Assembly (NCBI GenBank): GCA_949751835.1
Contig: CATKHK010000063.1
Location: 233,045 to 297,044 of the forward strand
Direction of reading: 5' to 3'
Source of the DNA: Blepharisma japonicum
Lineage: Eukaryota > Ciliophora > Heterotrichea > Heterotrichida > Blepharismidae
DNA length: 64,000 nt
The notes below the pieces were generated by a model, which did no database searches, was not told where the DNA came from, and saw nothing but the letters and a program-made list of their open reading frames with translations. The translations under genes and the position numbers were made by a program. Positions within the stretch are counted from its first letter, which is position 1; each line of letters opens with the position of its first letter. This document shows, piece by piece, positions 1 to 64,000 of this stretch.

Positions 1-633
1 GAAATTTTAGTTTTTGCATTTAAATAAACTCAGTTTTAGTTCTTAAAAATACACTTATAAACTTTTATACTAATTTATTTTAAACTTCCTTAATGGAATA
101 TTTTTGATTCAGTTAAATAATCTTTTTGAAACCTTAATTTGTTGTTGATGGATGGTTTGCATTGCCTTGAGATGTTTTGCAGTAATTAAGTACGGAGTTT
201 CGAGTATTATACTTTGCTTATATCCTGTATAATTGTATGAATTTATGATTCGCGATTGCAGTTAAGGAATTATATGAGTAAATTAGTGCTAATTGGGAAT
301 CAAAAATAGTGCTTGCATGCGCATGAAACACTCTCAAATCTATTTATTGCATCTAAAGATTAATTTAAAAAAATTATCAAAAATGAAAAACCTCACTGTA
401 AAATAGTTCATGATGAAAAGCTTCTAATTATCACAACATTTCCCATCATTTAAAACTGAATTAATTATTGTAAATCAAGAAACACAACAATTATCTATTT
501 CTAAAGAGGAAGTAAAAGTAGCAATACATCATTTATAATAAATGAAAATATCTCCTCATTAATTTTTATTATATTTATTATAATTAATGGGGACATATGA
601 TAGAATGTTGAGATAACATCGGATAATATAAAC
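1..633. other. AT-rich flank, nothing recognised
   Basis: This stretch is AT-rich with no long open frame on either strand under the TGA=Trp code. I see no RNA gene, no repeat and no recognisable family. It may hold decayed coding sequence, because short protein-like runs occur near 430-530, but none is long enough to call. Confidence 0.5.
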
Positions 634-948
634 GATGAAATTATTCAATATTTTGAAGAAGATTACTGTCAAGTAAATATAGAGTATGATAAACTCAGCC
701 CAGCATGCTAATATACTCATATTGCTAACCATGAAATCCCCCAGCCCAAATTAACTGTGGATTTTAATTTTGCCATTTTTGAGTAAATCCAGCCCTCTAT
801 GATGGCATGTAGTACATATGCTAATTAAGCACATCAAACTCCTAAGTTGGTTCCTGGTAAATCACCAGCTATATGAATGTACGATCTGAATTTTTTGATT
901 TTTGATAAATTTTTATGTTGAGAGTGGTACCAAGATTTAAAGCTGTAA
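634..948 (+). pseudogene. possible gene relic with in-frame TAA codons
   Basis: One plus-strand frame of about 104 codons reads as plausible protein, with mixed polar and hydrophobic composition and runs such as DEIIQYFEEDYCQ. It is interrupted by TAA at 709-711, 784-786 and 826-828 and ends at TAA 946-948. One TGA is also in frame. TAA is a stop in every confident gene here, so this is most simply a decayed gene with CAA- or GAA-to-TAA changes. It could also be chance in AT-rich DNA. No family was recognised. Confidence 0.25.
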
Positions 949-1000
949 AATTAAAATTAGAAATTAGAGATTAATTGAATTTGCTCTTAATGAAATTAAA

Positions 1001-1052
1001 TACAAATTGTCCGAGGATGGCGCAAGATAGAGCCATCCTCGGGCAATTTGTA
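1001..1052. repeat. 21-bp stem-loop (inverted repeat)
   Basis: The arms 1001-1021 and 1032-1052 are reverse complements at 20 of 21 positions. The one mismatch would be a G-U pair in RNA, so the stem is fully paired with a 10-nt loop (1022-1031). The stem core is GC-rich (CCGAGGATGGC) in very AT-rich surroundings. It lies about 100 bp beyond the stop of the minus-strand Kelch-like gene at 1154-2479, so it could fall in that transcript's 3' end, be a small-RNA precursor, or be a remnant of a small inverted-repeat element. Confidence 0.85.
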
Positions 1053-1153
1053 GATAAGCTAACAATACATAATAATTTACATTAAAAATTCCAGCTGAAT
1101 TTATTAGTTTTATCTTATACATTTAATTCAATGAAATATTAAATTAAACATTA

Positions 1154-2479
1154 TTAATCATACTCATATTCAAAATGACTCCCTACGCTGGGGCCTTTGA
1201 AACTTTTGATTTCCTTGAGCTCCTTTTCTTTTAGATTGAACTCGTAATATAAATACTTACTAGTAGTATGATAAATTTCAAAAACTCCAATATAAACCTT
1301 TGTACTTGTTACAACTCTATACGATTGCGCAGTAAATAATCTTTTTTCAAATTTGCTAACCCTATTCCAAATATACTCATTATCATACTCACTTTCTCAT
1401 AAGCTTCCTCAAGCCTCTAATAAATAAAGTCTTGAGTTTCCAGCAATCAATAACTTTTCTGTCGGGTTCTGATGTAAATCTATTTTATGGAAACTTTCTA
1501 AGTTTATGTCGTATGAATAAATAAAATTCTCACACTCAACCCCTGTAAATAGAATTTTGTGCTTGTAAGGCACTGCTGAACACGAAGTAATTCTTCTTGG
1601 AAGTTTAGGTAATGAAACTCATTTATTTGAGATTAAATCAAATCTTTTATTGGTACGATCTTCTTTTAATTCTAAAGGAAGAGGATTACTAGAGGAGCGT
1701 ATAGGGAAAATTATAGACAGCAAACCACTAATAACGTAAACGCTTTGTTGGCAATAAATAATTCCTGATCTATTAGGATACCGTATAGATGGCAAAGTTC
1801 GCTTAATTTCATATGAATTCAAATCAATTATTCAGGCATTGCAGCTGTCTCGGTTGGATTTCCCAAAACAAAATAGCTCATTATTAGGAAGCTGAACTAC
1901 GCTGACATCGTCATTAGTTAGTGGCTTAGGCAGATTAATATCGATTTTCATTTGCTGAGACTTTTCTATATCATACTGAATTAGTTTTATAGGATATATG
2001 TGGCTATTGACAGAGTAAAGAATTTTGGAATCTTCATAGAAATAAGGAGAAAAAGATTTTTCTATTGTTCTTTTTATTGTTTTTCTAAGGGCAACAGAAA
2101 ATTCATTGTAGGTTTCTGTATATTTCAAATAAATATTGCTTATTTCTTCATCTGATTTTAATAACTGTTTGAAATTTTTATCACTTTGATAAGAAGCGTT
2201 TATATTTTGAAACTCAGTGTCTAAGGTTTCTTTGAGATTTTCTAATTCTTCGATTTTAGAATCTTTATCCTCATAAAAATTAAGCTTAATTGACCTGCTT
2301 GCTATTTCATCTTCATTTCCTAGTGTTAAATAGCATGATAAGATATGCTCGATTTTTGCATTGAGCAATTCCAATACATTTGATTTGAGCTGAGTATGCG
2401 TACTTTTATATTTTATTTGATCAAATGCAATAACTTGAGTATCGATGCTATTCTTTTCAATATTTTTTAGATTTTCCAT
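1154..2479 (-). CDS. coiled-coil plus Kelch-like repeat protein (paralogue 1)
   Basis: A 441-residue protein starting at the ATG on 2477-2479 and ending at TAA 1154-1156. The frame is continuous if in-frame TGA codons (for example 1832-1834 and 1619-1621) are Trp. The first 150 or so residues are charged and helical, probably coiled coil. The rest has beta-propeller-like repeats, seen as short strands such as SVYVISG and repeated PxxRxTSCSAVPY-type segments. It is clearly paralogous to the genes at 2690-4423 and 4525-5829, sharing the LPNNELFCF and IDLNSYEIKR blocks. Function is unknown. Kelch-like proteins usually serve as protein-interaction scaffolds. The family call is by eye and the repeats are degenerate. 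Confidence 0.7.
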
Positions 2480-2689
2480 ATTGATTACACAGCAGAACTA
2501 ATTGCATTAGCAATAAAGTCGAATAATCCATCACCAATAACTTTTTATTAATTTAAAGGCTATACAACTATATATTAGAAGCTAAAAATAATAGTAGTTT
2601 TATATGGCTAATATTAAAAACTGGTATAACTTGTTGATCTCATAAAATATACTTAGTTTTAAGAAGCAATATAAATTAAACGATATCAA

Positions 2690-4423
2690 TCATACTAATA
2701 CTCATAATGTTACCCCACTTCAGGACCTTTAGTTCTTTGAATTTCCTTCATTTCCTTATATTTTAAATTGAACTCGTAATATCGAAACTTGCTCCAAGAA
2801 TAAATGTCAAAAACTCTTATAAAACTTTTTTTCTTGATATAACCCTATATGGTTGAGCTCTAAAAAGCCCCCTTCCAAATCTATCAATCTGCCTCCAGGT
2901 ATGCTCATTGCCATATTCGCTTTCTCGTAAGCCCCCTCAAGCCTCTATTAATTTATATCATACTCATAAAAGCCATCCTCACATTCAAATCCTACAATAA
3001 GAATTTTTATGCTTGAATGGCACTGCTGAACATGAAGCTAATATATCAGGCACTGGAAGTAATGAAACTCGTTTATTTGAGATTAAATCAAATTATTATT
3101 GGAATAAAATTTTATTTTCCTCTTTAAATAAAAAAGGTAAACTAGCTCTCAAAGAGGCAATAGAAATTCTTATAAGCCACCATCCATCAATGATGTAAAT
3201 ATTGTGTAGATAATAAAAAATTCCTGATTTTTGAGGTTATGTATAGATGGTAAAGTTCGCTTAATTTCATATGAATTTAAATCAATAATCAGGTGTTGCA
3301 GCTGTCTTCATTGGAGTTCCCAAAGCAAAATAATTCATTGTTAGGAAGTTGAATTACAATGGCTTCGTCATTAGTTAATAGCAAAGATAGATTAATATTG
3401 ATTTCGTTTGCAGACACTTTTCTATGTCATACTGAATTAATTCGGTAAAGAAGTTTAGAATCTTCATATAAATAAGGAGAAAATGATTCAGCTATTAAAT
3501 TTTCGATTGTGTTCTCAGAGCTACAGAAAATTGATTGTAGGTCTCTGTATATATTAAAAAAGCATTTCTAATTTCTTCGTCTGTTTGTAGTAACCCTTTA
3601 AGCTGCTGCTCACTTTTACAAGAAGCATTTATACTTTGAAACTAACAAAATAGCATTAATGTATATCGAGAAGTCCTCTGTAAGCCTTAGGCCACTATTA
3701 TCCTCCTCCAATATCGCTTCATACTTTCTTGCTAGTCCGTATACAGCATGCACTGTGTATTTTACATGCAAAGGGCCTACACTTGTTTCTGTGGTGGGAG
3801 GATTTGAGTCACAAACTACACATCAGCGTAAGCTACCTTATAAAAAATTTGAAAAAATTTATTCTGGTCGTTTATCAACTAAGATGGAAGCTCAAAGCTG
3901 AAGATTCCAATCCTGATATCGCGCTAAAGAATAACCTAAAACGTCTAGTGAATATCATAAGAATAGCAGGGCTTCCCTATCTAGCTCAAAGTTTCATCTC
4001 TCTACAAGAAAAAAAACTGGCTGTGAGCAAGATATGCTGTCTACCAAATTGGCAAAAATTCAGAAGATATACAACATGAGCGCATTTTTCCCATTCTCAA
4101 GAACCCTGAATATCTTAAAATTTCTGCTAGGAGAATTGAAAAAAGGGCTGATTCGAATTCAATTTTAAATGTATTTTGAAACTCAGCATCTAAGTTTTCT
4201 TTGAGATGCTCTAATTCTTCTATTTTAGAATTTTTATCCTCATAAGCTTAATTGATTAATTTGCATTCCCATCCTCATTTCTTAACTATAGATGATAAGA
4301 TATATTCAATTTTTGCTTTAAGTGATTCAATACATTTAATTTGAGATCAATATTTGCTTCTTTAAATTCTTTTTGATTAGCCAAAATATCAGCATTCTTA
4401 TCAATTTCACTGTGATTTTTCAT
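2690..4423 (-). pseudogene. dead Kelch-like paralogue with an insertion
   Basis: The minus strand matches the neighbouring Kelch-like genes from a start near 4423 to about 2690, but it cannot be read through. A TAG follows about 43 codons after the start. About 75 bp are missing near 2960 relative to the paralogue at 1154-2479. Several frameshifts are present, and a 0.5 kb foreign segment interrupts it at 3644-4171. Blocks matching the LPNNELFCF and DLNSYEIKR regions are still readable. It sits between two intact copies, which suggests a tandem array in which the middle member decayed. Confidence 0.8.
3644..4183. mobile_element. 0.53 kb insertion with 12-bp direct repeat, unknown type
   Basis: The dead Kelch-like gene is interrupted here. 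The host sequence TACTTTGAAACT (3632-3643) recurs as TATTTTGAAACT (4172-4183), 11 of 12 identical. This is the signature of a target-site duplication, and homology to the intact paralogues resumes exactly at the second copy. The inserted 528 bp is less AT-rich than its surroundings. Its plus strand has overlapping open frames (3659-3901, 3729-4079) and its minus strand a protein-like frame over about 3650-3830. No terminal inverted repeats and no transposase or reverse-transcriptase motif were recognised. It could be a non-autonomous or truncated element, or captured host DNA. Confidence 0.6.
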
Positions 4424-4524
4424 TTTTACTACAATAGAAATAACTGAATTAGCAACAAAATCTCATAATTTATAATTTTAACAAAATTGTTAAAAATCAA
4501 TAATTTATCTAAAATAATCAAGTT

Positions 4525-5829
4525 CTACCCCTCAGTTTGGGCTTTAAAACTTTGAATTTCTTTAAATTTCTTTTTTACCAAATCGAATTCAAAATATGAA
4601 AATGTTTTATCATCATAATTATTAACGCATCCAAAATAGACTTTTCTCTTATTTTCAACTCTATAAAACTGTTCATTTGGCAATCCTATATATAGCCAAT
4701 CTATTTTATTTCACACATATTCATTATCAGGCTGGCTTTCCCATATGCTCATTTGAATTTCCAATAAATAAACTCTAGAATTTCCAGTTAGAAGTAAAAT
4801 TCTGGTATGCTCTATATTGAAATCAATTTCTGAAAAACCATTTAAAGCTATATCGTACTCATATATATAGTTTTTAGACTCATTTCCTGCGATTAGGACT
4901 TTGTTTTTAAAAGGCACTGCAGAGCATGAAGTCAATAGCTCTGGGAGTGGTGATAAACTTACTCATTTTTCCAAGATTAAATCAAATCTTTTGTTGAGAG
5001 TCCTTAGTTTAGAAAAACTTTTGAAGGGTAATCTAAAATCATCATCATGATCACATCTTCCTCCAATAATGTAAACATTTTTCTGGTAATAAAATATTCC
5101 TGATTTGTAGTTATAGTAAATTGAAGGTAAAATTCGTTTTATTGTATATGAATTTAAATCAATAATGCATGTGATAGGGGAATTTGAACAATATTTCGCT
5201 AAGAAAAATAATTCATTGTTTGGAAGGAGGACTGTCAAGATATCACTTATTCGTGACCCAAAGAAATCAATATTGATTTTATTTTGCTGCGATTTTTCTA
5301 TATCATATTGAAAAAGTTCGCAATCACTGGCCATATTATCAAATAAAAAAAGAAATTTAGCATCCTCGTATATATAGGGAGAGCAAGACTCAGCTTTTAG
5401 GCTTTCTATTGTTTCTCTTATTTTCCTAGAATAATCATTATAAGTTTCAATATATTTTATGTAAATATCGCGAACTTCATGTTCTGTCTGAAGTAAATTT
5501 ATCAAATTTTGATCACTTTGATAAGAAATTTTTATGTTTTGAAACATAGCTTCAGAGCTTATTTTAATTGCTTCTAATTTATCTATTTCTAGATCATTGC
5601 TCTCATAAAATTTAAGTTTAATTGATTCATTTGTCTTTTGGTTTATATTTGCCAAAGCACGCTTTCTTGATAAGATGTTATCAATTTTGATTTTAAAGGA
5701 CCTAAGCTCCTTTAATTTTAGTTCGGCACAAGAGTACAAATTTTTTGATTCACTGATCATTTTAGTATATTTTCCAATTAATATACTATAACTTTTATTC
5801 CCATTTAAGTGAAAATAATAAATTTTCAA
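4525..5829 (-). CDS. coiled-coil plus Kelch-like repeat protein (paralogue 3)
   Basis: A 434-residue protein with ATG at 5827-5829 and TAG at 4525-4527. An in-frame TGA between EK and VSLSPLPE is read as Trp, as in the paralogue at 1154-2479, where the same junction reads NK-W-VSLPKLP. The N-terminal half is charged and helical (an ESKNLYSCAELKLKELRSF-type coiled coil). The C-terminal half has propeller-like repeats, including NVYIIGG. It has an acidic His/Asp insert (RCDHDDD) not seen in paralogue 1. The next gene upstream is the KH-GTPase at 6024, transcribed the other way with about 195 bp between starts. Function is unknown. Confidence 0.7.
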
Positions 5830-6023
5830 GTAGTTAACTCAAAAGCCTTAAATCTATTTAAAGAATTTTTATAAAATTCTTTTAAATAAAATCGCTGCAT
5901 GCAAGTAAATATGAGAGTATAAAAATATAAAATTATTTATTATAAATAAAGTGTAGAAAATTTTTCATAGACTTTAATCATTTTTTAAGATTTATGGATG
6001 CTCACTGATTATAATAATTTATT

Positions 6024-8432
6024 ATGAGATCTGGAAGATTTGATGCAGCGCAAAAAGTCCTTGGGATGCTTTTTCCCGAAAATTTCAGAGATCGCTTAGA
6101 AAGCCTAAAGCAAGATATCATAGCGCAATCAGGGATTTCTGAGATAAAAATTGAGGACTCCAAATATTTACCTCACACTTTTGAATTCTTAATAACTGGC
6201 GATACCAATAATATTATCTCCGCGAGTAGCGTTATTTTTAGCAGTTTTATCCCAGATCCATTAAGCAAAACAAGAATGGATGTACTTATTCCTGAACAAA
6301 GTGTAGGCACAGTTATAGGCACAAAAGGATCAAATATAAGCATGATTTGCCAAAATACAAAAACAAAAATAGGTATTAATAAGTATTCTCCAACATCACA
6401 AGTAGGCACTATTGATGGCACTTTCGAGGCAATTCTAAAAGCAATGGAACATATAATTGAGTTTATTTATGAAAAACCTAGAAGAGCAAGTAGCGCAGCT
6501 AGGCCTATTGGTCATACAAGGCCTGGCTCATCAGCATCAAGACAACCTTCAGTAACAAGGCCATATTATAATTATAATAACTTTGAACACAAAGTTGAGA
6601 GGGAAACAGTTGAAGAAATAACGAAAATGATAACAGTCCCTCAAAGTAAGGTATGATTGATTTTAGAACAAGATATGGGTGGACTTAAAAGACTGAAAGA
6701 TATGTCAGAATGTAATATTACCCTACATGATTCTGAAGGCGGAGATATGAAAATCTTTCAAGTAAAAGGGATGCCTTTAAAAGTCGAGATGGCTATTGAG
6801 CTGATAAAAGCAAAGACTAACCAGCTGAAGCCGAATGAGATTGATGAAAATTCTAAAACAAGGGGTAGAGAAAGCTGGAGAAATAGAGAAAACCCTTCTA
6901 GAGAGCCAGAAGAATATGAAGAAGAAAAAAAGATCCCACTTATAGAAGATTTTACAAGGCTTAATATCGCAAGAAACCAAAAAGCTGTTTCACTAGTTAT
7001 TGGACAAACAGGATCTGGAAAATCCACATTTATCAACTATCTCACTAACTTTTTCAGAAAAGGGTCTCTCAATAATAGAAAAATCGCAATCCCAACTAAA
7101 GCTTTACCACAAACAGAAAGAGATTTTAACCACACAGAAAGGCTGATAAGCTCAGAACATTCTCAAACAAATAATTGCTGCCCATATGAGTTTACCGACC
7201 TAGAAAGCTCAAGCACTTTTATTTTTATTGATACTCCTGGTATAGGTGATACCCGAGGAGTCGAGCAAGATGACGAAAATATTCAAAAAATAATACAAGA
7301 AGTTTTAAATTATAGAGAAATCAATGCAATTATAATTGTTCAAAATGGCAGTGAAGCTAGAAATACTGCAAGTATAAAATATTGCTTGACCAAACTCAGG
7401 AACTCTCTTCCAGCACTTGTAGAAACTAATATAATACTTATCCTTACAAATTGTCCAATTACTTCAAACTTTAATGCTGATTCTTTACAAATAGTTCCAA
7501 GAACAACAATTCTGATGGACAACAATGCGCTTAATATTATTAATCTACAAAGTCTTAACAAATTCCAGCTAAATCACTTGCAATTAAACTGAAATAACTC
7601 TATGCTAAAAATCAAAGAACTAGTCGAATTTATCTGTACAATGGATACTGTAGGCACAGGAGTATTTCAAAAAATGATTGATGAGGTAAGTATCGCAAAG
7701 CAAAATTTCCTTGACGCACAATCTCAGCTTACTAACCTTTACAATTTAAGGGAAAAGTTAGAAGAAGTGAGAGGACTAAAACAATCAGCATTAAGCGGCG
7801 CTAGAGCATATGAGAATTATATAAAAACAGAAACAGTTTGGCAGACTGAATGAATTGAGAGTCCAGATGTTCACAAAGTTTGTCCAACTCATAGTTCATT
7901 AGGTCGTTCAAACGGTATAAAAAAAATTAGAAGAAAAAAACCCACAGTTAGGAGGACAATCTATAAGACGAAAAGAGTTTTATGCAAAAGATGCGGTCTA
8001 AAAAAAACTGCCCATTATCATACTAGAAGAGTTCCAGTGAGAGTCCAAAGATCATTGCAAACTATCCTCAATGAGGTTAGGGCAAGAACTCCAGTACAGG
8101 TCCAAAAATCAGTCCAAAGAGTAGATTATGATGCTAAGGAAAAATATGACAAGCATACAGCACAAGCTAATATATTAAGAATACAAGAATCAAATTGTGA
8201 AAAAGACATAAAATTAGTAGAAAAATCAATAGAGGATACGAAAATGAAAATTAGGACTGCTGTTAGGAATTTAAGGGCAATTGCTCCAAATTATAACATC
8301 GCTGAAGAAATTGATGGAATTCTCCAAGAGGCAAGAATGCAGCTGAAAATAGATAGTGCACCAAAAGAAAGGGCTAAAACAAGGATTGTTATAAGAGTGC
8401 TTGAAGAAATCTACAATAATCTTTTAGGATAA
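6024..8432 (+). CDS. KH-domain / AIG1-septin-like GTPase fusion (copy A)
   Basis: An 802-residue protein if TGA at 6654, 7590 and 7851 is Trp; it ends at TAA 8430-8432. In order: a KH-type RNA-binding domain (about 84-145, GxxG loop GTKG at 99-102), a second degenerate KH (about 205-265), a charged linker, then a P-loop GTPase domain with GQTGSGKST at 327-335, a switch-like SQTNNCC segment, DTPGIGDTRG near 403-412 and an LTN motif near 474. A helical segment and a C-terminal coiled coil follow. The Cys/His-rich module present in the other copies is eroded here to a Lys/Arg-rich stretch with few Cys, ending in the still conserved HYHTRRVP. KH domains bind single-stranded RNA and this G-domain type usually dimerises. 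A role in RNA granules is only inference. Confidence 0.75.
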
Positions 8433-8772
8433 AAAATTCAATTTCTATAACTTTTGTTTAATGATTTGTAGTTTTTTAATAAAATTTTTATGAAAATTTC
8501 CTTTATAGTAGTTTTGTTGATACTTTAATCTCAATTTCCTTTCCTGCTATAAATTTATGCTAAAATATTGAGTATTATTGGATAATTTTATCAAATGCAT
8601 TTAAATTAACAGCAGAACTGATTATATAAAAATTTCATTATATAGAGTTTTGAACCATTTTACAGATTTATAATTTTATTATGGCTTATTGACCATAAAA
8701 AGCAGGCGGGCCTATTCCAAGCCTATAAATTACTAGGAGGAATAAGACCTTTTATTATTATAATAATTTATT
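8433..8772. other. intergenic between GTPase copies A and B
   Basis: AT-rich spacer. Near 8681 the sequence ATGGCTTATTGACC resembles the start of the GTPase gene at 19879 (ATGGCTTATCC) and is preceded by a similar TATAATTTTATT, but it runs into TAA a few codons later. It may be a remnant start region of another family member. The last 20 bp share ATTATAATAATTTATT directly before the ATG with gene A. Confidence 0.4.
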
Positions 8773-11241
8773 ATGAGATCTGGGAGTCTTGATGAAATGG
8801 AGTTAAAAGTCCTTGGCATGCTTTTTCCCGAATTTTTTAAAAATCGGCTAGAAAGTTTAAATCAAGAAGTTATAGCACAATCTGGAATTTCTGAAATAAG
8901 AATCGATAGGTCCAAATATTTCTCTGACGCCATTGAAGTCTTTATAACTGGTGGTAATAATGAAATTATTTCAGCATGCAACATTATTTTTGAAAACTTT
9001 ATACTAGATCCATTAAGTAAAGCGCGTATAGATATACTTATTCCCGAACAAAATGCAGGCAAAATCATAGGCTTTAAAGGGAAAAATATAACTAAGCTTT
9101 GCAGAAATACCAGAGCAAGCATAAATATTAGCAAATATTCCCCTGCATTAAGAGTAGGCAATATTGAAGGGACGCTTGAGATGATTCTTAAAGCAGTAAA
9201 ACAAATATTTTATTGAATTTATGATATCCCTGAAAATTCAGGAAATCTAGATGGATCTTTTCACTCAACACAATCTAATCCAGGAGCCCCAAAGCCTCCA
9301 TCACAAAAGTCCAAGAAGAAAAATTTCGAAAAAAGGGTTGAGAGGGAAACAGCTGTAGAAATAACGAAAATGATAACAGTTCCTCAAAATATGGTAGGAT
9401 GGCTTCTGGGAAGATATATGGTAGGGCTTCAGAAGCTAAAAGAAATGTCTGAATGTGATATTACACTACTTGATTCTGCAGGGGTCGATATTAATGCAGA
9501 AGCGGAAGAAATGAGAATTTTTCAAGTAAAAGGAATGCCTAAGAAGGTAGATATTGCTATTGAACTAATAAAAGCAGAGACTAACAAATTGAAGCTAAAA
9601 GCGATTGAAAGGGAGTCAAAATTAAATAGTAAAAACCAAATAAAAAATAAAGAAAATGCATCTAGCTGGCCAGAAGAAGATGAAGGGAATCAAAGGGAGA
9701 CTGAGCAAGTCAGTGAGAAAAAATGGAAAAAGAAAAATAAAAGTAAAAATAAAATTGCTAAAAAAGAGATTGAGGAAGAAGAAAAAAAGATCCCACTTAT
9801 AGAAGATTTTACAAGGCTTAATATCCCAAAGAACCAAAAAGCTGTTTCGCTAGTTATTGGACAAACAGGATCAGGAAAATCCACATTTATCAACTATCTC
9901 ACTAACTTTTTCAGAAAAGGGTCTCTCGAAAATAGAAAAATCGCAATCCCAACTAAAAATTTTAAATACCAAACAGAAAGAGATTTTAATCATACAGAAA
10001 GGCTGATAAGCTCCGATCAATCCCAAACAAACAATTGCTGCCCATATAATTTTATCGACCTTGAAAGCTCAAGCACTTTCACCTTTATTGATACTCCTGG
10101 CATAGGTGATACCCGAGGTGTTGACCAAGATGACGAAAATATTCAAAAAATAGTAAAAGAGGTTGTGAATTATCCAAATATAAATGCAATTATAATTGTT
10201 CAAAATGGTAGTGAAGCTAGAAATACCGCAAGTGTTAAATACACCTTAAACAAGCTCAGGAACTCTCTTCCATCACTTGTCGAAAAAAATGTAATTCTCA
10301 TCCTTACAAATTCAGCAATTTCTTCAAATTTTAATGAAAGCTCTCTCCAAATCGTCCCAAGAAAAAAAATCACTATGGACAATAATGCATTTAACGTCGA
10401 AAATTTCCAAAACCTTGATGAATATCAGAAAAGCCATTTGCAGTTGAGCTGAAATAATTCAATGAAAAAAATCAAAGAGTTAGTCGAATTTATCTGCACA
10501 ATGGGAACAGTAGGTACAAAAGTATTCAAGGAAATGTGGAACGAAATAAATATCGCAAAACAAAATTTCCATTACGCAAAATTACAGTTAGCTAACCTTT
10601 ACAATTTGATGGAAAAACTAGAAGATGTAAGAGGACAAAGAGAATTATCATTAAATGAAGCTATAGCATATCAAAATTTCAAACAAACTGAAACAGTTGA
10701 GCAGACTGAATGAACTGATACTCCATACCATAATACAGTGTGCACAAATGATGATTCATTATGCCATGAAAGATGCAGACTACATTACACCCCAAATACA
10801 AATTCCTCAATTTTCACTGGATGTGCATGCATGGGAAGTTCACCTACTTGCACTGTATGCAATTGTGGACATAATAGCCATTATCATACTAAAAAAATTC
10901 CAAGAAAAGTCCAAAAGACAGTGGAAAATATTCTCCATAATGTTAAGAGACAGCATGATTGACATAAAGCAAGAGCTAATCAATTACAAATAGAAGAATC
11001 TAACTGTGAAAAAGATTTAAAAAATGTTCAAGAATCTATAGAAGACACAAAAAGAAAGATTAGAAAAGCAGTTCAGAATTTGAGGAGGGTGGCTCCGAAT
11101 TATAATATTGCTGACGAAATTGATGGGGTTCTCCAGCAGGCAAGAATGCAGCTGAAAATTGAAAAACTGCCAAAGCAAAGAGCTAAAACAAGAGTAGTTA
11201 TAAAAGTGCTTGAAGAAATTTATAATAATCTTTTAGGGTAA
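8773..11241 (+). CDS. KH-domain / AIG1-septin-like GTPase fusion (copy B)
   Basis: An 822-residue protein with TGA at 9214, 10450, 10711 and 10960 read as Trp; it ends at TAA 11239-11241. The layout matches copy A: a KH domain with GxxG loop GFKG at 100-103, a second KH whose loop is altered to GRYM (213-216), a Lys/Glu-rich linker, then a G domain with GQTGSGKST near 363-371 and DTPGIGDTRG. Unlike copy A it keeps an intact Cys/His module (from about residue 650: C-x6-C-x3-C ... CAC ... C-x2-C-x-C ... HYH), a likely zinc site, followed by a coiled coil. The G-domain DNA is nearly identical to copy A over long stretches, which suggests recent duplication or gene conversion. Confidence 0.8.
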
Positions 11242-11921
11242 ATATTTTCGAATATGATTAACTCGTATAAAATTTTCCTAATAAGTTTTCCATTTAACTT
11301 AAAATCGTTTAAAATTTTAATTCCTTCTATAATTTTTATTATTTTTTTATAGGCTCAAAGTAAATTATAAGTTCAACCAAGCTTTATCGTTTATAATTTT
11401 ATAGGCAAGAATAAATATTATTCATTATTAGGCAGTAAAAATCCTAAAATTCAATCTAATTACAATTCCTTTTATATTTTTAATATGGCCTTATGCTATT
11501 AAGAAGAGGAGAAAATGGCTTTCTTAAGAAGAAATCTCAGAGTTTTATTATTAGATAAAAATAAGATGATAAAGTAGATGGAGTTATTAGAAATTCAAAG
11601 TAAATGGCTAAAAGCAATTTTAATTATAACTCAGCATTAAGTTCTTTGCCAAATTCAAGATGATGCTGGCTCTGTAACAAATTCAGACACAATTCATCAA
11701 AAGTTTATATTACTGATTACATGACATTGGAACTAAACTTTAGGCATGGTTTTTGAAGATAAGTTTTATTTTCATCTATTCGCGACCCTTTAGATTCATT
11801 ATGTTCTTAATAGAAAGTTACTATAATTCTGAATATTTAAAACTTTATAATTGAATTATGACCTTTTTTGAATTAAATTATCATATAATTCCTTTCATTT
11901 TAATTCTTCTATAATTTTTAA
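11242..11921. other. intergenic, no gene seen
   Basis: AT-rich. A motif CTTCTATAATTTTTATT near 11333 resembles the pre-ATG motif found before 11922 and 13667 but is not followed by an ATG-led gene. A short ATG-led frame near 11515 (MAFLRRN...) stops after about 20 codons and is not called. Confidence 0.4.
11904..11921 (+). promoter_or_regulatory. conserved pre-ATG motif TTCTATAATTTTTAA
   Basis: The sequence TTCTTCTATAATTTTTAA directly abuts the ATG at 11922. Nearly the same block precedes the ATGs at 13667 and 19879. It looks like a TATA-type or initiator element with a very short leader, though no transcript start can be seen from sequence alone. Confidence 0.45.
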
Positions 11922-13292
11922 ATGGGATGTTTTGCAAGCAAATCAAAAAAAAAAACAACAGAGCTCAAACCAAAGCCTAAAAAGCTTGTAGAATTTTATT
12001 ACTTAGATAGAAAATCAATGAAAATCATTCACCATGACGCTAGCGGTATGTTTCAAACTTTCAGAATTTGCAAAGAGGCCAATTTTTATACTGACTCAGC
12101 AGTTGGCATTATATCTAAAACACATATTATCATGGCTGGAGGCTCAAATAAGAATAGATACAGTAGAATGATATATGATGTGGACCTTGCTGCATCAGAT
12201 TTCACAGCCCTGAAAAAATTACCAATCGCATCTAGATGAGGCTACATAATAAAACATAGAAATATGGTTTATTTTATTGGTGGGATTACTAAATCTAATA
12301 AGGTAAAAAAGTCTGCTCCATTGATGGTTTTAAACTTAGAAAATTTGAAATGGAAGTTTCTAGTTAATGGCAATGGAAATCAAAATAATGATTTAGATCC
12401 TAGTTTCCCTATTGATAATTTGTGAATGCCTGGAGCATTTTTATGGAACAATAAAATTTACATTGTCGGAGGCTATAAGTCTAAGGGGAATGGAAAAACT
12501 GAGCCAAATGAGGATGTTTACAGCTTGAGTTTAGAGGATAACTCTTTGAGAAAAGAAAAGTTTATTTTATCTATAGAAGGGGTACAGCCTCTCTGCAGTG
12601 TTAAAGATGATGAAGTCACTATTATAAGTCGATACGACCCAGAAAACAGAAAACCAAGTTTTCAGTGTTACTTGGTGAAAATGATAGAAAACGCACCAAT
12701 GATAAAGAAATTAAGTCCACTTTGTTTAGAGCTTACTGAGTTTTACCCTGCATTTCATGCTGAAAATGGTACTGTATATTTTTCTTACCCTTATTTTATA
12801 TTAAAAAAATACGATTTATCTTCATGACAAACTTTCATGTTTGAGGAAATCATTGTAGCCAGATCGTTAAATCAAGCAAAAATTAATAGAATGGAAAATC
12901 AAATGTCTTATCTAGAATCAACAGGCCATACAAAAATATTTTCTGAATGAGATGACCATCGGGATTCCCAATGGATAAGTTGTAAGTGGCATCCTAATAA
13001 AAGTATGGCAACTTTGTCTATATCTTTGGTTGAAATCGATTGCAAGGAATTTAATAAATTTAAAAAAAGAAAAAAGCAAAAGCAAAAAATAAGACAAGAA
13101 ATTAACAATTTATTTAAAGAAAGAGCACCAGAGGCTAAGGAAGATTCAAGTCATAGCAGCTCAGATTCAGAGGAAAGTGGAAGTGAAAGTGGAAGTGGAA
13201 GTGAAAGTGAAAGTGGAAGTGGAAGTGGAAGTGGAAGTGGAAGTGAAGATGAAAGTAAACTCGATTGGTCAGCTATTTCCTTAGAAATTTAG
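11922..13292 (+). CDS. putatively acylated Kelch-like protein with Ser-Gly/Glu tail
   Basis: A 456-residue protein, reading TGA at 12237 and several later sites as Trp and ending at TAG 13290-13292. The N-terminus MGCFASKSKKK fits N-myristoylation at Gly2 with a possible palmitate on Cys3 and a basic patch, so membrane anchoring is likely. The body shows Kelch-like strands such as HIIMAGGS, MVYFIGGIT and KIYIVGGYKS (about residues 60-350). A Lys-rich helix follows (about 380-410), then an acidic low-complexity tail of Ser-Gly and Ser-Glu dipeptides. It lies between two GTPase genes on the same strand. It is not a close paralogue of the Kelch-like array at 1-6 kb. Function is unknown. Confidence 0.7.
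13173..13256 (+). repeat. GGAAGT/GAAAGT hexanucleotide repeat in coding sequence
   Basis: About 14 tandem copies of GGAAGT or GAAAGT encode the alternating Gly-Ser and Glu-Ser tail of the Kelch-like protein. The repeat stays in frame and is likely to vary in length between alleles. Confidence 0.85.
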
Positions 13293-13666
13293 ATTTATTA
13301 AAATAAAAATCATCTAACATGATTCATTTAAAGTTTTTTCAATAAATGGAATTTTTTTGCATAAACTTCATGATTTAAATGATAATAAATATCTAGAAAT
13401 TAGCTGTAAATTCTTAAGTTTACACACTTTGGATTCGTATAAAGCCCAAAGGTTTATTTGTTGCAATACTTATTAGTATTATTATTATTATTATCATTTT
13501 AACATTTTAACTCAAATTTATATTTTTCCATCAATGCTCATTTATAATTTCACTAGCTTTTGCAATGCTAAAACACTACCTTGAAGCTTATTAAGCACTT
13601 AAATACTTTAAAATGATGTCAATATTTAGATTTAGCCATCCATTTTATTCTTTCTATAATTTTTAA
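13293..13666. other. intergenic
   Basis: AT-rich spacer with a short ATT trinucleotide run near 13478-13493. No gene is seen. Its last 19 bp form the pre-ATG motif of the next gene. Confidence 0.4.
13648..13666 (+). promoter_or_regulatory. conserved pre-ATG motif TTCTTTCTATAATTTTTAA
   Basis: It directly abuts the ATG at 13667. It matches the blocks before 11922 and 19879, with the core TTCTNTCTATAATT. The match extends upstream to a CCATTTT-like run shared with the 19879 gene. Confidence 0.45.
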
Positions 13667-16066
13667 ATGGAGCCTTGGCCTGATCCTAAATTTGCTTATA
13701 TGCAAACTTGTTCAAAAGATCAAATACTTGTTAACAATTATACCGGAACAAGTGATGGCAATGAAACACGAACTCCAGCTGATACTTCCTACCCTAAATT
13801 TAATACTCCGGGCATGTTTCAATCGCAAGAGTTTGGCTTTTTTAACCAACCACAATTTTTTCAAAACCCAGCCAATGAATACATAAGAAGACCGAACACT
13901 ACAAAATATTCAGATTTAAATGATGGCTTTAATAACCAACCACAATTTTATAAATACCAAGGCAATGAAGATTGAGAATCAAAAACACTGAGGACTGAAA
14001 CAAGATATCAAAATTTAAATTATGAGAAAAAAGGAATGAAAGTTGCAGAATATTCATCATCCTCCTCTCCTGTGTCTGAGGAGTCTAAAAATAGACACGG
14101 ATCTGATAAAAGGCATCATAGTAAAAGGCATCATAACAAGAAATCAGAAAGATTGCAAGAAGACTCTCGTAGATTTGAGGATGTTAATGAAAGCCCAAAA
14201 AAACCTTATATAAGTCAGAAACGAAAAAAATCACCCCAATTCCCTTGTGAGTATCAAAATAATGGTCAGGAAGGTGTAAGAGTTGATCATGCTGGCAGGA
14301 GGCCCAAATATAATAAGAGAAATAAGTCTGATTCTTCAAGCTCTTCAAGATCCAGTTCAAGTGATCATAAAAAGCGAAAACATGAGCATAAGAGAAAGCA
14401 TCATCACCATAAACATCATGATTCATCTTCAAAAAAAAAAATGAAAGAAATGGAAAAAATAATTGCACTGCTTGGAGCAAAACTTTTGGACGATAAAGAA
14501 GTTCCCAAAAAACCTAAAAATAAAAAGAATCCTGAGCCAGAAATATTTCCGTATTTTCCTGGAGATTTAAGGCCAGCGGATAAATTTGATGAAGAAAGAC
14601 GGAGACTATCATTAGAAGAACAAAAAGACCACCTGCAGCCTGCCAGCAACAAAAAGCTCAATATTCCTCAGTTTCAAAGTGTAGTAGCCTTAGTTATTGG
14701 AGAAACAGGCTCAGGAAAGTCCACATTTATTAATGCACTTACTAATTTTTTCAAAGACGGAAGTTTTGAAAATAAAAAATATGCCATAGGAATTAGTGAT
14801 TATGGACAAACTGAGTCTGAATTTAAGCAAATTAAAGATGGAGCAAACCAAGGAGTCAGCCAAACACAAGATTGCTGTGGATATGAATTTACAGATTCTC
14901 AAAGTGCTAGTACTTTTACATTTATCGATACCCCTGGAGTAAGCGACACGAGAGGTGTAGATTATGATGATAAAAACTTAAAAAAAATTCTTGGGCAAAT
15001 CAAAGAGTATGATGAAATCAATGCGATATTAATAGTCCAAAATGGAAGTCAAGCCAGATTGACACCAAATCTAACAAACGCACTTAATAGAATTTTAGGT
15101 ATTCTTCCAAATGAAGTTAGTGACAATATAGTTTTAGTTCTTACAAATTCTCCTTTTAATACAAACTTTCCTGTTAATAGTCTTGAAATACGACCAAAGA
15201 AAGTATTTTTGATAGATAATTCAAGCTTTAAAAAACCTGGAGAATTTGATGATTTAAATGGTCTCAGAGACTCCTGAAACAAATCTATGGCGAGAATTAA
15301 AGAAATAGCAGAATTCATTAGCACAATGGGCTCTTTTAATGCAAAGTGCTTCAATGAGGTGGAAAAAAGAGTTGACGAAGCGAAACAAATCTTGCATGAA
15401 GCTAAAACAAAACTCTTTAACCTATATGATCTAAAGCAACAAATTGAAGAAATTAAAATGAATAAAGAATTAAAATTTGCTGATGCCCAAACTTATAAAG
15501 ATTTTATGAAAACTAAAAAAATAGATCAGATAGAATGAGAAGATGTAGCTTACCATAATACTGTTTGTGGCAATGATAGCTCTTTATGCCATGAACATTG
15601 CAGCCTAGAATTTACCAAAGATAAAAATGGATCAGTTTTTTCTAAATGTGCATGTATGGGATCTGGTCTAAAATGCAAAGTTTGCGGATGTGGGGCTGAT
15701 AGTCACTACCATACGAAGAAAATACCTACAAAAACGGAAAAACTCGTTGACGAAGTATTACAAGATGTAAAGGATAAGTTCACCTCACTTAATGCTAAGG
15801 CAGAAGAATTAGGAGCTCAAGAAGAAGGACTTGAAGGTGATATCAAAAAGGTGGAAATGTCTATAAACAAAGCAAAAAGTAAATTAAAGGCTGCTATCCT
15901 ACAGGTAAAGAAAGTTGCTCCTCGCTATAATATATCTGGGGAAATTGATAATTCCATCAAAGTTTTAGAATATGATCTGAAAAACACTGCAGACCCTAAG
16001 AAGAGAAAGTCAATTGCAGATTCCATTCGTACTCTTAGAGAATTTTACGAGAGTCTTAAATTTTAA
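13667..16066 (+). CDS. AIG1/septin-like GTPase with low-complexity N-terminus (copy C)
   Basis: A 799-residue protein with TGA at 13973, 15275 and 15536 read as Trp; it ends at TAA 16064-16066. It has no KH domain. Residues 1-110 are Asn/Gln/Phe/Tyr-rich, with FNNQPQF repeated; residues 120-290 are rich in Ser, His, Lys and Arg (a KRKHHHHKHHD-type stretch). The G domain follows with GETGSGKST near 345-353, a SQTQDCCGYEF switch-like segment, DTPGVSDTRG and LTNSP. Then come a helical segment, a full Cys/His module (C-x6-C-x3-C ... CAC ... C-x2-C-x-C ... HYHTKKIP) and a coiled coil. The N-terminus resembles that of RNA-granule or speckle proteins, which is an inference from composition only. Confidence 0.78.
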
Positions 16067-17370
16067 GTAATATTCCAGTGTCGAAAGTATATTTTCATTA
16101 TATAAGATTTAATCACTTAATTTTATTTTATCTTTTAAAGTGAAATTTTAGCAATGCTAAAATTGGCTTTAAATTAATTTATTGGCTTGGATTATATTTT
16201 TAAAATGAAATTATGTTTATCTAAATGAGTGTAGACATTCATAATCTGAAGCTGGCTTAATAAATGTAAAATGTTAAATATAAAAGTTTAGGCATAGCAA
16301 AGGTAACTTTAATTATAGTCAAGAATATTTATGATAAGCCTGAATGATGTTTAGTATCTTCTTTAATTGTCTTCCTCCAACTTTAAAAAATTTCGTTAAA
16401 GGCAGATTAGGCTAGGCTAATTATAAGTTCCTACAGCAAATATTAAACCTTCATAGCCACTAAGATACTAGGCTTACGAGTGACCATTTAGGAAAAAAAA
16501 ATTAAATAGAGTAATTAGGAATTTGAGAGGGATTAAATCAGCTTATAAGCAATGCAACTTCTGTATATAATTTTATCAGAAATTATCAAATTCTCAAGAT
16601 TCCTCATACCATGCGTATAGGTGGCCATATAAGAAAAAATCCAAAAAAGAGTAATTAGGAATTTGAGGGGTATTAAAGAGGCAAAGTAGCTTTTGTTTGT
16701 ATATTATCAGAAATTATAAAATTCTCAAGACTCTTTCATTGTTTGCCATATGTTAGAAAATAGTGTGGTGTGCTTTGCTTAACAATTTAAGAATATTTAT
16801 TATATTCTGGATGAATCGCTAACAAATATTATGGTATAAACCATAATTTTATGAAAAAGCAAAGAGCATAAAATTAGAATGATTTTTTTTAGTATATCTA
16901 TTATAAATTTTTTTTCGCCAATACCAAAAGCTTGAATAAACAAGTAGTTAAATGATTTTATCTTTATGATGGAATTTTAATTTTATTATAAAAATGCATC
17001 ACAGAGAATTTACTCTAAAGCATCTTTTTGGAGTCTTGCTTATAAGATGTGAATTTTTTTGAGAAAAGCTGGTTCAAATTAATCATGGAGCTTATAAGTA
17101 GCGTGTGCTACATTCAAAGTTATGAAATTATAGGAATAGATATCAATAAATGCTTTCTTTTAAATAGATTTAAAGATTTCATCATAAATATAAATTTTGC
17201 TAATAGTTGAGTATGCTTATGTATAACCCTTAATCATTATTGATTAATTAAGCTAACAATTTTTAGGTTTTGAGTAAAGATTTTAGCCTAAAAAAAACTT
17301 AAAGCCCAATAGCTTTATAATGACGGACAAGAATTATAAAATTTATTCAAACATGCTAAATATTATAATA
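16067..17370. other. intergenic with a 140-bp tandem duplication
   Basis: 1.3 kb of AT-rich DNA without a gene. It holds the two-copy repeat listed at 16480-16745. No RNA gene or recognisable relic is seen elsewhere in it. Confidence 0.4.
16480..16745. repeat. two imperfect direct repeats, period about 140 bp
   Basis: Two segments share blocks in the same order: GAGTAATTAGGAATTTGAG (around 16509 and 16649), a TATCAGAAATTAT block and AATTCTCAAGA near the end. The copies have diverged between blocks. They are noncoding and of unknown function. Confidence 0.6.
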
Positions 17371-17835
17371 CTAATAATTAATAGTAGCTTTAAATATTAA
17401 ACCTCCATATCTGACTGTATTTTGGACAATTATATGCAAGCAATTATTTCCTTGAACAGTATTTGAAAGCATATCAATATCTGTCAAAGTACTAGAGGTG
17501 CTGGATTTCATCTCTACTAGCCTTCCATTAAGAAATAAGGTAAAATTATCATCAGCAGCAATTGTAATATAAGAACGAGTCGGAATTCCAGGAACATCAA
17601 AACATCTTATAAATAGCACAGTCTTAGATTTTGAATTATCCACGTTTTCTCAGATCCAATATACACCATCAATATTTGGCCAAATGCTAGCATGCTGTAC
17701 TAAACTCGTTGCATAGATTTTTTCAGAGGATTGAAATGTATATACAAGCCCATCACTAATTACAGTTAAGGTTTGTGCATATATTTTTTGGTAGAGCAAG
17801 ATATAAAAAGCCAGAAAAGATAAGCTTTTATTCAT
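17371..17835 (-). CDS. small secreted protein, lectin-like fold possible
   Basis: A 154-residue protein with ATG at 17833-17835, TAA near 17371 and one in-frame TGA (Trp) at about 17650. The N-terminus MNKSLSFLAFYILLYQKIYA is a clear signal peptide. The mature part has beta-strand-rich sequence, including IAADDNFTLFLNGRLVE, which resembles the core of galactose-binding or PA14-type jelly rolls, where a DD...LxxNG run is common. Two Cys could form a disulphide. Its neighbours are GTPase copies C and D on the other strand, with over 1.3 kb of spacer on each side. The exact family is uncertain. Confidence 0.6.
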
Positions 17836-18982
17836 TTATTATATAAATTGATATTATATTTTCAAGTAAGCCATATTGGAAGCTAAACATAAGAGTGTTT
17901 ATAAAATTTAATATGTTAAAATCGTCTATCATTCTATTAATTTAGTATTATTTAATAAATATTTTCAGCAATTCATTAAATAAATCTCATTGTTAGAGCT
18001 ATATCAGAAAAGAATAAAAATTATCATCAAAATCATGTTTGATAGATTTTTTGTTTTAATAGTTAAAATAATGCTAAGATTGATATTTATGCCATCAAAA
18101 TACCTTTTATTGTAAATTAACTGAAATATTTAGATTAATAAAACTTTCAACAGGTTAAATGAGGGAAAAAATAAAATTAATATGCATTCTTCACTCGCAG
18201 GCTAGCAACTGATTTTTCCTATTTGTTTTTCTTATAAATATAAAATAGTCATATCTACTTATATAAGCAATTAGTATATAAATTATTCTCTAGATAGCAG
18301 CAAATCTTGTAATACATTATCAAAATAGGCTGCTCGCAATAAATTTTGAAATACTTTTGATATAAACTAAAATTGATTAACCCTGATTTTACAAGTCTGA
18401 GAACTCAAAAGAATGCTATAGTCAATCTGCTTAAATAATCAATTTGCAGGTGAAAGAGATACATCGGCAATTGTTGAATAAAATAATACTAATTGCTTTT
18501 GAGATTGAATTTTATCAACTATAAGTGCATCTTCAAGCTGGATCTCTATTTCAAGTTCGCTTCAATTAGAATTTTTAGTATCTTTTGCACAGATTAGCTG
18601 TTAAAATATTAAGTCTCGAGAAAGCACTTCATAAAAAGAGATATTGTGTTTCTGAAGTCCATAATATATTGATTAGGATGCTTGTTGGAGAGTTGCCGCT
18701 TATATAATAGTTGATTAATTAAGATATTACTTTCTAGATTGGCTGATTTTAAGCATAATCAACATTAAAAATATAATTTATAATTTTTTTTAGAAACTGT
18801 ATCACCTGATATTTCAGATATCCCTCAGGAATTATTAAATCCCCATTTTTTACAAAGAACTTTATTTTGGCTCAAAAATATTGTGCTCCTCTTATCAAAT
18901 TTTGCAATTGTATAAAAATGAATGCATCACAGCTCTATAGCATTATATTTTTTATTATGCATAGTTTGGTATGAGAACAAAT

Positions 18983-19070
18983 CTTGAACTGAAACAAATA
19001 GTCAATTTATCAACAGAGCAGACTAAAAACACATCAAAAAGGGGACTAAAAGTGCAAATAAAAGAAAAGA
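18983..19070 (+). pseudogene. fragment of the 22861-24039 gene
   Basis: About 85 bp align without large gaps to codons about 20-50 of the unknown protein at 22861-24039. Shared blocks include AAAACACATCAAAAA and ACTAAAAGTGCA. The flanks do not match and stops interrupt the frame, so this is a short dispersed relic. Confidence 0.65.
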
Positions 19071-19860
19071 GAGTTGAAAATGGGTAATCTTAGAAAATTT
19101 GCAGCATATAAAATAAATAATTAAATTGTAGAGCAGGATTTGAGGAATTCTAAATCACAGCATTTCTGAAGAATTTAGCAGAAAATAGAAAGGCTACCTA
19201 AGCAAAACGTTAAGAAGAGGATTAAAATAAAATGCTTTAAATATTTATAAAAATATTTTAAGATAAAAGCTCAAATAAATCAATGTTAACTATTCAGCTA
19301 AAGCACATTCTTAAATCTGCAGGAATCTTGTAAATAGAAACTATATATTTGATAAACTATAATATAAATTTTCTACCTATGACATATTTAGCCATTTTAA
19401 TTTAATATATAATTCATTCTACACTTTTTATAAGTTTCAAAATAATGCTAAGCTCTAAAACCTTCTTTTGTTTTTCAATATATAAGCACAATCAAAATTT
19501 TATTTTCTTTGAAATAAGCAAATAAATTTTAAAACAATCATTAGTGCAAAGTATTTTAATTTCTTTCCAAAATTTTAATATCAAGATCTTGCTTTTAAAT
19601 TAGCAGGTAGCTTTCTAGAGCTCGATTATTAGCACAAACAATTTTTTATGTAATTTCAAACCTATTATTTGTCAATTTTCTTATATTTTAAAGGTTTTTC
19701 AACACTGCCTTGATAATAATCGCATGTGTCAGAAAAGTTGTTATAAAACCATTTTATTAGACAATTATAATGCTGAGATACAATTTAAGACTTGATAAAC
19801 ATTTCATGAAATTTTTGCTATTAAAATGGTTTTCCCTAACATCCTGAAATTTACCATTTT

Positions 19861-19878
19861 TTTCTTTCTATAATTATA
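19861..19878 (+). promoter_or_regulatory. conserved pre-ATG motif TTTCTTTCTATAATTATA
   Basis: It directly abuts the ATG at 19879 and shares the core TTCTTTCTATAATT with the blocks before 11922 and 13667. Confidence 0.45.
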
Positions 19879-21957
19879 ATGGCTTATCCAAATCTAGGAG
19901 ACAGTAGTTACCTTACAGCATATAAAAATCGTAGCAATATACCTCAACTTGGAGCCATCAATATTCCTAATCAACAATATAACCAAGGTGGTTATATGTA
20001 TGGTCTATATTATAACCAATGCCCTCCAATGCGTATGAATATGAACCCAAATTTGCCGCAATATCCAAATTTCAATAATCCATATAAAATATCAAATCAG
20101 CAATATCCAAATTTCAATAATCCATATAAAATACCAAATCAACAATATCAAGATCTCAATAATGAATCAAAAATTGAAGATTCAAAAAATACTGGGGGAC
20201 ATAAAAATCCTAACCTATTGATATATCCATCACTTCCACCATTACCTGAAGAATCTGATCCAAGCCTGAAACCTCAAAAAAAGGGGAAAAATTATAAATA
20301 TTCTTCAGAAGAAGAAATGAGAGATATAAGAAAGCAATTAAAGAGGATTGAGAAGCTAATAAAGAAAAAACCACAAGAACCAATAAAGGTGAGTCCACAA
20401 GAAATTCAACCCCCACAAAAGCTTTTTGAAAGGGTAAGAACAGATTTTAAAGTAGAAGTAGATATTAAAGTTGAAGAAATAATTGATAAAAAATTAGAAG
20501 AAAAAAAAGTCTCTTTGGCAAATCAGAAGAAGCTCAATATTGCTCCGTACCAAAAAATAGTTTCCTTAGTCATTGGGGAAACAGGGTCAGGAAAGTCCAC
20601 ATTTATTAACACTCTTACAAATTTTTTCAGAAATGGAACCTTATTAAATAAAAAAATTGCTATACCTAACGAACATTTCCCTCAAACTGAAAATGATTTA
20701 AAACACGCAGAAAGCGGAAAAGGGAAAGATCAAAGCCAGACAGTTGATTGCTGTCGGTATGATTTTAGAGATCTTGATAGTGCTAGCACATTTACATTTA
20801 TTGATACCCCAGGACTAAGTGATACTCGAGGAGTAGATCAAGACGATGTGAATATAAGTAAAATTGAAAATGAAATTGTGAAGTATCAAGATATCAATGC
20901 AATTATAATAGTTCAAAACGGAAGTCAGGCTAGAAAAACAGCAAGCCTAAATAATTCACTTGTTAGGATTAGAAACACTCTGCCAAGAAATGCTGAAAAA
21001 AATATACTTTTAGTCCTTACAAATTCTTCCCTTTCTCCAAACTTCGATGTTAATTCTTTGCCTATAGCTCCAAAAAAAACGTTTATCATGGACAATAGCG
21101 CTTTTAATATAGTTGACCCTAAATCTCTCAGTGAATGAAATTTAATGGACTTGCAAAAAGACTGGGACAGATCAATGGAAAAAGTCAAAGAATTAGCTGA
21201 GTATTTATGTATAATGGGCAGTTTTAGCATCCAATGCTTCAAAGAGATGATTGAAGAAAAAGATAGAGCGATACTAAGTTTTCATCAGGCAAAAATTAAA
21301 CTCCAAAACCTTTATGAACTACATGAAAAGCTTGAAGAGGCTAAAATAATGAAAAATTTGTTATTAAAGGATGCTAAAACTTATCAAAATTTTGTGGAAA
21401 CCAGAACAATTGATCAGATTGAATGAATTGATGTGGACTATCATAATACTGTTTGTAGCAATGATGAATCTTTATGCCATGAAAAATGTGGCCTGGAATT
21501 TACCCCAGAAGAAGATAGATCAGTTTTTTCGTGTTGTTCATGTATGGGAGACAATTCTATTTGCACAAAATGTCACTGTGGACCTTAAAGCCACTACCAC
21601 ACGAAAAAAATTCCTATAAAAACTCAAAAAAAAATAGAAGAAATCCTGCAGGATGTAAAAAAGAAGTTCGATAAAAAAACTGCTAGGGCAAATCAATATG
21701 AAACTGAAGAGCAGAAATTTTTAAGTAGCATTGAAGAAGTGAAAAAATCTATAGATGATACTAAAATTGAAATAAATACAGCAATTCAAAGACTAAAAGA
21801 AGTTGCGCCACATTATAATATATCTGAGAATATTCATAACTTCATTGCACAATTAAAAATGCAACAGAAAATAGAACAAATACCTAAGAAGAAAGCTGAA
21901 AATTATGCGACTATTAAGGTTCTTGAAGAAATTTATAATAATCTTAAATTGGATTAA
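19879..21957 (+). CDS. AIG1/septin-like GTPase, low-complexity N-terminus, premature TAA (copy D)
   Basis: The frame runs from ATG 19879 with TGA at 21136 and 21424 as Trp. Residues 1-110 are Tyr/Asn/Gln/Pro-rich with two 14-residue repeats; a Lys/Glu-rich helix follows; then the G domain with GETGSGKST near 233-241, SQTVDCC, DTPGLSDTRG and LTNSS; a helix; and the Cys/His module. Inside that module, at the position where copies B and C read CGHNSHYH or CGADSHYH, this copy reads CGP-stop-SHYH (TAA 21586-21588). The frame stays open and conserved afterwards to TAA at 21955-21957, coiled coil included. The predicted product is 569 residues without the last zinc ligands and coiled coil, or 692 with readthrough. 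No 15- or 16-nt GT-AG intron can remove the stop. Confidence 0.75.
20059..20142 (+). repeat. two 42-bp tandem repeats in coding sequence
   Basis: 20059-20100 and 20101-20142 are almost identical and encode two copies of the 14-residue unit QYPNFNNPYKIxNQ in the Asn/Gln/Tyr/Pro-rich N-terminus of GTPase copy D. Confidence 0.85.
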
Positions 21958-22500
21958 AATTTTATTGAATTGCTAGAAATAATAAATGCTAATTTTTAAA
22001 GTTAAATAAAATAGAGTAAACGCAATATTATGATTTCATAAGCATAATTTTTATCCAAATCTTAAAAAATTGATGATTAAAGTTTATGTTCAGTTGACGA
22101 CGTTTTACAAAAATCTAGAGATATGAATTAAGAAGTCATAATAAAATTTAATATAACTTCCATTATATATAATCATAAATCCATTGCACATGAAGAAATT
22201 AAAATAATGGGTAGCATAATTGATTAATTTCAAGTCCACAATTTTGAAAAGTAGGTGTTATAGTTAAATTGATTATAATAATACTACTTGCAAAAATAAT
22301 GCATCTTTATATATTATTTTTGCATTGATTTAACTTAAATTTGGTCATGAAGCCAAAAAATAGGAATTTTAAAATGTTTATTCGCTCACGGAGGAAGTTA
22401 AAATTTTTTATTAGTTTATAATAATTCCTAATATTCCAATTCTTATCTTTCCATTTTCTTGTCAAAAATGCAAGCATTTCTTATGGATTTATAATGGAAA
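21958..22500. other. intergenic
   Basis: AT-rich spacer without an open frame of note. From about 22440 it becomes similar to the region just upstream of 24286, as the leading edge of a small duplication that includes the two short genes. Confidence 0.4.
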
Positions 22501-22710
22501 ATGTTCAGAAGCTATTTACATATTCTCAAACCCTACAAATTTCAACCTTATAAGTGAATTGATGGAAGCAGATTATCAGAAGCAGCAAAAATAAATTCTC
22601 CGCTCCACTTCCAAAACCTCTCAGAGCGTCGAGTTTATAAGCAAAAACTGGAGCCACCTGAAGTCTCTTTCCCCAAAATTAGCGTCATTAACAAGGCTGA
22701 CATACTCTAG
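22501..22710 (+). CDS. small basic protein, paralogue of 24286-24477
   Basis: A 69-residue protein starting MFRSYLHILKPYKF, with one TGA (in YK-W-ID) read as Trp, ending at TAG 22708-22710. The copy at 24286 has TGG-equivalent Trp at the same place (FK-W-ND), and the blocks EAA(K/R)INSPL, FQNL and PPEVS are conserved at the protein level, so it is real coding sequence. The N-terminus is basic and amphipathic, as in mitochondrial targeting peptides. The family is not recognised. It lies 150 bp upstream of the 22861 gene on the same strand. Confidence 0.65.
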
Positions 22711-22860
22711 CTGACCTTTTTAACTTAAATTTCTTCTTATTCCAGATCTTTTAATTCTTTTTATTTATTCAGCAATCTAGATTTTTTAAGAAAAAACCTA
22801 AACCTTATCAATCTTGCAGAGGCTTTTGTGCTTTTCTTTGATTATATACGAAAGATAATC

Positions 22861-24039
22861 ATGGAAGTTCCTGCACCTAAAAATAAGAATGTAAGGATTC
22901 GTAACAGAACTGCAAGTCCTGAACTTAAATCAATAGTCAACAATTCAACTGAGCAGCTTGAAAACACATCAAAAAAGATACTAAAAGTGCATAGAAAAGT
23001 AAAAGAAGTCAAAGATGACGGTATGCCACCACCTGGATCAATTGAAGAAGATTTTATACTTGAAAAAGAAGGGGATGCCACCAATTTCTTAAAAGAAAGA
23101 AATTCTGCAACAGGAGAGTATACACTCGACACCTTTTTAAGTGGTCCACATTATGATGATAACGGAAACCTTATTCCTTATTCAGTTGTTGGGCCATCTA
23201 AATTATTCGACCAAAATAAAGCTCCAGATTGGGAAAGTTTTGAAGCGAAATTACCTGAAAATGACAAGAGACGGATGAGCAAGCATGCAAATTTTAATAA
23301 AAAATTGTATAACCTTGATCCTGAAAAAGAATTTCAAGAGAAATTAAGAAGGATTGAAGAAGGAGTTAAAAAAGAAGAAATTCTTAAAAAGCAAAGAATG
23401 AAAACTATGGGGAACGGAGAAAAAATAATACAAGCAAGGCAAGAAAAAATACTTGAAGCATTCAGAAATACTGAATACAAGTGGAGAGAATTAGAAAAAT
23501 CATTAGGAAAAATTTCTAATAAAAATGAAGGCGATTTATTAGCAAATCGGGCCCAAGAATACAGAGAAAAAGTAGAGGAATGGGACTTTTTAGACAGATC
23601 TATATCTTCTAAAGAAAAGGCAGGCGATTTTGCTTGGTATATGTCACTGAGAGACAGTTCAAAAGATAAGCTTGATACTTATTTGCATGTAGGGAATATA
23701 TTTTCTGGGCTGTTTTCTAGAATAGCTGAAAGATCAGATGAGGTCGAGCCAATTATCAGAAAGCCTGGACTGCCTAAAACGCTTAACAAAACCTTTAGAG
23801 ATGACCCATATTTTCAGAAAAGAGTACAGTCAGAGGAGTCTAAAAACAATATAAAGCCAGTCAATTGTACGGAAATCGAAGATTTGTATGTGGTTGGGTA
23901 TGCAAAATTGCCTATGGAACTAGAAGCGGCTAAAAATGTAGGAATTGAAAATGTCAGACCTAATTTGACTGAAATTCCAGAACAAGAAGAAATTATTGCA
24001 GAGAGTTATGACAGTAACTATATTCGAAATAAGTATTAA
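22861..24039 (+). CDS. conserved charged protein of unknown function
   Basis: A 392-residue protein from ATG 22861 (MEVPAPKNKN) to TAA 24037-24039. Upstream in-frame sequence lacks an ATG, so this start is preferred. It is hydrophilic, with a basic N-terminus, a region with SGPHYDDNGNLIPYSVVG (about 102-120), charged helices (about 160-240, likely coiled coil) and a C-terminal acidic part. No signal peptide or membrane segment is seen. A fragment of the same gene lies at about 18983, and duplicated small genes flank it on both sides, so the locus has been rearranged. I do not recognise the family. Confidence 0.75.
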   Translation: MEVPAPKNKNVRIRNRTASPELKSIVNNSTEQLENTSKKILKVHRKVKEVKDDGMPPPGSIEEDFILEKEGDATNFLKERNSATGEYTLDTFLSGPHYDDNGNLIPYSVVGPSKLFDQNKAPDWESFEAKLPENDKRRMSKHANFNKKLYNLDPEKEFQEKLRRIEEGVKKEEILKKQRMKTMGNGEKIIQARQEKILEAFRNTEYKWRELEKSLGKISNKNEGDLLANRAQEYREKVEEWDFLDRSISSKEKAGDFAWYMSLRDSSKDKLDTYLHVGNIFSGLFSRIAERSDEVEPIIRKPGLPKTLNKTFRDDPYFQKRVQSEESKNNIKPVNCTEIEDLYVVGYAKLPMELEAAKNVGIENVRPNLTEIPEQEEIIAESYDSNYIRNKY

Positions 24040-24285
24040 TTTTATTTAATGTTGTATTTATAAAAATCTGAGCACAAATTGTGGAGTTTTATTAAATATT
24101 AAATATATTGCCAGACAATAAATTTAAATAATATAATGAACTTATTACTTCTAAACATTTTGTATATTGAATCTCCTTCGCCCTATTGGGTCAGTGCATT
24201 TTGATATCCCATTTTTACCCTAATCCCAATATTCGTCCATTTTTCTTATTAAAATCCTCGAATTCTTATGGACTTATAATGGAAA

Positions 24286-24477
24286 ATGTTCAGAAACTAT
24301 TTACACCTTCCCAAGACTTTCAAACTTCAGCCCTTTAAATGGAACGATACGAGTCGGATGCAAGAAGCTGCAAGAATAAACTCCCCACTGATCTTTCAGA
24401 ACCTTGTTGAAAAACGGGTATTTAAGCAGAAATCCGAGCCACCTGAAGTCTCACTGTTCAAAATGAGATCCATTTAA
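24286..24477 (+). CDS. small basic protein, paralogue of 22501-22710
   Basis: A 63-residue protein starting MFRNYLHLPKTFKLQPFKW and ending at TAA. It is homologous along its length to the 22501 gene, and about 40 bp upstream (a TTCTTATGGA(T/C)TTATAATGG block) is also conserved. The N-terminus is basic and amphipathic, possibly a mitochondrial presequence. Another ATG 7 bp upstream is in a different frame and gives no conserved product. Function is unknown. Confidence 0.65.
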   Translation: MFRNYLHLPKTFKLQPFKWNDTSRMQEAARINSPLIFQNLVEKRVFKQKSEPPEVSLFKMRSI

Positions 24478-24911
24478 AGAGCTGACGTAATGTAACTAAG
24501 CTTTTCTCAGTAAAATTTGACTTAAAATTTTTATTCTTTAAGTAAATGGTCCTTCATCCTTGCCAATGATTCTGACTCTGACTCACTGTTAAGCCAGTTA
24601 TATAAGATTAAGGAATTTATTAGGGACAACTGAAGTAGAATATACTGCTTATATATGAGGATTTAGGAGAAAATTAAGCGATAAAAGAAAGAAAATACAG
24701 ATGTCAAATGAAAATCTGTGTGTTGAGGTAATACAAAAAGATGATGTCAGATGATGGAAAATAAGCAAAAAGGAAATAATGATAAGAAAAATTAACGTAA
24801 ATAAAATTTTGAAATTTAGAATAGGAGAATTATAAATTAAAATTTAAAGATTGGTATGGAGTGAGTTTTAATAATTTAAAAAATAAATAAAATTTATATC
24901 AAATTAAATCA
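24478..24911. other. intergenic
   Basis: AT-rich spacer between two gene ends (the plus-strand 24286 gene and minus-strand PRP38). No gene, RNA or repeat is seen. Confidence 0.4.
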
Positions 24912-25664
24912 TTATTTTGCCGCCGGCGGAGCTTTTAGAGGAGGCAAACCCATTTGCTGCCTTATATTATTTCAATATTCAATGCTGTCTGGAACTGGCT
25001 CTTTTTGAGGATTTTGGCCTCCTTCTCCAAGCTTGCTTTTCTTCTTTAAATTTCTTTTTCTTTCCCTCTCTTCTTCCTCATGATTTTGCTGTACCACATT
25101 TTCTTCAAATTGTAATTCATTATCAAGAGCACTTTTCCTTTGATTTAATATTCCTAATTCTTCTAGCATATGCCTCTTAGGCAAATGAGGCAGAACTAAA
25201 TCAAAAACAATTTCTTTGCTTAATAAATCTTCAATAAATTCATCCATATGTGATACTGATAAAGTGCTGTCTGAATTTCTTATAAGGATTTTCCTATAAT
25301 CGTTATAAACAGGCTCTAGTGTTTCATAAACTTCTTTAGGCTTGCCAATTAATCTCATATATAAACATCCTAAAGCACGCAAATATTTGTAGTCTTCTTG
25401 CTCTATGTATTTTTGGATAATTTCTCATTCAGGATTTATTTGAAGTAATTTTAAAGCTAAACATAAGAAAGGGGTAGGTTTTCTGGCGCCTCCAAAAGTC
25501 CCACCAATTGACTTCAATTCTACAGCTCGATCTATAATAGTTTTTGCATTTAATGCAAAACAGCTTTCTTTGTAATAAGTAGAAGCATATATTTTTGCTC
25601 TAATTATTTTGTCGATAAGTAATACTGGATTTACCCCTGTTACTCTGCTTCCTTCACTAGACAT
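24912..25664 (-). CDS. PRP38: pre-mRNA splicing factor PRP38
   Basis: A 250-residue protein with ATG 25662-25664 and TAA 24912-24914; TGA at 25425 and one near the C-terminus are Trp. The family core is unmistakable: VNPVLLIDKIIRAKIYAS, GGTFGGARKPTPFLCLALK, QEDYKYLRALGCLYMRL, EPVYNDYRKI and HMDEFIEDLL. PRP38 is a component of the U4/U6.U5 tri-snRNP needed for spliceosome activation in the nucleus. The C-terminus is a charged helix with a Lys/Arg/Glu stretch and lacks the long RS tail of the animal protein. It is transcribed divergently from the eIF2B-delta gene with only 13 bp between the two ATGs. Confidence 0.93.
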
Positions 25665-25677
25665 TTATAAGATAAAT
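25665..25677. promoter_or_regulatory. 13-bp spacer between two divergent start codons
   Basis: The sequence TTATAAGATAAAT separates the PRP38 ATG (minus strand) from the eIF2B-delta ATG (plus strand). Any shared promoter must sit in it or extend into the coding regions. TTATAA could serve as a TATA-like element. Confidence 0.5.
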
Positions 25678-26898
25678 ATGTCAGGCGATCCCATGCTAGA
25701 AAGCAAAGCATTTCGGAAAGGTTCTTATCTCCATCATGTTTCTGATCCAGATGAAAAAAACATCGCAATTTTTTCTCATCTGGAAGCTCAAGATGAAGAT
25801 TACGCAGACGAAGGCATCCATTGGGCTATCAAAGATTTAAAAGACAAAATTCAGCTAGGCCACATAGTAGGAGGGAACGCCCGATGTAAAGCTATGCTTG
25901 AAGCTCTTAAGATTTTCATCAAAGAGTATGAATTCCCTAAAAACCGCGCAGCTAATAGAGATTTAGAAGACAAAATCGACCATTTCATTAACTACATTAA
26001 GAAAAGCCGGCCACTAAGTTTCGGCATGGAAACTGCAGTCAAATATTTGAAGCTCAAAATCAACAAAATTCCTCTTGATGCCGAAAATTATTCAGATTTT
26101 GAGCGAAAAATAAAAAAATGACTAGGCGACCAAATCAAAGCCTTTATCAGAGACAAAATTGAGCTCCCTATATCTATAATTGCATCTAAAGCTTCAGACA
26201 TAATCAAAGATCGTGACGTAATTTTAATTTATGGCTGCTCTTCGGCTGTGCTTGCATCACTTATTAAAGCAAAAGAATTAGGACGCAATTTCAGGGTTAT
26301 AATTTCTGATTCTCGCCCACATTTTGAAGGTAAAAAAGCCTGTGATCGGCTGATTCAAGCAGAAATTCAATGCACATATATATTGATATCCAGTATTTCT
26401 TATCATATGGTTGAAGTTACTAGAGTATTTCTTGGAGCTTCAGGATTGACTACAAATGGTTTCTTATTAAGTAGAGCTGGGACAGCTCTAGTCTGTTGCG
26501 TTGCTAATGCATTTAAAAAGCCAGTCCTCGTATGTACAGAAACTTATAAATTCAGCGAAAAAGTCCAGATTGATGCTATTTGTTACAATGAAATAGGAAA
26601 CAGCGACGAATTAGTGTCTACTCAGTTTTACCAAGGCGATGTGAGGCTAAAACCTACTCTTGGAGACTGGAAAAACCAGCCAAACTTGAATATTTTGAAT
26701 CTGAAATATGATTTAACCCCTGCACACTATATAGACATGCTGGTTACTGAAGTAGGGTGTATTCCAGTCACATCAGTGCCTGTCGTCCTAAGAGAATTTT
26801 CTTTAGACGCCCAACAGAGTGACAACAAAGACCCAGAATTAGAAATGCTGCTGAATACCCAATCTGACACTAAAGCTCCAGAATTAAATACAGTTTAA
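25678..26898 (+). CDS. EIF2B4: translation initiation factor eIF2B subunit delta
   Basis: A 406-residue protein from ATG 25678 to TAA, with one TGA (26119-26121) as Trp. It shows the eIF2B alpha/beta/delta fold: a helical N-terminal part (GNARCKAMLEALK, SRPLSFGMETAVKYL) and a Rossmann-like C-terminal half (VILIYGCSSAVLASL, FRVIISDSRPHFEG, VFLGASGLTTNG, SRAGTALVCC, PVLVCTETYKF). The ending DLTPAHYIDMLVTEVG...SVPVVLRE is typical of delta. The complex is the exchange factor that recharges eIF2 with GTP in the cytoplasm. It lacks the long disordered N-terminal extension of animal delta. The Sec5-like gene follows 41 bp downstream on the same strand. Confidence 0.92.
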
Positions 26899-26939
26899 TC
26901 TTTACTCTTTTTAGGGCTACATAAATTTCATAATAATCT

Positions 26940-29654
26940 ATGGCAAACACATATGACAAGATTAAAGACTTTATTGGGATGCTCAATTTACACGTAAGAG
27001 GCAAGAAAATGAAAGCCCTAGAAAGCTTGGATGAGTTTTTATTTTCCCAAAATCCTCCTAAACTGACTATGAGAGATGTTACACTACTATTCATGGGCTA
27101 TGAAAACAAAAAAGGCCTTTTACTTGCAATTGGGATGGAAAATCATCTACGAAAAACCTTAAAATCAAGCGCGCACTATGCATTGCAGCTTATAGCCCGC
27201 CTTTTAGAAACTTCTCCAAGCAAATCTGACTGTGTACAAGTCCTGGGACTTACAGATAGAATGATTCTTCAACAAATGAAATTTGATAAGCATTTTAAAC
27301 ATGCAGAAAGCACAAAAAATAAAGGAATTTATGTGGTCTGCAAAAGTTTGAAAAAAATAAAACCATCAGTACCTGTAGATGTCTATATTACAAGCAAAAC
27401 TTATAGAGACAAATTTTTGAGCTGACTGACACAGAATAAAGATGAAGAAAATAAAATTGAGGATGAGCCTTCAAGGTGAAGCCAAGTCCCTAAAGAAAAA
27501 ATTGACGAAAAACCTGATCCTTTAGGAATTAAAAATAATATTTCAATTCCGAACCAAGGGACAATGTCCCTAGATTTAGTTGATATAAAATCACCATTAT
27601 TTAAACCTGCTGTATTTTTGTCAAAAGTCCATGGAAATACAACTATTCCAGAGCTGAGAAGGGGTCTGGAAAATTTGAGGAAAGGGTTTAATGATAGGCA
27701 GACTCAATTTTCAGCAATGATAGGCGAGCATTCTAAGGTGTATGGAGAATGCAGAAGCTTGCTAGACGAAATGAGGGATAAGCTTGTAAAGGTGCAGCTT
27801 TCGTCTGGGTCTGCAATGAATGCTCATGAAGCTTTACAATTAGCTGAAAAATCAGAAAATTATGCACTAACACCATTGCTGAAGCAGAAAGCAGAGATGG
27901 AGAGGGTGAAAAAACTGATTTATTTGAGTAATAAGTTTAGTTACTTGTTTAAGCTGCCATCAATGCTGCAAACTCATCAAGCCCATTCTGATATTGACAC
28001 TATTGTAGATTTATATCAAAAGCATATATCAATAATTAAATCAAACTCCCATTTACCAGTCTTTTCTAACGTCGTAAAAAGCGTCGATGCGATTATAGAA
28101 AATGTAAAAGAAACAATTCTGCAAAACATTAAAAGGGAAAGAAATTTAAACTTTGATATTATATGAAAAGCTGCCCATCAGCTAAGCGTACTTAATCCTG
28201 ATTCTGATGGGATTCAGACAATTTTAGATAATTTGTATCAGTTTATTAAAAATTTTATAGAAAATATGTGAAGCAAAATTGATAAACAAGGGGAATTGCC
28301 ATGACTTATGAAGGATGAAAAAGAAAAAAATGATTTTGATATTGAAAGACAGGCAACTGAGCAGCTAATTGAAAGAATTCTGGAGAGATGTGGGCTTTAT
28401 ATTGGGATTTATACACAGTTAATAGAAGAAACTAAATCAAATTCTTCAAAATACCAAAGGGCTATGAAAAAATTGCAAAGAATAGGAGTTTTGTTAGCAA
28501 AAAGGTTGAAGGATAGCTTATTTGACGAAAATTCTGAAAAACCTTTAAAAGCAGTTGACATTGACGCGTTATCAACTAAAATGAAACAATTATGCCAGTT
28601 AATAAAAACTAATGAATTCCAAGATTTTGGTATCGAATATACTTGTAAAGTCATAAAATGCAGGATGATTGATCTAAAAAACGAGGTCTCTGATCTATGA
28701 AAAGAAGAATTATGAAGCAAAGATTTTGAAAATAAATACGGGACGTGCTTGCCCAGCATTTTTCACTGCATGGCAATCCAGCAGATAATGAAATTAAAAA
28801 ATCATTTACCATCAATTCACGAAAAATTTATTTTAGAAATTTTAGAAGGATTGAGTGAAGCTACAATAGCTTTAGTTCAATCAATGCAAAAAACCTTAAA
28901 TACAGACATAGCCCAACAAGTAAGAATCACCAATTCTCAGAAAACACTACTTACATTATCCAATGCATATTTTATACAAGAATGCGTCCTTCCAAATATC
29001 TCTCAAAATATCCTTGAAATTTTTAATATAAAATTCTCTGACGAAGCCCAAATAATTATAAATAAAACCATTGAGAAAATTTCAGAATTCAGAGAGGCAT
29101 TAAAAAAATATTTTATTCAAAAAAAATCAGATAAATTTGAAAAAATAATTGAATCTGGGATAAATTATAGTGATGATGATATTGGACTTGATGCTTGCAT
29201 TTTTTATAAGCATATGTTGGCTGACCAAAAAATCGCGACAGAAATTCGACCTTATGTTTTTAATTTAATTGGAAAATTAGTAAGGTCTATTGAAGAATTA
29301 AAAAGAAAATGCCCTGATTTAAGGAAAGAATTAGAACAAAGTTTTGCTGAAGAAATCGCTCACTTGTGGAGACGAAGCATTCAAGTGCATCATAAACAGT
29401 TCGATATTAAAGAGACCATCCAAATATGAATTGAACTGGAATTTTATCAAGAAATTTTGCCCAAAATTGAAATAAAAAATCTTGAAAAATGTTTTTATTA
29501 TTTAAAAAAAATTTATTCAAAACTGAAAGGATTAAGTAAATTGGTAAATACAGAAGAAATATTTATTGGGAAATTAAAAGACGCAAAAGATGAATTAATT
29601 ATGGGCTCGAAGTACAAAATTAGGTTGATGATAGAGTGTTTAGACATTAATTAA
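26940..29654 (+). CDS. SEC5: exocyst subunit Sec5 (EXOC2)-like
   Basis: A 904-residue protein from ATG 26940 to TAA 29652-29654, reading about ten TGA as Trp. The most telling block is DPLGIKNNISIPNQG followed by SPLFKPAVFLSKVHGNTTIPELRRGLENL and a helix with a conserved-looking EHSKVYGECRSLLDEMRDKL, matching the N-terminal part of Sec5 proteins. The rest is a long alpha-helical rod, as in exocyst subunits. The first 165 residues (MANTYDKIKDFIGML...) look like an added helical domain. The exocyst tethers secretory vesicles to the plasma membrane. Its stop lies 14 bp from the stop of the convergent CCDC77-like gene. Confidence 0.7.
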
Positions 29655-29668
29655 TAATTTAAAGATTT

Positions 29669-30970
29669 TTAGTTATTCCATTCTGGGATTTTTTCTTCGA
29701 ATTTCTTTTTGCATCTTTGGCATACTTTTACTGCTTTCTTTTTCGGCGGCTTTACTTCTCTAGACTTATTGTTGTCGTTTTCCTTCTCTTTTTCAATTTG
29801 CCTTAGTTGTTCTCTTAAGCTTTCAACTTCTCCTGTATATTTATTTGAGCTAATTCTTCTTTTTTCTTCTAAATCTCTATAATTTTGGGTCAAATTCATT
29901 AATTTATTTTCTAATTCCGTAATTTTTTCAGCATAAACTCCTTGTAGTGTTCCATATTGCTCTTTTATGATATTCAAGCTTTCTTCGTTTTCCATTGCTT
30001 GATTTCTGAATTTATTAGCAAAGTCCTTAGTCTTCTGTTGTGCTAGTCTTTGGGTTTCTTTAATTTCTTGTTTAGCTTCATTGTTCTGCCTTTGGAATTC
30101 TAGTTTTCTTTCTTCAATTTCTCGTTCCAGCTCCCTTTGTCTTTCTATAAGCATTTTTTCTCTGGAAAGCCTTTCATGTCTAAGTTTCAAATATTCCTTA
30201 GTAAGCTGAATTTTTTCTTCTTCATCCCTTTCTACCATAGCTTTTAGCTCTCTAATTTTATCATCATCAACTTCTTTCCTCATAGCCATTTCCTGCTCCC
30301 TTACCTTATCTTCATCAGCTAAGGCATCAAGCTCACTTTGATAATTATCTCTTTCTCTTGCTAACTGCTGCTTTAATAGATCTACCTCAATTGCTAAAAA
30401 GTTCATTTCTTCATTAGGCAAATACACTGTGCGAAGTAAATGTTTAGGAGTTTTTGTTGTCTTGCCTACTTTGCAGTTGTGGCCAGCTCCGTTATAAGCT
30501 TTACAGAGAGAGCACCACGAGCAGTCTTGATTTGGTTTTCTGGCAGATCTTGGTCTTTTGTCTTGGAAAAAGGTGTTTTGACGAGGCTGAGTTTTGGAGA
30601 TGGTCAAATATTCATTGATTTTCATCATATCTTGCTGCTCTTGGAGCCTCAGCATGTCGTTCTCTTGAGAAAGCTTCATTATTTGTTGGCGCTCATTGAA
30701 TATTATATTTTGAATTTCTCCTAGTTTTGTCTGCAATTCGTAAATTTTGTCGTTGGAATTTTTGACGTCTTTAAGCTTCTTGATAAAATCCTTTTGGTTG
30801 TGGTGCAAAGCCTCAATATTTTCTAGCCACTCTTCACGGCCTTTCTCAAACAATGAAGTTCTAGCTCGATAATGTGAAAGAAGCTTGATTTTGTCAGCTG
30901 GGATCGCAAATTTCTGTGAAAAATCGAGCTCGATGTCGTTGAGGAACTCGGTGCATACACTTTCAGACAT
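29669..30970 (-). CDS. CCDC77-like coiled-coil protein
   Basis: A 433-residue protein, ATG 30968-30970, TAA 29669-29671, with no internal TGA. It has an N-terminal segment LLSHYRARTSLFEKGREEW and LSQENDMLRLQEQQDMMKI resembling the CCDC77 family, a centrosome/cilium-linked coiled-coil protein of flagellated eukaryotes. A Cys/His cluster (CSWCSLCKAYNGAGHNC, about 150-166) follows, then a long coiled coil (about 190-410) and a CxxC pair at the C-terminus (VCQRCKK). A basal-body role would suit a ciliate but is inferred from the family. A generic coiled-coil match cannot be excluded. Confidence 0.6.
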   Translation of the reverse strand: MSESVCTEFLNDIELDFSQKFAIPADKIKLLSHYRARTSLFEKGREEWLENIEALHHNQKDFIKKLKDVKNSNDKIYELQTKLGEIQNIIFNERQQIMKLSQENDMLRLQEQQDMMKINEYLTISKTQPRQNTFFQDKRPRSARKPNQDCSWCSLCKAYNGAGHNCKVGKTTKTPKHLLRTVYLPNEEMNFLAIEVDLLKQQLARERDNYQSELDALADEDKVREQEMAMRKEVDDDKIRELKAMVERDEEEKIQLTKEYLKLRHERLSREKMLIERQRELEREIEERKLEFQRQNNEAKQEIKETQRLAQQKTKDFANKFRNQAMENEESLNIIKEQYGTLQGVYAEKITELENKLMNLTQNYRDLEEKRRISSNKYTGEVESLREQLRQIEKEKENDNNKSREVKPPKKKAVKVCQRCKKKFEEKIPEWNN

Positions 30971-32075
30971 TTAAATTAAGAATTATTGCAATTTTTAAGC
31001 TGCTTACAAAAAAATGAATTTATATTGTATTTGAATTTTATGTTTCTCAAGCCTAAATAAAAATTATAAAGGTTAGATCCTGATTCAAAGAGAAAACTTG
31101 AGTTTAAAATTAATATAAAAAGAGATTATAATTAAAAGCATAGTAATTAAAATGGTGCAGGAATAAACTCAAAATTGCCATATAAACTTTTTATATAATA
31201 TTAATTAATCCAGCATGCATCTCATGAAAAGTCATTAAAGTGAAGTCTCGGATTATTATCAAAAAAAGTAGCTTTCTAGAAATTTTAAACCATTAAAATT
31301 CCAGTATATATCCCTTTAATTTTTTTTTATTAATAAGTAATCACTAGAATAATGATTATAATTGAGCTTAAATTTGTTGAAAAAAAGAACTTTCTGAATC
31401 CAATAAAATAGTTATACACTCTTCAATTCATAAAATATATATAGGACTATATGAAGCTCAACAGACTCCCTAAATCTAGATGAAATAAATAGCTCTTTGC
31501 AGCTGATGAAGAGTAGAGTAAACGTTATAGACACAAGTGCAAGAAATCAAATTGAAACTGGAATTGGATAAGAAATAGAAAATGGCTCTATTGGCCTGAA
31601 ATATTATGTGACTCCAGATAAAAAAAAGTAAAGACAGTTCTATCCCATAAATATGGATGCAATTTTGGGATATAATTTTATAGGAAAATTTTGGATTTCC
31701 AAAGGATTTTATTTGGAATTGAATAATAAATAATAACTAGATGAAATAAGACATTAAAAAGATATATATTATTAATTATATGAGAAATCTTTGATATAGC
31801 AGCTTAAAAGCGTTAAATATTGTTTAAAAATTGAGTATATGCATAAATAAACTTAATAAAAAAAATCCAGGTAATAAACAATCAGTAAAATTATTTAATT
31901 AGTATTATTATATATTTAAATTCCATAATCCATTTGAATAATTTAAAAATTTCCTCAGAAATATTGCTATTTGACTAAAAAAACCTCTTAATTACCCACA
32001 AATAGCATTATCTTATGTATTTCTATCGTAAATTTTAAATAAGTGAGGCAGTGAAGCTATAAATAAATCCATAAA
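30971..32075. other. 1.1 kb spacer with a protein-like relic
   Basis: AT-rich. From 31434 to 31733 one plus-strand frame is protein-like (runs such as NMDAILGYNFIGKFW) but has TAA at 31569-31571 and 31629-31631 before ending at 31731. It looks like a decayed gene of unknown family. The rest shows nothing. Confidence 0.3.
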
Positions 32076-32438
32076 ATGTCCTCATTTTCGAGACAAGGTT
32101 TACCTCAGAAAAAAGGCTCTTCAGACAAAAATGTAATAATTTCACAAGAAAAAAATCATTATAGACTCGGAGGTTCCTGAAGAGCTCCACATCCACAATT
32201 GGTGAAAGTTATCAGTAAATTAAATCCACCAAGCCCATGTAAATTAGTTAGAGATAAAGAACAGCCTATTTCAGGCTGCATTTTAAGGGCTATTGCAGTT
32301 ATTGATGAGCCAGAAAGCAAAGCTCCTCCAAAAATGCCAGAAAAAGAAGTGATTGCGCAAAGTAAAAAGTCGCTATCTTTTTCTTTGGAAAATAGCTCTA
32401 TTCTGAAAAGACGAGTTAATCGTGTTGGAATACAATAA
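32076..32438 (+). CDS. small hypothetical protein
   Basis: A 120-residue protein from ATG 32076 (MSSFSRQGLPQKKG) to TAA 32436-32438, with one TGA (GGS-W-RAP) read as Trp. It is basic and Ser/Pro-rich, with no signal peptide or membrane segment; three Cys are present. There is no paralogue in the window and I recognise no family. It is supported mainly by open length and composition. Confidence 0.5.
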
Positions 32439-32918
32439 ATTATAATTTAATGTTTTTATCATCTTATAAGAGAGATTTCAATTGATCTTAGGAACAATGG
32501 TTAAAAAGAGAAAATTAATTCTCAATATGAATAAAAAATTAAAGAAATGAATTTATTAGTTAATATCCAATTTAATCGCATTAATTTCAAATAATAGCTT
32601 AAATTTTTAAGTTTCATTTTAAAAAATGTAACCCCTTGTTTCTTAATTTTATTTTCTCAGAATTTTTTATCTTTAGAGCTGATCTTCAAAGATCTTAAAC
32701 TTATCAAATAATGTTAAATATTGGAATTAGAAATAAAAAATTGTTTTTTTATCGCTCTTAACAGCACCTTTAAACATTCTACAATATATTCAATTCTTTT
32801 CTTGCATAGCCTTCTAAAACCCTTTTATAATGATTTAGCCTATCTGTCTGAACTAATGAGTCTTTTAGAATAAAGAATACTATTAGAAAGAATAAAAATG
32901 TAAAACTAGACAACCAAC
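32439..32918. other. intergenic
   Basis: AT-rich spacer upstream of the Kelch/EGF gene. No gene or structured element is seen. Confidence 0.4.
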
Positions 32919-35303
32919 ATGCTGATTTTTATTTCCCTTCTTAAACTCGTAATTTCAACTTGAGAGTATTACCAAATTTCAGGTTCTGACACCGTAATTC
33001 CTATTTAGACTTTCAATTTCTGTCAATATTACAATTCTCCTTGCTCTACTCCTGATTCTTTCCCATTCCCCAGACATTCTTCCACCTCAGTCTTATACAC
33101 ATCCTGGACAATTGACGATATTAACAATTTATGTGAAGGTACTGAATGTGGGCCTTTATGCGATTATAAAAAGCCTTCATGCTACGTTAATTTTCGTAAT
33201 CCAAAAGACCCTAGTGATACAACTCAAGGTGGAAGAGGAGATTTGCCAAACCCTTCAGGCACTACAGCAGCTATTGGGAACGTCTCAGTTTCATGGTGTC
33301 CTACCGCTTGTTGTAATACAGAAAACTGTTTAAGGACACATGATATAGTAGGATACCCTGTAAATGCTAGCGAAGAGTATATTTTAGTATTTGGAGGAGT
33401 ATCTTTAAGAAATGTAACAGTAGATGGAGAACTTTTATATGACACTTGTAGCGCTAATCTTGAAGAAGCTCTCGCTCAAGGATATACTGTTAATTTTGCA
33501 AACCCCTGTGGAGGGCAGCTTTTAAACGAAATTTGAAGATATAATATCAAAAGAAATACATGAGAATATATAAAACCAGCCGTAAATGCGCTTACAGCCA
33601 GCACTTATCTGTCCCCTTATCCAAGATTTGGCCATTCTTCTGTATATATCGAGCTTTTAGTAAACGACACCTTCACCAATACAAAAGTAACCAGAAAATA
33701 TATGTACATATATGGAGGATTTGCATTAGAATGCATGGACGCATGCAGCGACTTATGAAGATATGAAATACCTTGAGCTGCCCAACGGTACTACCCTGAG
33801 CCTTCATCTAACTCAGATTACTGAAATAGAGGTGACACTTGAGAAAACTTAACTACAATAGTAAACCCAGGTGGCCGGACCAAGCACAATATGGTCGCTT
33901 CTCCTGACAATGATTATATATACTTATTCGGCGGCTATGGAAATGAAACTTTTTATAATGACTTGTGAAGATGGGATATACAAGATGGCTCGTGAGGGAC
34001 AATGCAGACTTTTGGGATCAATAAAGTCACAAGAAGCCTTACTTTGAGAGATGGGAGAAGCTATCAGCTACTTATGAGTGAAGACGAAAGGAAAACTACT
34101 GATTATTTAGAATACTCCTCTAATGATAATATTCCGCAGGCCAGATCTTCTGCATGCATGATCTATTTTAGGTCACATGAAGACTATTTATTACTTTTTG
34201 GAGGCTGAGGACTAAGAACTCAGCCATATGGGACTATGACTATTGGCCAGGCTCTTGACGATTTTTGGAATTATAGTATAAAAAATAAAAAATGGACCAG
34301 GATTTATTCAAATGACACTGGACCGTCACCAAGAATAGAAGCTAGCATGATTCAGCTTGATTCTTCAAGAGTGCTCTTATATGGAGGTAGAAAGCAAGAT
34401 ACCACTTTTAATGATGTCTGGGTGTATAATTTAGATACAAATCATTGGTTTAATTGGACTGATTTACTATTAGACCAATCTGATTACTACCCAAAAGGCA
34501 GTTATCGAGGAAATCTTGTATTGACTTCTAAAGGAATTCTCGCATATGGCGGAAATTATATAAATTCTACTAATATGAACAAAATGGACACTATTAATGC
34601 AGCATATAAAAATTACCTTCAAGAATGCAGTGATTCTCTCAGTGAATATAATATCACGATCTCTAACCTTACTAATGCTAAATTTGCAGAGACATTATAT
34701 AATGAAACTAACAATACCTGTTTTTCTGAAATATCTTTTCCTCCCAGCTATGTAAAAAATGTAGAGTTTATACAAGGGGTCTGATTTTTAAATCTTACGA
34801 CCTGCATGAATGGCTGCAGTGGGAATGGGACTTGTTTTTATTCTACGTGTATTTGTGACATTGGGCATTATGGTGAATATTGCCAATATAAGTCATGTCC
34901 AGGGTCTTTGTGCTATTATGATAGTGAATTTTTTACGATTTCGGAGTGCTTGCATTGCTCTGGAAATGGAATTTGTACGGATGGAGCTTGTGCTTGCAAT
35001 AGCGGGTATTTAGGAGATGATTGCTCTATTACAGATTGCCAAACAGGATGCGCAAGTGGAGGCAGTTGTGTTGAAATGTACCCGATCTCTCAGTGCGACT
35101 GTAATGGAAAAAATGGGAATGATCAATGCAGCGTAACTTTTTGCTTGAATACCTGTAATGAGCCTAATGGGGCTTGCAATTTGACACTTGGCGAGTGCAC
35201 CTGCAATTCTGGTTTTTATGGGCTTGACTGTTCTGTTCAGGCTATTCAAAGCTGGGGGGTTGAATTGGCTATTAGCTCCATAATTTTAACCATATTTTGA
35301 TAA
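32919..35303 (+). CDS. secreted or surface Kelch-repeat / EGF-like protein
   Basis: A 789-residue protein in two exons (32919-32993, 33009-35303) with many TGA as Trp; it ends with TGA (Trp) then TAA 35301-35303. The start MLIFISLLKLVISTW is a signal peptide. About 90-560 hold Kelch repeats (EYILVFGGV, KYMYIYGGF, DYIYLFGGYGNETFYNDLW, DYLLLFGGW, SRVLLYGGR...NDVWVYN). About 600-760 are EGF-like modules with CSGNGTC, C-x-C and GxYGxxC spacing. A hydrophobic C-terminus (VELAISSIILTIFW) could be a GPI-attachment signal. It is probably on the cell surface or in secretory organelles. Several N-glycosylation sites (NxT/S) support an extracellular location. Confidence 0.85.
32994..33008 (+). other. 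15-nt intron
   Basis: GTAATTCCTATTTAG. Its removal joins TCT GAC ACC to ACT TTC and connects the signal peptide exon to the Kelch frame; retention would give an in-frame TAG. Confidence 0.85.
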
Positions 35304-35492
35304 TGCATAAATTAATTATAGATTCTACAGACTTGTATTGCTTTATATAATTTGCTATCATTAAATTTTACTTATTAACTTCTCTATATCATATATTCAC
35401 CTGCTATTCTTGTTGTGATTTTTAAATTCACTTCTCCAATTAATTTCTTTAATATTAAATATGCTAATAGAGCATCTCATAAATTTCTAATC

Positions 35493-35945
35493 TTATCCTA
35501 AGTAAAATTTAACAAATTTCTCATCTGCGTTTAAATGGGTGGGAAGCAAATGTATAACAATTTCTTTTAAATGCTCAAATGTTGGCAGATATGTGCACGA
35601 TCTAAAAACTAATTTTTTAGTCTCTTCAACTAGAAAGTAAACCCCGTAAGGCTCGTCATTATTCAAAGGAATCAATTGTCTCAGTATTTTTGGGACTTCA
35701 ATCTCGTTTGACAATGCAAATTCAGTTTCCATGCTCAAAAAGCTTTCTTTTTCTAGCTTGATAATGGTCTGTATTAGAGCCTTTACACCAGGATATCCTC
35801 GCTCGCGAGGTTGATTGATATTAAAAATAAAAGTTTTTTCTGGATGTTCTTGAAGAACGATTGAACCTGACAATGCAGTTTCAATATTGGCTTTTATATC
35901 AAGCATATCTAGTTTAAATGTTTCGTCAGCTTCAATTGAACTCAT
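35493..35945 (-). CDS. conserved-looking hypothetical protein
   Basis: A 150-residue soluble protein (MSSIEADETFKLDMLDI...) from ATG 35943-35945 to TAA 35493-35495. It is mixed alpha/beta by composition, with no Cys-rich, membrane or signal segment. It is divergent from the 36146 gene with 200 bp between starts. The family is not recognised. Confidence 0.6.
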   Translation of the reverse strand: MSSIEADETFKLDMLDIKANIETALSGSIVLQEHPEKTFIFNINQPRERGYPGVKALIQTIIKLEKESFLSMETEFALSNEIEVPKILRQLIPLNNDEPYGVYFLVEETKKLVFRSCTYLPTFEHLKEIVIHLLPTHLNADEKFVKFYLG

Positions 35946-36145
35946 TCTCTCCTATTTTATAAATGATAGACATACCACAAATCTGCAAAATTTTTATAAT
36001 TAAAATCACTTATCACTTGAATTAGCAAATAAACGAATTTTAATGCTTTTATTATTAACGTATAAAGCAAATATATAGTTTATTTCTTTCATTTTATTAA
36101 TTGCAATAATTTTAATTTACAATCTAAAACGAATATTAAACTATA

Positions 36146-37369
36146 ATGTGGCACTTCGAATACTTTACATTTATTTTTGTTTTCTTTATAGGAAGTCATG
36201 CAATTTCTCAGCGCATTCTGGGGCCAACTAATCCAGCTCTGCTCTCTTCAAAAATCCCGAATCCTGGCTGCACATCTAATAACTGTGATTTAGATAAAAA
36301 TTTTGATAATGAAGCTTCATTGGAATCTGAAAATTCAAATTATTTCAAATTTTTCGATATTTTCCTGCAAGACTCACAGAATCCTTTAGAAAGAGATGAA
36401 AGTGGAATTCCTTCAAGTATTAATGAACATGGGGATGATTATAATGATGGGGATCTTTTATTTGTACTAGCAACTACTTTTATTGATGGTGAGTCTGGCT
36501 CAGGTAAAATATGGGTAATCCCTACTGATGAAGAAGACAAAGAAAACAGTTATTCGCTAATAGTAGGTTTAGAGAGACCTACTGGGCTATGTTTAGACGT
36601 AAATCATAATTTTTTGTATGTAGTGGATAACGGTGATGATCTAGATGGGTATATTTATCAGTATGAAGTGTTGTGGAGCGATGATGATTATATGATCCTA
36701 GATAGAAATGTCTATGTTATAATTTATCAAGGCAAAACTCCTCACGATTGCAAAATCGATCAGTACGGTAACATGTATTTTCTTAACTCAGAAACCGACG
36801 AAATCAGCATGATCAGCTACCTTGATCTATATTCAGGCTTCACCAATATGAATTATACCATCTATCAAGCTGACGAAAACAATAACAAAATAAACTCCCC
36901 TGTAGCACTAGAAGTAATTGATTCTGAGTATATTTACTTTGTAAATAACCATGATGGAGATGCAGCAGGCACCTTAAACAAAGCTAAAACTACAACAGAA
37001 AGCATCAATAAGGAAACTATAGAAAGTTTAGTTTACAATAAATACCCAGCTTGGGGTGTAGCATATACAGATGCTAACAGAATTTTCTTTTCTCTGGATA
37101 CTGGAGAAATTTGGTCAGTTGACACTCAGGATACCACAAAACTATATGAAAAAACAATAGAGCCAATGACTTATCCTAGAGGAATGTGCCATGGGGATGG
37201 AAAAGTGTATGTTGCTGACCAAGAATTAGGAGAAATCGTAATGTTCAATACAAATGACGAAAAAGAAGACCCAAAGAGTTTTGTGAAAATCCAAGGAGTT
37301 TATACAACTTTCTGTGTTAATTCAGCGTATGGATTGTTTGCATCACTTTTGATAATTAGTTTAATCTAA
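36146..37369 (+). CDS. secreted beta-propeller protein, probably GPI-anchored
   Basis: A 407-residue protein from ATG 36146 to TAA. Residues 1-20 (MWHFEYFTFIFVFFIGSHA) form a signal peptide. The body has repeated strands typical of NHL/SMP-type propellers: RPTGLCLDVNHNFLYVVDN, DCKIDQYGNMYFLNSET, PRGMCHGDGKVYVADQELG. The last 18 residues are hydrophobic (SAYGLFASLLIISLI), fitting a GPI signal or tail anchor. It is acidic, with many Asp/Glu. Such proteins bind ligands or other proteins; no catalytic motif is seen. The 37433 gene follows 63 bp downstream on the same strand. Confidence 0.7.
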   Translation: MWHFEYFTFIFVFFIGSHAISQRILGPTNPALLSSKIPNPGCTSNNCDLDKNFDNEASLESENSNYFKFFDIFLQDSQNPLERDESGIPSSINEHGDDYNDGDLLFVLATTFIDGESGSGKIWVIPTDEEDKENSYSLIVGLERPTGLCLDVNHNFLYVVDNGDDLDGYIYQYEVLWSDDDYMILDRNVYVIIYQGKTPHDCKIDQYGNMYFLNSETDEISMISYLDLYSGFTNMNYTIYQADENNNKINSPVALEVIDSEYIYFVNNHDGDAAGTLNKAKTTTESINKETIESLVYNKYPAWGVAYTDANRIFFSLDTGEIWSVDTQDTTKLYEKTIEPMTYPRGMCHGDGKVYVADQELGEIVMFNTNDEKEDPKSFVKIQGVYTTFCVNSAYGLFASLLIISLI

Positions 37370-37432
37370 ATCCAATTAATTTACTATAAAATCACAGCTT
37401 TTCTAATATATGAATAAATTTATTATTTTTAA

Positions 37433-39028
37433 ATGAGAAGTAAAACTGCACCAAGCGACACTCACAATAACATTCGAAAACACCTCTCAAAAATCCGAGA
37501 AATCAGGTCTGAAATTGAAAAAGTCCCTGACGACTACACTCCTCATGTAACTGCCTGAAGGTCTTCAATTGATACTCTCCAAAGAGAGTTGGAGCTCCAA
37601 TTATCTTATATCACAAGTTTACGAGCTACCACTGAAGACCCTGAAAAACAAAAAGAACTGAACTTCAGGGAATCTCTATATGAAATAATCAAAGAGATGG
37701 GAGAAGAATTCAGAAATTTAGTAGGAATTCTAAAACCTCTTGTCCATATCCCTAAAACTTGTGAATTTAAAAATTGGGATATGATCACTTTAGATTTAAG
37801 GACAGAATTAAGCAAAGCTGCAATAGTAGCTGAAAGAGAAGGCCCTGAGAAGACTCTTGAGGTACTAAAAGCAGTATATGCGTATAGAGACCAATTGATT
37901 TCACAGATAATTTATTCTCTGCTGCATAAGAAAATTGTATTGTGGATGGATTTGGGGATTCAGCAAGAGGAGTATGTAAAAGGAGAAGTCCTTGTGGCAA
38001 CTCAGAGTATATTGAGGTATCAAGAAGAAAATGGGCATATCCCGACCAAAATTGAGTATAAGCATCCAAGGAGTACGAGTGAAGAAGAAATTGGCTATGT
38101 CCCAAATCTTTTATCGTCAATTACAGCCTTTTCTGAAGAGTTTATGTCTATTTCAAGAATGCTGGAAAACAGCTTCAGCTTGCTATCAAAAAACAATAAA
38201 ATGGGCCCTGCCGTTATCAGTCTAAGAGAAGAAATCGAATTCGTCAAAAAAGAAGCAGCGAAGTATGATAAAGAGCTGCAAAGCGCCAGAAGCTTACTGA
38301 AAAGCCCAGACCGCAGAGAATGGGTCCAGGTAAACAGGGAGCTTCAGCAAACCCATGAACAACTTGATAATGCTAATATGAACATCCAAAGGCTAAACAT
38401 GGAAAAAATAAACCTTGAAGCCAGCAATAATGAGCTGTCTCAAAACATGAGAGAAATGGAAAGCAGGCTTAAGAAGCTTAATGACTCTGTATTTCCACGG
38501 CTTGATGAGCTTGAAAGACTTCAAGGCGAAATTATTGCTGAACTTAAAAAAATCCGCCAAGATGCAGACTTGCTCCCAGAAATGTTCCGTAGTGAAGTAA
38601 AATTAAAAAAATTAATAAGAGATGAAAAGCTTCAAGCTGAAGAAAAAATGAAGCAAGCTTATGAAGAACTTTTTGTTATAAAATCAAATAGAGGTAAATT
38701 GGAAAACGAGCGAGACCGAAAAGAAAAAATCGCAATGCAAGCTATTGCAGCTAGAAATCTGCTTGACGGAAGGCTAAAAGAAATGCAGTCATCAATGGGC
38801 GGAGTAGAAAAGAACTTAAAAGACTCTAGAGAACTCAACGAAAAGCTGAAGCATGAGCTAGACAGCTATAAAGAGCAGTTTAAAGAGCTGGAAGAGCATG
38901 TATATGTAATGAATAATAGAATCAATGAGCTAGAAGACCAAAAGAAAAGCTTAATAGATCAGCTTAAAACCTTAGGTGCACAGTCAAAGGCTCATTATAC
39001 ATATAGAAGGCTGAAGGATGAAAGTTAA
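37433..39028 (+). CDS. long coiled-coil protein
   Basis: A 531-residue protein from ATG 37433 (MRSKTAPSDTHNNIRKHL) to TAA, with one TGA (37556-37558) as Trp. Helical throughout; residues 210-520 form strong coiled coils (LDNANMNIQRLNMEKINLE, ELEEHVYVMNNRINELEDQ). No globular domain is recognised. Likely a cytoskeletal, basal-body or Golgi scaffold, by analogy only. Its last codons mark the left edge of the 39-45 kb tandem duplication: the final GATGAAAGTTAATTTTAAA is copied at about 42388. Confidence 0.7.
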
Positions 39029-39056
39029 TTTTAAAACTGATTAGTTATAATTGAAC

Positions 39057-40463
39057 TTATAAAGTTTCAGATGTAGCTTCTAAGAAAATGTCTGCATGTT
39101 TCTTTTCGAATATCAGTGAAGGCCTAAGCTGAATTACATTTTCTTTTGAAACTCCCACGTGAACTCCTTTATTTAGCATGTTTCTATAAAAATTTCAAGC
39201 CATCTCTCTATTTGGCATATCAAATCCAATATGCAACCCAATCCCTCTGATATTGCTGATTTTTCCTTTTTTCTCTTGAATTTTCGTCAGGCCTTTAAGA
39301 AGATAATCTCCAACTTCTCCAGCTTGGCTAATTAACTCATCTTCTTTTATTATTCTATACACCCCTTCCAGCAATTGTAAACGAAGTGGGTCCCCACACC
39401 ATGTATTCATTATCTGGTATGGTTTTGCAGGCCTGAATTCTTTTTTACAAAAATACCCACTTACCTGTGCTTTTTTTGAAAAAGTCATAACATCAGGCTG
39501 AATCCCAAAGTGCTCATGGCACCACAGTTTTCCTGAAGCTCCAAACCCTACATTAGTTTCGTCTACAATAATAGCTGCTTTATATTCTTTTACAATATTT
39601 TGCAATTGCTGATAATACCATTTGCTTGCAAAATAATTCCCATTATTCATAATTGGCTCAAATATAATCCCTGCTATAGGATTTGGGCTATTTTTAATTA
39701 AATTTCTGGTCTCTTCTAATGCTTGGGCTTCAATTCCTTTGTTTTCTATAAAATTTTCTAATGGGTATTTTAGCTTAGGAAAAGGTGCTGTTGGCCAATT
39801 AAATGCTGGGAAATCCAATTTGGCTTCAGCTGAGGCTGAAGATGCTGACAAGGTCCCCAGAAGTTTGCCATGTGAAGCACCAGCGTGGCTTAAAATAATG
39901 TAATTTGGGACACCAGGAGCTTTGCCTTCCATTGTTGTTTTAAGCTGCTCTTCAGTAGGTTCTGAGCCATTTTGGTTCTTATAGTATCATAAAAATGCAG
40001 CTTTTAAAGCATTTTCATTAGCTCCAGTTCCACAGCCACAAGAGTTGAATAGCTCATTTAGACCTTCAGGTGCTAAAGGCATAAGGACATCTCTTAGCTT
40101 TTCTGGCCAGTCCTCAGGAGGGTTTAATCCACAGGATGATCTGTGGATTATTGAATGACTCATGCTGGTGGTTTTCAAATATTCCACGAATTCTGGGTGA
40201 TTATAGCCTATTGGCAGTGATGAAGATTGAGCATTGGCATCCAGTATTAAATTCCCATCAGCGTCAGCTATAAAATTTCCCGAACTTTTTTCGTAATCTG
40301 TAAAAAATCTGACTGTACGGAAATCCTGAGTGACAGCTTCTAAGTTATTTAAAAGATTGCGGCTCTCTGGGCCTGGGATATTTGTTTTTATAATTGGTTT
40401 AAGTGGCTCTATAGAGGCAAGATTGGGACTTGGCCGGAGCTTTTTTAACAAAGAGGTTAACAT
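39057..40463 (-). CDS. ABAT: 4-aminobutyrate aminotransferase (GABA transaminase)
   Basis: A 468-residue protein, ATG 40461-40463 to TAA 39057-39059, with TGA near 39989 and 39197 as Trp. It is a class III PLP aminotransferase: NSCGCGTGANENALKAAFLW, SHAGASHGKLLGTLS, the IIVDETNVGFGASG motif (Asp near 301) and TFSKKAQVSGYF with the PLP-binding lysine at about 330-331, then EFRPAKPYQIMNTWCGDP, all close to mitochondrial GABA-T. It would convert GABA and 2-oxoglutarate to succinate semialdehyde and glutamate. The N-terminus MLTSLLKKLRPSPN could be a mitochondrial targeting peptide. A decayed copy lies at 42421-43372. Confidence 0.9.
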
Positions 40464-40850
40464 TTATAAATGATCAGATTTCCATATTAAATTCTGATCA
40501 AAAAACAAACTGAAATAATGTGGAGGGATTTGAGAAAGCATAACTCCTTAGAAATTTAAATTAGTAATTTCTGTTTAAATAAAAGATTTATACTAATTTA
40601 AAAATATTTAATTTATGCGAACATTCTCGTAAATACAAGTAAATTAAAGAAGATTTAATAAAGTCAGATTCTTTCCCGGATAAACAGACTATGCATGATT
40701 AATATCTTTAAAGCATAAGAAAATTATAAAAATTATATCTGTCTAAATAGCATTTTCCATATTTAAAATTAAACATATAAGTTTTACTTATATCTAATAA
40801 TTTTAAGAAGGTCTGTTCAATACATCATTGAAATAAAACTGAAAATTGAA
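40464..40850. other. intergenic
   Basis: AT-rich spacer. The part up to 40714 is missing from the second duplication unit; the part from about 40715 is retained there at about 43382. No gene is seen. Confidence 0.4.
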
Positions 40851-41054
40851 TTATATAGCTGAATAAGTTTCGTCTTTATATGGATTCATATATCTATCAC
40901 AACAAGTGCAGCACGCACAACATCTTTCTTTAACCGGATATCACCAACAAGCACAGCACCTCTTTATTTGATTTTTTGTATACACAATTCCGTTGTAGGT
41001 ATACCTACAACATGTAGCAACTCCTTTACAAAATGCGCTGCAGCACTCACCCAT
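40851..41054 (-). CDS. 67-residue Cys-rich, putatively acylated protein (copy 1)
   Basis: ATG 41052-41054 to TAA 40851-40853, with one TGA (in ACW-W-YP) as Trp. It has 14 Cys in 67 residues in clusters CC, C, CC, CCAC, CCACCTCC. The start MGECCS fits N-myristoylation at Gly2 with palmitoylation of Cys4/5. A near-identical copy lies at 43519-43722. Both are divergent from a PLAC8-like gene with about 140 bp between starts. No Cys-rich family (such as metallothionein or CYSTM) clearly matches. A membrane-attached metal-binding or PLAC8-partner role is inference. Confidence 0.65.
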
Positions 41055-41190
41055 TTTATATCGATAATAAATAAAATTTCATATTCTGACTCTATTTTAA
41101 TACAAATCCATACTTGAAGCAATTAATATTTTATTTTCTTTATTTTTTTTATATATATTCGTTATATGTTTTTTATTTATCTATTTGAAT

Positions 41191-41595
41191 ATGGTTGATA
41201 AAATAATCATGGGAACCTGGGACTTCAAAACGTTCGAATGTATGCAAAATCCAGTCATGTGCCTTTGGGCTTGGTGTGTTCCATGTGGATCATGCTGCAT
41301 GCAAGCTATAGATGCCAAGGTATCAGATGCTGAGAATAAAAATGCGGCTTTTATGGCATGCTTAATTGGTTGTTTCTTATGCTGCATCGGCACTACTATA
41401 AATCGCATGAAGTTGAGGAAACAAATGTCAATTGAAGATAGTGTGGCTATGGACTTGCTATGCCATTGCTGCTGCTGCGGTTGTTCAGCTACTCAAGAAT
41501 GGATGACAACAATGAAACGTTATAAGAATAATCACAAGGCGCTTATCTTTAAAATGGACGAGAAAAGCGGAGAAGGAGATAAAGAAAGAGCATAG
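41191..41595 (+). CDS. PLAC8-family Cys-rich protein (copy 1)
   Basis: A 134-residue protein from ATG 41191 to TAG 41593-41595. The alternative start ATG 41209 (MGTWDFKTFE) corresponds to the first ATG of the copy at 43880 and may be the true one. It has the PLAC8/cornifelin pattern: GTWDF near the start, MCLWAWCVPCGSCCMQ, then ACLIGCFLCCIGTTINRMKLRKQ, then LCHCCCCGCSATQEW. PLAC8-like proteins (also plant FWL/PCR proteins) are small membrane-associated proteins linked to metal transport and cell-size control; the exact role here is unknown. The promoter region is shared with the divergent 67-residue Cys-rich gene. Confidence 0.8.
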   Translation: MVDKIIMGTWDFKTFECMQNPVMCLWAWCVPCGSCCMQAIDAKVSDAENKNAAFMACLIGCFLCCIGTTINRMKLRKQMSIEDSVAMDLLCHCCCCGCSATQEWMTTMKRYKNNHKALIFKMDEKSGEGDKERA

Positions 41596-41864
41596 AAGAA
41601 AAATCATAAATAATATTAGAACTTCGTTAAAAAGTAAACTTTTCGGAAATCAGTAACTGAAGTTAGTAAGAAGTAAAAGGTTTAAATATAAAAATTATTG
41701 TAGAAAAGATTTAGAATGCGAAAATAAAAAAAAGAAGGAAAAATTTAGTTTTATAAATAAAAATTGGGGTTTAAGGATGCATACTTTAGTTGGAAGAAAA
41801 AATTTTAGTCTTAGATTTTTTATTCAAATAATGTAATTATATTCGCTTATTTATTTTGAATTCT

Positions 41865-42275
41865 CTAAAAGCATGCTCTACTATATTTATTAGGGACATT
41901 CACTGTGATTATGTTTCCTCTAGAAAGTGAAGAATTCGGTAAAGATGTGATTGCAGTGTACATTTTTGCTATAGGCCCATATGACCAACTTTTCAACACA
42001 AATTCTTTCTTATGTGTAGCAATGCACAAATGAAATTGATTATCAAATCCATGCACTTCCAGTTTATCAATTTCTTCAACTTTTACCTTCGCAATGATTT
42101 CACCTTCAACTAAAAACAGAAAATTCTTTGTCGTGGGTATTACAATTAAATCTTCTTCTTCGTCTAAATGCAAATAATATACCATCCTTACTTTTTTGCG
42201 CCAAAATACAAATCTCCATTTTCCGCGGGTACTTTCATGCCTCCACTTGAACTTTCTAAGCCTTAAGCATTGCAT
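41865..42275 (-). pseudogene. truncated copy of the VPS13 3' end
   Basis: Residues from MVYYLHLDEEED to the stop (SRACF) match the last 110 or so residues of the full VPS13 gene at 44528-51976 almost exactly, including the stop region and downstream flank. Upstream of about 42190 the match ends abruptly and unrelated sequence follows. An ATG at 42275 opens a 136-residue frame (MQCLRLRKFKWRHE...), so a short fusion product is possible, but the simplest view is a leftover of the tandem duplication. Confidence 0.75.
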
Positions 42276-42420
42276 TTAAATTCACCAACAGAAGCAGAGG
42301 TGTCATTTGCTACATCTAAGTATGCATCTTCAAAAGTTTCTTCTTCATTTTCATCTACATCATTATACCCATAATCCTTGTGTGAAAGTTAATTTTAAAG
42401 CTGATTAGTTATAATTGAAC

Positions 42421-43372
42421 TTATAAAGTTTCATCTGTAGCTTCTAAGAAAATATCTGCGTGTTTCTTTTCGAATATCAGTGAAGGCCTAAGCTGAATTA
42501 CACTTTCTTTTGAAACTCCCACGTGAACTCCTTTATTTAGCATGTTTCTATAAAAATTTCAAGCCATCTCTCTATTTGGCATATCAAATCCAATATGCAG
42601 CCCAATCCCTCTGATATTGCTGATTTTTCCTTTTTTCTCTTGAATTTTCATCAGGCCTTTAAGAAGAATATCTCCAACTTCTCCAGCTTGGCTAATTAAC
42701 TCATCTTCTTTTATTATTCTATACACCCCTTCCAGTAATTGTAAACGAAGTGGATCTCCACACCATGCATTCATTATCTGGTATGGTTTTGCAGGCCTGA
42801 ATTCTTTTTTACAAAAATACCCACTTACCTGTGTTTTTTCGAAAAAGTCATAACATCAGGCTGAATCCCAAAATGCTCATGGCACCGCAGTCTCCTGAAG
42901 CTCCAAACCCTACATTAGTTTCGTCTACAATAATAGCTGCTTTATATTCTTTTACAATATTTTGCAATTGCTGATAATACCATTTACTTGCAAAATAATT
43001 CCCATTATTCATAATTGGCTCAAATATAATCCCTGCTATAGGATTTTGGCTATTTTTAAATAAATTTCTGGTCTCTTCTAATGCTTGAGCTTCATTTCCT
43101 TTGTTTTCTATGAAATTTTCTAATGGGTATTTTAGCTTAGGAAAAGGTGCTGTTGACCAATTGAATGCAGGGAAATCCAATTTGGCTTCAGCTGAGGCTG
43201 AAGATGCTGACAAGGTCCCTAAAAGTTTGCCATGTGAAGCACCAGCATGGCTTAAAACAACGCAATTTAGGACACCAGGAGCTTTGCCTTCCATTGCTGT
43301 TTTAAGCTGCTCTTCAATAGGTTCTGAGCCATTTTGGTTCTTATAGTATCATAAAAATGCAGCTTTTAAAGC
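42421..43372 (-). pseudogene. decayed GABA aminotransferase copy
   Basis: Nearly identical to 39057-40008 but broken. One base is missing near 42840 (TTTTTTCGAAAAAG against CTTTTTTTGAAAAAG) and another near 42890, each shifting the frame, and the first 150 or so codons plus the promoter are gone. The left part of the gene ends at CTTTTAAAGC (43363-43372), exactly where copy 1 continues into its N-terminal half. It is in the same orientation as the intact gene. Confidence 0.9.
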
Positions 43373-43518
43373 TGTAAGTCTATAAGAAAATTATAAAAAT
43401 TATATCTGTCTAAATAGCATTTTCCATATTTAAAATTAAAGACATAAATTTTACTTATATCTAATAATTGTAAGAAAGTCTGTTCAATACATCATTGAAA
43501 ATAAAACTGAAAATTGAA

Positions 43519-43722
43519 TTATATAGCTGAATAAGTTTCGTCTTTATATGGATTCATATATCTATCACAACAAGTGCAGCACGCACAACATCTTTCTTTA
43601 ACCGGATATCACCAACAAGCGCAGCATCTCTTTATTTGATTTTTTGTATACACAATTCCGTTGTAGGTATACCTACAACATGTAGCAACTCCTTTACAAA
43701 ATGCGCTGCAGCACTCACCCAT
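43519..43722 (-). CDS. 67-residue Cys-rich, putatively acylated protein (copy 2)
   Basis: ATG 43720-43722 to TAA 43519-43521. It encodes essentially the same protein as 40851-41054 (MGECCS start, 14 Cys), with only synonymous or near-synonymous changes. Retention of the frame while the aminotransferase next to it decayed suggests it is under selection or recently copied. It is divergent from the PLAC8-like copy at 43880. Confidence 0.65.
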
Positions 43723-43879
43723 TTTATATCGATAATAAATAAAATTTCATATTCTGACTCTATTTTAATATAAATCCATTCTTAAAACAATTAATATTTT
43801 ATATTCTTTATTTTTCTTATATATCTTCGTTATATGCTTTTATATTTATCTAATTAAATGTCTGGTTGATAAAATAATC

Positions 43880-44266
43880 ATGGGAACCTGGGATTTCAAA
43901 ACGTTCGAATGTATGCAAAATCCAGTCATGTGCCTTTGGGCTTGGTGTGTTCCATGTGGATCATGCTGTATGCAAGCTATAGATGCCAAGATATCAGATG
44001 CTGAGAATAAAAATGCGGCTTTAATGGCATGCTTATTTGATTGTTTCTTATGCTGCATCGGCGCTACTATAAATCGCATGAAGTTGAGGAAACAAATGTC
44101 AATTGAAGATAGTCCGGCTATGGACTTCCTATGTTCTTGCTGCTGCGGCTGCTGTTCAGTTACTCAAGAATGGATGACAACGATGAAGCGTTATAAGAAT
44201 AATCACAAGACGCTTATCTTTAAAATGGACGAAAAAAGTGGAGAAGGAGATAAAGAAAGAGCATAG
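43880..44266 (+). CDS. PLAC8-family Cys-rich protein (copy 2)
   Basis: A 128-residue protein from ATG 43880 (MGTWDFKTFE) to TAG. It is very close to 41191-41595; differences include LFDCFLCCIGAT for LIGCFLCCIGTT, and LCSCCCGCCSVTQEW for LCHCCCCGCSATQEW, so Cys positions shift slightly within the second cluster. In this copy the upstream in-frame ATG of copy 1 is lost. It belongs to the second unit of the 39-45 kb tandem duplication. Confidence 0.8.
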   Translation: MGTWDFKTFECMQNPVMCLWAWCVPCGSCCMQAIDAKISDAENKNAALMACLFDCFLCCIGATINRMKLRKQMSIEDSPAMDFLCSCCCGCCSVTQEWMTTMKRYKNNHKTLIFKMDEKSGEGDKERA

Positions 44267-44527
44267 AAGAAAAAACATAAATAATATTAGAACTTCGTTA
44301 AAAAGTAAACTTTTCGGAAATCAGTAAGTGAAATTCGTAAGAAGTAATAGGTTTAAATATAAAAATTATTGGAGAAAAGATTTAAAAATGTAAAATAAAG
44401 GAAAAATATAGTTTTATAAATAAAAATTGGGGTTTAAGGATGCATACTTTAGTTGGAAGAAAAAATTTTAGCCTTAGATTTTTTATTCAAATAATGTAAT
44501 TAGATTTGCTTATTTATTTTGAATTCT

Positions 44528-47500
44528 TTAAAAGCATGCTCTACTATATTTATTGGGGACCTTCACTGTGACCATGCTACCTTTAGAAAGTGAAGAATTC
44601 GGTAAAGATGTGATTGCAGTGTACATTTTTGCTATAGGCCCATATGACCAACTTTTCAACACAAATTCTTTCTTATGTGTAGCAATGCACAAATGAAATT
44701 GATTATCAAATCCATGCACTTCCAATTTATCAATTTCTTCAACTTTTACCTTCGCAATGATTTCACCTTCAACTAAAAACAGGAAATTCTTTGTCGTGAG
44801 TATTACAATTAAATCTTCTTCTTCGTCTAAATGTAAATAATATACCATCCTTTCTTTTTTGCTTAAATTCAAAGATCGCAATAACTCTTGAGCCTGGGAA
44901 AGTTCTTGGTTATAAGGCTCCAGCCGAAATCTAGCCCCAAAATGCCTTGGAAATCGGCTTCTGCCAAAAGTTTGGACTTTTCCTCTGGTTACAAGTGTAG
45001 CAGCATGAGCTACACTTCCTGTCAAAGTGTTTCCGAATTTTAGGATTGCGGCGACTGGAGAGATTACGATCCCTACAACTCCAGAACCAAGGCCTTTAAA
45101 AAATCCTCCAGTTCCTCCTTCTTTAGCACCCTGATAAGGTTTGGTGAAAATTCCAGTCACTCCATTTTTTATATCATTTACCCCACCTTTGAAGCCTTCT
45201 AGCATGTTTTTGCCGAGGCTTACGGATTCTCGAGGTTTGTAATTTTGGGCACTAGGATCTCCGCTGACTGATTTGACAACTTTGTATAAAGACCCTGTAA
45301 TTTTGGAAACTGAGCCAAACCCACCAATAACTGCATTCCCTACAAGGGACTTGAAGCCTTTTCCAACACCTTGAGCAAAAGCTTTGGGGCCTTTAATAAA
45401 TCCTTTAGCAGGCTCATTTATGAACTCAAATACGCCTGACCCAAGTTTATCAATCAGACCTATAGGATTTCCTAATAAATCAGAAGACCCTATAATCTTG
45501 TAAAACTGAGTGATTGCTTGTCTGAGGTAATTTTTTAGAATTATTCACATCAAATTATTGATAGTTTGGAAGCTGTTTTCAAGCATTAATTCTTTAAATG
45601 CCAACGGAGAGTCAGAAATTGTTATAAATGCACTACCAACTGAATTAAGTATTCCAATTAGCCCAAAAGCTTTTCCAGGATCACCCAGTACAACTGCTTT
45701 ATGACTTTTTACAAAACTCACATTCACTTGTATAGCACAAAGCCTTATAAATTCAAAGCAGGCTTTTCTCTCTATTCCTGAAGGATGGTAAGAAAGGGCT
45801 GGGCACTCACAGCTTAAATTTGGGTACAATTCATTTATAAATTTCATGCCTTTAATTTCTCGAATTTGTTTAATTTTTATTCTATTTTCTATTTTCTCTT
45901 GGATTTTTAGCAGAATAAAAATCATTTCTTCATTAATTTTAAGTTGCATGCTTTGGATCAGTAGTTCAAGCCATGTGATTTTTTCAAAAGTTTCTATCAT
46001 TTGCTTGTTTTGCTTTGTGGATGAAAATTTTTGGACTTTAAGCTGAATAAAGGGAATAATTGTCCCATTTTCGTCTTTATTTGTTTGGACTGGAGAAAAA
46101 ATGACTGGGAAAAAGCCATGATGGCTGCTCATATTGTCGACTTGGAGGTGGCCAAGTTTAAAGTTTACCTTTGTGGTTTTTTCAGTTCTTTTGGATGTGA
46201 GCTCTTCGATTTGCTTTATTTTGAAATTCATCTGTTCAAGGGAAAGGTAAAATACTTCAGATGGTTTTTCGTCTATAATTGATATTCCGACTCCTGTTAA
46301 GTTTGCGGTAAATTTAAAAGTCTTCTTTACTGAGTTTTCTTGAACGCTATTTACCTCAGAACTAAGCAATTGTTCAGGCTCTATTATATTTAACTGTCGA
46401 GTTATTCCTTCAATAACTAAATTTACCTTAAATTCCCCTAAATCCTTATCCTCTTTTACTTTTTCTAATGAATATTTTTTAGAAGTATCATTTATTGTCA
46501 CAAGTACCTTTTTGTCCTCCTTTAAATGATTATCATAAGCCCAAGGAATTTTTGTATATGGAGTAATTATTATTGATAAATGTTTATATTTTCGCTGACA
46601 AACCGAGGCGTTTTCTTTTGTGTTGTTAAATATGCAGAATTCAGGATCTTTTGGAGTTACGAAATTTATATGAATTGTAGCCTCATCTTCACTGACTATG
46701 ATTACTCTCGCAAAATGCATAAAATTATTGTTTTTATTTGGAATCCACCAATTTTTGTTTTTTACTGGCTCAGAGTCTGAATATTTCCTAACACTAAAAA
46801 ATCTTATTTGGAAATCTTCTAAATTTTCTATTCAGAATGGTCCTGACCATAATTCCCCAGTTTCAGATACTTGTACAGCCATAGACTTTGTACAGTCTTC
46901 AAGCTGATATGGAATTGATTTTCCGTTTTCAATCAAAATTGTTGTAAGTGCAGACTCATTTTTGATATACTGTCTTAAACGAACACTAAATCCTAAATAA
47001 TTTGATATAATAAATCTTGGTACCAGCGAAATTACTCTTGTTTTTATCAAAGGTGCAGGAGCTTGTGAAATTGATATGCCAAACTGCAAGGATTTTGGAA
47101 GCTCCTCAGTGTTTTCTAGCTTAATACACCCTGCAATACCAATAGTATCTTCATTAAACTCATTACTCCAGCTGCCCCCATTAGCAAGCTTTATTTTTGA
47201 ATGGTTTTTTCTTGAGGAATAAAATCCAAAAGAATGCCTTTCTATTCGCAGCCTGGAAAATTTTATATCATAATCTGTCTTATTAAGCACTATTTGGTTA
47301 AAAAATAGCTGGAATAGCTTGTTTTTAACACCTCTAAAAAGCACAGGGACTACTTTATGACGGTCATTTAAATCTATACCTTCACAATCCCTGAAATCCT
47401 TTATAGAAATTTCTATATTTATTTTGCTTTTCGGGACTTCTACTAGTGGAATTGAGGAATTTTCAATAATTTCAGCCCATTCTGTGGTATAAGTCGTATT

Positions 47501-50500
47501 TTTATCAATTAATAAATCATATTTAAACTGTTGCTCTCTTGATGGGTTTAATGAATAAACTTTAGCTTCTTCGCCTGAAGGGATATTAAATTTATTTTCA
47601 TCAAAATTTGCATAAAGGATTATAGGGCATGGCATTAAATTTTGGACTATTAGTGGAGGGTTTATTTCGACAACTTTTAAGCTTCCTTCTGTATCTGTAG
47701 TATAAGAATAAATTTCTAATACAAAATTAACCTTTTCGTCAGCTCTGAAATAGGTAGGAGTATCAATAAATGCTTTAGTATAGCTTGTATTAACGTATGG
47801 ACGTGTTTCAGAGAGCAGCCAGTCAATTGGGAGGGGCCAAGATGATAATCCAGGGACAGTTTTTGATTGATCAGAATTATTTAAGGTGATAGGGAAATCT
47901 GTGTTATTTATAATCCTTAAAGCACTTTCTATAATAATTTCATGTTTGTTTTCGGCTGCTTGGATTCTTATTAAGATAGTTACTTCTTTTTCTGAGTTGT
48001 GGAGGGTTACAGCTTGCATCCCGAATTTTTCAATTAATATTCCATGGGCTGTTGTAAGCCCATCAATTGATATAGCGATTGAGGCAGGTGTTTGGATTGT
48101 ATGGAGCATTGTGCCAGTTAAAGAGTTTCCTTTAAGCTGTGAGTAAACTTGGTCAACATATTTTTGGCTAAATGTGATACTTGCATCATTTTTAATGTTT
48201 CATGCCTCTGTATTTTTTGATATATCTACCCATACCCAAATCTCTTTTCCCAGCAAATTTTTGACCTCATAAATATACCCATTATTATCATCATCTTCAT
48301 TGTTTTCTATAATCTGTTCTTTATCTCACTCTTCAGCTTTCTCATATATTCTTTTCTTAATGATGCAAAAAATATCAATTAAACATGACGATAAATTTAT
48401 ATTCAAAATTTCATTGCTTATAAATTCAATTTCCACTGGGACATTTCTATTGGCTTTTTTCATGCTTATTGCGAATCTCCATTCTTCGACTAATGGCTCC
48501 CAAGACGCAATTTGGGTGTTGTAAAAGTTTATAAGTACTATTGTAGAAAATTCGAGGTTTAGGTCATATTTTCGTTCGCCACAAGCCATCATGTTACTGA
48601 ATTGGACGTGCAATAAATTATGACTATTTTCTATAGTATCTTCAATCAAAAATAACTGCAATGAGCTGCATACATAGGAAAAACTATTATTCACAATTTC
48701 TCTAAACGGCTTTTCAGGGTCTTCAAGATTTCTTGAACTAGAAGAATTCCAATCAATTGCAAGCCAAGGGATTATCCACTCAGTGAAGAACACAACTTCT
48801 CTAAACCCAAAATAAATACACAAACTTTCAATCTCAAAATCAGTGTGCATCTGCGTCCCTTTTTCACTTGTTTTTTCAAGTCTAAATTGTACCGACATTC
48901 TTGTTGGGGCAATTAAATCCCTAGTGATTCTATCAGGCTTCATCTGTGTTTTGTCAGCATACCCTAAAAGTACCCCGAATTGCCTGAGGTCTACATTTGC
49001 TTCATCATCTCTCCATGTATAAATTCTTTTTACTCTTCTTCACAAAATATCATAAGTACTATAAATTTCTACACTTGAAGAATAAATAGAAGAAAAAGTC
49101 AAATAAATATTCGCAATTTTGGACTTAGAATTTGACATATTCTGAGGTAGCCATAGTTCAACGCTGGAAAAAAATAAAGTGTAGCGAGTATGAAAATGTG
49201 TGATTGTCTTATAAACTTCTTTATTTTTAGAATGGCGTAAGGAGTCATCAAAATGCTTTGTCATTAGTTCAGAATTTTTCATAATAAAGTTGTATAAAAA
49301 AATTAAATAGCCTGCACTTACAATTATTCTGACATCATTGATTCTAAAACCTACGTCAAGTTTGTCTTCTTTTGGAATTATATGGAGCATTCCTTTTATT
49401 TGTGGAACTTCTTCAGTTTCTTCAGAGAATTCATCACAATCAAGAGCTTCGTTTAAAGGATTTGAGATGACGTCTCTGAATTTTATGTTTGGCCTCATAT
49501 CTCTTAAACTAAGTTTTGATATATAAAAATTGGTTATTACGTCTCCAATTGGGTTAGTTTTTATATCATAATGGATACCGTTAATAAAAAATTGTGTGAA
49601 AACTTGTGAGTTCTCAATGATACTGAAATTTATTTCTTTTATGTCAACAGAAGCTGCCATTTCTACTATGTTTTCCATATCTTTTATAACGTCTTTGAAA
49701 GCTTTACGCTCAATTAAGTTGTTTTCTTCTTCAGGGATGTAGTCTATTGGAGCTAGAGAATTATTATATGATTTTTCAAAATTCATAAAATTGCCTATAA
49801 TTTGGTAAATTAAGCAGAGTTGCTTGTCAGAGATTTGCATTTCTATTTTTTCAAGCATAATTGACATTTTTATTCGAGGGTCTTTAGTATTTAAGGATTT
49901 AGGAATTAAAACAACTATATCAATTGCAACTGGCTCAATAATACCTTCAACTTCTCAATTTTTATTGCCATTTATTTGGTCAAATAAAGTATTAGAGCTC
50001 ATTCGAGAATTTTCTGATGAAATTTGATATTTATCATATTGCTGCTTATTAATTTCTGCATTCAAAGACAGCACTTTAAAGGTCCCAAAATCAATATAAA
50101 GAGCTGGATGCTCAAAAGAATGAAAATCAATTGGAATTATAATTAATGGCGCTTTTATCATAATGTCCATTTCTATTCTCTTTTTCGTTCCAGTCTGAAT
50201 TGCATTTTCAAACATTTTTTCGCCTTTTTCAATAAAGCCCGCCACAATTTTTGACGCTTTTTCTTTGTATTTTGATATGTCAACTTTTTTAATAAAAATT
50301 TCTACAAAAACTTCGGTTAGCGTGTAAAGGCTTTCTACGTTTATTCAGATTTTAGCTTCTTCTGCCTTTATTTTTAATGATTTTTCTGGATATGTGTCTA
50401 TTTCTATTGAAGCTGCTCCACCTTGTAGCACATAAGGGTAGCAGACACTTTTAGCGATATTGTCATGTAATAAATAATTATCAAATTTTACAAAAATAAA

Positions 50501-51976
50501 TACAGAAGATGGCCTGATTCCAAGGTTTATCATAAAATCATCAATTTCTCCTTGCATAAGTGGCTGGTTATTATTTGAGATATGTGCTGAAATCTTCCTA
50601 ATGCTAAAGACTAAAATTATTTTTACTCAGCTTGGGCTTTCTTCTACTATTTTTTTATTTTTATCGTCATTTTTTAATTTTTTCTTCTGCTCTAAAATAT
50701 ATTTCAACTCTTTTTCAGCTTCAACTTTTTTTGCTTTTTTCTTGGTATCAGGCTCATTTTTTGCTCCAAACCAACCTTTAATAGTAGAAAACCCGAATGA
50801 GCTTTTATCATTTTCAAGCTCGCTTATTTCTTTTCTTTTTTCCTCTTCTTGCTTGACCAGCTCACTTTCTTGGATAACTCTTTTTCTATATTTTTTAATA
50901 TTTTCTAATTTAATTCCTTTTTCCATATTGCATAATATTTTTCTTAACTTATCTGCATCTTTTTTATCAGTTTTAGTTTGAGAAAAATTTTTTGACCTAA
51001 AAAGTGCATAAGTTTCTTTATAGTTCCTTGATTCACTTTTTTTAAATTTTCTTTCTTCTATATGGCTATTAATCCCACTAATAAAAGTGTCATAAAGTAG
51101 TATATAATCAATTAGTTTTAAGAAATGAGTCATTTGATTTGCATAGAGCCCAAGCTTTAAATCGTCTTGATCTAAAGATAGAGAAAATAATGGACTTTCA
51201 TGATTTTCTGAGTCCAAGCCAAAAATTAATTCTATTTTTGTATTAATCGGATCTATCAAAAACTTGTGAGGAATACTATAAGAAAGCTCATCTCTTGCAA
51301 ATTTTTCCAATGATTTTTCTTGTTCTGAACAATTTAATATTCCTGACTCAAAATCAAAAAATACTGACAAGCCTTTTACAGAAACCAATTTAAATGACGC
51401 TTTACGGTCAGTCAAAAATGCTGGCTCCCAGTTTTGGTTACAAGAAATAGCTGTCAATTCATTTAGAATAAACCCAAAGGCAAACGGCTCAAACGAACTG
51501 ACAGAGTCTTCAAATCTTATATACAGATTTTTAATACTAATTTGGATATTGGTAATTATTGAATACACTAATTTGTCAATTCATCCTTCATCAGTCTTAA
51601 GATAATTTTTATCTGGATTCATTGCTTCAAAATTATCAAGTTTTAGCTGTTTTGACTGCATAATATTTTGCAGTTCAAGTGCTTCATTTCAATCATTAGA
51701 AGGTCGTGGCTTAATTAAAGCAAAGACATCTTCTATTTCTACTTGAACAGGACTTGATTTAAGTGAAGTCCATGGAATTTTTACGAATAATTTTCCGAAA
51801 AATCCTGAGCTGATTTGAAATGGGAAGCCAAGATTTTTAAAAGCATCTTGTTTGAGGGATAAGTTTTCAAGCTGGATCTGACCAGAGAATAAGGAAAGAT
51901 TAAGCTGGTCTGAGTTTAGATTTTCAACTCAGTCCCCAAGAATTGTGTTAAGGACTCTTGCTAGTGCTGAGTTCAT
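44528..51976 (-). CDS. VPS13: VPS13-family bridge-like lipid transfer protein
   Basis: A 2482-residue protein: ATG 51974-51976 (MNSALARVLNTILGD), TAA or TAG at 44528-44530, one continuous frame with many TGA as Trp and no intron seen. The N-terminal chorein domain is clear (LARVLNTILGDWVENL, IQLENLSLKQDAF, IPWTSLKSSPVQVEI, NIQISIKNLYIRFED). The middle is repeating beta groove; about 1290-1700 resembles the VAB/SHR-BD region; the C-terminus has GNPIGLIDKLGSGVFEF and repeated GVGKGFKSL-type helices and ends in a PH-like domain (MVYYLHLDEEEDLIVI...). VPS13 proteins move phospholipids between membranes at contact sites. It is shorter than animal and yeast VPS13 (about 3100 residues). Its 3' end is duplicated at 41865-42275. 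Confidence 0.92.
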
Positions 51977-52269
51977 ATTAATTTTTTAAATAACGCACAG
52001 TAAATAAAAAGTCTTTAAATTAAATAAAATTTTTGAGATTTTCAAGAGTTTTCTCAAGTATTTTAAGAATAATATAAAAAGCTATGATTTTTATTAGTAA
52101 AATAGCGTAAATAAATGATATTTAAATAATATACATATACTAAAAATCAGACATTTAGCTAGCTTTTTAGATAAGAATCTATAAAGATGCAGCTCAATTA
52201 ATAAAAAATTTATTTTTATGCTAAATCTTTTGATCTTTATTTTAACATTTAATAATTCCACATATCACC

Positions 52270-53879
52270 ATGGAAGAGTGGGCGCCTTTCTACCAATTAA
52301 TTGCAGAAAATCGTTCTAAAGACATCGAATCCTCTTTGCTTAATTACCACGAATCTCTCCAATACGTTTCTGATGCCAATGGCTACACCTTAATCCATTC
52401 CTGCGTTATTCACGAAAAGGAAGCGATTCTCGACTGCTTGATAAAATACGTACCTTTCCACATAGGAAAAATCTCTCCCAGACGCAAACAACGTCTTAAT
52501 TTTAAACTGGATAAATAAAGCTAACCGAGATGGCTACACCCCTTATCACCTTGCCATCACAAAAGGAAATTTAGTAACTTAAAACTAGGCAATGGTCAAG
52601 TATTTAACCTTATCTGGAGCAGATATAGACATAAAAACTCCTCTAGGACTTGGCCCAGTCCATTTGGCGGCCCAAGGAGATTTTGCAGACCTAGTTGCAT
52701 ATTTTGCGGAAATTGGTATATCACTGATGGACACAGACACAAAATTGGCGACTCCTTTGCATTTGGCAGCTTATATGGGAGCTTATTATTCTTCAGCTGT
52801 ATTAGTATCATTAAATGTCCCTTTTGATTCAAAGAATAGAGATGGGCACACTCCATTACATTTAGCAGTTTTATCTGACAATGCAAGAATAGTAAGACTT
52901 TTATTGTTAAAAGGAGCCTCTAGGAGTATAAAAGATGCAAAAGGAAGGACTCCTTTGAATATTTCAAGGGAAAGCGGACTTATTGATATAGTTGATATGC
53001 TGAAACCTGAAGGGGTTTTAGCGAAATGTGGGTATAAGCCGCTGCTAAGTCCTTATAAATATTCGGTCAGGCCGTTTATTATTTTAAGTTCTTTGCTGCT
53101 GACAGTGTCGGTTTTAGCGATAGTTTTTTGCTCACAGTGTAAGGAATAAGTAGATCATACTCTTGCATGCTATAGCTTTGCCGCAAGCGCAATTTTTGTA
53201 TTAATAATGCTTGTGATAGTTTCAAATATTAACCCTGGATATTTGTTTAAGCTTAAAGGGGATAAACTTTCAGTAAATTTTACTTAGAAATTATATCAAG
53301 ATCACAATTATAATGAAATTTGTCCTGATTGTATTATATTAAGACCTCCAAGATCGAGGCATTGCCACTATTGCGAGAGATGTGTATCAAAATTCGATCA
53401 TCATTGCCAATGGGTAAATAATTGTATTGGCTCAAGGTAAAATTCTATATAGAAATCTTGGCTGGTTTTATGGGTTTATATGATCATTATGGATTTCTGA
53501 TTTTTTATTGTTGTACATATGCAGCCATGCTTTTGTTTTTGGAAGTAAAGATGGAGACGAAATCGAAAAGCTGCCTTATTTTGAGTCAGATTTTATAGCA
53601 GGGCTGCTTGGGGCTATTGGACTTTTAGGAATTTTTCCTATTAGTTATTTAGTTATAGTTCAAACAAAAAATTTTTGTATTAATAAAACTACAAGTGAGC
53701 AATTTTCTAAAGGTGCATCCAAAGATAAGACAAATGAGAATAAAAGCTGTTGGCTAATGAATTTCTATTTAATGTGTTGCAATGAAGGAGAAGGTAGCTA
53801 TAAGCATGGAAAAAACTCATTTTCAAGTGCAAATTCTAAAGCAAGTGACTATCAAATGATGTTTGAAGATTCCACATAA
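52270..53879 (+). CDS. ankyrin-repeat DHHC palmitoyltransferase
   Basis: A 510-residue protein in six exons: 52270-52449, 52466-52573, 52589-53138, 53154-53272, 53288-53436 and 53453-53879 (TAA). Ankyrin repeats fill about 30-260 ([62 protein letters not shown]). Two membrane segments follow, then the zinc-finger DHHC domain (CPDC...[31 protein letters not shown] at 356-359), then two more membrane segments. This is the Akr1/zDHHC13/17 architecture, which S-acylates substrate cysteines at Golgi or endosomal membranes. Substrates may include the acylated-looking proteins in this window, but that is speculation. It is divergent from VPS13 with 293 bp between starts. Confidence 0.92.
52450..52465 (+). 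other. 16-nt intron
   Basis: GTACCTTTCCACATAG. Removal restores the ankyrin frame (CLIKY then EKSLPDANN). Confidence 0.85.
52574..52588 (+). other. 15-nt intron
   Basis: GTAACTTAAAACTAG. It sits between codons (GGA AAT TTA / GCA ATG GTC) in an ankyrin repeat. Confidence 0.88.
53139..53153 (+). other. 15-nt intron
   Basis: GTAAGGAATAAGTAG. It splits a codon after its first base; removal leads into the second membrane segment ([14 protein letters not shown]). Confidence 0.88.
53273..53287 (+). other. 15-nt intron
   Basis: GTAAATTTTACTTAG. It falls between TCA and AAA; removal joins the membrane segment to the DHHC domain. Confidence 0.88.
53437..53452 (+). other. 16-nt intron
   Basis: GTAAAATTCTATATAG. 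It splits an AGA codon right after CIGS; removal gives [13 protein letters not shown], the expected start of the third membrane segment. Confidence 0.88.
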
Positions 53880-53939
53880 ATTTATTAAATCCTTAAATTT
53901 GTTTAATAATTAAATCTTAGAATGATTATTTACTTATAG

Positions 53940-55831
53940 TTAGGATCTTTTATTGCGGGTCTGTAGTTTCAATATAAAAAATGCAATCAGTCGCACACAA
54001 GTACTTAAGACAATAATCCCAACGATTCCTTGCCATTGCTGATCAGACCATCCTAAGTCTCCTAATGGGTCACAGTCAGTATCACAATCTTTTTCCCAAT
54101 CGGTATATTCATGACAGTATATCCTTGGAAAACCCACTTAAAAGGCTAAATAAATCTTACAGTGATATAAGTAATCCATCTCCAACTGATAGGAATTGAG
54201 TTTATCTTTACATTTTCTCCTCCAAATGCTTGTAAAGGAAATAGAACAATTGTACTAAACGCATGGGCTGCTTCTACAGTAGAAAATAAAAACCCAGTTA
54301 TATAGCCAAAGCCCATGCCACATTGGAGTGCCAGGACATAAATACAATAAAAAATCATAAATTTAGACCCATCATGAAGGTTTAAGCCTAAGCTGAAATA
54401 CACTATAACGTTAGTAAGAATCCCAGCGACAAAGGTTCATGGCAAGTCAATAATGTTTTTGGCTAAGTAATAGGATCATGCTCCATAAAGACCTTCATCG
54501 TGCTCTTTCAAAAAGACTGCTCTTTCCATGTAATCTAAATAATTCTTACAGTTCATAATCACTGATCCATTTCCATTCATTATAGGTCATATAGAAAGCA
54601 TATAAAGGACTCCATTGATATTTTGTATAGCTTTTTCACCATTCCCTAAGTCGTTGAAAATTAAAGCTATCAAAATCCCTATCAAAAGAGACATCATGAG
54701 TCTGAGTTTTAACGCAAATCTGTTTTTTGCTGAAGTCTTGGCCGATCTTCTAAGTAGTTCAAAGAACTCAATCCAATAATTTGGATGATAGCTTTCTATT
54801 TCATGTAGCTGAGTAAGTTCATATTTTGTCTCAGTATCTTTTACGTGATTTTCTCTATAGCTTTCAATGAATAAATCAAGCTTGCTTTGCTCTTCATCTG
54901 TAATTTCATGTCTGTTTGTTATATGGAGCATTCTCATATAGTAATCAGCTGGATTTACTTGACTTGGACATTTATATCCTAGCTCTGCGAAATATTTTCT
55001 TGATTTATCGCATGGACCATGATAAACTACGTTTCCTTCAGCAAGAAGCAGTAATTTATCGAATTTTTTAAAGACATTGGAACTTGGTTGATGAATTGTG
55101 GAAATAATAGTCCTTCCTTTAGCAGCTTGCTTTAATAGTAAATCGACTACAACTCCTGCATTATAACTGTCTAGGCCCGAAGTCGGTTCATCTAGCATAA
55201 TAATGCAAGGATCAGACATAAGCTCGATTCCTATGCAAACCCTCTTTTTTTCTCCACCAGAGATTCCTTTGATCATTGTATTGCCAATCAGGTTATCAGC
55301 AATTCTCGCAATGTTGAGGTCATTAAGAATTTCCTCTACCTTTGCAAGTCTTTCTTGATCTGTTCCGGGGCGTCTTAGCTTAGCGTAAAATTCTAAGCAG
55401 TCTCTAGGTGTCAAAACTGGGAGTAAAACATCATCTTGAGTTACATAAGCCGCGTACTTACTTATATTGAATTCTTTGGCATCTTTACCATTAGCGAAAA
55501 TTTTCCCAGTCATTTCTGCGTTATTTCCGCTTCTTACACGATTTGCCAAAATATTCAAAAGTGAAGTTTTTCCTGAGCCAGATGCACCCATAATAGCTAA
55601 AAACTCTCCAGGATTTGCATAGCCAGAGACGCTTTTTAAAATATGCATTCTTTTACCCTCAGCAGACGCATAATAATTTACATCTTCCCACGAAAGCTTT
55701 ATATACCGATGAAGTTGATCATCAGCTTTCAAGTGAATTTTCTCGTCTTTTCCATTAGTATGGCTATCAGAAGAGAAATATTCACTTGGGTTTTCTTCGC
55801 TCTCTTTTGGGGAAATTTTGTTAGCAATCAT
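53940..55831 (-). CDS. ABCG half-transporter, C-terminal frameshift (copy 1)
   Basis: ATG 55829-55831. ATPase domain first, then membrane domain, as in the ABCG/White family: Walker A GASGSGKT at 82-89, Q-loop VTQDD, signature ISGGEKKR from 190, Walker B IIMLDEP near 210, and the H-loop in STIHQPSS. The membrane part has LIGILIALIFNDLG and later helices, with a 15-nt intron at 54146-54160. Compared with the downstream paralogue, one base is missing just after PFKWVFQG (near 54112), so the reading frame shifts and ends about 20 residues later. The correct frame stays open and conserved to TAA at 53940-53942, including the last membrane helix. This is either a recent loss of the final helix or a sequence error. 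Confidence 0.8.
54146..54160 (-). other. 15-nt intron
   Basis: Minus strand GTAAGATTTATTTAG, located just before PFKWVFQG. The paralogue has an intron at the identical position, and retention would give an in-frame TAG. Confidence 0.88.
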
Positions 55832-56671
55832 TATATTCCATTTCCAGGGTTGTTGAACTTTTGAGATATTACGTCATTAAAATATGAAGAGAAATTGTTT
55901 TAGTCTTATGTTTTTTTGACAGGAACATAAGAGATTTTAATTAATTATCTTCTTTTGTCTATGTAAAATATCCATTTACAATTGTTGATTATAAGATAAA
56001 ATAACTAATGAAAGCGGTACACTAGCTATTGCTAATTTGAGAGAATTAAACATTAATATTCAATTAAATTGTTTAAAATTATTTTTAAAGAATTTGAATT
56101 TAAAAAATTAAAAAGATATAAATTATTTATTAAATCAACAAATTTGATAATAGTTTTAATATGTTTTTATTTAAAAATCATTTTTCAATATTTTGTTATT
56201 TATTCAAAATTTTACCAAAAAATTGTTGCTATGTCAGAGGGGTAATAAATTTGTGCTCAGTTTTGCTAGCTTGTAAAATAGGAGCCAATAATTAATTAAA
56301 ACTAATATTCCAGTACTAAATAAATTTTGTATATGATACCAAGAATCTATAGAAAATCAATTTTCGATATAACTTAAGACAATTAGTTCATTTTGTAATG
56401 AATATATTAAACATAGTTAAATATGAAAATTTCTTCTCAATAAAAATAAATAGCTTTCATTATTTTATGATAGAATCGTTTCTGAAAATTTTTAATAAAT
56501 TTAGGGATATATTTTGTTAATGATGAACATTTATATATCTTTATATTTAAGGTTATTAAATTCAAAATTTAAATGTTTTTATTTAATTATAATTATTTAA
56601 AGTGTAAAAATTGCTATTTATGAAGCCTTACAAGAGTACGCAAAATTTCCAATACATTATAATGCTTATAT
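55832..56671. other. intergenic between the ABCG genes
   Basis: Very AT-rich spacer of 840 bp. No gene, repeat or RNA is seen. It must hold the promoter of copy 1 and the 3' end of copy 2. Confidence 0.4.
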
Positions 56672-58564
56672 TTAAGATCTTTTATTTCGAGTCTGTAACT
56701 TCAATATAAAAAATGCAAGTAGCCTTACACAAGTACTTAAGACAATAATTCCAATAATACCTTGCCATTGTTGATCAGACCACCCTAAGTCTCCTAATGG
56801 ATCACATTCTGTGTTACAGTCATTTTCCCAATCTGTGTACTCATTAACAGTAAATCCTTGGAAAACCCACTTAAAAGGCTAAATAATCCTTACAGTAATA
56901 TAAGTAATCCATCTCCAACTGATAGGAATTGAGTTTATCTTTACATTTTCTCCTCCAAATGCAGTTAATGGAAATAGAAGAACGGTGCTAAACGCATGAG
57001 CTGCTTCTACAGTAGAAAATAAAAACCCAGTTATATAGCCAAAGCCCATACCACATTGTATGGCCATAATATAAATACAATAAAAAATAATAAATTTTGA
57101 CCCGTCATGAAGGTTTAAGCCTAAGCTGAAGTAAGAAATTACTCCAGTAAGGATTCCAGATACCATAGTTCATGGTATATCAATCATATTCTTAGATAAG
57201 AAGTATGACCAAGCTCCATAAAGTCCTTCATCATGCTCTTTCAAAAAGACTGCCCTTTCCATATAATCTAAATAAACCTTACAATTCATAATAACGGACC
57301 CATTCCCACTCATTACTGGTCATATAGAAAGCATATAAAGAACTCCATTGATATTTTGTATTGCTTTTTCTCCATTTCCTAAATCGTTGAAAATTAAAGC
57401 TATTAAAATCCCTATCAAAAGAGCTGTTAAAAGTCGGAGCTTTAAGGAAAGTCGATTTTTGGCAGATGTCTTGGCTGATCTTTTGAGCAACTCAAAAAAT
57501 TCGACTCAGCAGTTTGGACGATAAGTTCCTATTTCTTGCAGCTGGGAAAGCTCATATTTTGACTCAGTATCTTTTACATAATTTTCTTTATAGCTTTCAG
57601 TGAAAATATCTAGTTGATTTTGCTCTTCATCTGTAATTTCATACCTATTTGTTATATGGAGTATTCTCATATAATAATCAGCTGGATTTACTTGTTTTGG
57701 GCATTTATATCCTAGCTCTGCGAAATATTTTCTTGATTTATTGCATGGACCATGATAAACTATGTTTCCTTCGGAAAGGAGCATTAGTTTATCGAATTTT
57801 TTAAAGACATTGGAACTTGGCTGGTGGATGGTGGAAATAATTGTTCTGCCTTTAGCAGCTTGCTTTAAAAGTAAATCGATAACAACTCCTGCATTAAAAC
57901 TGTCTAGACCCGAAGTCGGTTCATCTAGCATGATAATGCAAGGATCAGACATAAGCTCAATACCAATACAAACTCTTTTCTTTTCGCCTCCAGAAATTCC
58001 TTTGATTATTGCGTTGCCTATCAGATTATCAGCAATTCCTGAGATATTCAGATCGTTAAGAATTTCCTCAACCTTTTCATGCCTTTCTTTATCTGTTCCA
58101 GGGCGTCTTAGCTTAGCATAAAACATTAAACAATCTCTTGGAGTCAATGCAGGCAGTAAAACATCGTCTTGAGTTACATAGGCTGCGTACTTACTAATAT
58201 TGAATTCTCTCGTATCCTTACCATTTGCAGAGATTGTTCCAGTCATTTCTGCCTTATTCCCACTTCTGACTCTATTTGCCAAGATATTCAATAGTGTAGT
58301 TTTTCCTGAGCCTGATGCACCCATGATTGCTAAAAACTCTCCCGGATTTGCATACCCAGAGACACTTTTCAAGATATGCATAGTTTTACCTTTGGTGGAC
58401 GCATAATAATTTACATCTTCCCACGAAAGTTTTACATATCGATTAAGTTGATCATCAGTTTGCAAGCAAACTTTTTCGTATTTCCCACTATTTTGGCTCT
58501 CTGAAGAGTAAAAGTCTCTTGGACTTTCTTCACTTTCTTTTGGGGAAATTGTATTTTCTATCAT
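56672..58564 (-). CDS. ABCG half-transporter (copy 2, intact)
   Basis: A 625-residue protein: ATG 58562-58564, one 15-nt intron at 56879-56893, TAA 56672-56674. TGA codons, for example at 57506-57508, are Trp. The ATPase domain carries GASGSGKT (82-89), VTQDD, ISGGEKKR and IIMLDEPTSGLDS; the C-terminal half is a six-helix ABC2-type membrane domain with an external loop containing Cys (NDCNTECDPLG) before the last helix. Length and order fit ABCG half-transporters, which dimerise to export lipids, sterols or small amphipathic compounds. The substrate cannot be told. It arose with copy 1 by tandem duplication; identity is high even at the DNA level. Confidence 0.92.
56879..56893 (-). other. 15-nt intron
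   Basis: Minus strand GTAAGGATTATTTAG, at the same site as in ABCG copy 1. Removal joins WITYIT to PFKWVFQG. Confidence 0.88.
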
Positions 58565-60281
58565 TATAAGCCATACTTGGCAAGTATTGAAGCTAGCGGG
58601 CTACGTCATCACTATATAAAGAGATATTTTTAGTCTATAAGTAAATTTTATCTTTATTTTTAATTATTACCAAACCTATATATTTTAAAAATACATAAAA
58701 AGTCAGTATTAAAGATAGCCTTTAGGAATTTTTTTGTTATTTTGGATTCAAAATAATTCTGTGCGAGCATTTTAATTACGTTTTTATCAATAAGATAGCA
58801 AATATTAGTTAGTTCATTATAAACCGAATTTCTATGTATATTTACATAAATCTAATTGATCAACGCTATAACTATGCAAACTATAAATAAATGAATATCT
58901 TATTTCCTTTATAATTGTTTATATTACTTTAGTTGCTAATTAAAAATTTTAGACTGACTGTTGATAATAGTCCCAATTTAGCAAAGAGATGGATATTGAT
59001 TGGTGAATTATTTTTATAAGAAAAGCAATATAATTAAGATTTTGCTTCCAAATGGGAGATAGAGATGCTCTTCTGATATTATACTGTTTATAAACTAGTA
59101 ATGATCATAGCAGCAATTTGGTAAAAAAATAATTTTGTTTGACAGATAGGCATGATCTAAAAAATCCCTTATTTAATCCTATATATATTAAATCCCTTGC
59201 ATATGTTTGACAATTTTAAATTGCAGATATATCATATTATTGAACTCTAATCAGTCTCAATTCAAGTGCAATTTTTATAACTTATATATTAAGTAGAGCA
59301 GCTAGCCAAATAATATTGTTGTTTTTATTCAATATAGCATGATACACTTGTGATTCTTTTTTAATTCTTACAAGTTAAATGCATGATAAAAATTCGAAGG
59401 TCGATTTTATATATATATTTACATAAGTATATATGTTAGTCCAACTGTAGCGCTTATTTAATGAATATTGTGTCTACTGCAATTATTTGTTGCAATTGCT
59501 AGTTTCTTTTATTTATAATGGCCATCTCTCATATTTGGAAAACTCATTTTAAAATTATAATTCCAAATTTTCAGGCTATTTCTAAAATCCTTTTTGTAGA
59601 ATATTAAAGCCTATTATAAAATATCTGATACAATTACCATTATATATAGTTTAAGACAAATAATCAAATATAAATTTTAAGCTCTTAATATCATAATATC
59701 ACAGAAGCAGAAATGGTTTAGGCTTGAGTGCCCTCTCCAACTTTTACCAACCTGAAAGATTTTAATATTTAAAAAATAAAAAATAAATTGACAAATAAAT
59801 TCTCTCAAGTTTAGATGCCAATTTACATCATAAAATCTGAATTGTTAGGGTAGCTGATAGAGGTAAATTACTCGATATTGATTTATTATCATACTTCAAC
59901 GTAGGAATTAAGTAGAATTTTGAGAGCACTTAATTAGAAAAGATAGTTTTTTTATTCACAAGTGAAAATATATATTTAGTTTTTTCATATTAAATATTAT
60001 TTCAGATCTACTGATTTTGGCTTACTTCTTACCAGCATTTATTAGCAACGGGTTTGAGAACAAATTATTTAATAAAATAAGTGAAATATTTAATGCTTCA
60101 TATAAAACGATACGTTGAAATGAAATATCTTTGATGAAACTGCACTTGCAGTTTCTCGGATCTTTCTTCTTTGAAGATTAATTTACAAGTTGTTTTAGAT
60201 GGTAAACTGAATATTAAAATACTAACTCTGTACAATAATTATATTATATTAATAGTTTTCAATCTATTTTCAATCGTTCTC
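58565..60281. other. 1.7 kb AT-rich spacer, no gene seen
   Basis: No frame of useful length on either strand. A few short palindromes occur (for example ACTGCACTTGCAGT near 60140). No RNA gene or recognisable relic. Confidence 0.45.
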
Positions 60282-61140
60282 AGTAGAAATGACCATTTTA
60301 AATATTGTAGCATCAAAAATAGGTTATAGGCCCAAAAAAAGAATAGTTCAAAAATAATTATTACGAAAAATAGACACTGTGCTAAGTAATATAAAAAATT
60401 TTAATCAAATAATCCATCATTTTAATTTGCCATGCAAGTTGGCCTGCTTTCTTGCAGGTGAATAATCGAAAAAATAATTAATAAAAATTGTAATTTATCA
60501 TCTAGTTATACAGAAGGTTTACTCAGTGAAATAAAGAAATCTATCAAGCTTCTTTTCGCATAATTTGCGTCATTTCTCAACTTTAAGTCTTTTTCATTTT
60601 TCACTTCCATTTCTATCTTCTCAATCTCGCATTCAATTTCATTTGAAATATTATAGTCTGGCGCCACACTTATCAACTTTCTTATTGCTGAAGACATCTC
60701 ATCTTTTGCATGATCTATTTTTTTTTGCAAATCTTCAGATTCTAATACGTGTTTGGATTCCTCTTTTGTTAATTCATTAGATCTTGTTGAAGAAACTTCA
60801 TATTTTTCCTTCATCTCTGATGATATACTAACTATTTCTTTTTCAACCTTCACAGGCTTTCTTTTTTCATGGTAATGAGTGTTATAGCTGTACTTACTTT
60901 TTTCATTTTTATAATGGTGTCGAAAATGAGGTCAAATGATTTGTCATTTGCAGCCTTGAGAGGAATCACCGGATTGCAAGTTTGGGCTTATAAATTCGAT
61001 CTCAAGTTGTCTACTGTTATAAGAGAAATAATATTTTAATAAGAAAATATCATATTTTATTAGTAAAATTCTGGGTGGCCTTATCTGAGGGTGGTTAATA
61101 TTAAAAAAATTAAAAATAATATACCACTCTGAGATAAGGC
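60282..61140. repeat. duplicated segment, copy 1 (pairs with 63021-63890)
   Basis: About 860 bp that recurs at 63021-63890 in the same orientation with small indels. It covers the downstream flank (containing CCTGC-TTTCTT-GCAGG, a short hairpin), the C-terminal coding part of the GTPase copy E and most of the segment that interrupts it. Confidence 0.85.
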
Positions 61141-62475
61141 GGGAAAACTGAAGGAAAAGCTAGATAAATATTTAAGAAAAACTGGAGAAAAAGCCGAAGA
61201 AGAAACGGGAAAGGGAGCTGAGGAAGAGCCTGAAGTAAAAAGCGTTGAAGAATGAAGGAAGACATGGAAAAGGAGAAATAAAAGCCTATAAAGGATGCTG
61301 TGGTACTTAAGCACTGCTGAATAATAAGGTAATGAATAGCCGCACTTACAAACGTCGCATGATGAGCCATTCATACAAGCACACCCTGTAAATATCTGAG
61401 CATTTGCTGCATTCGTATACGCCAACCCACAATCCTCATGGCATAAAGTGCTACAGTTGGTGCATATAGTATTGTGATATGATGTATTTACAAATTCTGT
61501 TTGCCATACAGTTCTTTTCAATGTATAATTTTTGTTCGCTAATACATCAGCATCTCGGGCATTTTTTTCAATTTTTAATTCTGAGATTATATCTTTTATT
61601 GCGATTTGGTTAGTCAAATTTATTTTTGCACTATGAAAGCTACTCTTTGCACGATTAATTTCAGCTCTCATTATTTCGAAATCTTTTGTTGGAATTTGAC
61701 TAAAGCCTAATAAATCATTCATTAATTCTTCAATTACATCCATTGATATTTCTCACTTATCATATAGCATTTTTTTTTGCCTTCTGCCCATTTTACAAAT
61801 GTCTTCTGCTGGCACATTAAAAGCGCTATTGTCCATCATGTAAATTTTTTTTACTTTAAATGGGATACATTCTTCATCAAACGTATAAGACTCAGCTGAG
61901 TTTGTTAATATAAGTATGATGTTTTCCCTAACAGATAAAGGCAGAGAGTTTCTTAGTCTAACCAAAGTATTTTTAACACTAGTAGTCAGCCTGGCTTCGC
62001 TTCCGTTCTGGATTACTATTATAGCATGCAATATCTTTGTCATGCATAAAGTTTGAAGAATTTTTTCGATATTTTTATCATCTTGGCCTGAACCTTGAGT
62101 GTCACTTAACCCTGGAGTATCAATAAAAATATACTGATTAGACTCTTGATCTGCAAATGTATAGTGTGAGCAACTATCAGTTTGGCTCAAATATTTTTTA
62201 GTAATATTACGCTCTGTATGAGAAAATTCTTTTTCTGTAGCAGATTTGTAGTTTTCTGTGGGTATTGCAACTTTTTTGTTATCTAAAGTGCCACTTCTGA
62301 AATAGTTAGTAAAATAATTTATTAGAGTAGACTTGCCATGACCTGAATGACCAATAATAATAGAAACAATTTGTTTTGGTGTTGCTTGATGCTCAAGATT
62401 TTTAAATTCTTCTAAGCTTCCCTGTGTTTTATTGTTGGCTTGATTGCGTTCTGATCATTGCTCCAAATTCTCCAT
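60506..62475 (-). pseudogene. AIG1/septin-like GTPase, interrupted (copy E)
   Basis: The frame opens at ATG 62473-62475 (MENLEQWSERNQ) and has no KH or long low-complexity N-terminus. The G domain has GHSGHGKST at 42-50 (Walker A kept, residues unusual), DTPGLSDTQG near 119, LTNSA and MDNSAFN. Helix and Cys/His module follow (CTNCSTLCHEDC ... CACMNGSSCDVCKCGYS). There homology breaks: a 0.43 kb segment (60898-61327) intervenes, and the expected HYH motif and coiled coil resume in another frame at about 60900 and run to TAA near 60506. Read as it stands, the first part gives a 464-residue product with a Ser/Phe-rich, hydrophobic tail ending at TAA 61081-61083. The gene is probably broken, though a shortened protein could be made. 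Confidence 0.7.
61078..61140. repeat. imperfect 18-bp inverted repeat inside the interrupting segment
   Basis: GCCTTATCTGAGGGTGGT (61078-61095) and ACCACTCTGAGATAAGGC (61123-61140) are reverse complements at 16 of 18 positions, separated by an A/T loop of 27 bp. The second family member keeps the left arm (63828-63845) but only part of the right. Confidence 0.75.
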
Positions 62476-63020
62476 CTTCTGATATTTAATTTATTAATTG
62501 CCATTAATTTCTATAACTTATCATTTAATACTATTAAAATAATGGCTAATAATAATTTGTCATTTTAATTTTACTGATCAGCCTTTTAAAAAATTTGGAC
62601 AATTTAAATATAGAAATTTTAGTCTGGTTTAATTTTTACTTTTAATAATCTAATTTAATGAAAGTAAATTTTTGAGATTTACAATTTCCAATTAAAGTAT
62701 AAAAGCAGCCGATGCAAGACTAGATGCAATAATCTAAGATCTTTTTAAGACCAGAAGTTTGGTCAGATTGATTAAAATTTTGTGATTCTACAATTTTACC
62801 TAATTAGGCCATTTTTATTGAATAATTAGACATTGTAAGATGATTTTTTAAGTAAATCAATTTTTATAGAATCACAAATATATGTATTCAGCCATGGAGC
62901 CTGAATTTTAAAGTCTTTCAAGTAAGATATAAATTGTTTGAGTTGATGTGGATAGAAGATAAAGAAAATTTCTTACTCTGAGCGAATCAAAAAATTTTGC
63001 TCACACATGAAGGTTTACTT
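62476..63020. other. intergenic between GTPase copies E and F
   Basis: AT-rich. Upstream of copy E's ATG there is an in-frame TAA, which fixes its start. No other gene is seen. Confidence 0.4.
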
Positions 63021-63272
63021 AGTAGAAATGACCATTTTAAATATTGTAGCATCAAAAATAGGCAATAGGCCAAATAAAAAGCATAGCTCAAAAATAATTA
63101 TTACGAAAAATAGACACTGTGCTAGGTATTATCAAAAATTTTAATCAAATAATCCATCATTTTAATTTACCATGCAAGTTGGCCTGCTTTCTTGCAGGTG
63201 ATAATCGAAAAAATAATTAATAAAAATTGTAATTTATCACCTAGTTATTCAAAAGCATTAGTCATTGATTAG

Positions 63273-64000
63273 TCATTGATTATACATTTCTTTCAAGCTT
63301 CTTTTCATAATATTTGCTTCATTTCTCAACTTTAAGTCTTTTTCATTTTTCGCTTCCATCTCTATCTTCTCAATCTCGCATTCAATTTCATTTGAAATAT
63401 TATAGTCTGGTGCCACACTTGTCAGCTTTCTTATTGCTGCAGACATCTCTTCTTTTGCATTATTTAATTGATTTTGGCAATCTTTAGATTCTAATATGTA
63501 TTTGGATTCTTCTTCTAATAATTTCTTAGATTTTTCTGTAGAAACTTCATATTTTTCCTTCATCTCTGATGATATACTAATTATTTCTTTTTCAACCTTC
63601 ACAGGCTTTCTTTTTTCATGGTAATGAGTGGAATAGCTGTACTTATTTTTTTTAATTTTTATAGTGGTGTCGAAAATGAGGTCAAAAGATTTGCCATTTG
63701 CAGCCTTGAAAGGAATCAGCGGTCTGCAAGTTTGAGCTCTTAAATTCGATCTCAAGTGGTCTACTGTTATAAGAGAATTAATATTTAATAAAGAAAATCT
63801 CATATTTTATTAGTAAAATTCTGGGTGGCCTTATCTGTGGGTGGCTAATATTAAAAAAAATTAAAAATAATATACCACTCTGAGTGAGAAACCGATGGAG
63901 AAATTGAGAAAGAATCTGAAGGAGAAACTGAAGGAGAAGCTAGATGAGAAGCTGTAGGAAAAACTGAAGAAAAAACTGAAGAAGAAATTGGAGAAGAAAC
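63273..64000 (-). pseudogene. C-terminal part of a further GTPase family member (copy F, incomplete)
   Basis: An ATG at 63801-63803 opens a 176-residue frame to TAA at 63273 that contains the HYHEKRKP motif and the coiled coil of the GTPase family (APDYNISNEIECEIEKIEME), nearly identical to copy E. In copy F the interrupting segment reads in frame with the C-terminal part, so this could be a stand-alone short protein. Upstream (63886-64000) the minus strand is Ser/Pro-rich in one frame. The G domain, if present, lies beyond the right edge of the window, so whether the locus is a split gene or a fragment cannot be decided here. Confidence 0.55.
63886..64000. repeat. imperfect short tandem repeats (GAAGGAGAAACT-like)
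   Basis: Purine-rich degenerate repeats of about 12-15 bp with the core GAAACTGAAGGAGAA run to the window edge. On the minus strand one frame encodes Ser/Pro-rich sequence. A shorter, more degenerate version lies at 61135-61260 in copy E. Confidence 0.7.

Follow-up and report, generated by a model that had tools for sequence, protein, structure and literature searches.

The window analyzed here, a stretch of 64,000 nucleotides, is the right end of Blepharisma japonicum contig C63 (positions 233045-297044 of 297044) in an assembly of 45.2 Mb and 224 contigs. When three genetic codes were compared (table 11, table 6, and TGA read as tryptophan), only the last gave long uninterrupted frames: 802 codons for gene P1, 822 for gene P2, and 2482 for a VPS13 homologue. 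According to excerpts of PMC9942806, Blepharisma stoltei uses a UGA=Trp code, has introns mostly of 15 and 16 bp, and carries telomeres of CCCTAACA. The pattern (CCCTAACA)3 produced 168 overlapping matches in the present assembly, compared with 0 for the reversed control; among the matches listed, copies sit no more than 100 bases from the start of C36, C47, C69, C78, C80, and C89.

P1 and P2 are adjacent plus-strand genes, each a single open frame with TGA=W. P1 (6024-8432, 802 aa), recognized by its open frame, Pfam matches, and motifs, consists of an N-terminal segment, a first KH domain (KH1) with a GTKG loop, a second (KH2) in which the GxxG loop is lost, a linker, and a G domain, followed by a helical arm, a remnant of a Cys/His module, and C-terminal helices. 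P2 (8773-11241, 822 aa), recognized by the same evidence and a structure model, has the same order, with GFKG in KH1, GRYM in KH2, and a full Cys/His module.

KH domains usually bind RNA. Pfam KH_1 (PF00013) matched the N-terminal regions of both P1 (E = 2.4e-13, 50 bits) and P2 (3.1e-16, 59.3 bits) well above the curated cut-off of 21.5 bits, with the best stretches at residues 86-145 of P1 (6279-6458) and 87-145 of P2 (9031-9207). Read from the translations, the GxxG loop is intact in KH1 and degenerate in KH2 of both proteins. These matches bear out the proposal, made in an earlier note from the DNA sequence, that two adjacent genes here encode a KH domain with a GxxG loop. The same note had described a second, degenerate KH. 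At the loose limit of E ≤ 1, each protein shows two KH_1 stretches; when domains were scored singly on the genome, P1 KH1 (44.9 bits), P2 KH1 (39.7 bits), and P2 KH2 (33.1 bits; residues 195-271, 9355-9585) exceeded the cut-off, but P1 KH2 was absent from the list.

The multi-KH proteins that the genome itself encodes, on C49, C6, C70, C42, and C7, also served as a source of profiles; the KH2-position profile covers only 49 residues because of an exon end, and C7 contributes to the KH1 and last-KH profiles only. Against the own-genome KH1 profile, KH1 and KH2 of P2 scored 31.6 and 31.0 bits (the maxima over 500 shuffles of each were 8.0 and 5.8), and those of P1 scored 24.8 and 16.4 bits (shuffles at most 7.2 and 7.9). 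Judged by these profile scores, the KH domains of P1 and P2 are relatives of the KH domains in the genome's multi-KH proteins. A derivation of the KH part from the KH1 and last KH of such proteins was rejected: the KH1 profile is the best fit for P2 KH1, but P2 KH2 also fits it (31.0) better than the last-KH profile (22.4). A third KH in residues 11-82 was suggested by eye, but profiles, hhalign (probability 1.9%), and Pfam gave it no support, and the N-terminal segments of P2 and P1 scored 2.1 and 2.8 bits against the first-position KH profile, where shuffles reached 6.3 and 4.7. The N-terminal 296 residues of P2 matched only P2, P1, and, at 9.6e-4, a KH protein on C49.

The G domain follows in the same frame. 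Pfam MMR_HSR1 scored 33.9 bits in P1 and 32.9 bits in P2 (cut-off 21.9), and both proteins contain GQTGSGKST (7002-7028 in P1) and DTPGIGDT, as had been noted for the two genes. All six G domains of the family share G1 (GxTGSGKST or GHSGHGKST) and G3 (DTPG). The canonical G4 motif is N/TKxD; here it is replaced by LTNS or LTNC, found by pattern in five of the six and by eye in P4 (LVLTNS). An Arg within QNGSEAR, QNGSQAR, or QNGSESR is invariant in 6/6 G domains (residue 483 in P2) and may be a putative trans Arg finger, matched to Toc34 R133 by position only. In the P2 model, the G domain with its helical extension spans residues 340-593 (9790-10551), and the predicted fold is of the Toc34/GIMAP/septin (paraseptin) type. 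The domain had been called AIG1/septin-like, a label that agrees with this fold but not with family-level scores. The AIG1 (PF04548) cut-off of 27 bits was not reached by any of the five proteins scanned (P1 14.3, P3 21.5, P4 15.7, P7 26.2; P2 unlisted), nor was the Septin (PF00735) cut-off of 26.2 bits (P3 13.1, P4 16.1; P1, P2, and P7 unlisted), and profile searches of the PDB with two queries (A2 and A8) returned neither Toc34 nor GIMAP. The best PDB matches of A2 were ABC-type P-loops, with septin-3 at 0.075.

Beyond the G domain, P2 carries C657-x6-C664-x3-C668, CAC at 684-686, CTVCNC at 693-698, and HYH at 703-705 (C657 to H705, 10741-10887). The pattern also occurs in P3 and would be a putative zinc module. 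A Cys/His module had been attributed to both adjacent genes; it is present in P2 precisely as described, but P1 retains only C620, CKRC, and HYH. The module is poorly modeled (pLDDT mostly <50 in both models). On either side of it, long helices are predicted with good confidence, in keeping with the helical segment and coiled coil expected there. No Pfam family was found at 10201-10941 of P2, eight scanned stretches of the family tail gave no Pfam match above cut-off, and the C-terminal half found no fold match (best Foldseek E 0.16).

Further members start at 13667 and 19879 on the plus strand and lie at 62475-60569 and 63635-63273 on the minus strand, which gives at least six members or parts in the window, the number originally counted, and at least two more elsewhere (on C102 and C1); all these counts are lower bounds. 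P3 (13667-16066, 799 aa) combines an RS/His-rich low-complexity N-terminus with the G domain, Cys/His module, and C-terminal helices, and has no KH. P4 (19879-21588) has an N-terminus that is Asn/Pro/Gln-rich by eye and a G domain, and runs for 569 aa to an in-frame TAA (21586-21588) inside the Cys/His module; the frame after the TAA (21589-21957) encodes a C-terminal part 51% identical to P2. On the minus strand, P7 lacks an N-terminal extension and encodes the G domain and Cys/His module (61336-62475) up to an insertion of about 450 bases (60887-61335) that interrupts the module, with its C-terminal part beyond (60569-60886). A further C-terminal copy (63273-63635, minus strand) is followed by the contig end at 64000 before any G domain. 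The C102 member, also without an N-terminal extension, runs by eye into the same insertion as P7. In the C1 protein, a C-terminal half with 71-73% identity to P3 is preceded by about 280 residues that belong to a large family. KH_1 was not found by Pfam in P3, P4, or P7 at E ≤ 1, and the KH part is thus confined to two members. The family had also been described as expanding, a word to be used with caution: P4 is broken by an in-frame stop, P7 and C102 each run into an insertion, and the contig end truncates one copy. Searches gave no confirmed relatives in viral contigs (P0002, 28 pattern matches; A3, 150) or prokaryote genomes (A3, 595 pattern matches) and none in phages (P0004); these negatives carry little weight, since eukaryotes are scarce or absent in the databases concerned. 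For the three proteins tried, the matches to PHROGs and PADLOC were all weak.

Codon-level comparison of P1 and P2 (Nei-Gojobori, own script, TGA=W, 5000 bootstraps) gave dN/dS of 0.25 (0.10-0.52) for the N-terminal segment, 0.56 (0.31-1.02) for KH1, 0.22 (0.10-0.43) for KH2, 0.36 (0.22-0.57) for KH1+KH2, 0.79 and 0.89 with wide intervals for the linkers, 0.37 (0.11-1.23) for G 340-420, 0.23 (0.13-0.40) for G 421-545, 0.21 for the helical arm, 1.23 (0.62-2.49) for the Cys/His module, and 0.21 for the C-terminal helices. An earlier division into regions gave 0.29, 0.53, 0.26, 0.71, 0.27, 0.24, 1.21, and 0.22. Purifying selection is shown for the N-terminal segment, KH2, KH1+KH2, G 421-545, the helical arm, and the C-terminal helices, in each of which dN was below dS in at least 99.9% of bootstraps; the figure was 97.1% for KH1 and 95.3% for G 340-420. 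Synonymous divergence is 0.12-0.17 at P2 residues 301-420, 0.36 at 421-480, and at least 0.54 in other windows. The drop over 301-420 therefore makes it probable that the half of the G domain holding the P-loop is a recent gene-conversion tract between P1 and P2.

The KH and G parts could be two genes whose frames run on by chance, and Blepharisma introns, tiny according to the consulted part of PMC9942806, could hide in frame. We consider this very improbable indeed: both copies hold one frame despite differences in linker length, at P2 residues 301-360 only 29 codons align to P1 and still without a frameshift, and P1/P2 nucleotide identity (150-column windows, without a formal background) falls only beyond the ORF ends, from 54-95% inside to 30-53% just outside. 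Pfam, the predicted fold, and selection between the copies all support P1 and P2 as KH-GTPase fusions, as had been claimed. Alternatively, these could be chimeric ORFs without present function, produced incidentally by recombination close to chromosome ends and now decaying. The in-frame TAA of P4, the insertions in family copies, and dN/dS of 0.97 (C102 and P7), 1.51 (the two minus-strand C-terminal copies), and 1.79 (C1 and P3) point that way, the ratios being noisy because dS is only 0.07-0.10 and no bootstrap was made. The constraint on most P1-P2 domains and their maintained frame argue against it, and we judge it improbable.

Among known systems, the Toc34/Toc33 chloroplast import GTPases have solved chains without KH or Cys/His module and are 14-17% identical to the proteins described here; Toc34 is membrane-anchored in plastids. 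GIMAP/AIG1 GTPases differ in G4 as well as in the AIG1 scores, and the titles and abstract openings covered by the literature search showed no KH partner for them. The N-terminal KH domains of P1 and P2, together with the low Septin scores of P3 and P4, set them apart from septins. A similar predicted structure was found for the AIG1 family protein of Pithovirus LCPAC304 in BFVD (429 aa, 17% identity; Foldseek 7.7e-6 over 348 columns). In KH sequence and fold, P1 and P2 resemble PCBP/IMP/FUBP-type proteins as well as the multi-KH proteins that this genome encodes (C49, C6, C70); no GTPase was seen in the frames of these proteins as fetched. The literature search, which covered titles and abstract openings and lacked most subscription papers, showed no type I KH joined to a paraseptin G domain. 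What is new is the combination of domains from known superfamilies.

We favor, at a probability of about 45%, the view that these GTPases, of the Toc34/GIMAP/septin type, form a small family that evolves fast and has a tail of its own made up of long helices and a Cys/His cluster, with a KH front in two tandem genes and a presumed role as an RNA/nucleotide scaffold. In the paraseptin branch, G domains pair using an Arg finger (excerpts of PMC11238149 and PMC12973003), a GIMAP2 dimer is mentioned in the consulted part of PMC4774019, and the Toc34 dimer is favored by the GDP form (PMC12973003, in excerpt). By the mechanism proposed here, the G domains would pair across the nucleotide, with the invariant Arg of QNGSEAR as a possible trans Arg finger, and the helices and Cys/His node would hold the oligomer together. 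KH1 would grip single-stranded RNA, and KH2, degenerate yet conserved, could serve as an interface. The nucleotide state would cluster or release the RNA bound by KH1; because Toc34 dimers are favored by GDP, GTP may either assemble the proteins or release them. With siblings carrying other N-termini on the same body, the whole would act as an exchangeable-adaptor scaffold. Best supported as an inference is an oligomeric scaffold under nucleotide control, in which KH1 would contact RNA, KH2 would form an interface, and the N-terminus would be what varies in the family. The RNA-bound, nucleotide-switched scaffold suggested earlier is plausible.

Other functions would fit parts of the data. The family may be an immune-type RNA sensor, by analogy with cell-autonomous defense GTPases such as GIMAP/AIG: the KH form would recognize viral or endosymbiont RNA, and N-terminal exchange would follow threats. 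Fast turnover (probable gene conversion, an altered Cys/His module, interrupted copies, the C1 chimera) is in line with this, as are the AIG families of the snail Biomphalaria, which, in the accessible part of PMC7053062, form tandem arrays with varying added domains. Yet the KH and G parts of P1 and P2 appear conserved, without positive selection, and rapid turnover by itself is no proof of defense; we regard a sensor as unlikely. An Era-like GTPase of ribosome or RNP assembly, whose KH would bind an rRNA or snRNA tail while GTP hydrolysis times release, seems rather improbable. Era/ERAL1 likewise joins a KH domain and a GTPase in one chain, so that the statement that no KH-GTPase fusion had been described stands for the present form but not in general; in Era, however, the GTPase comes first and the KH, of type II, is C-terminal (PMC10582724, in excerpt). 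P1 and P2 have the type I KH first, with KH_1 N-terminal to a G domain closer to that of Toc34, and P1 scored 19.2 bits on the NCBIfam Era model against a cut-off of 116.25. Quite unlikely, too, is a modular GTPase platform near a chromosome end, in which recombination would swap N-terminal readers onto a constant oligomerizing body and the KH form would sense RNA, possibly foreign. The exchanged reader would be a KH part or an RS-like one; where only the tail is concerned, it would be another family's Cys/His front.

If the scaffold reading is true, P1 and P2 would represent a paraseptin GTPase with RNA cargo, coupling nucleotide-controlled oligomerization to RNA clustering, and the family would amount to a natural experiment, with different N-terminal readers fitted to a single GTPase body. 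It would also illustrate how the exchange of segments gives rise to novel protein architectures in a ciliate.

The tandem genes P1 (6024..8432, plus strand) and P2 (8773..11241, plus strand), which encode the KH-GTPase fusions, are unevenly diverged. Comparison of P2 residues 301-420 (about 9673-10032) with the matching part of P1 gave dS values of 0.12-0.17, while most other windows gave values of at least 0.54. Because dS over these residues is so low relative to most of the rest, gene conversion between the two copies probably took place there. A Kelch-motif gene with a Ser/Gly/Glu repeat tail (11922-13292) separates P2 from the third GTPase gene; genes for the Sec5 exocyst subunit (26940-29654) and a VPS13 homologue of 2482 aa (44528-51976) are ordinary neighbours.

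Elsewhere in the genome, frames of multi-KH proteins on contigs C49 and C6 (L027, L026) are each split by a single stop codon inside a KH domain. In the C49 gene, inspection of the translation by eye suggests that the 15 bases ending in this stop codon form a tiny intron. Very long frames on C14, C25, C140, C98, C208, and C169 (L047, L048, L049, L050, L051, and L052) carry a different P-loop G domain (GxTGxGKSTTxHFL); their lengths are 1081-1999 aa, some being lower bounds where the frame ends at the edge of the stretch.

The C1 protein (C1:6263-7852; L046, L064) belongs to a large family with a conserved N terminus of ~280 residues that begins with Cys/His. A search with it returned 83 matches, including the query itself and GTPase-family rows. 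Each of the 20 matches in rows 2-21 of the 83, found on 20 contigs, is no more than 13.3 kb from a contig end, and 18 of the 20 are oriented toward that end; three of these contigs (C206, C205, and C191) are just 14-21 kb each. This family is provisionally labelled B-box-like and Kelch-like; a Pfam scan of the first 386 residues of one member gave no match.

The end of C102 (L045) resembles that of C63 (window positions 54146-62475): by eye, an ABC-transporter-like frame is followed by a GTPase copy, and two adjoining minus-strand frames appear transposase-like. P7, the interrupted minus-strand GTPase gene (62475-60569), and the C102 copy are broken at the identical point of the Cys/His module, the putative zinc cluster, by an insertion (60887-61335 in P7; from 3377 of L045 in C102). 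Similar sequence lies upstream of the further minus-strand C-terminal copy at 63635-63273. Possible origins of the insertion are an eliminated sequence that was retained and an old mobile insertion.
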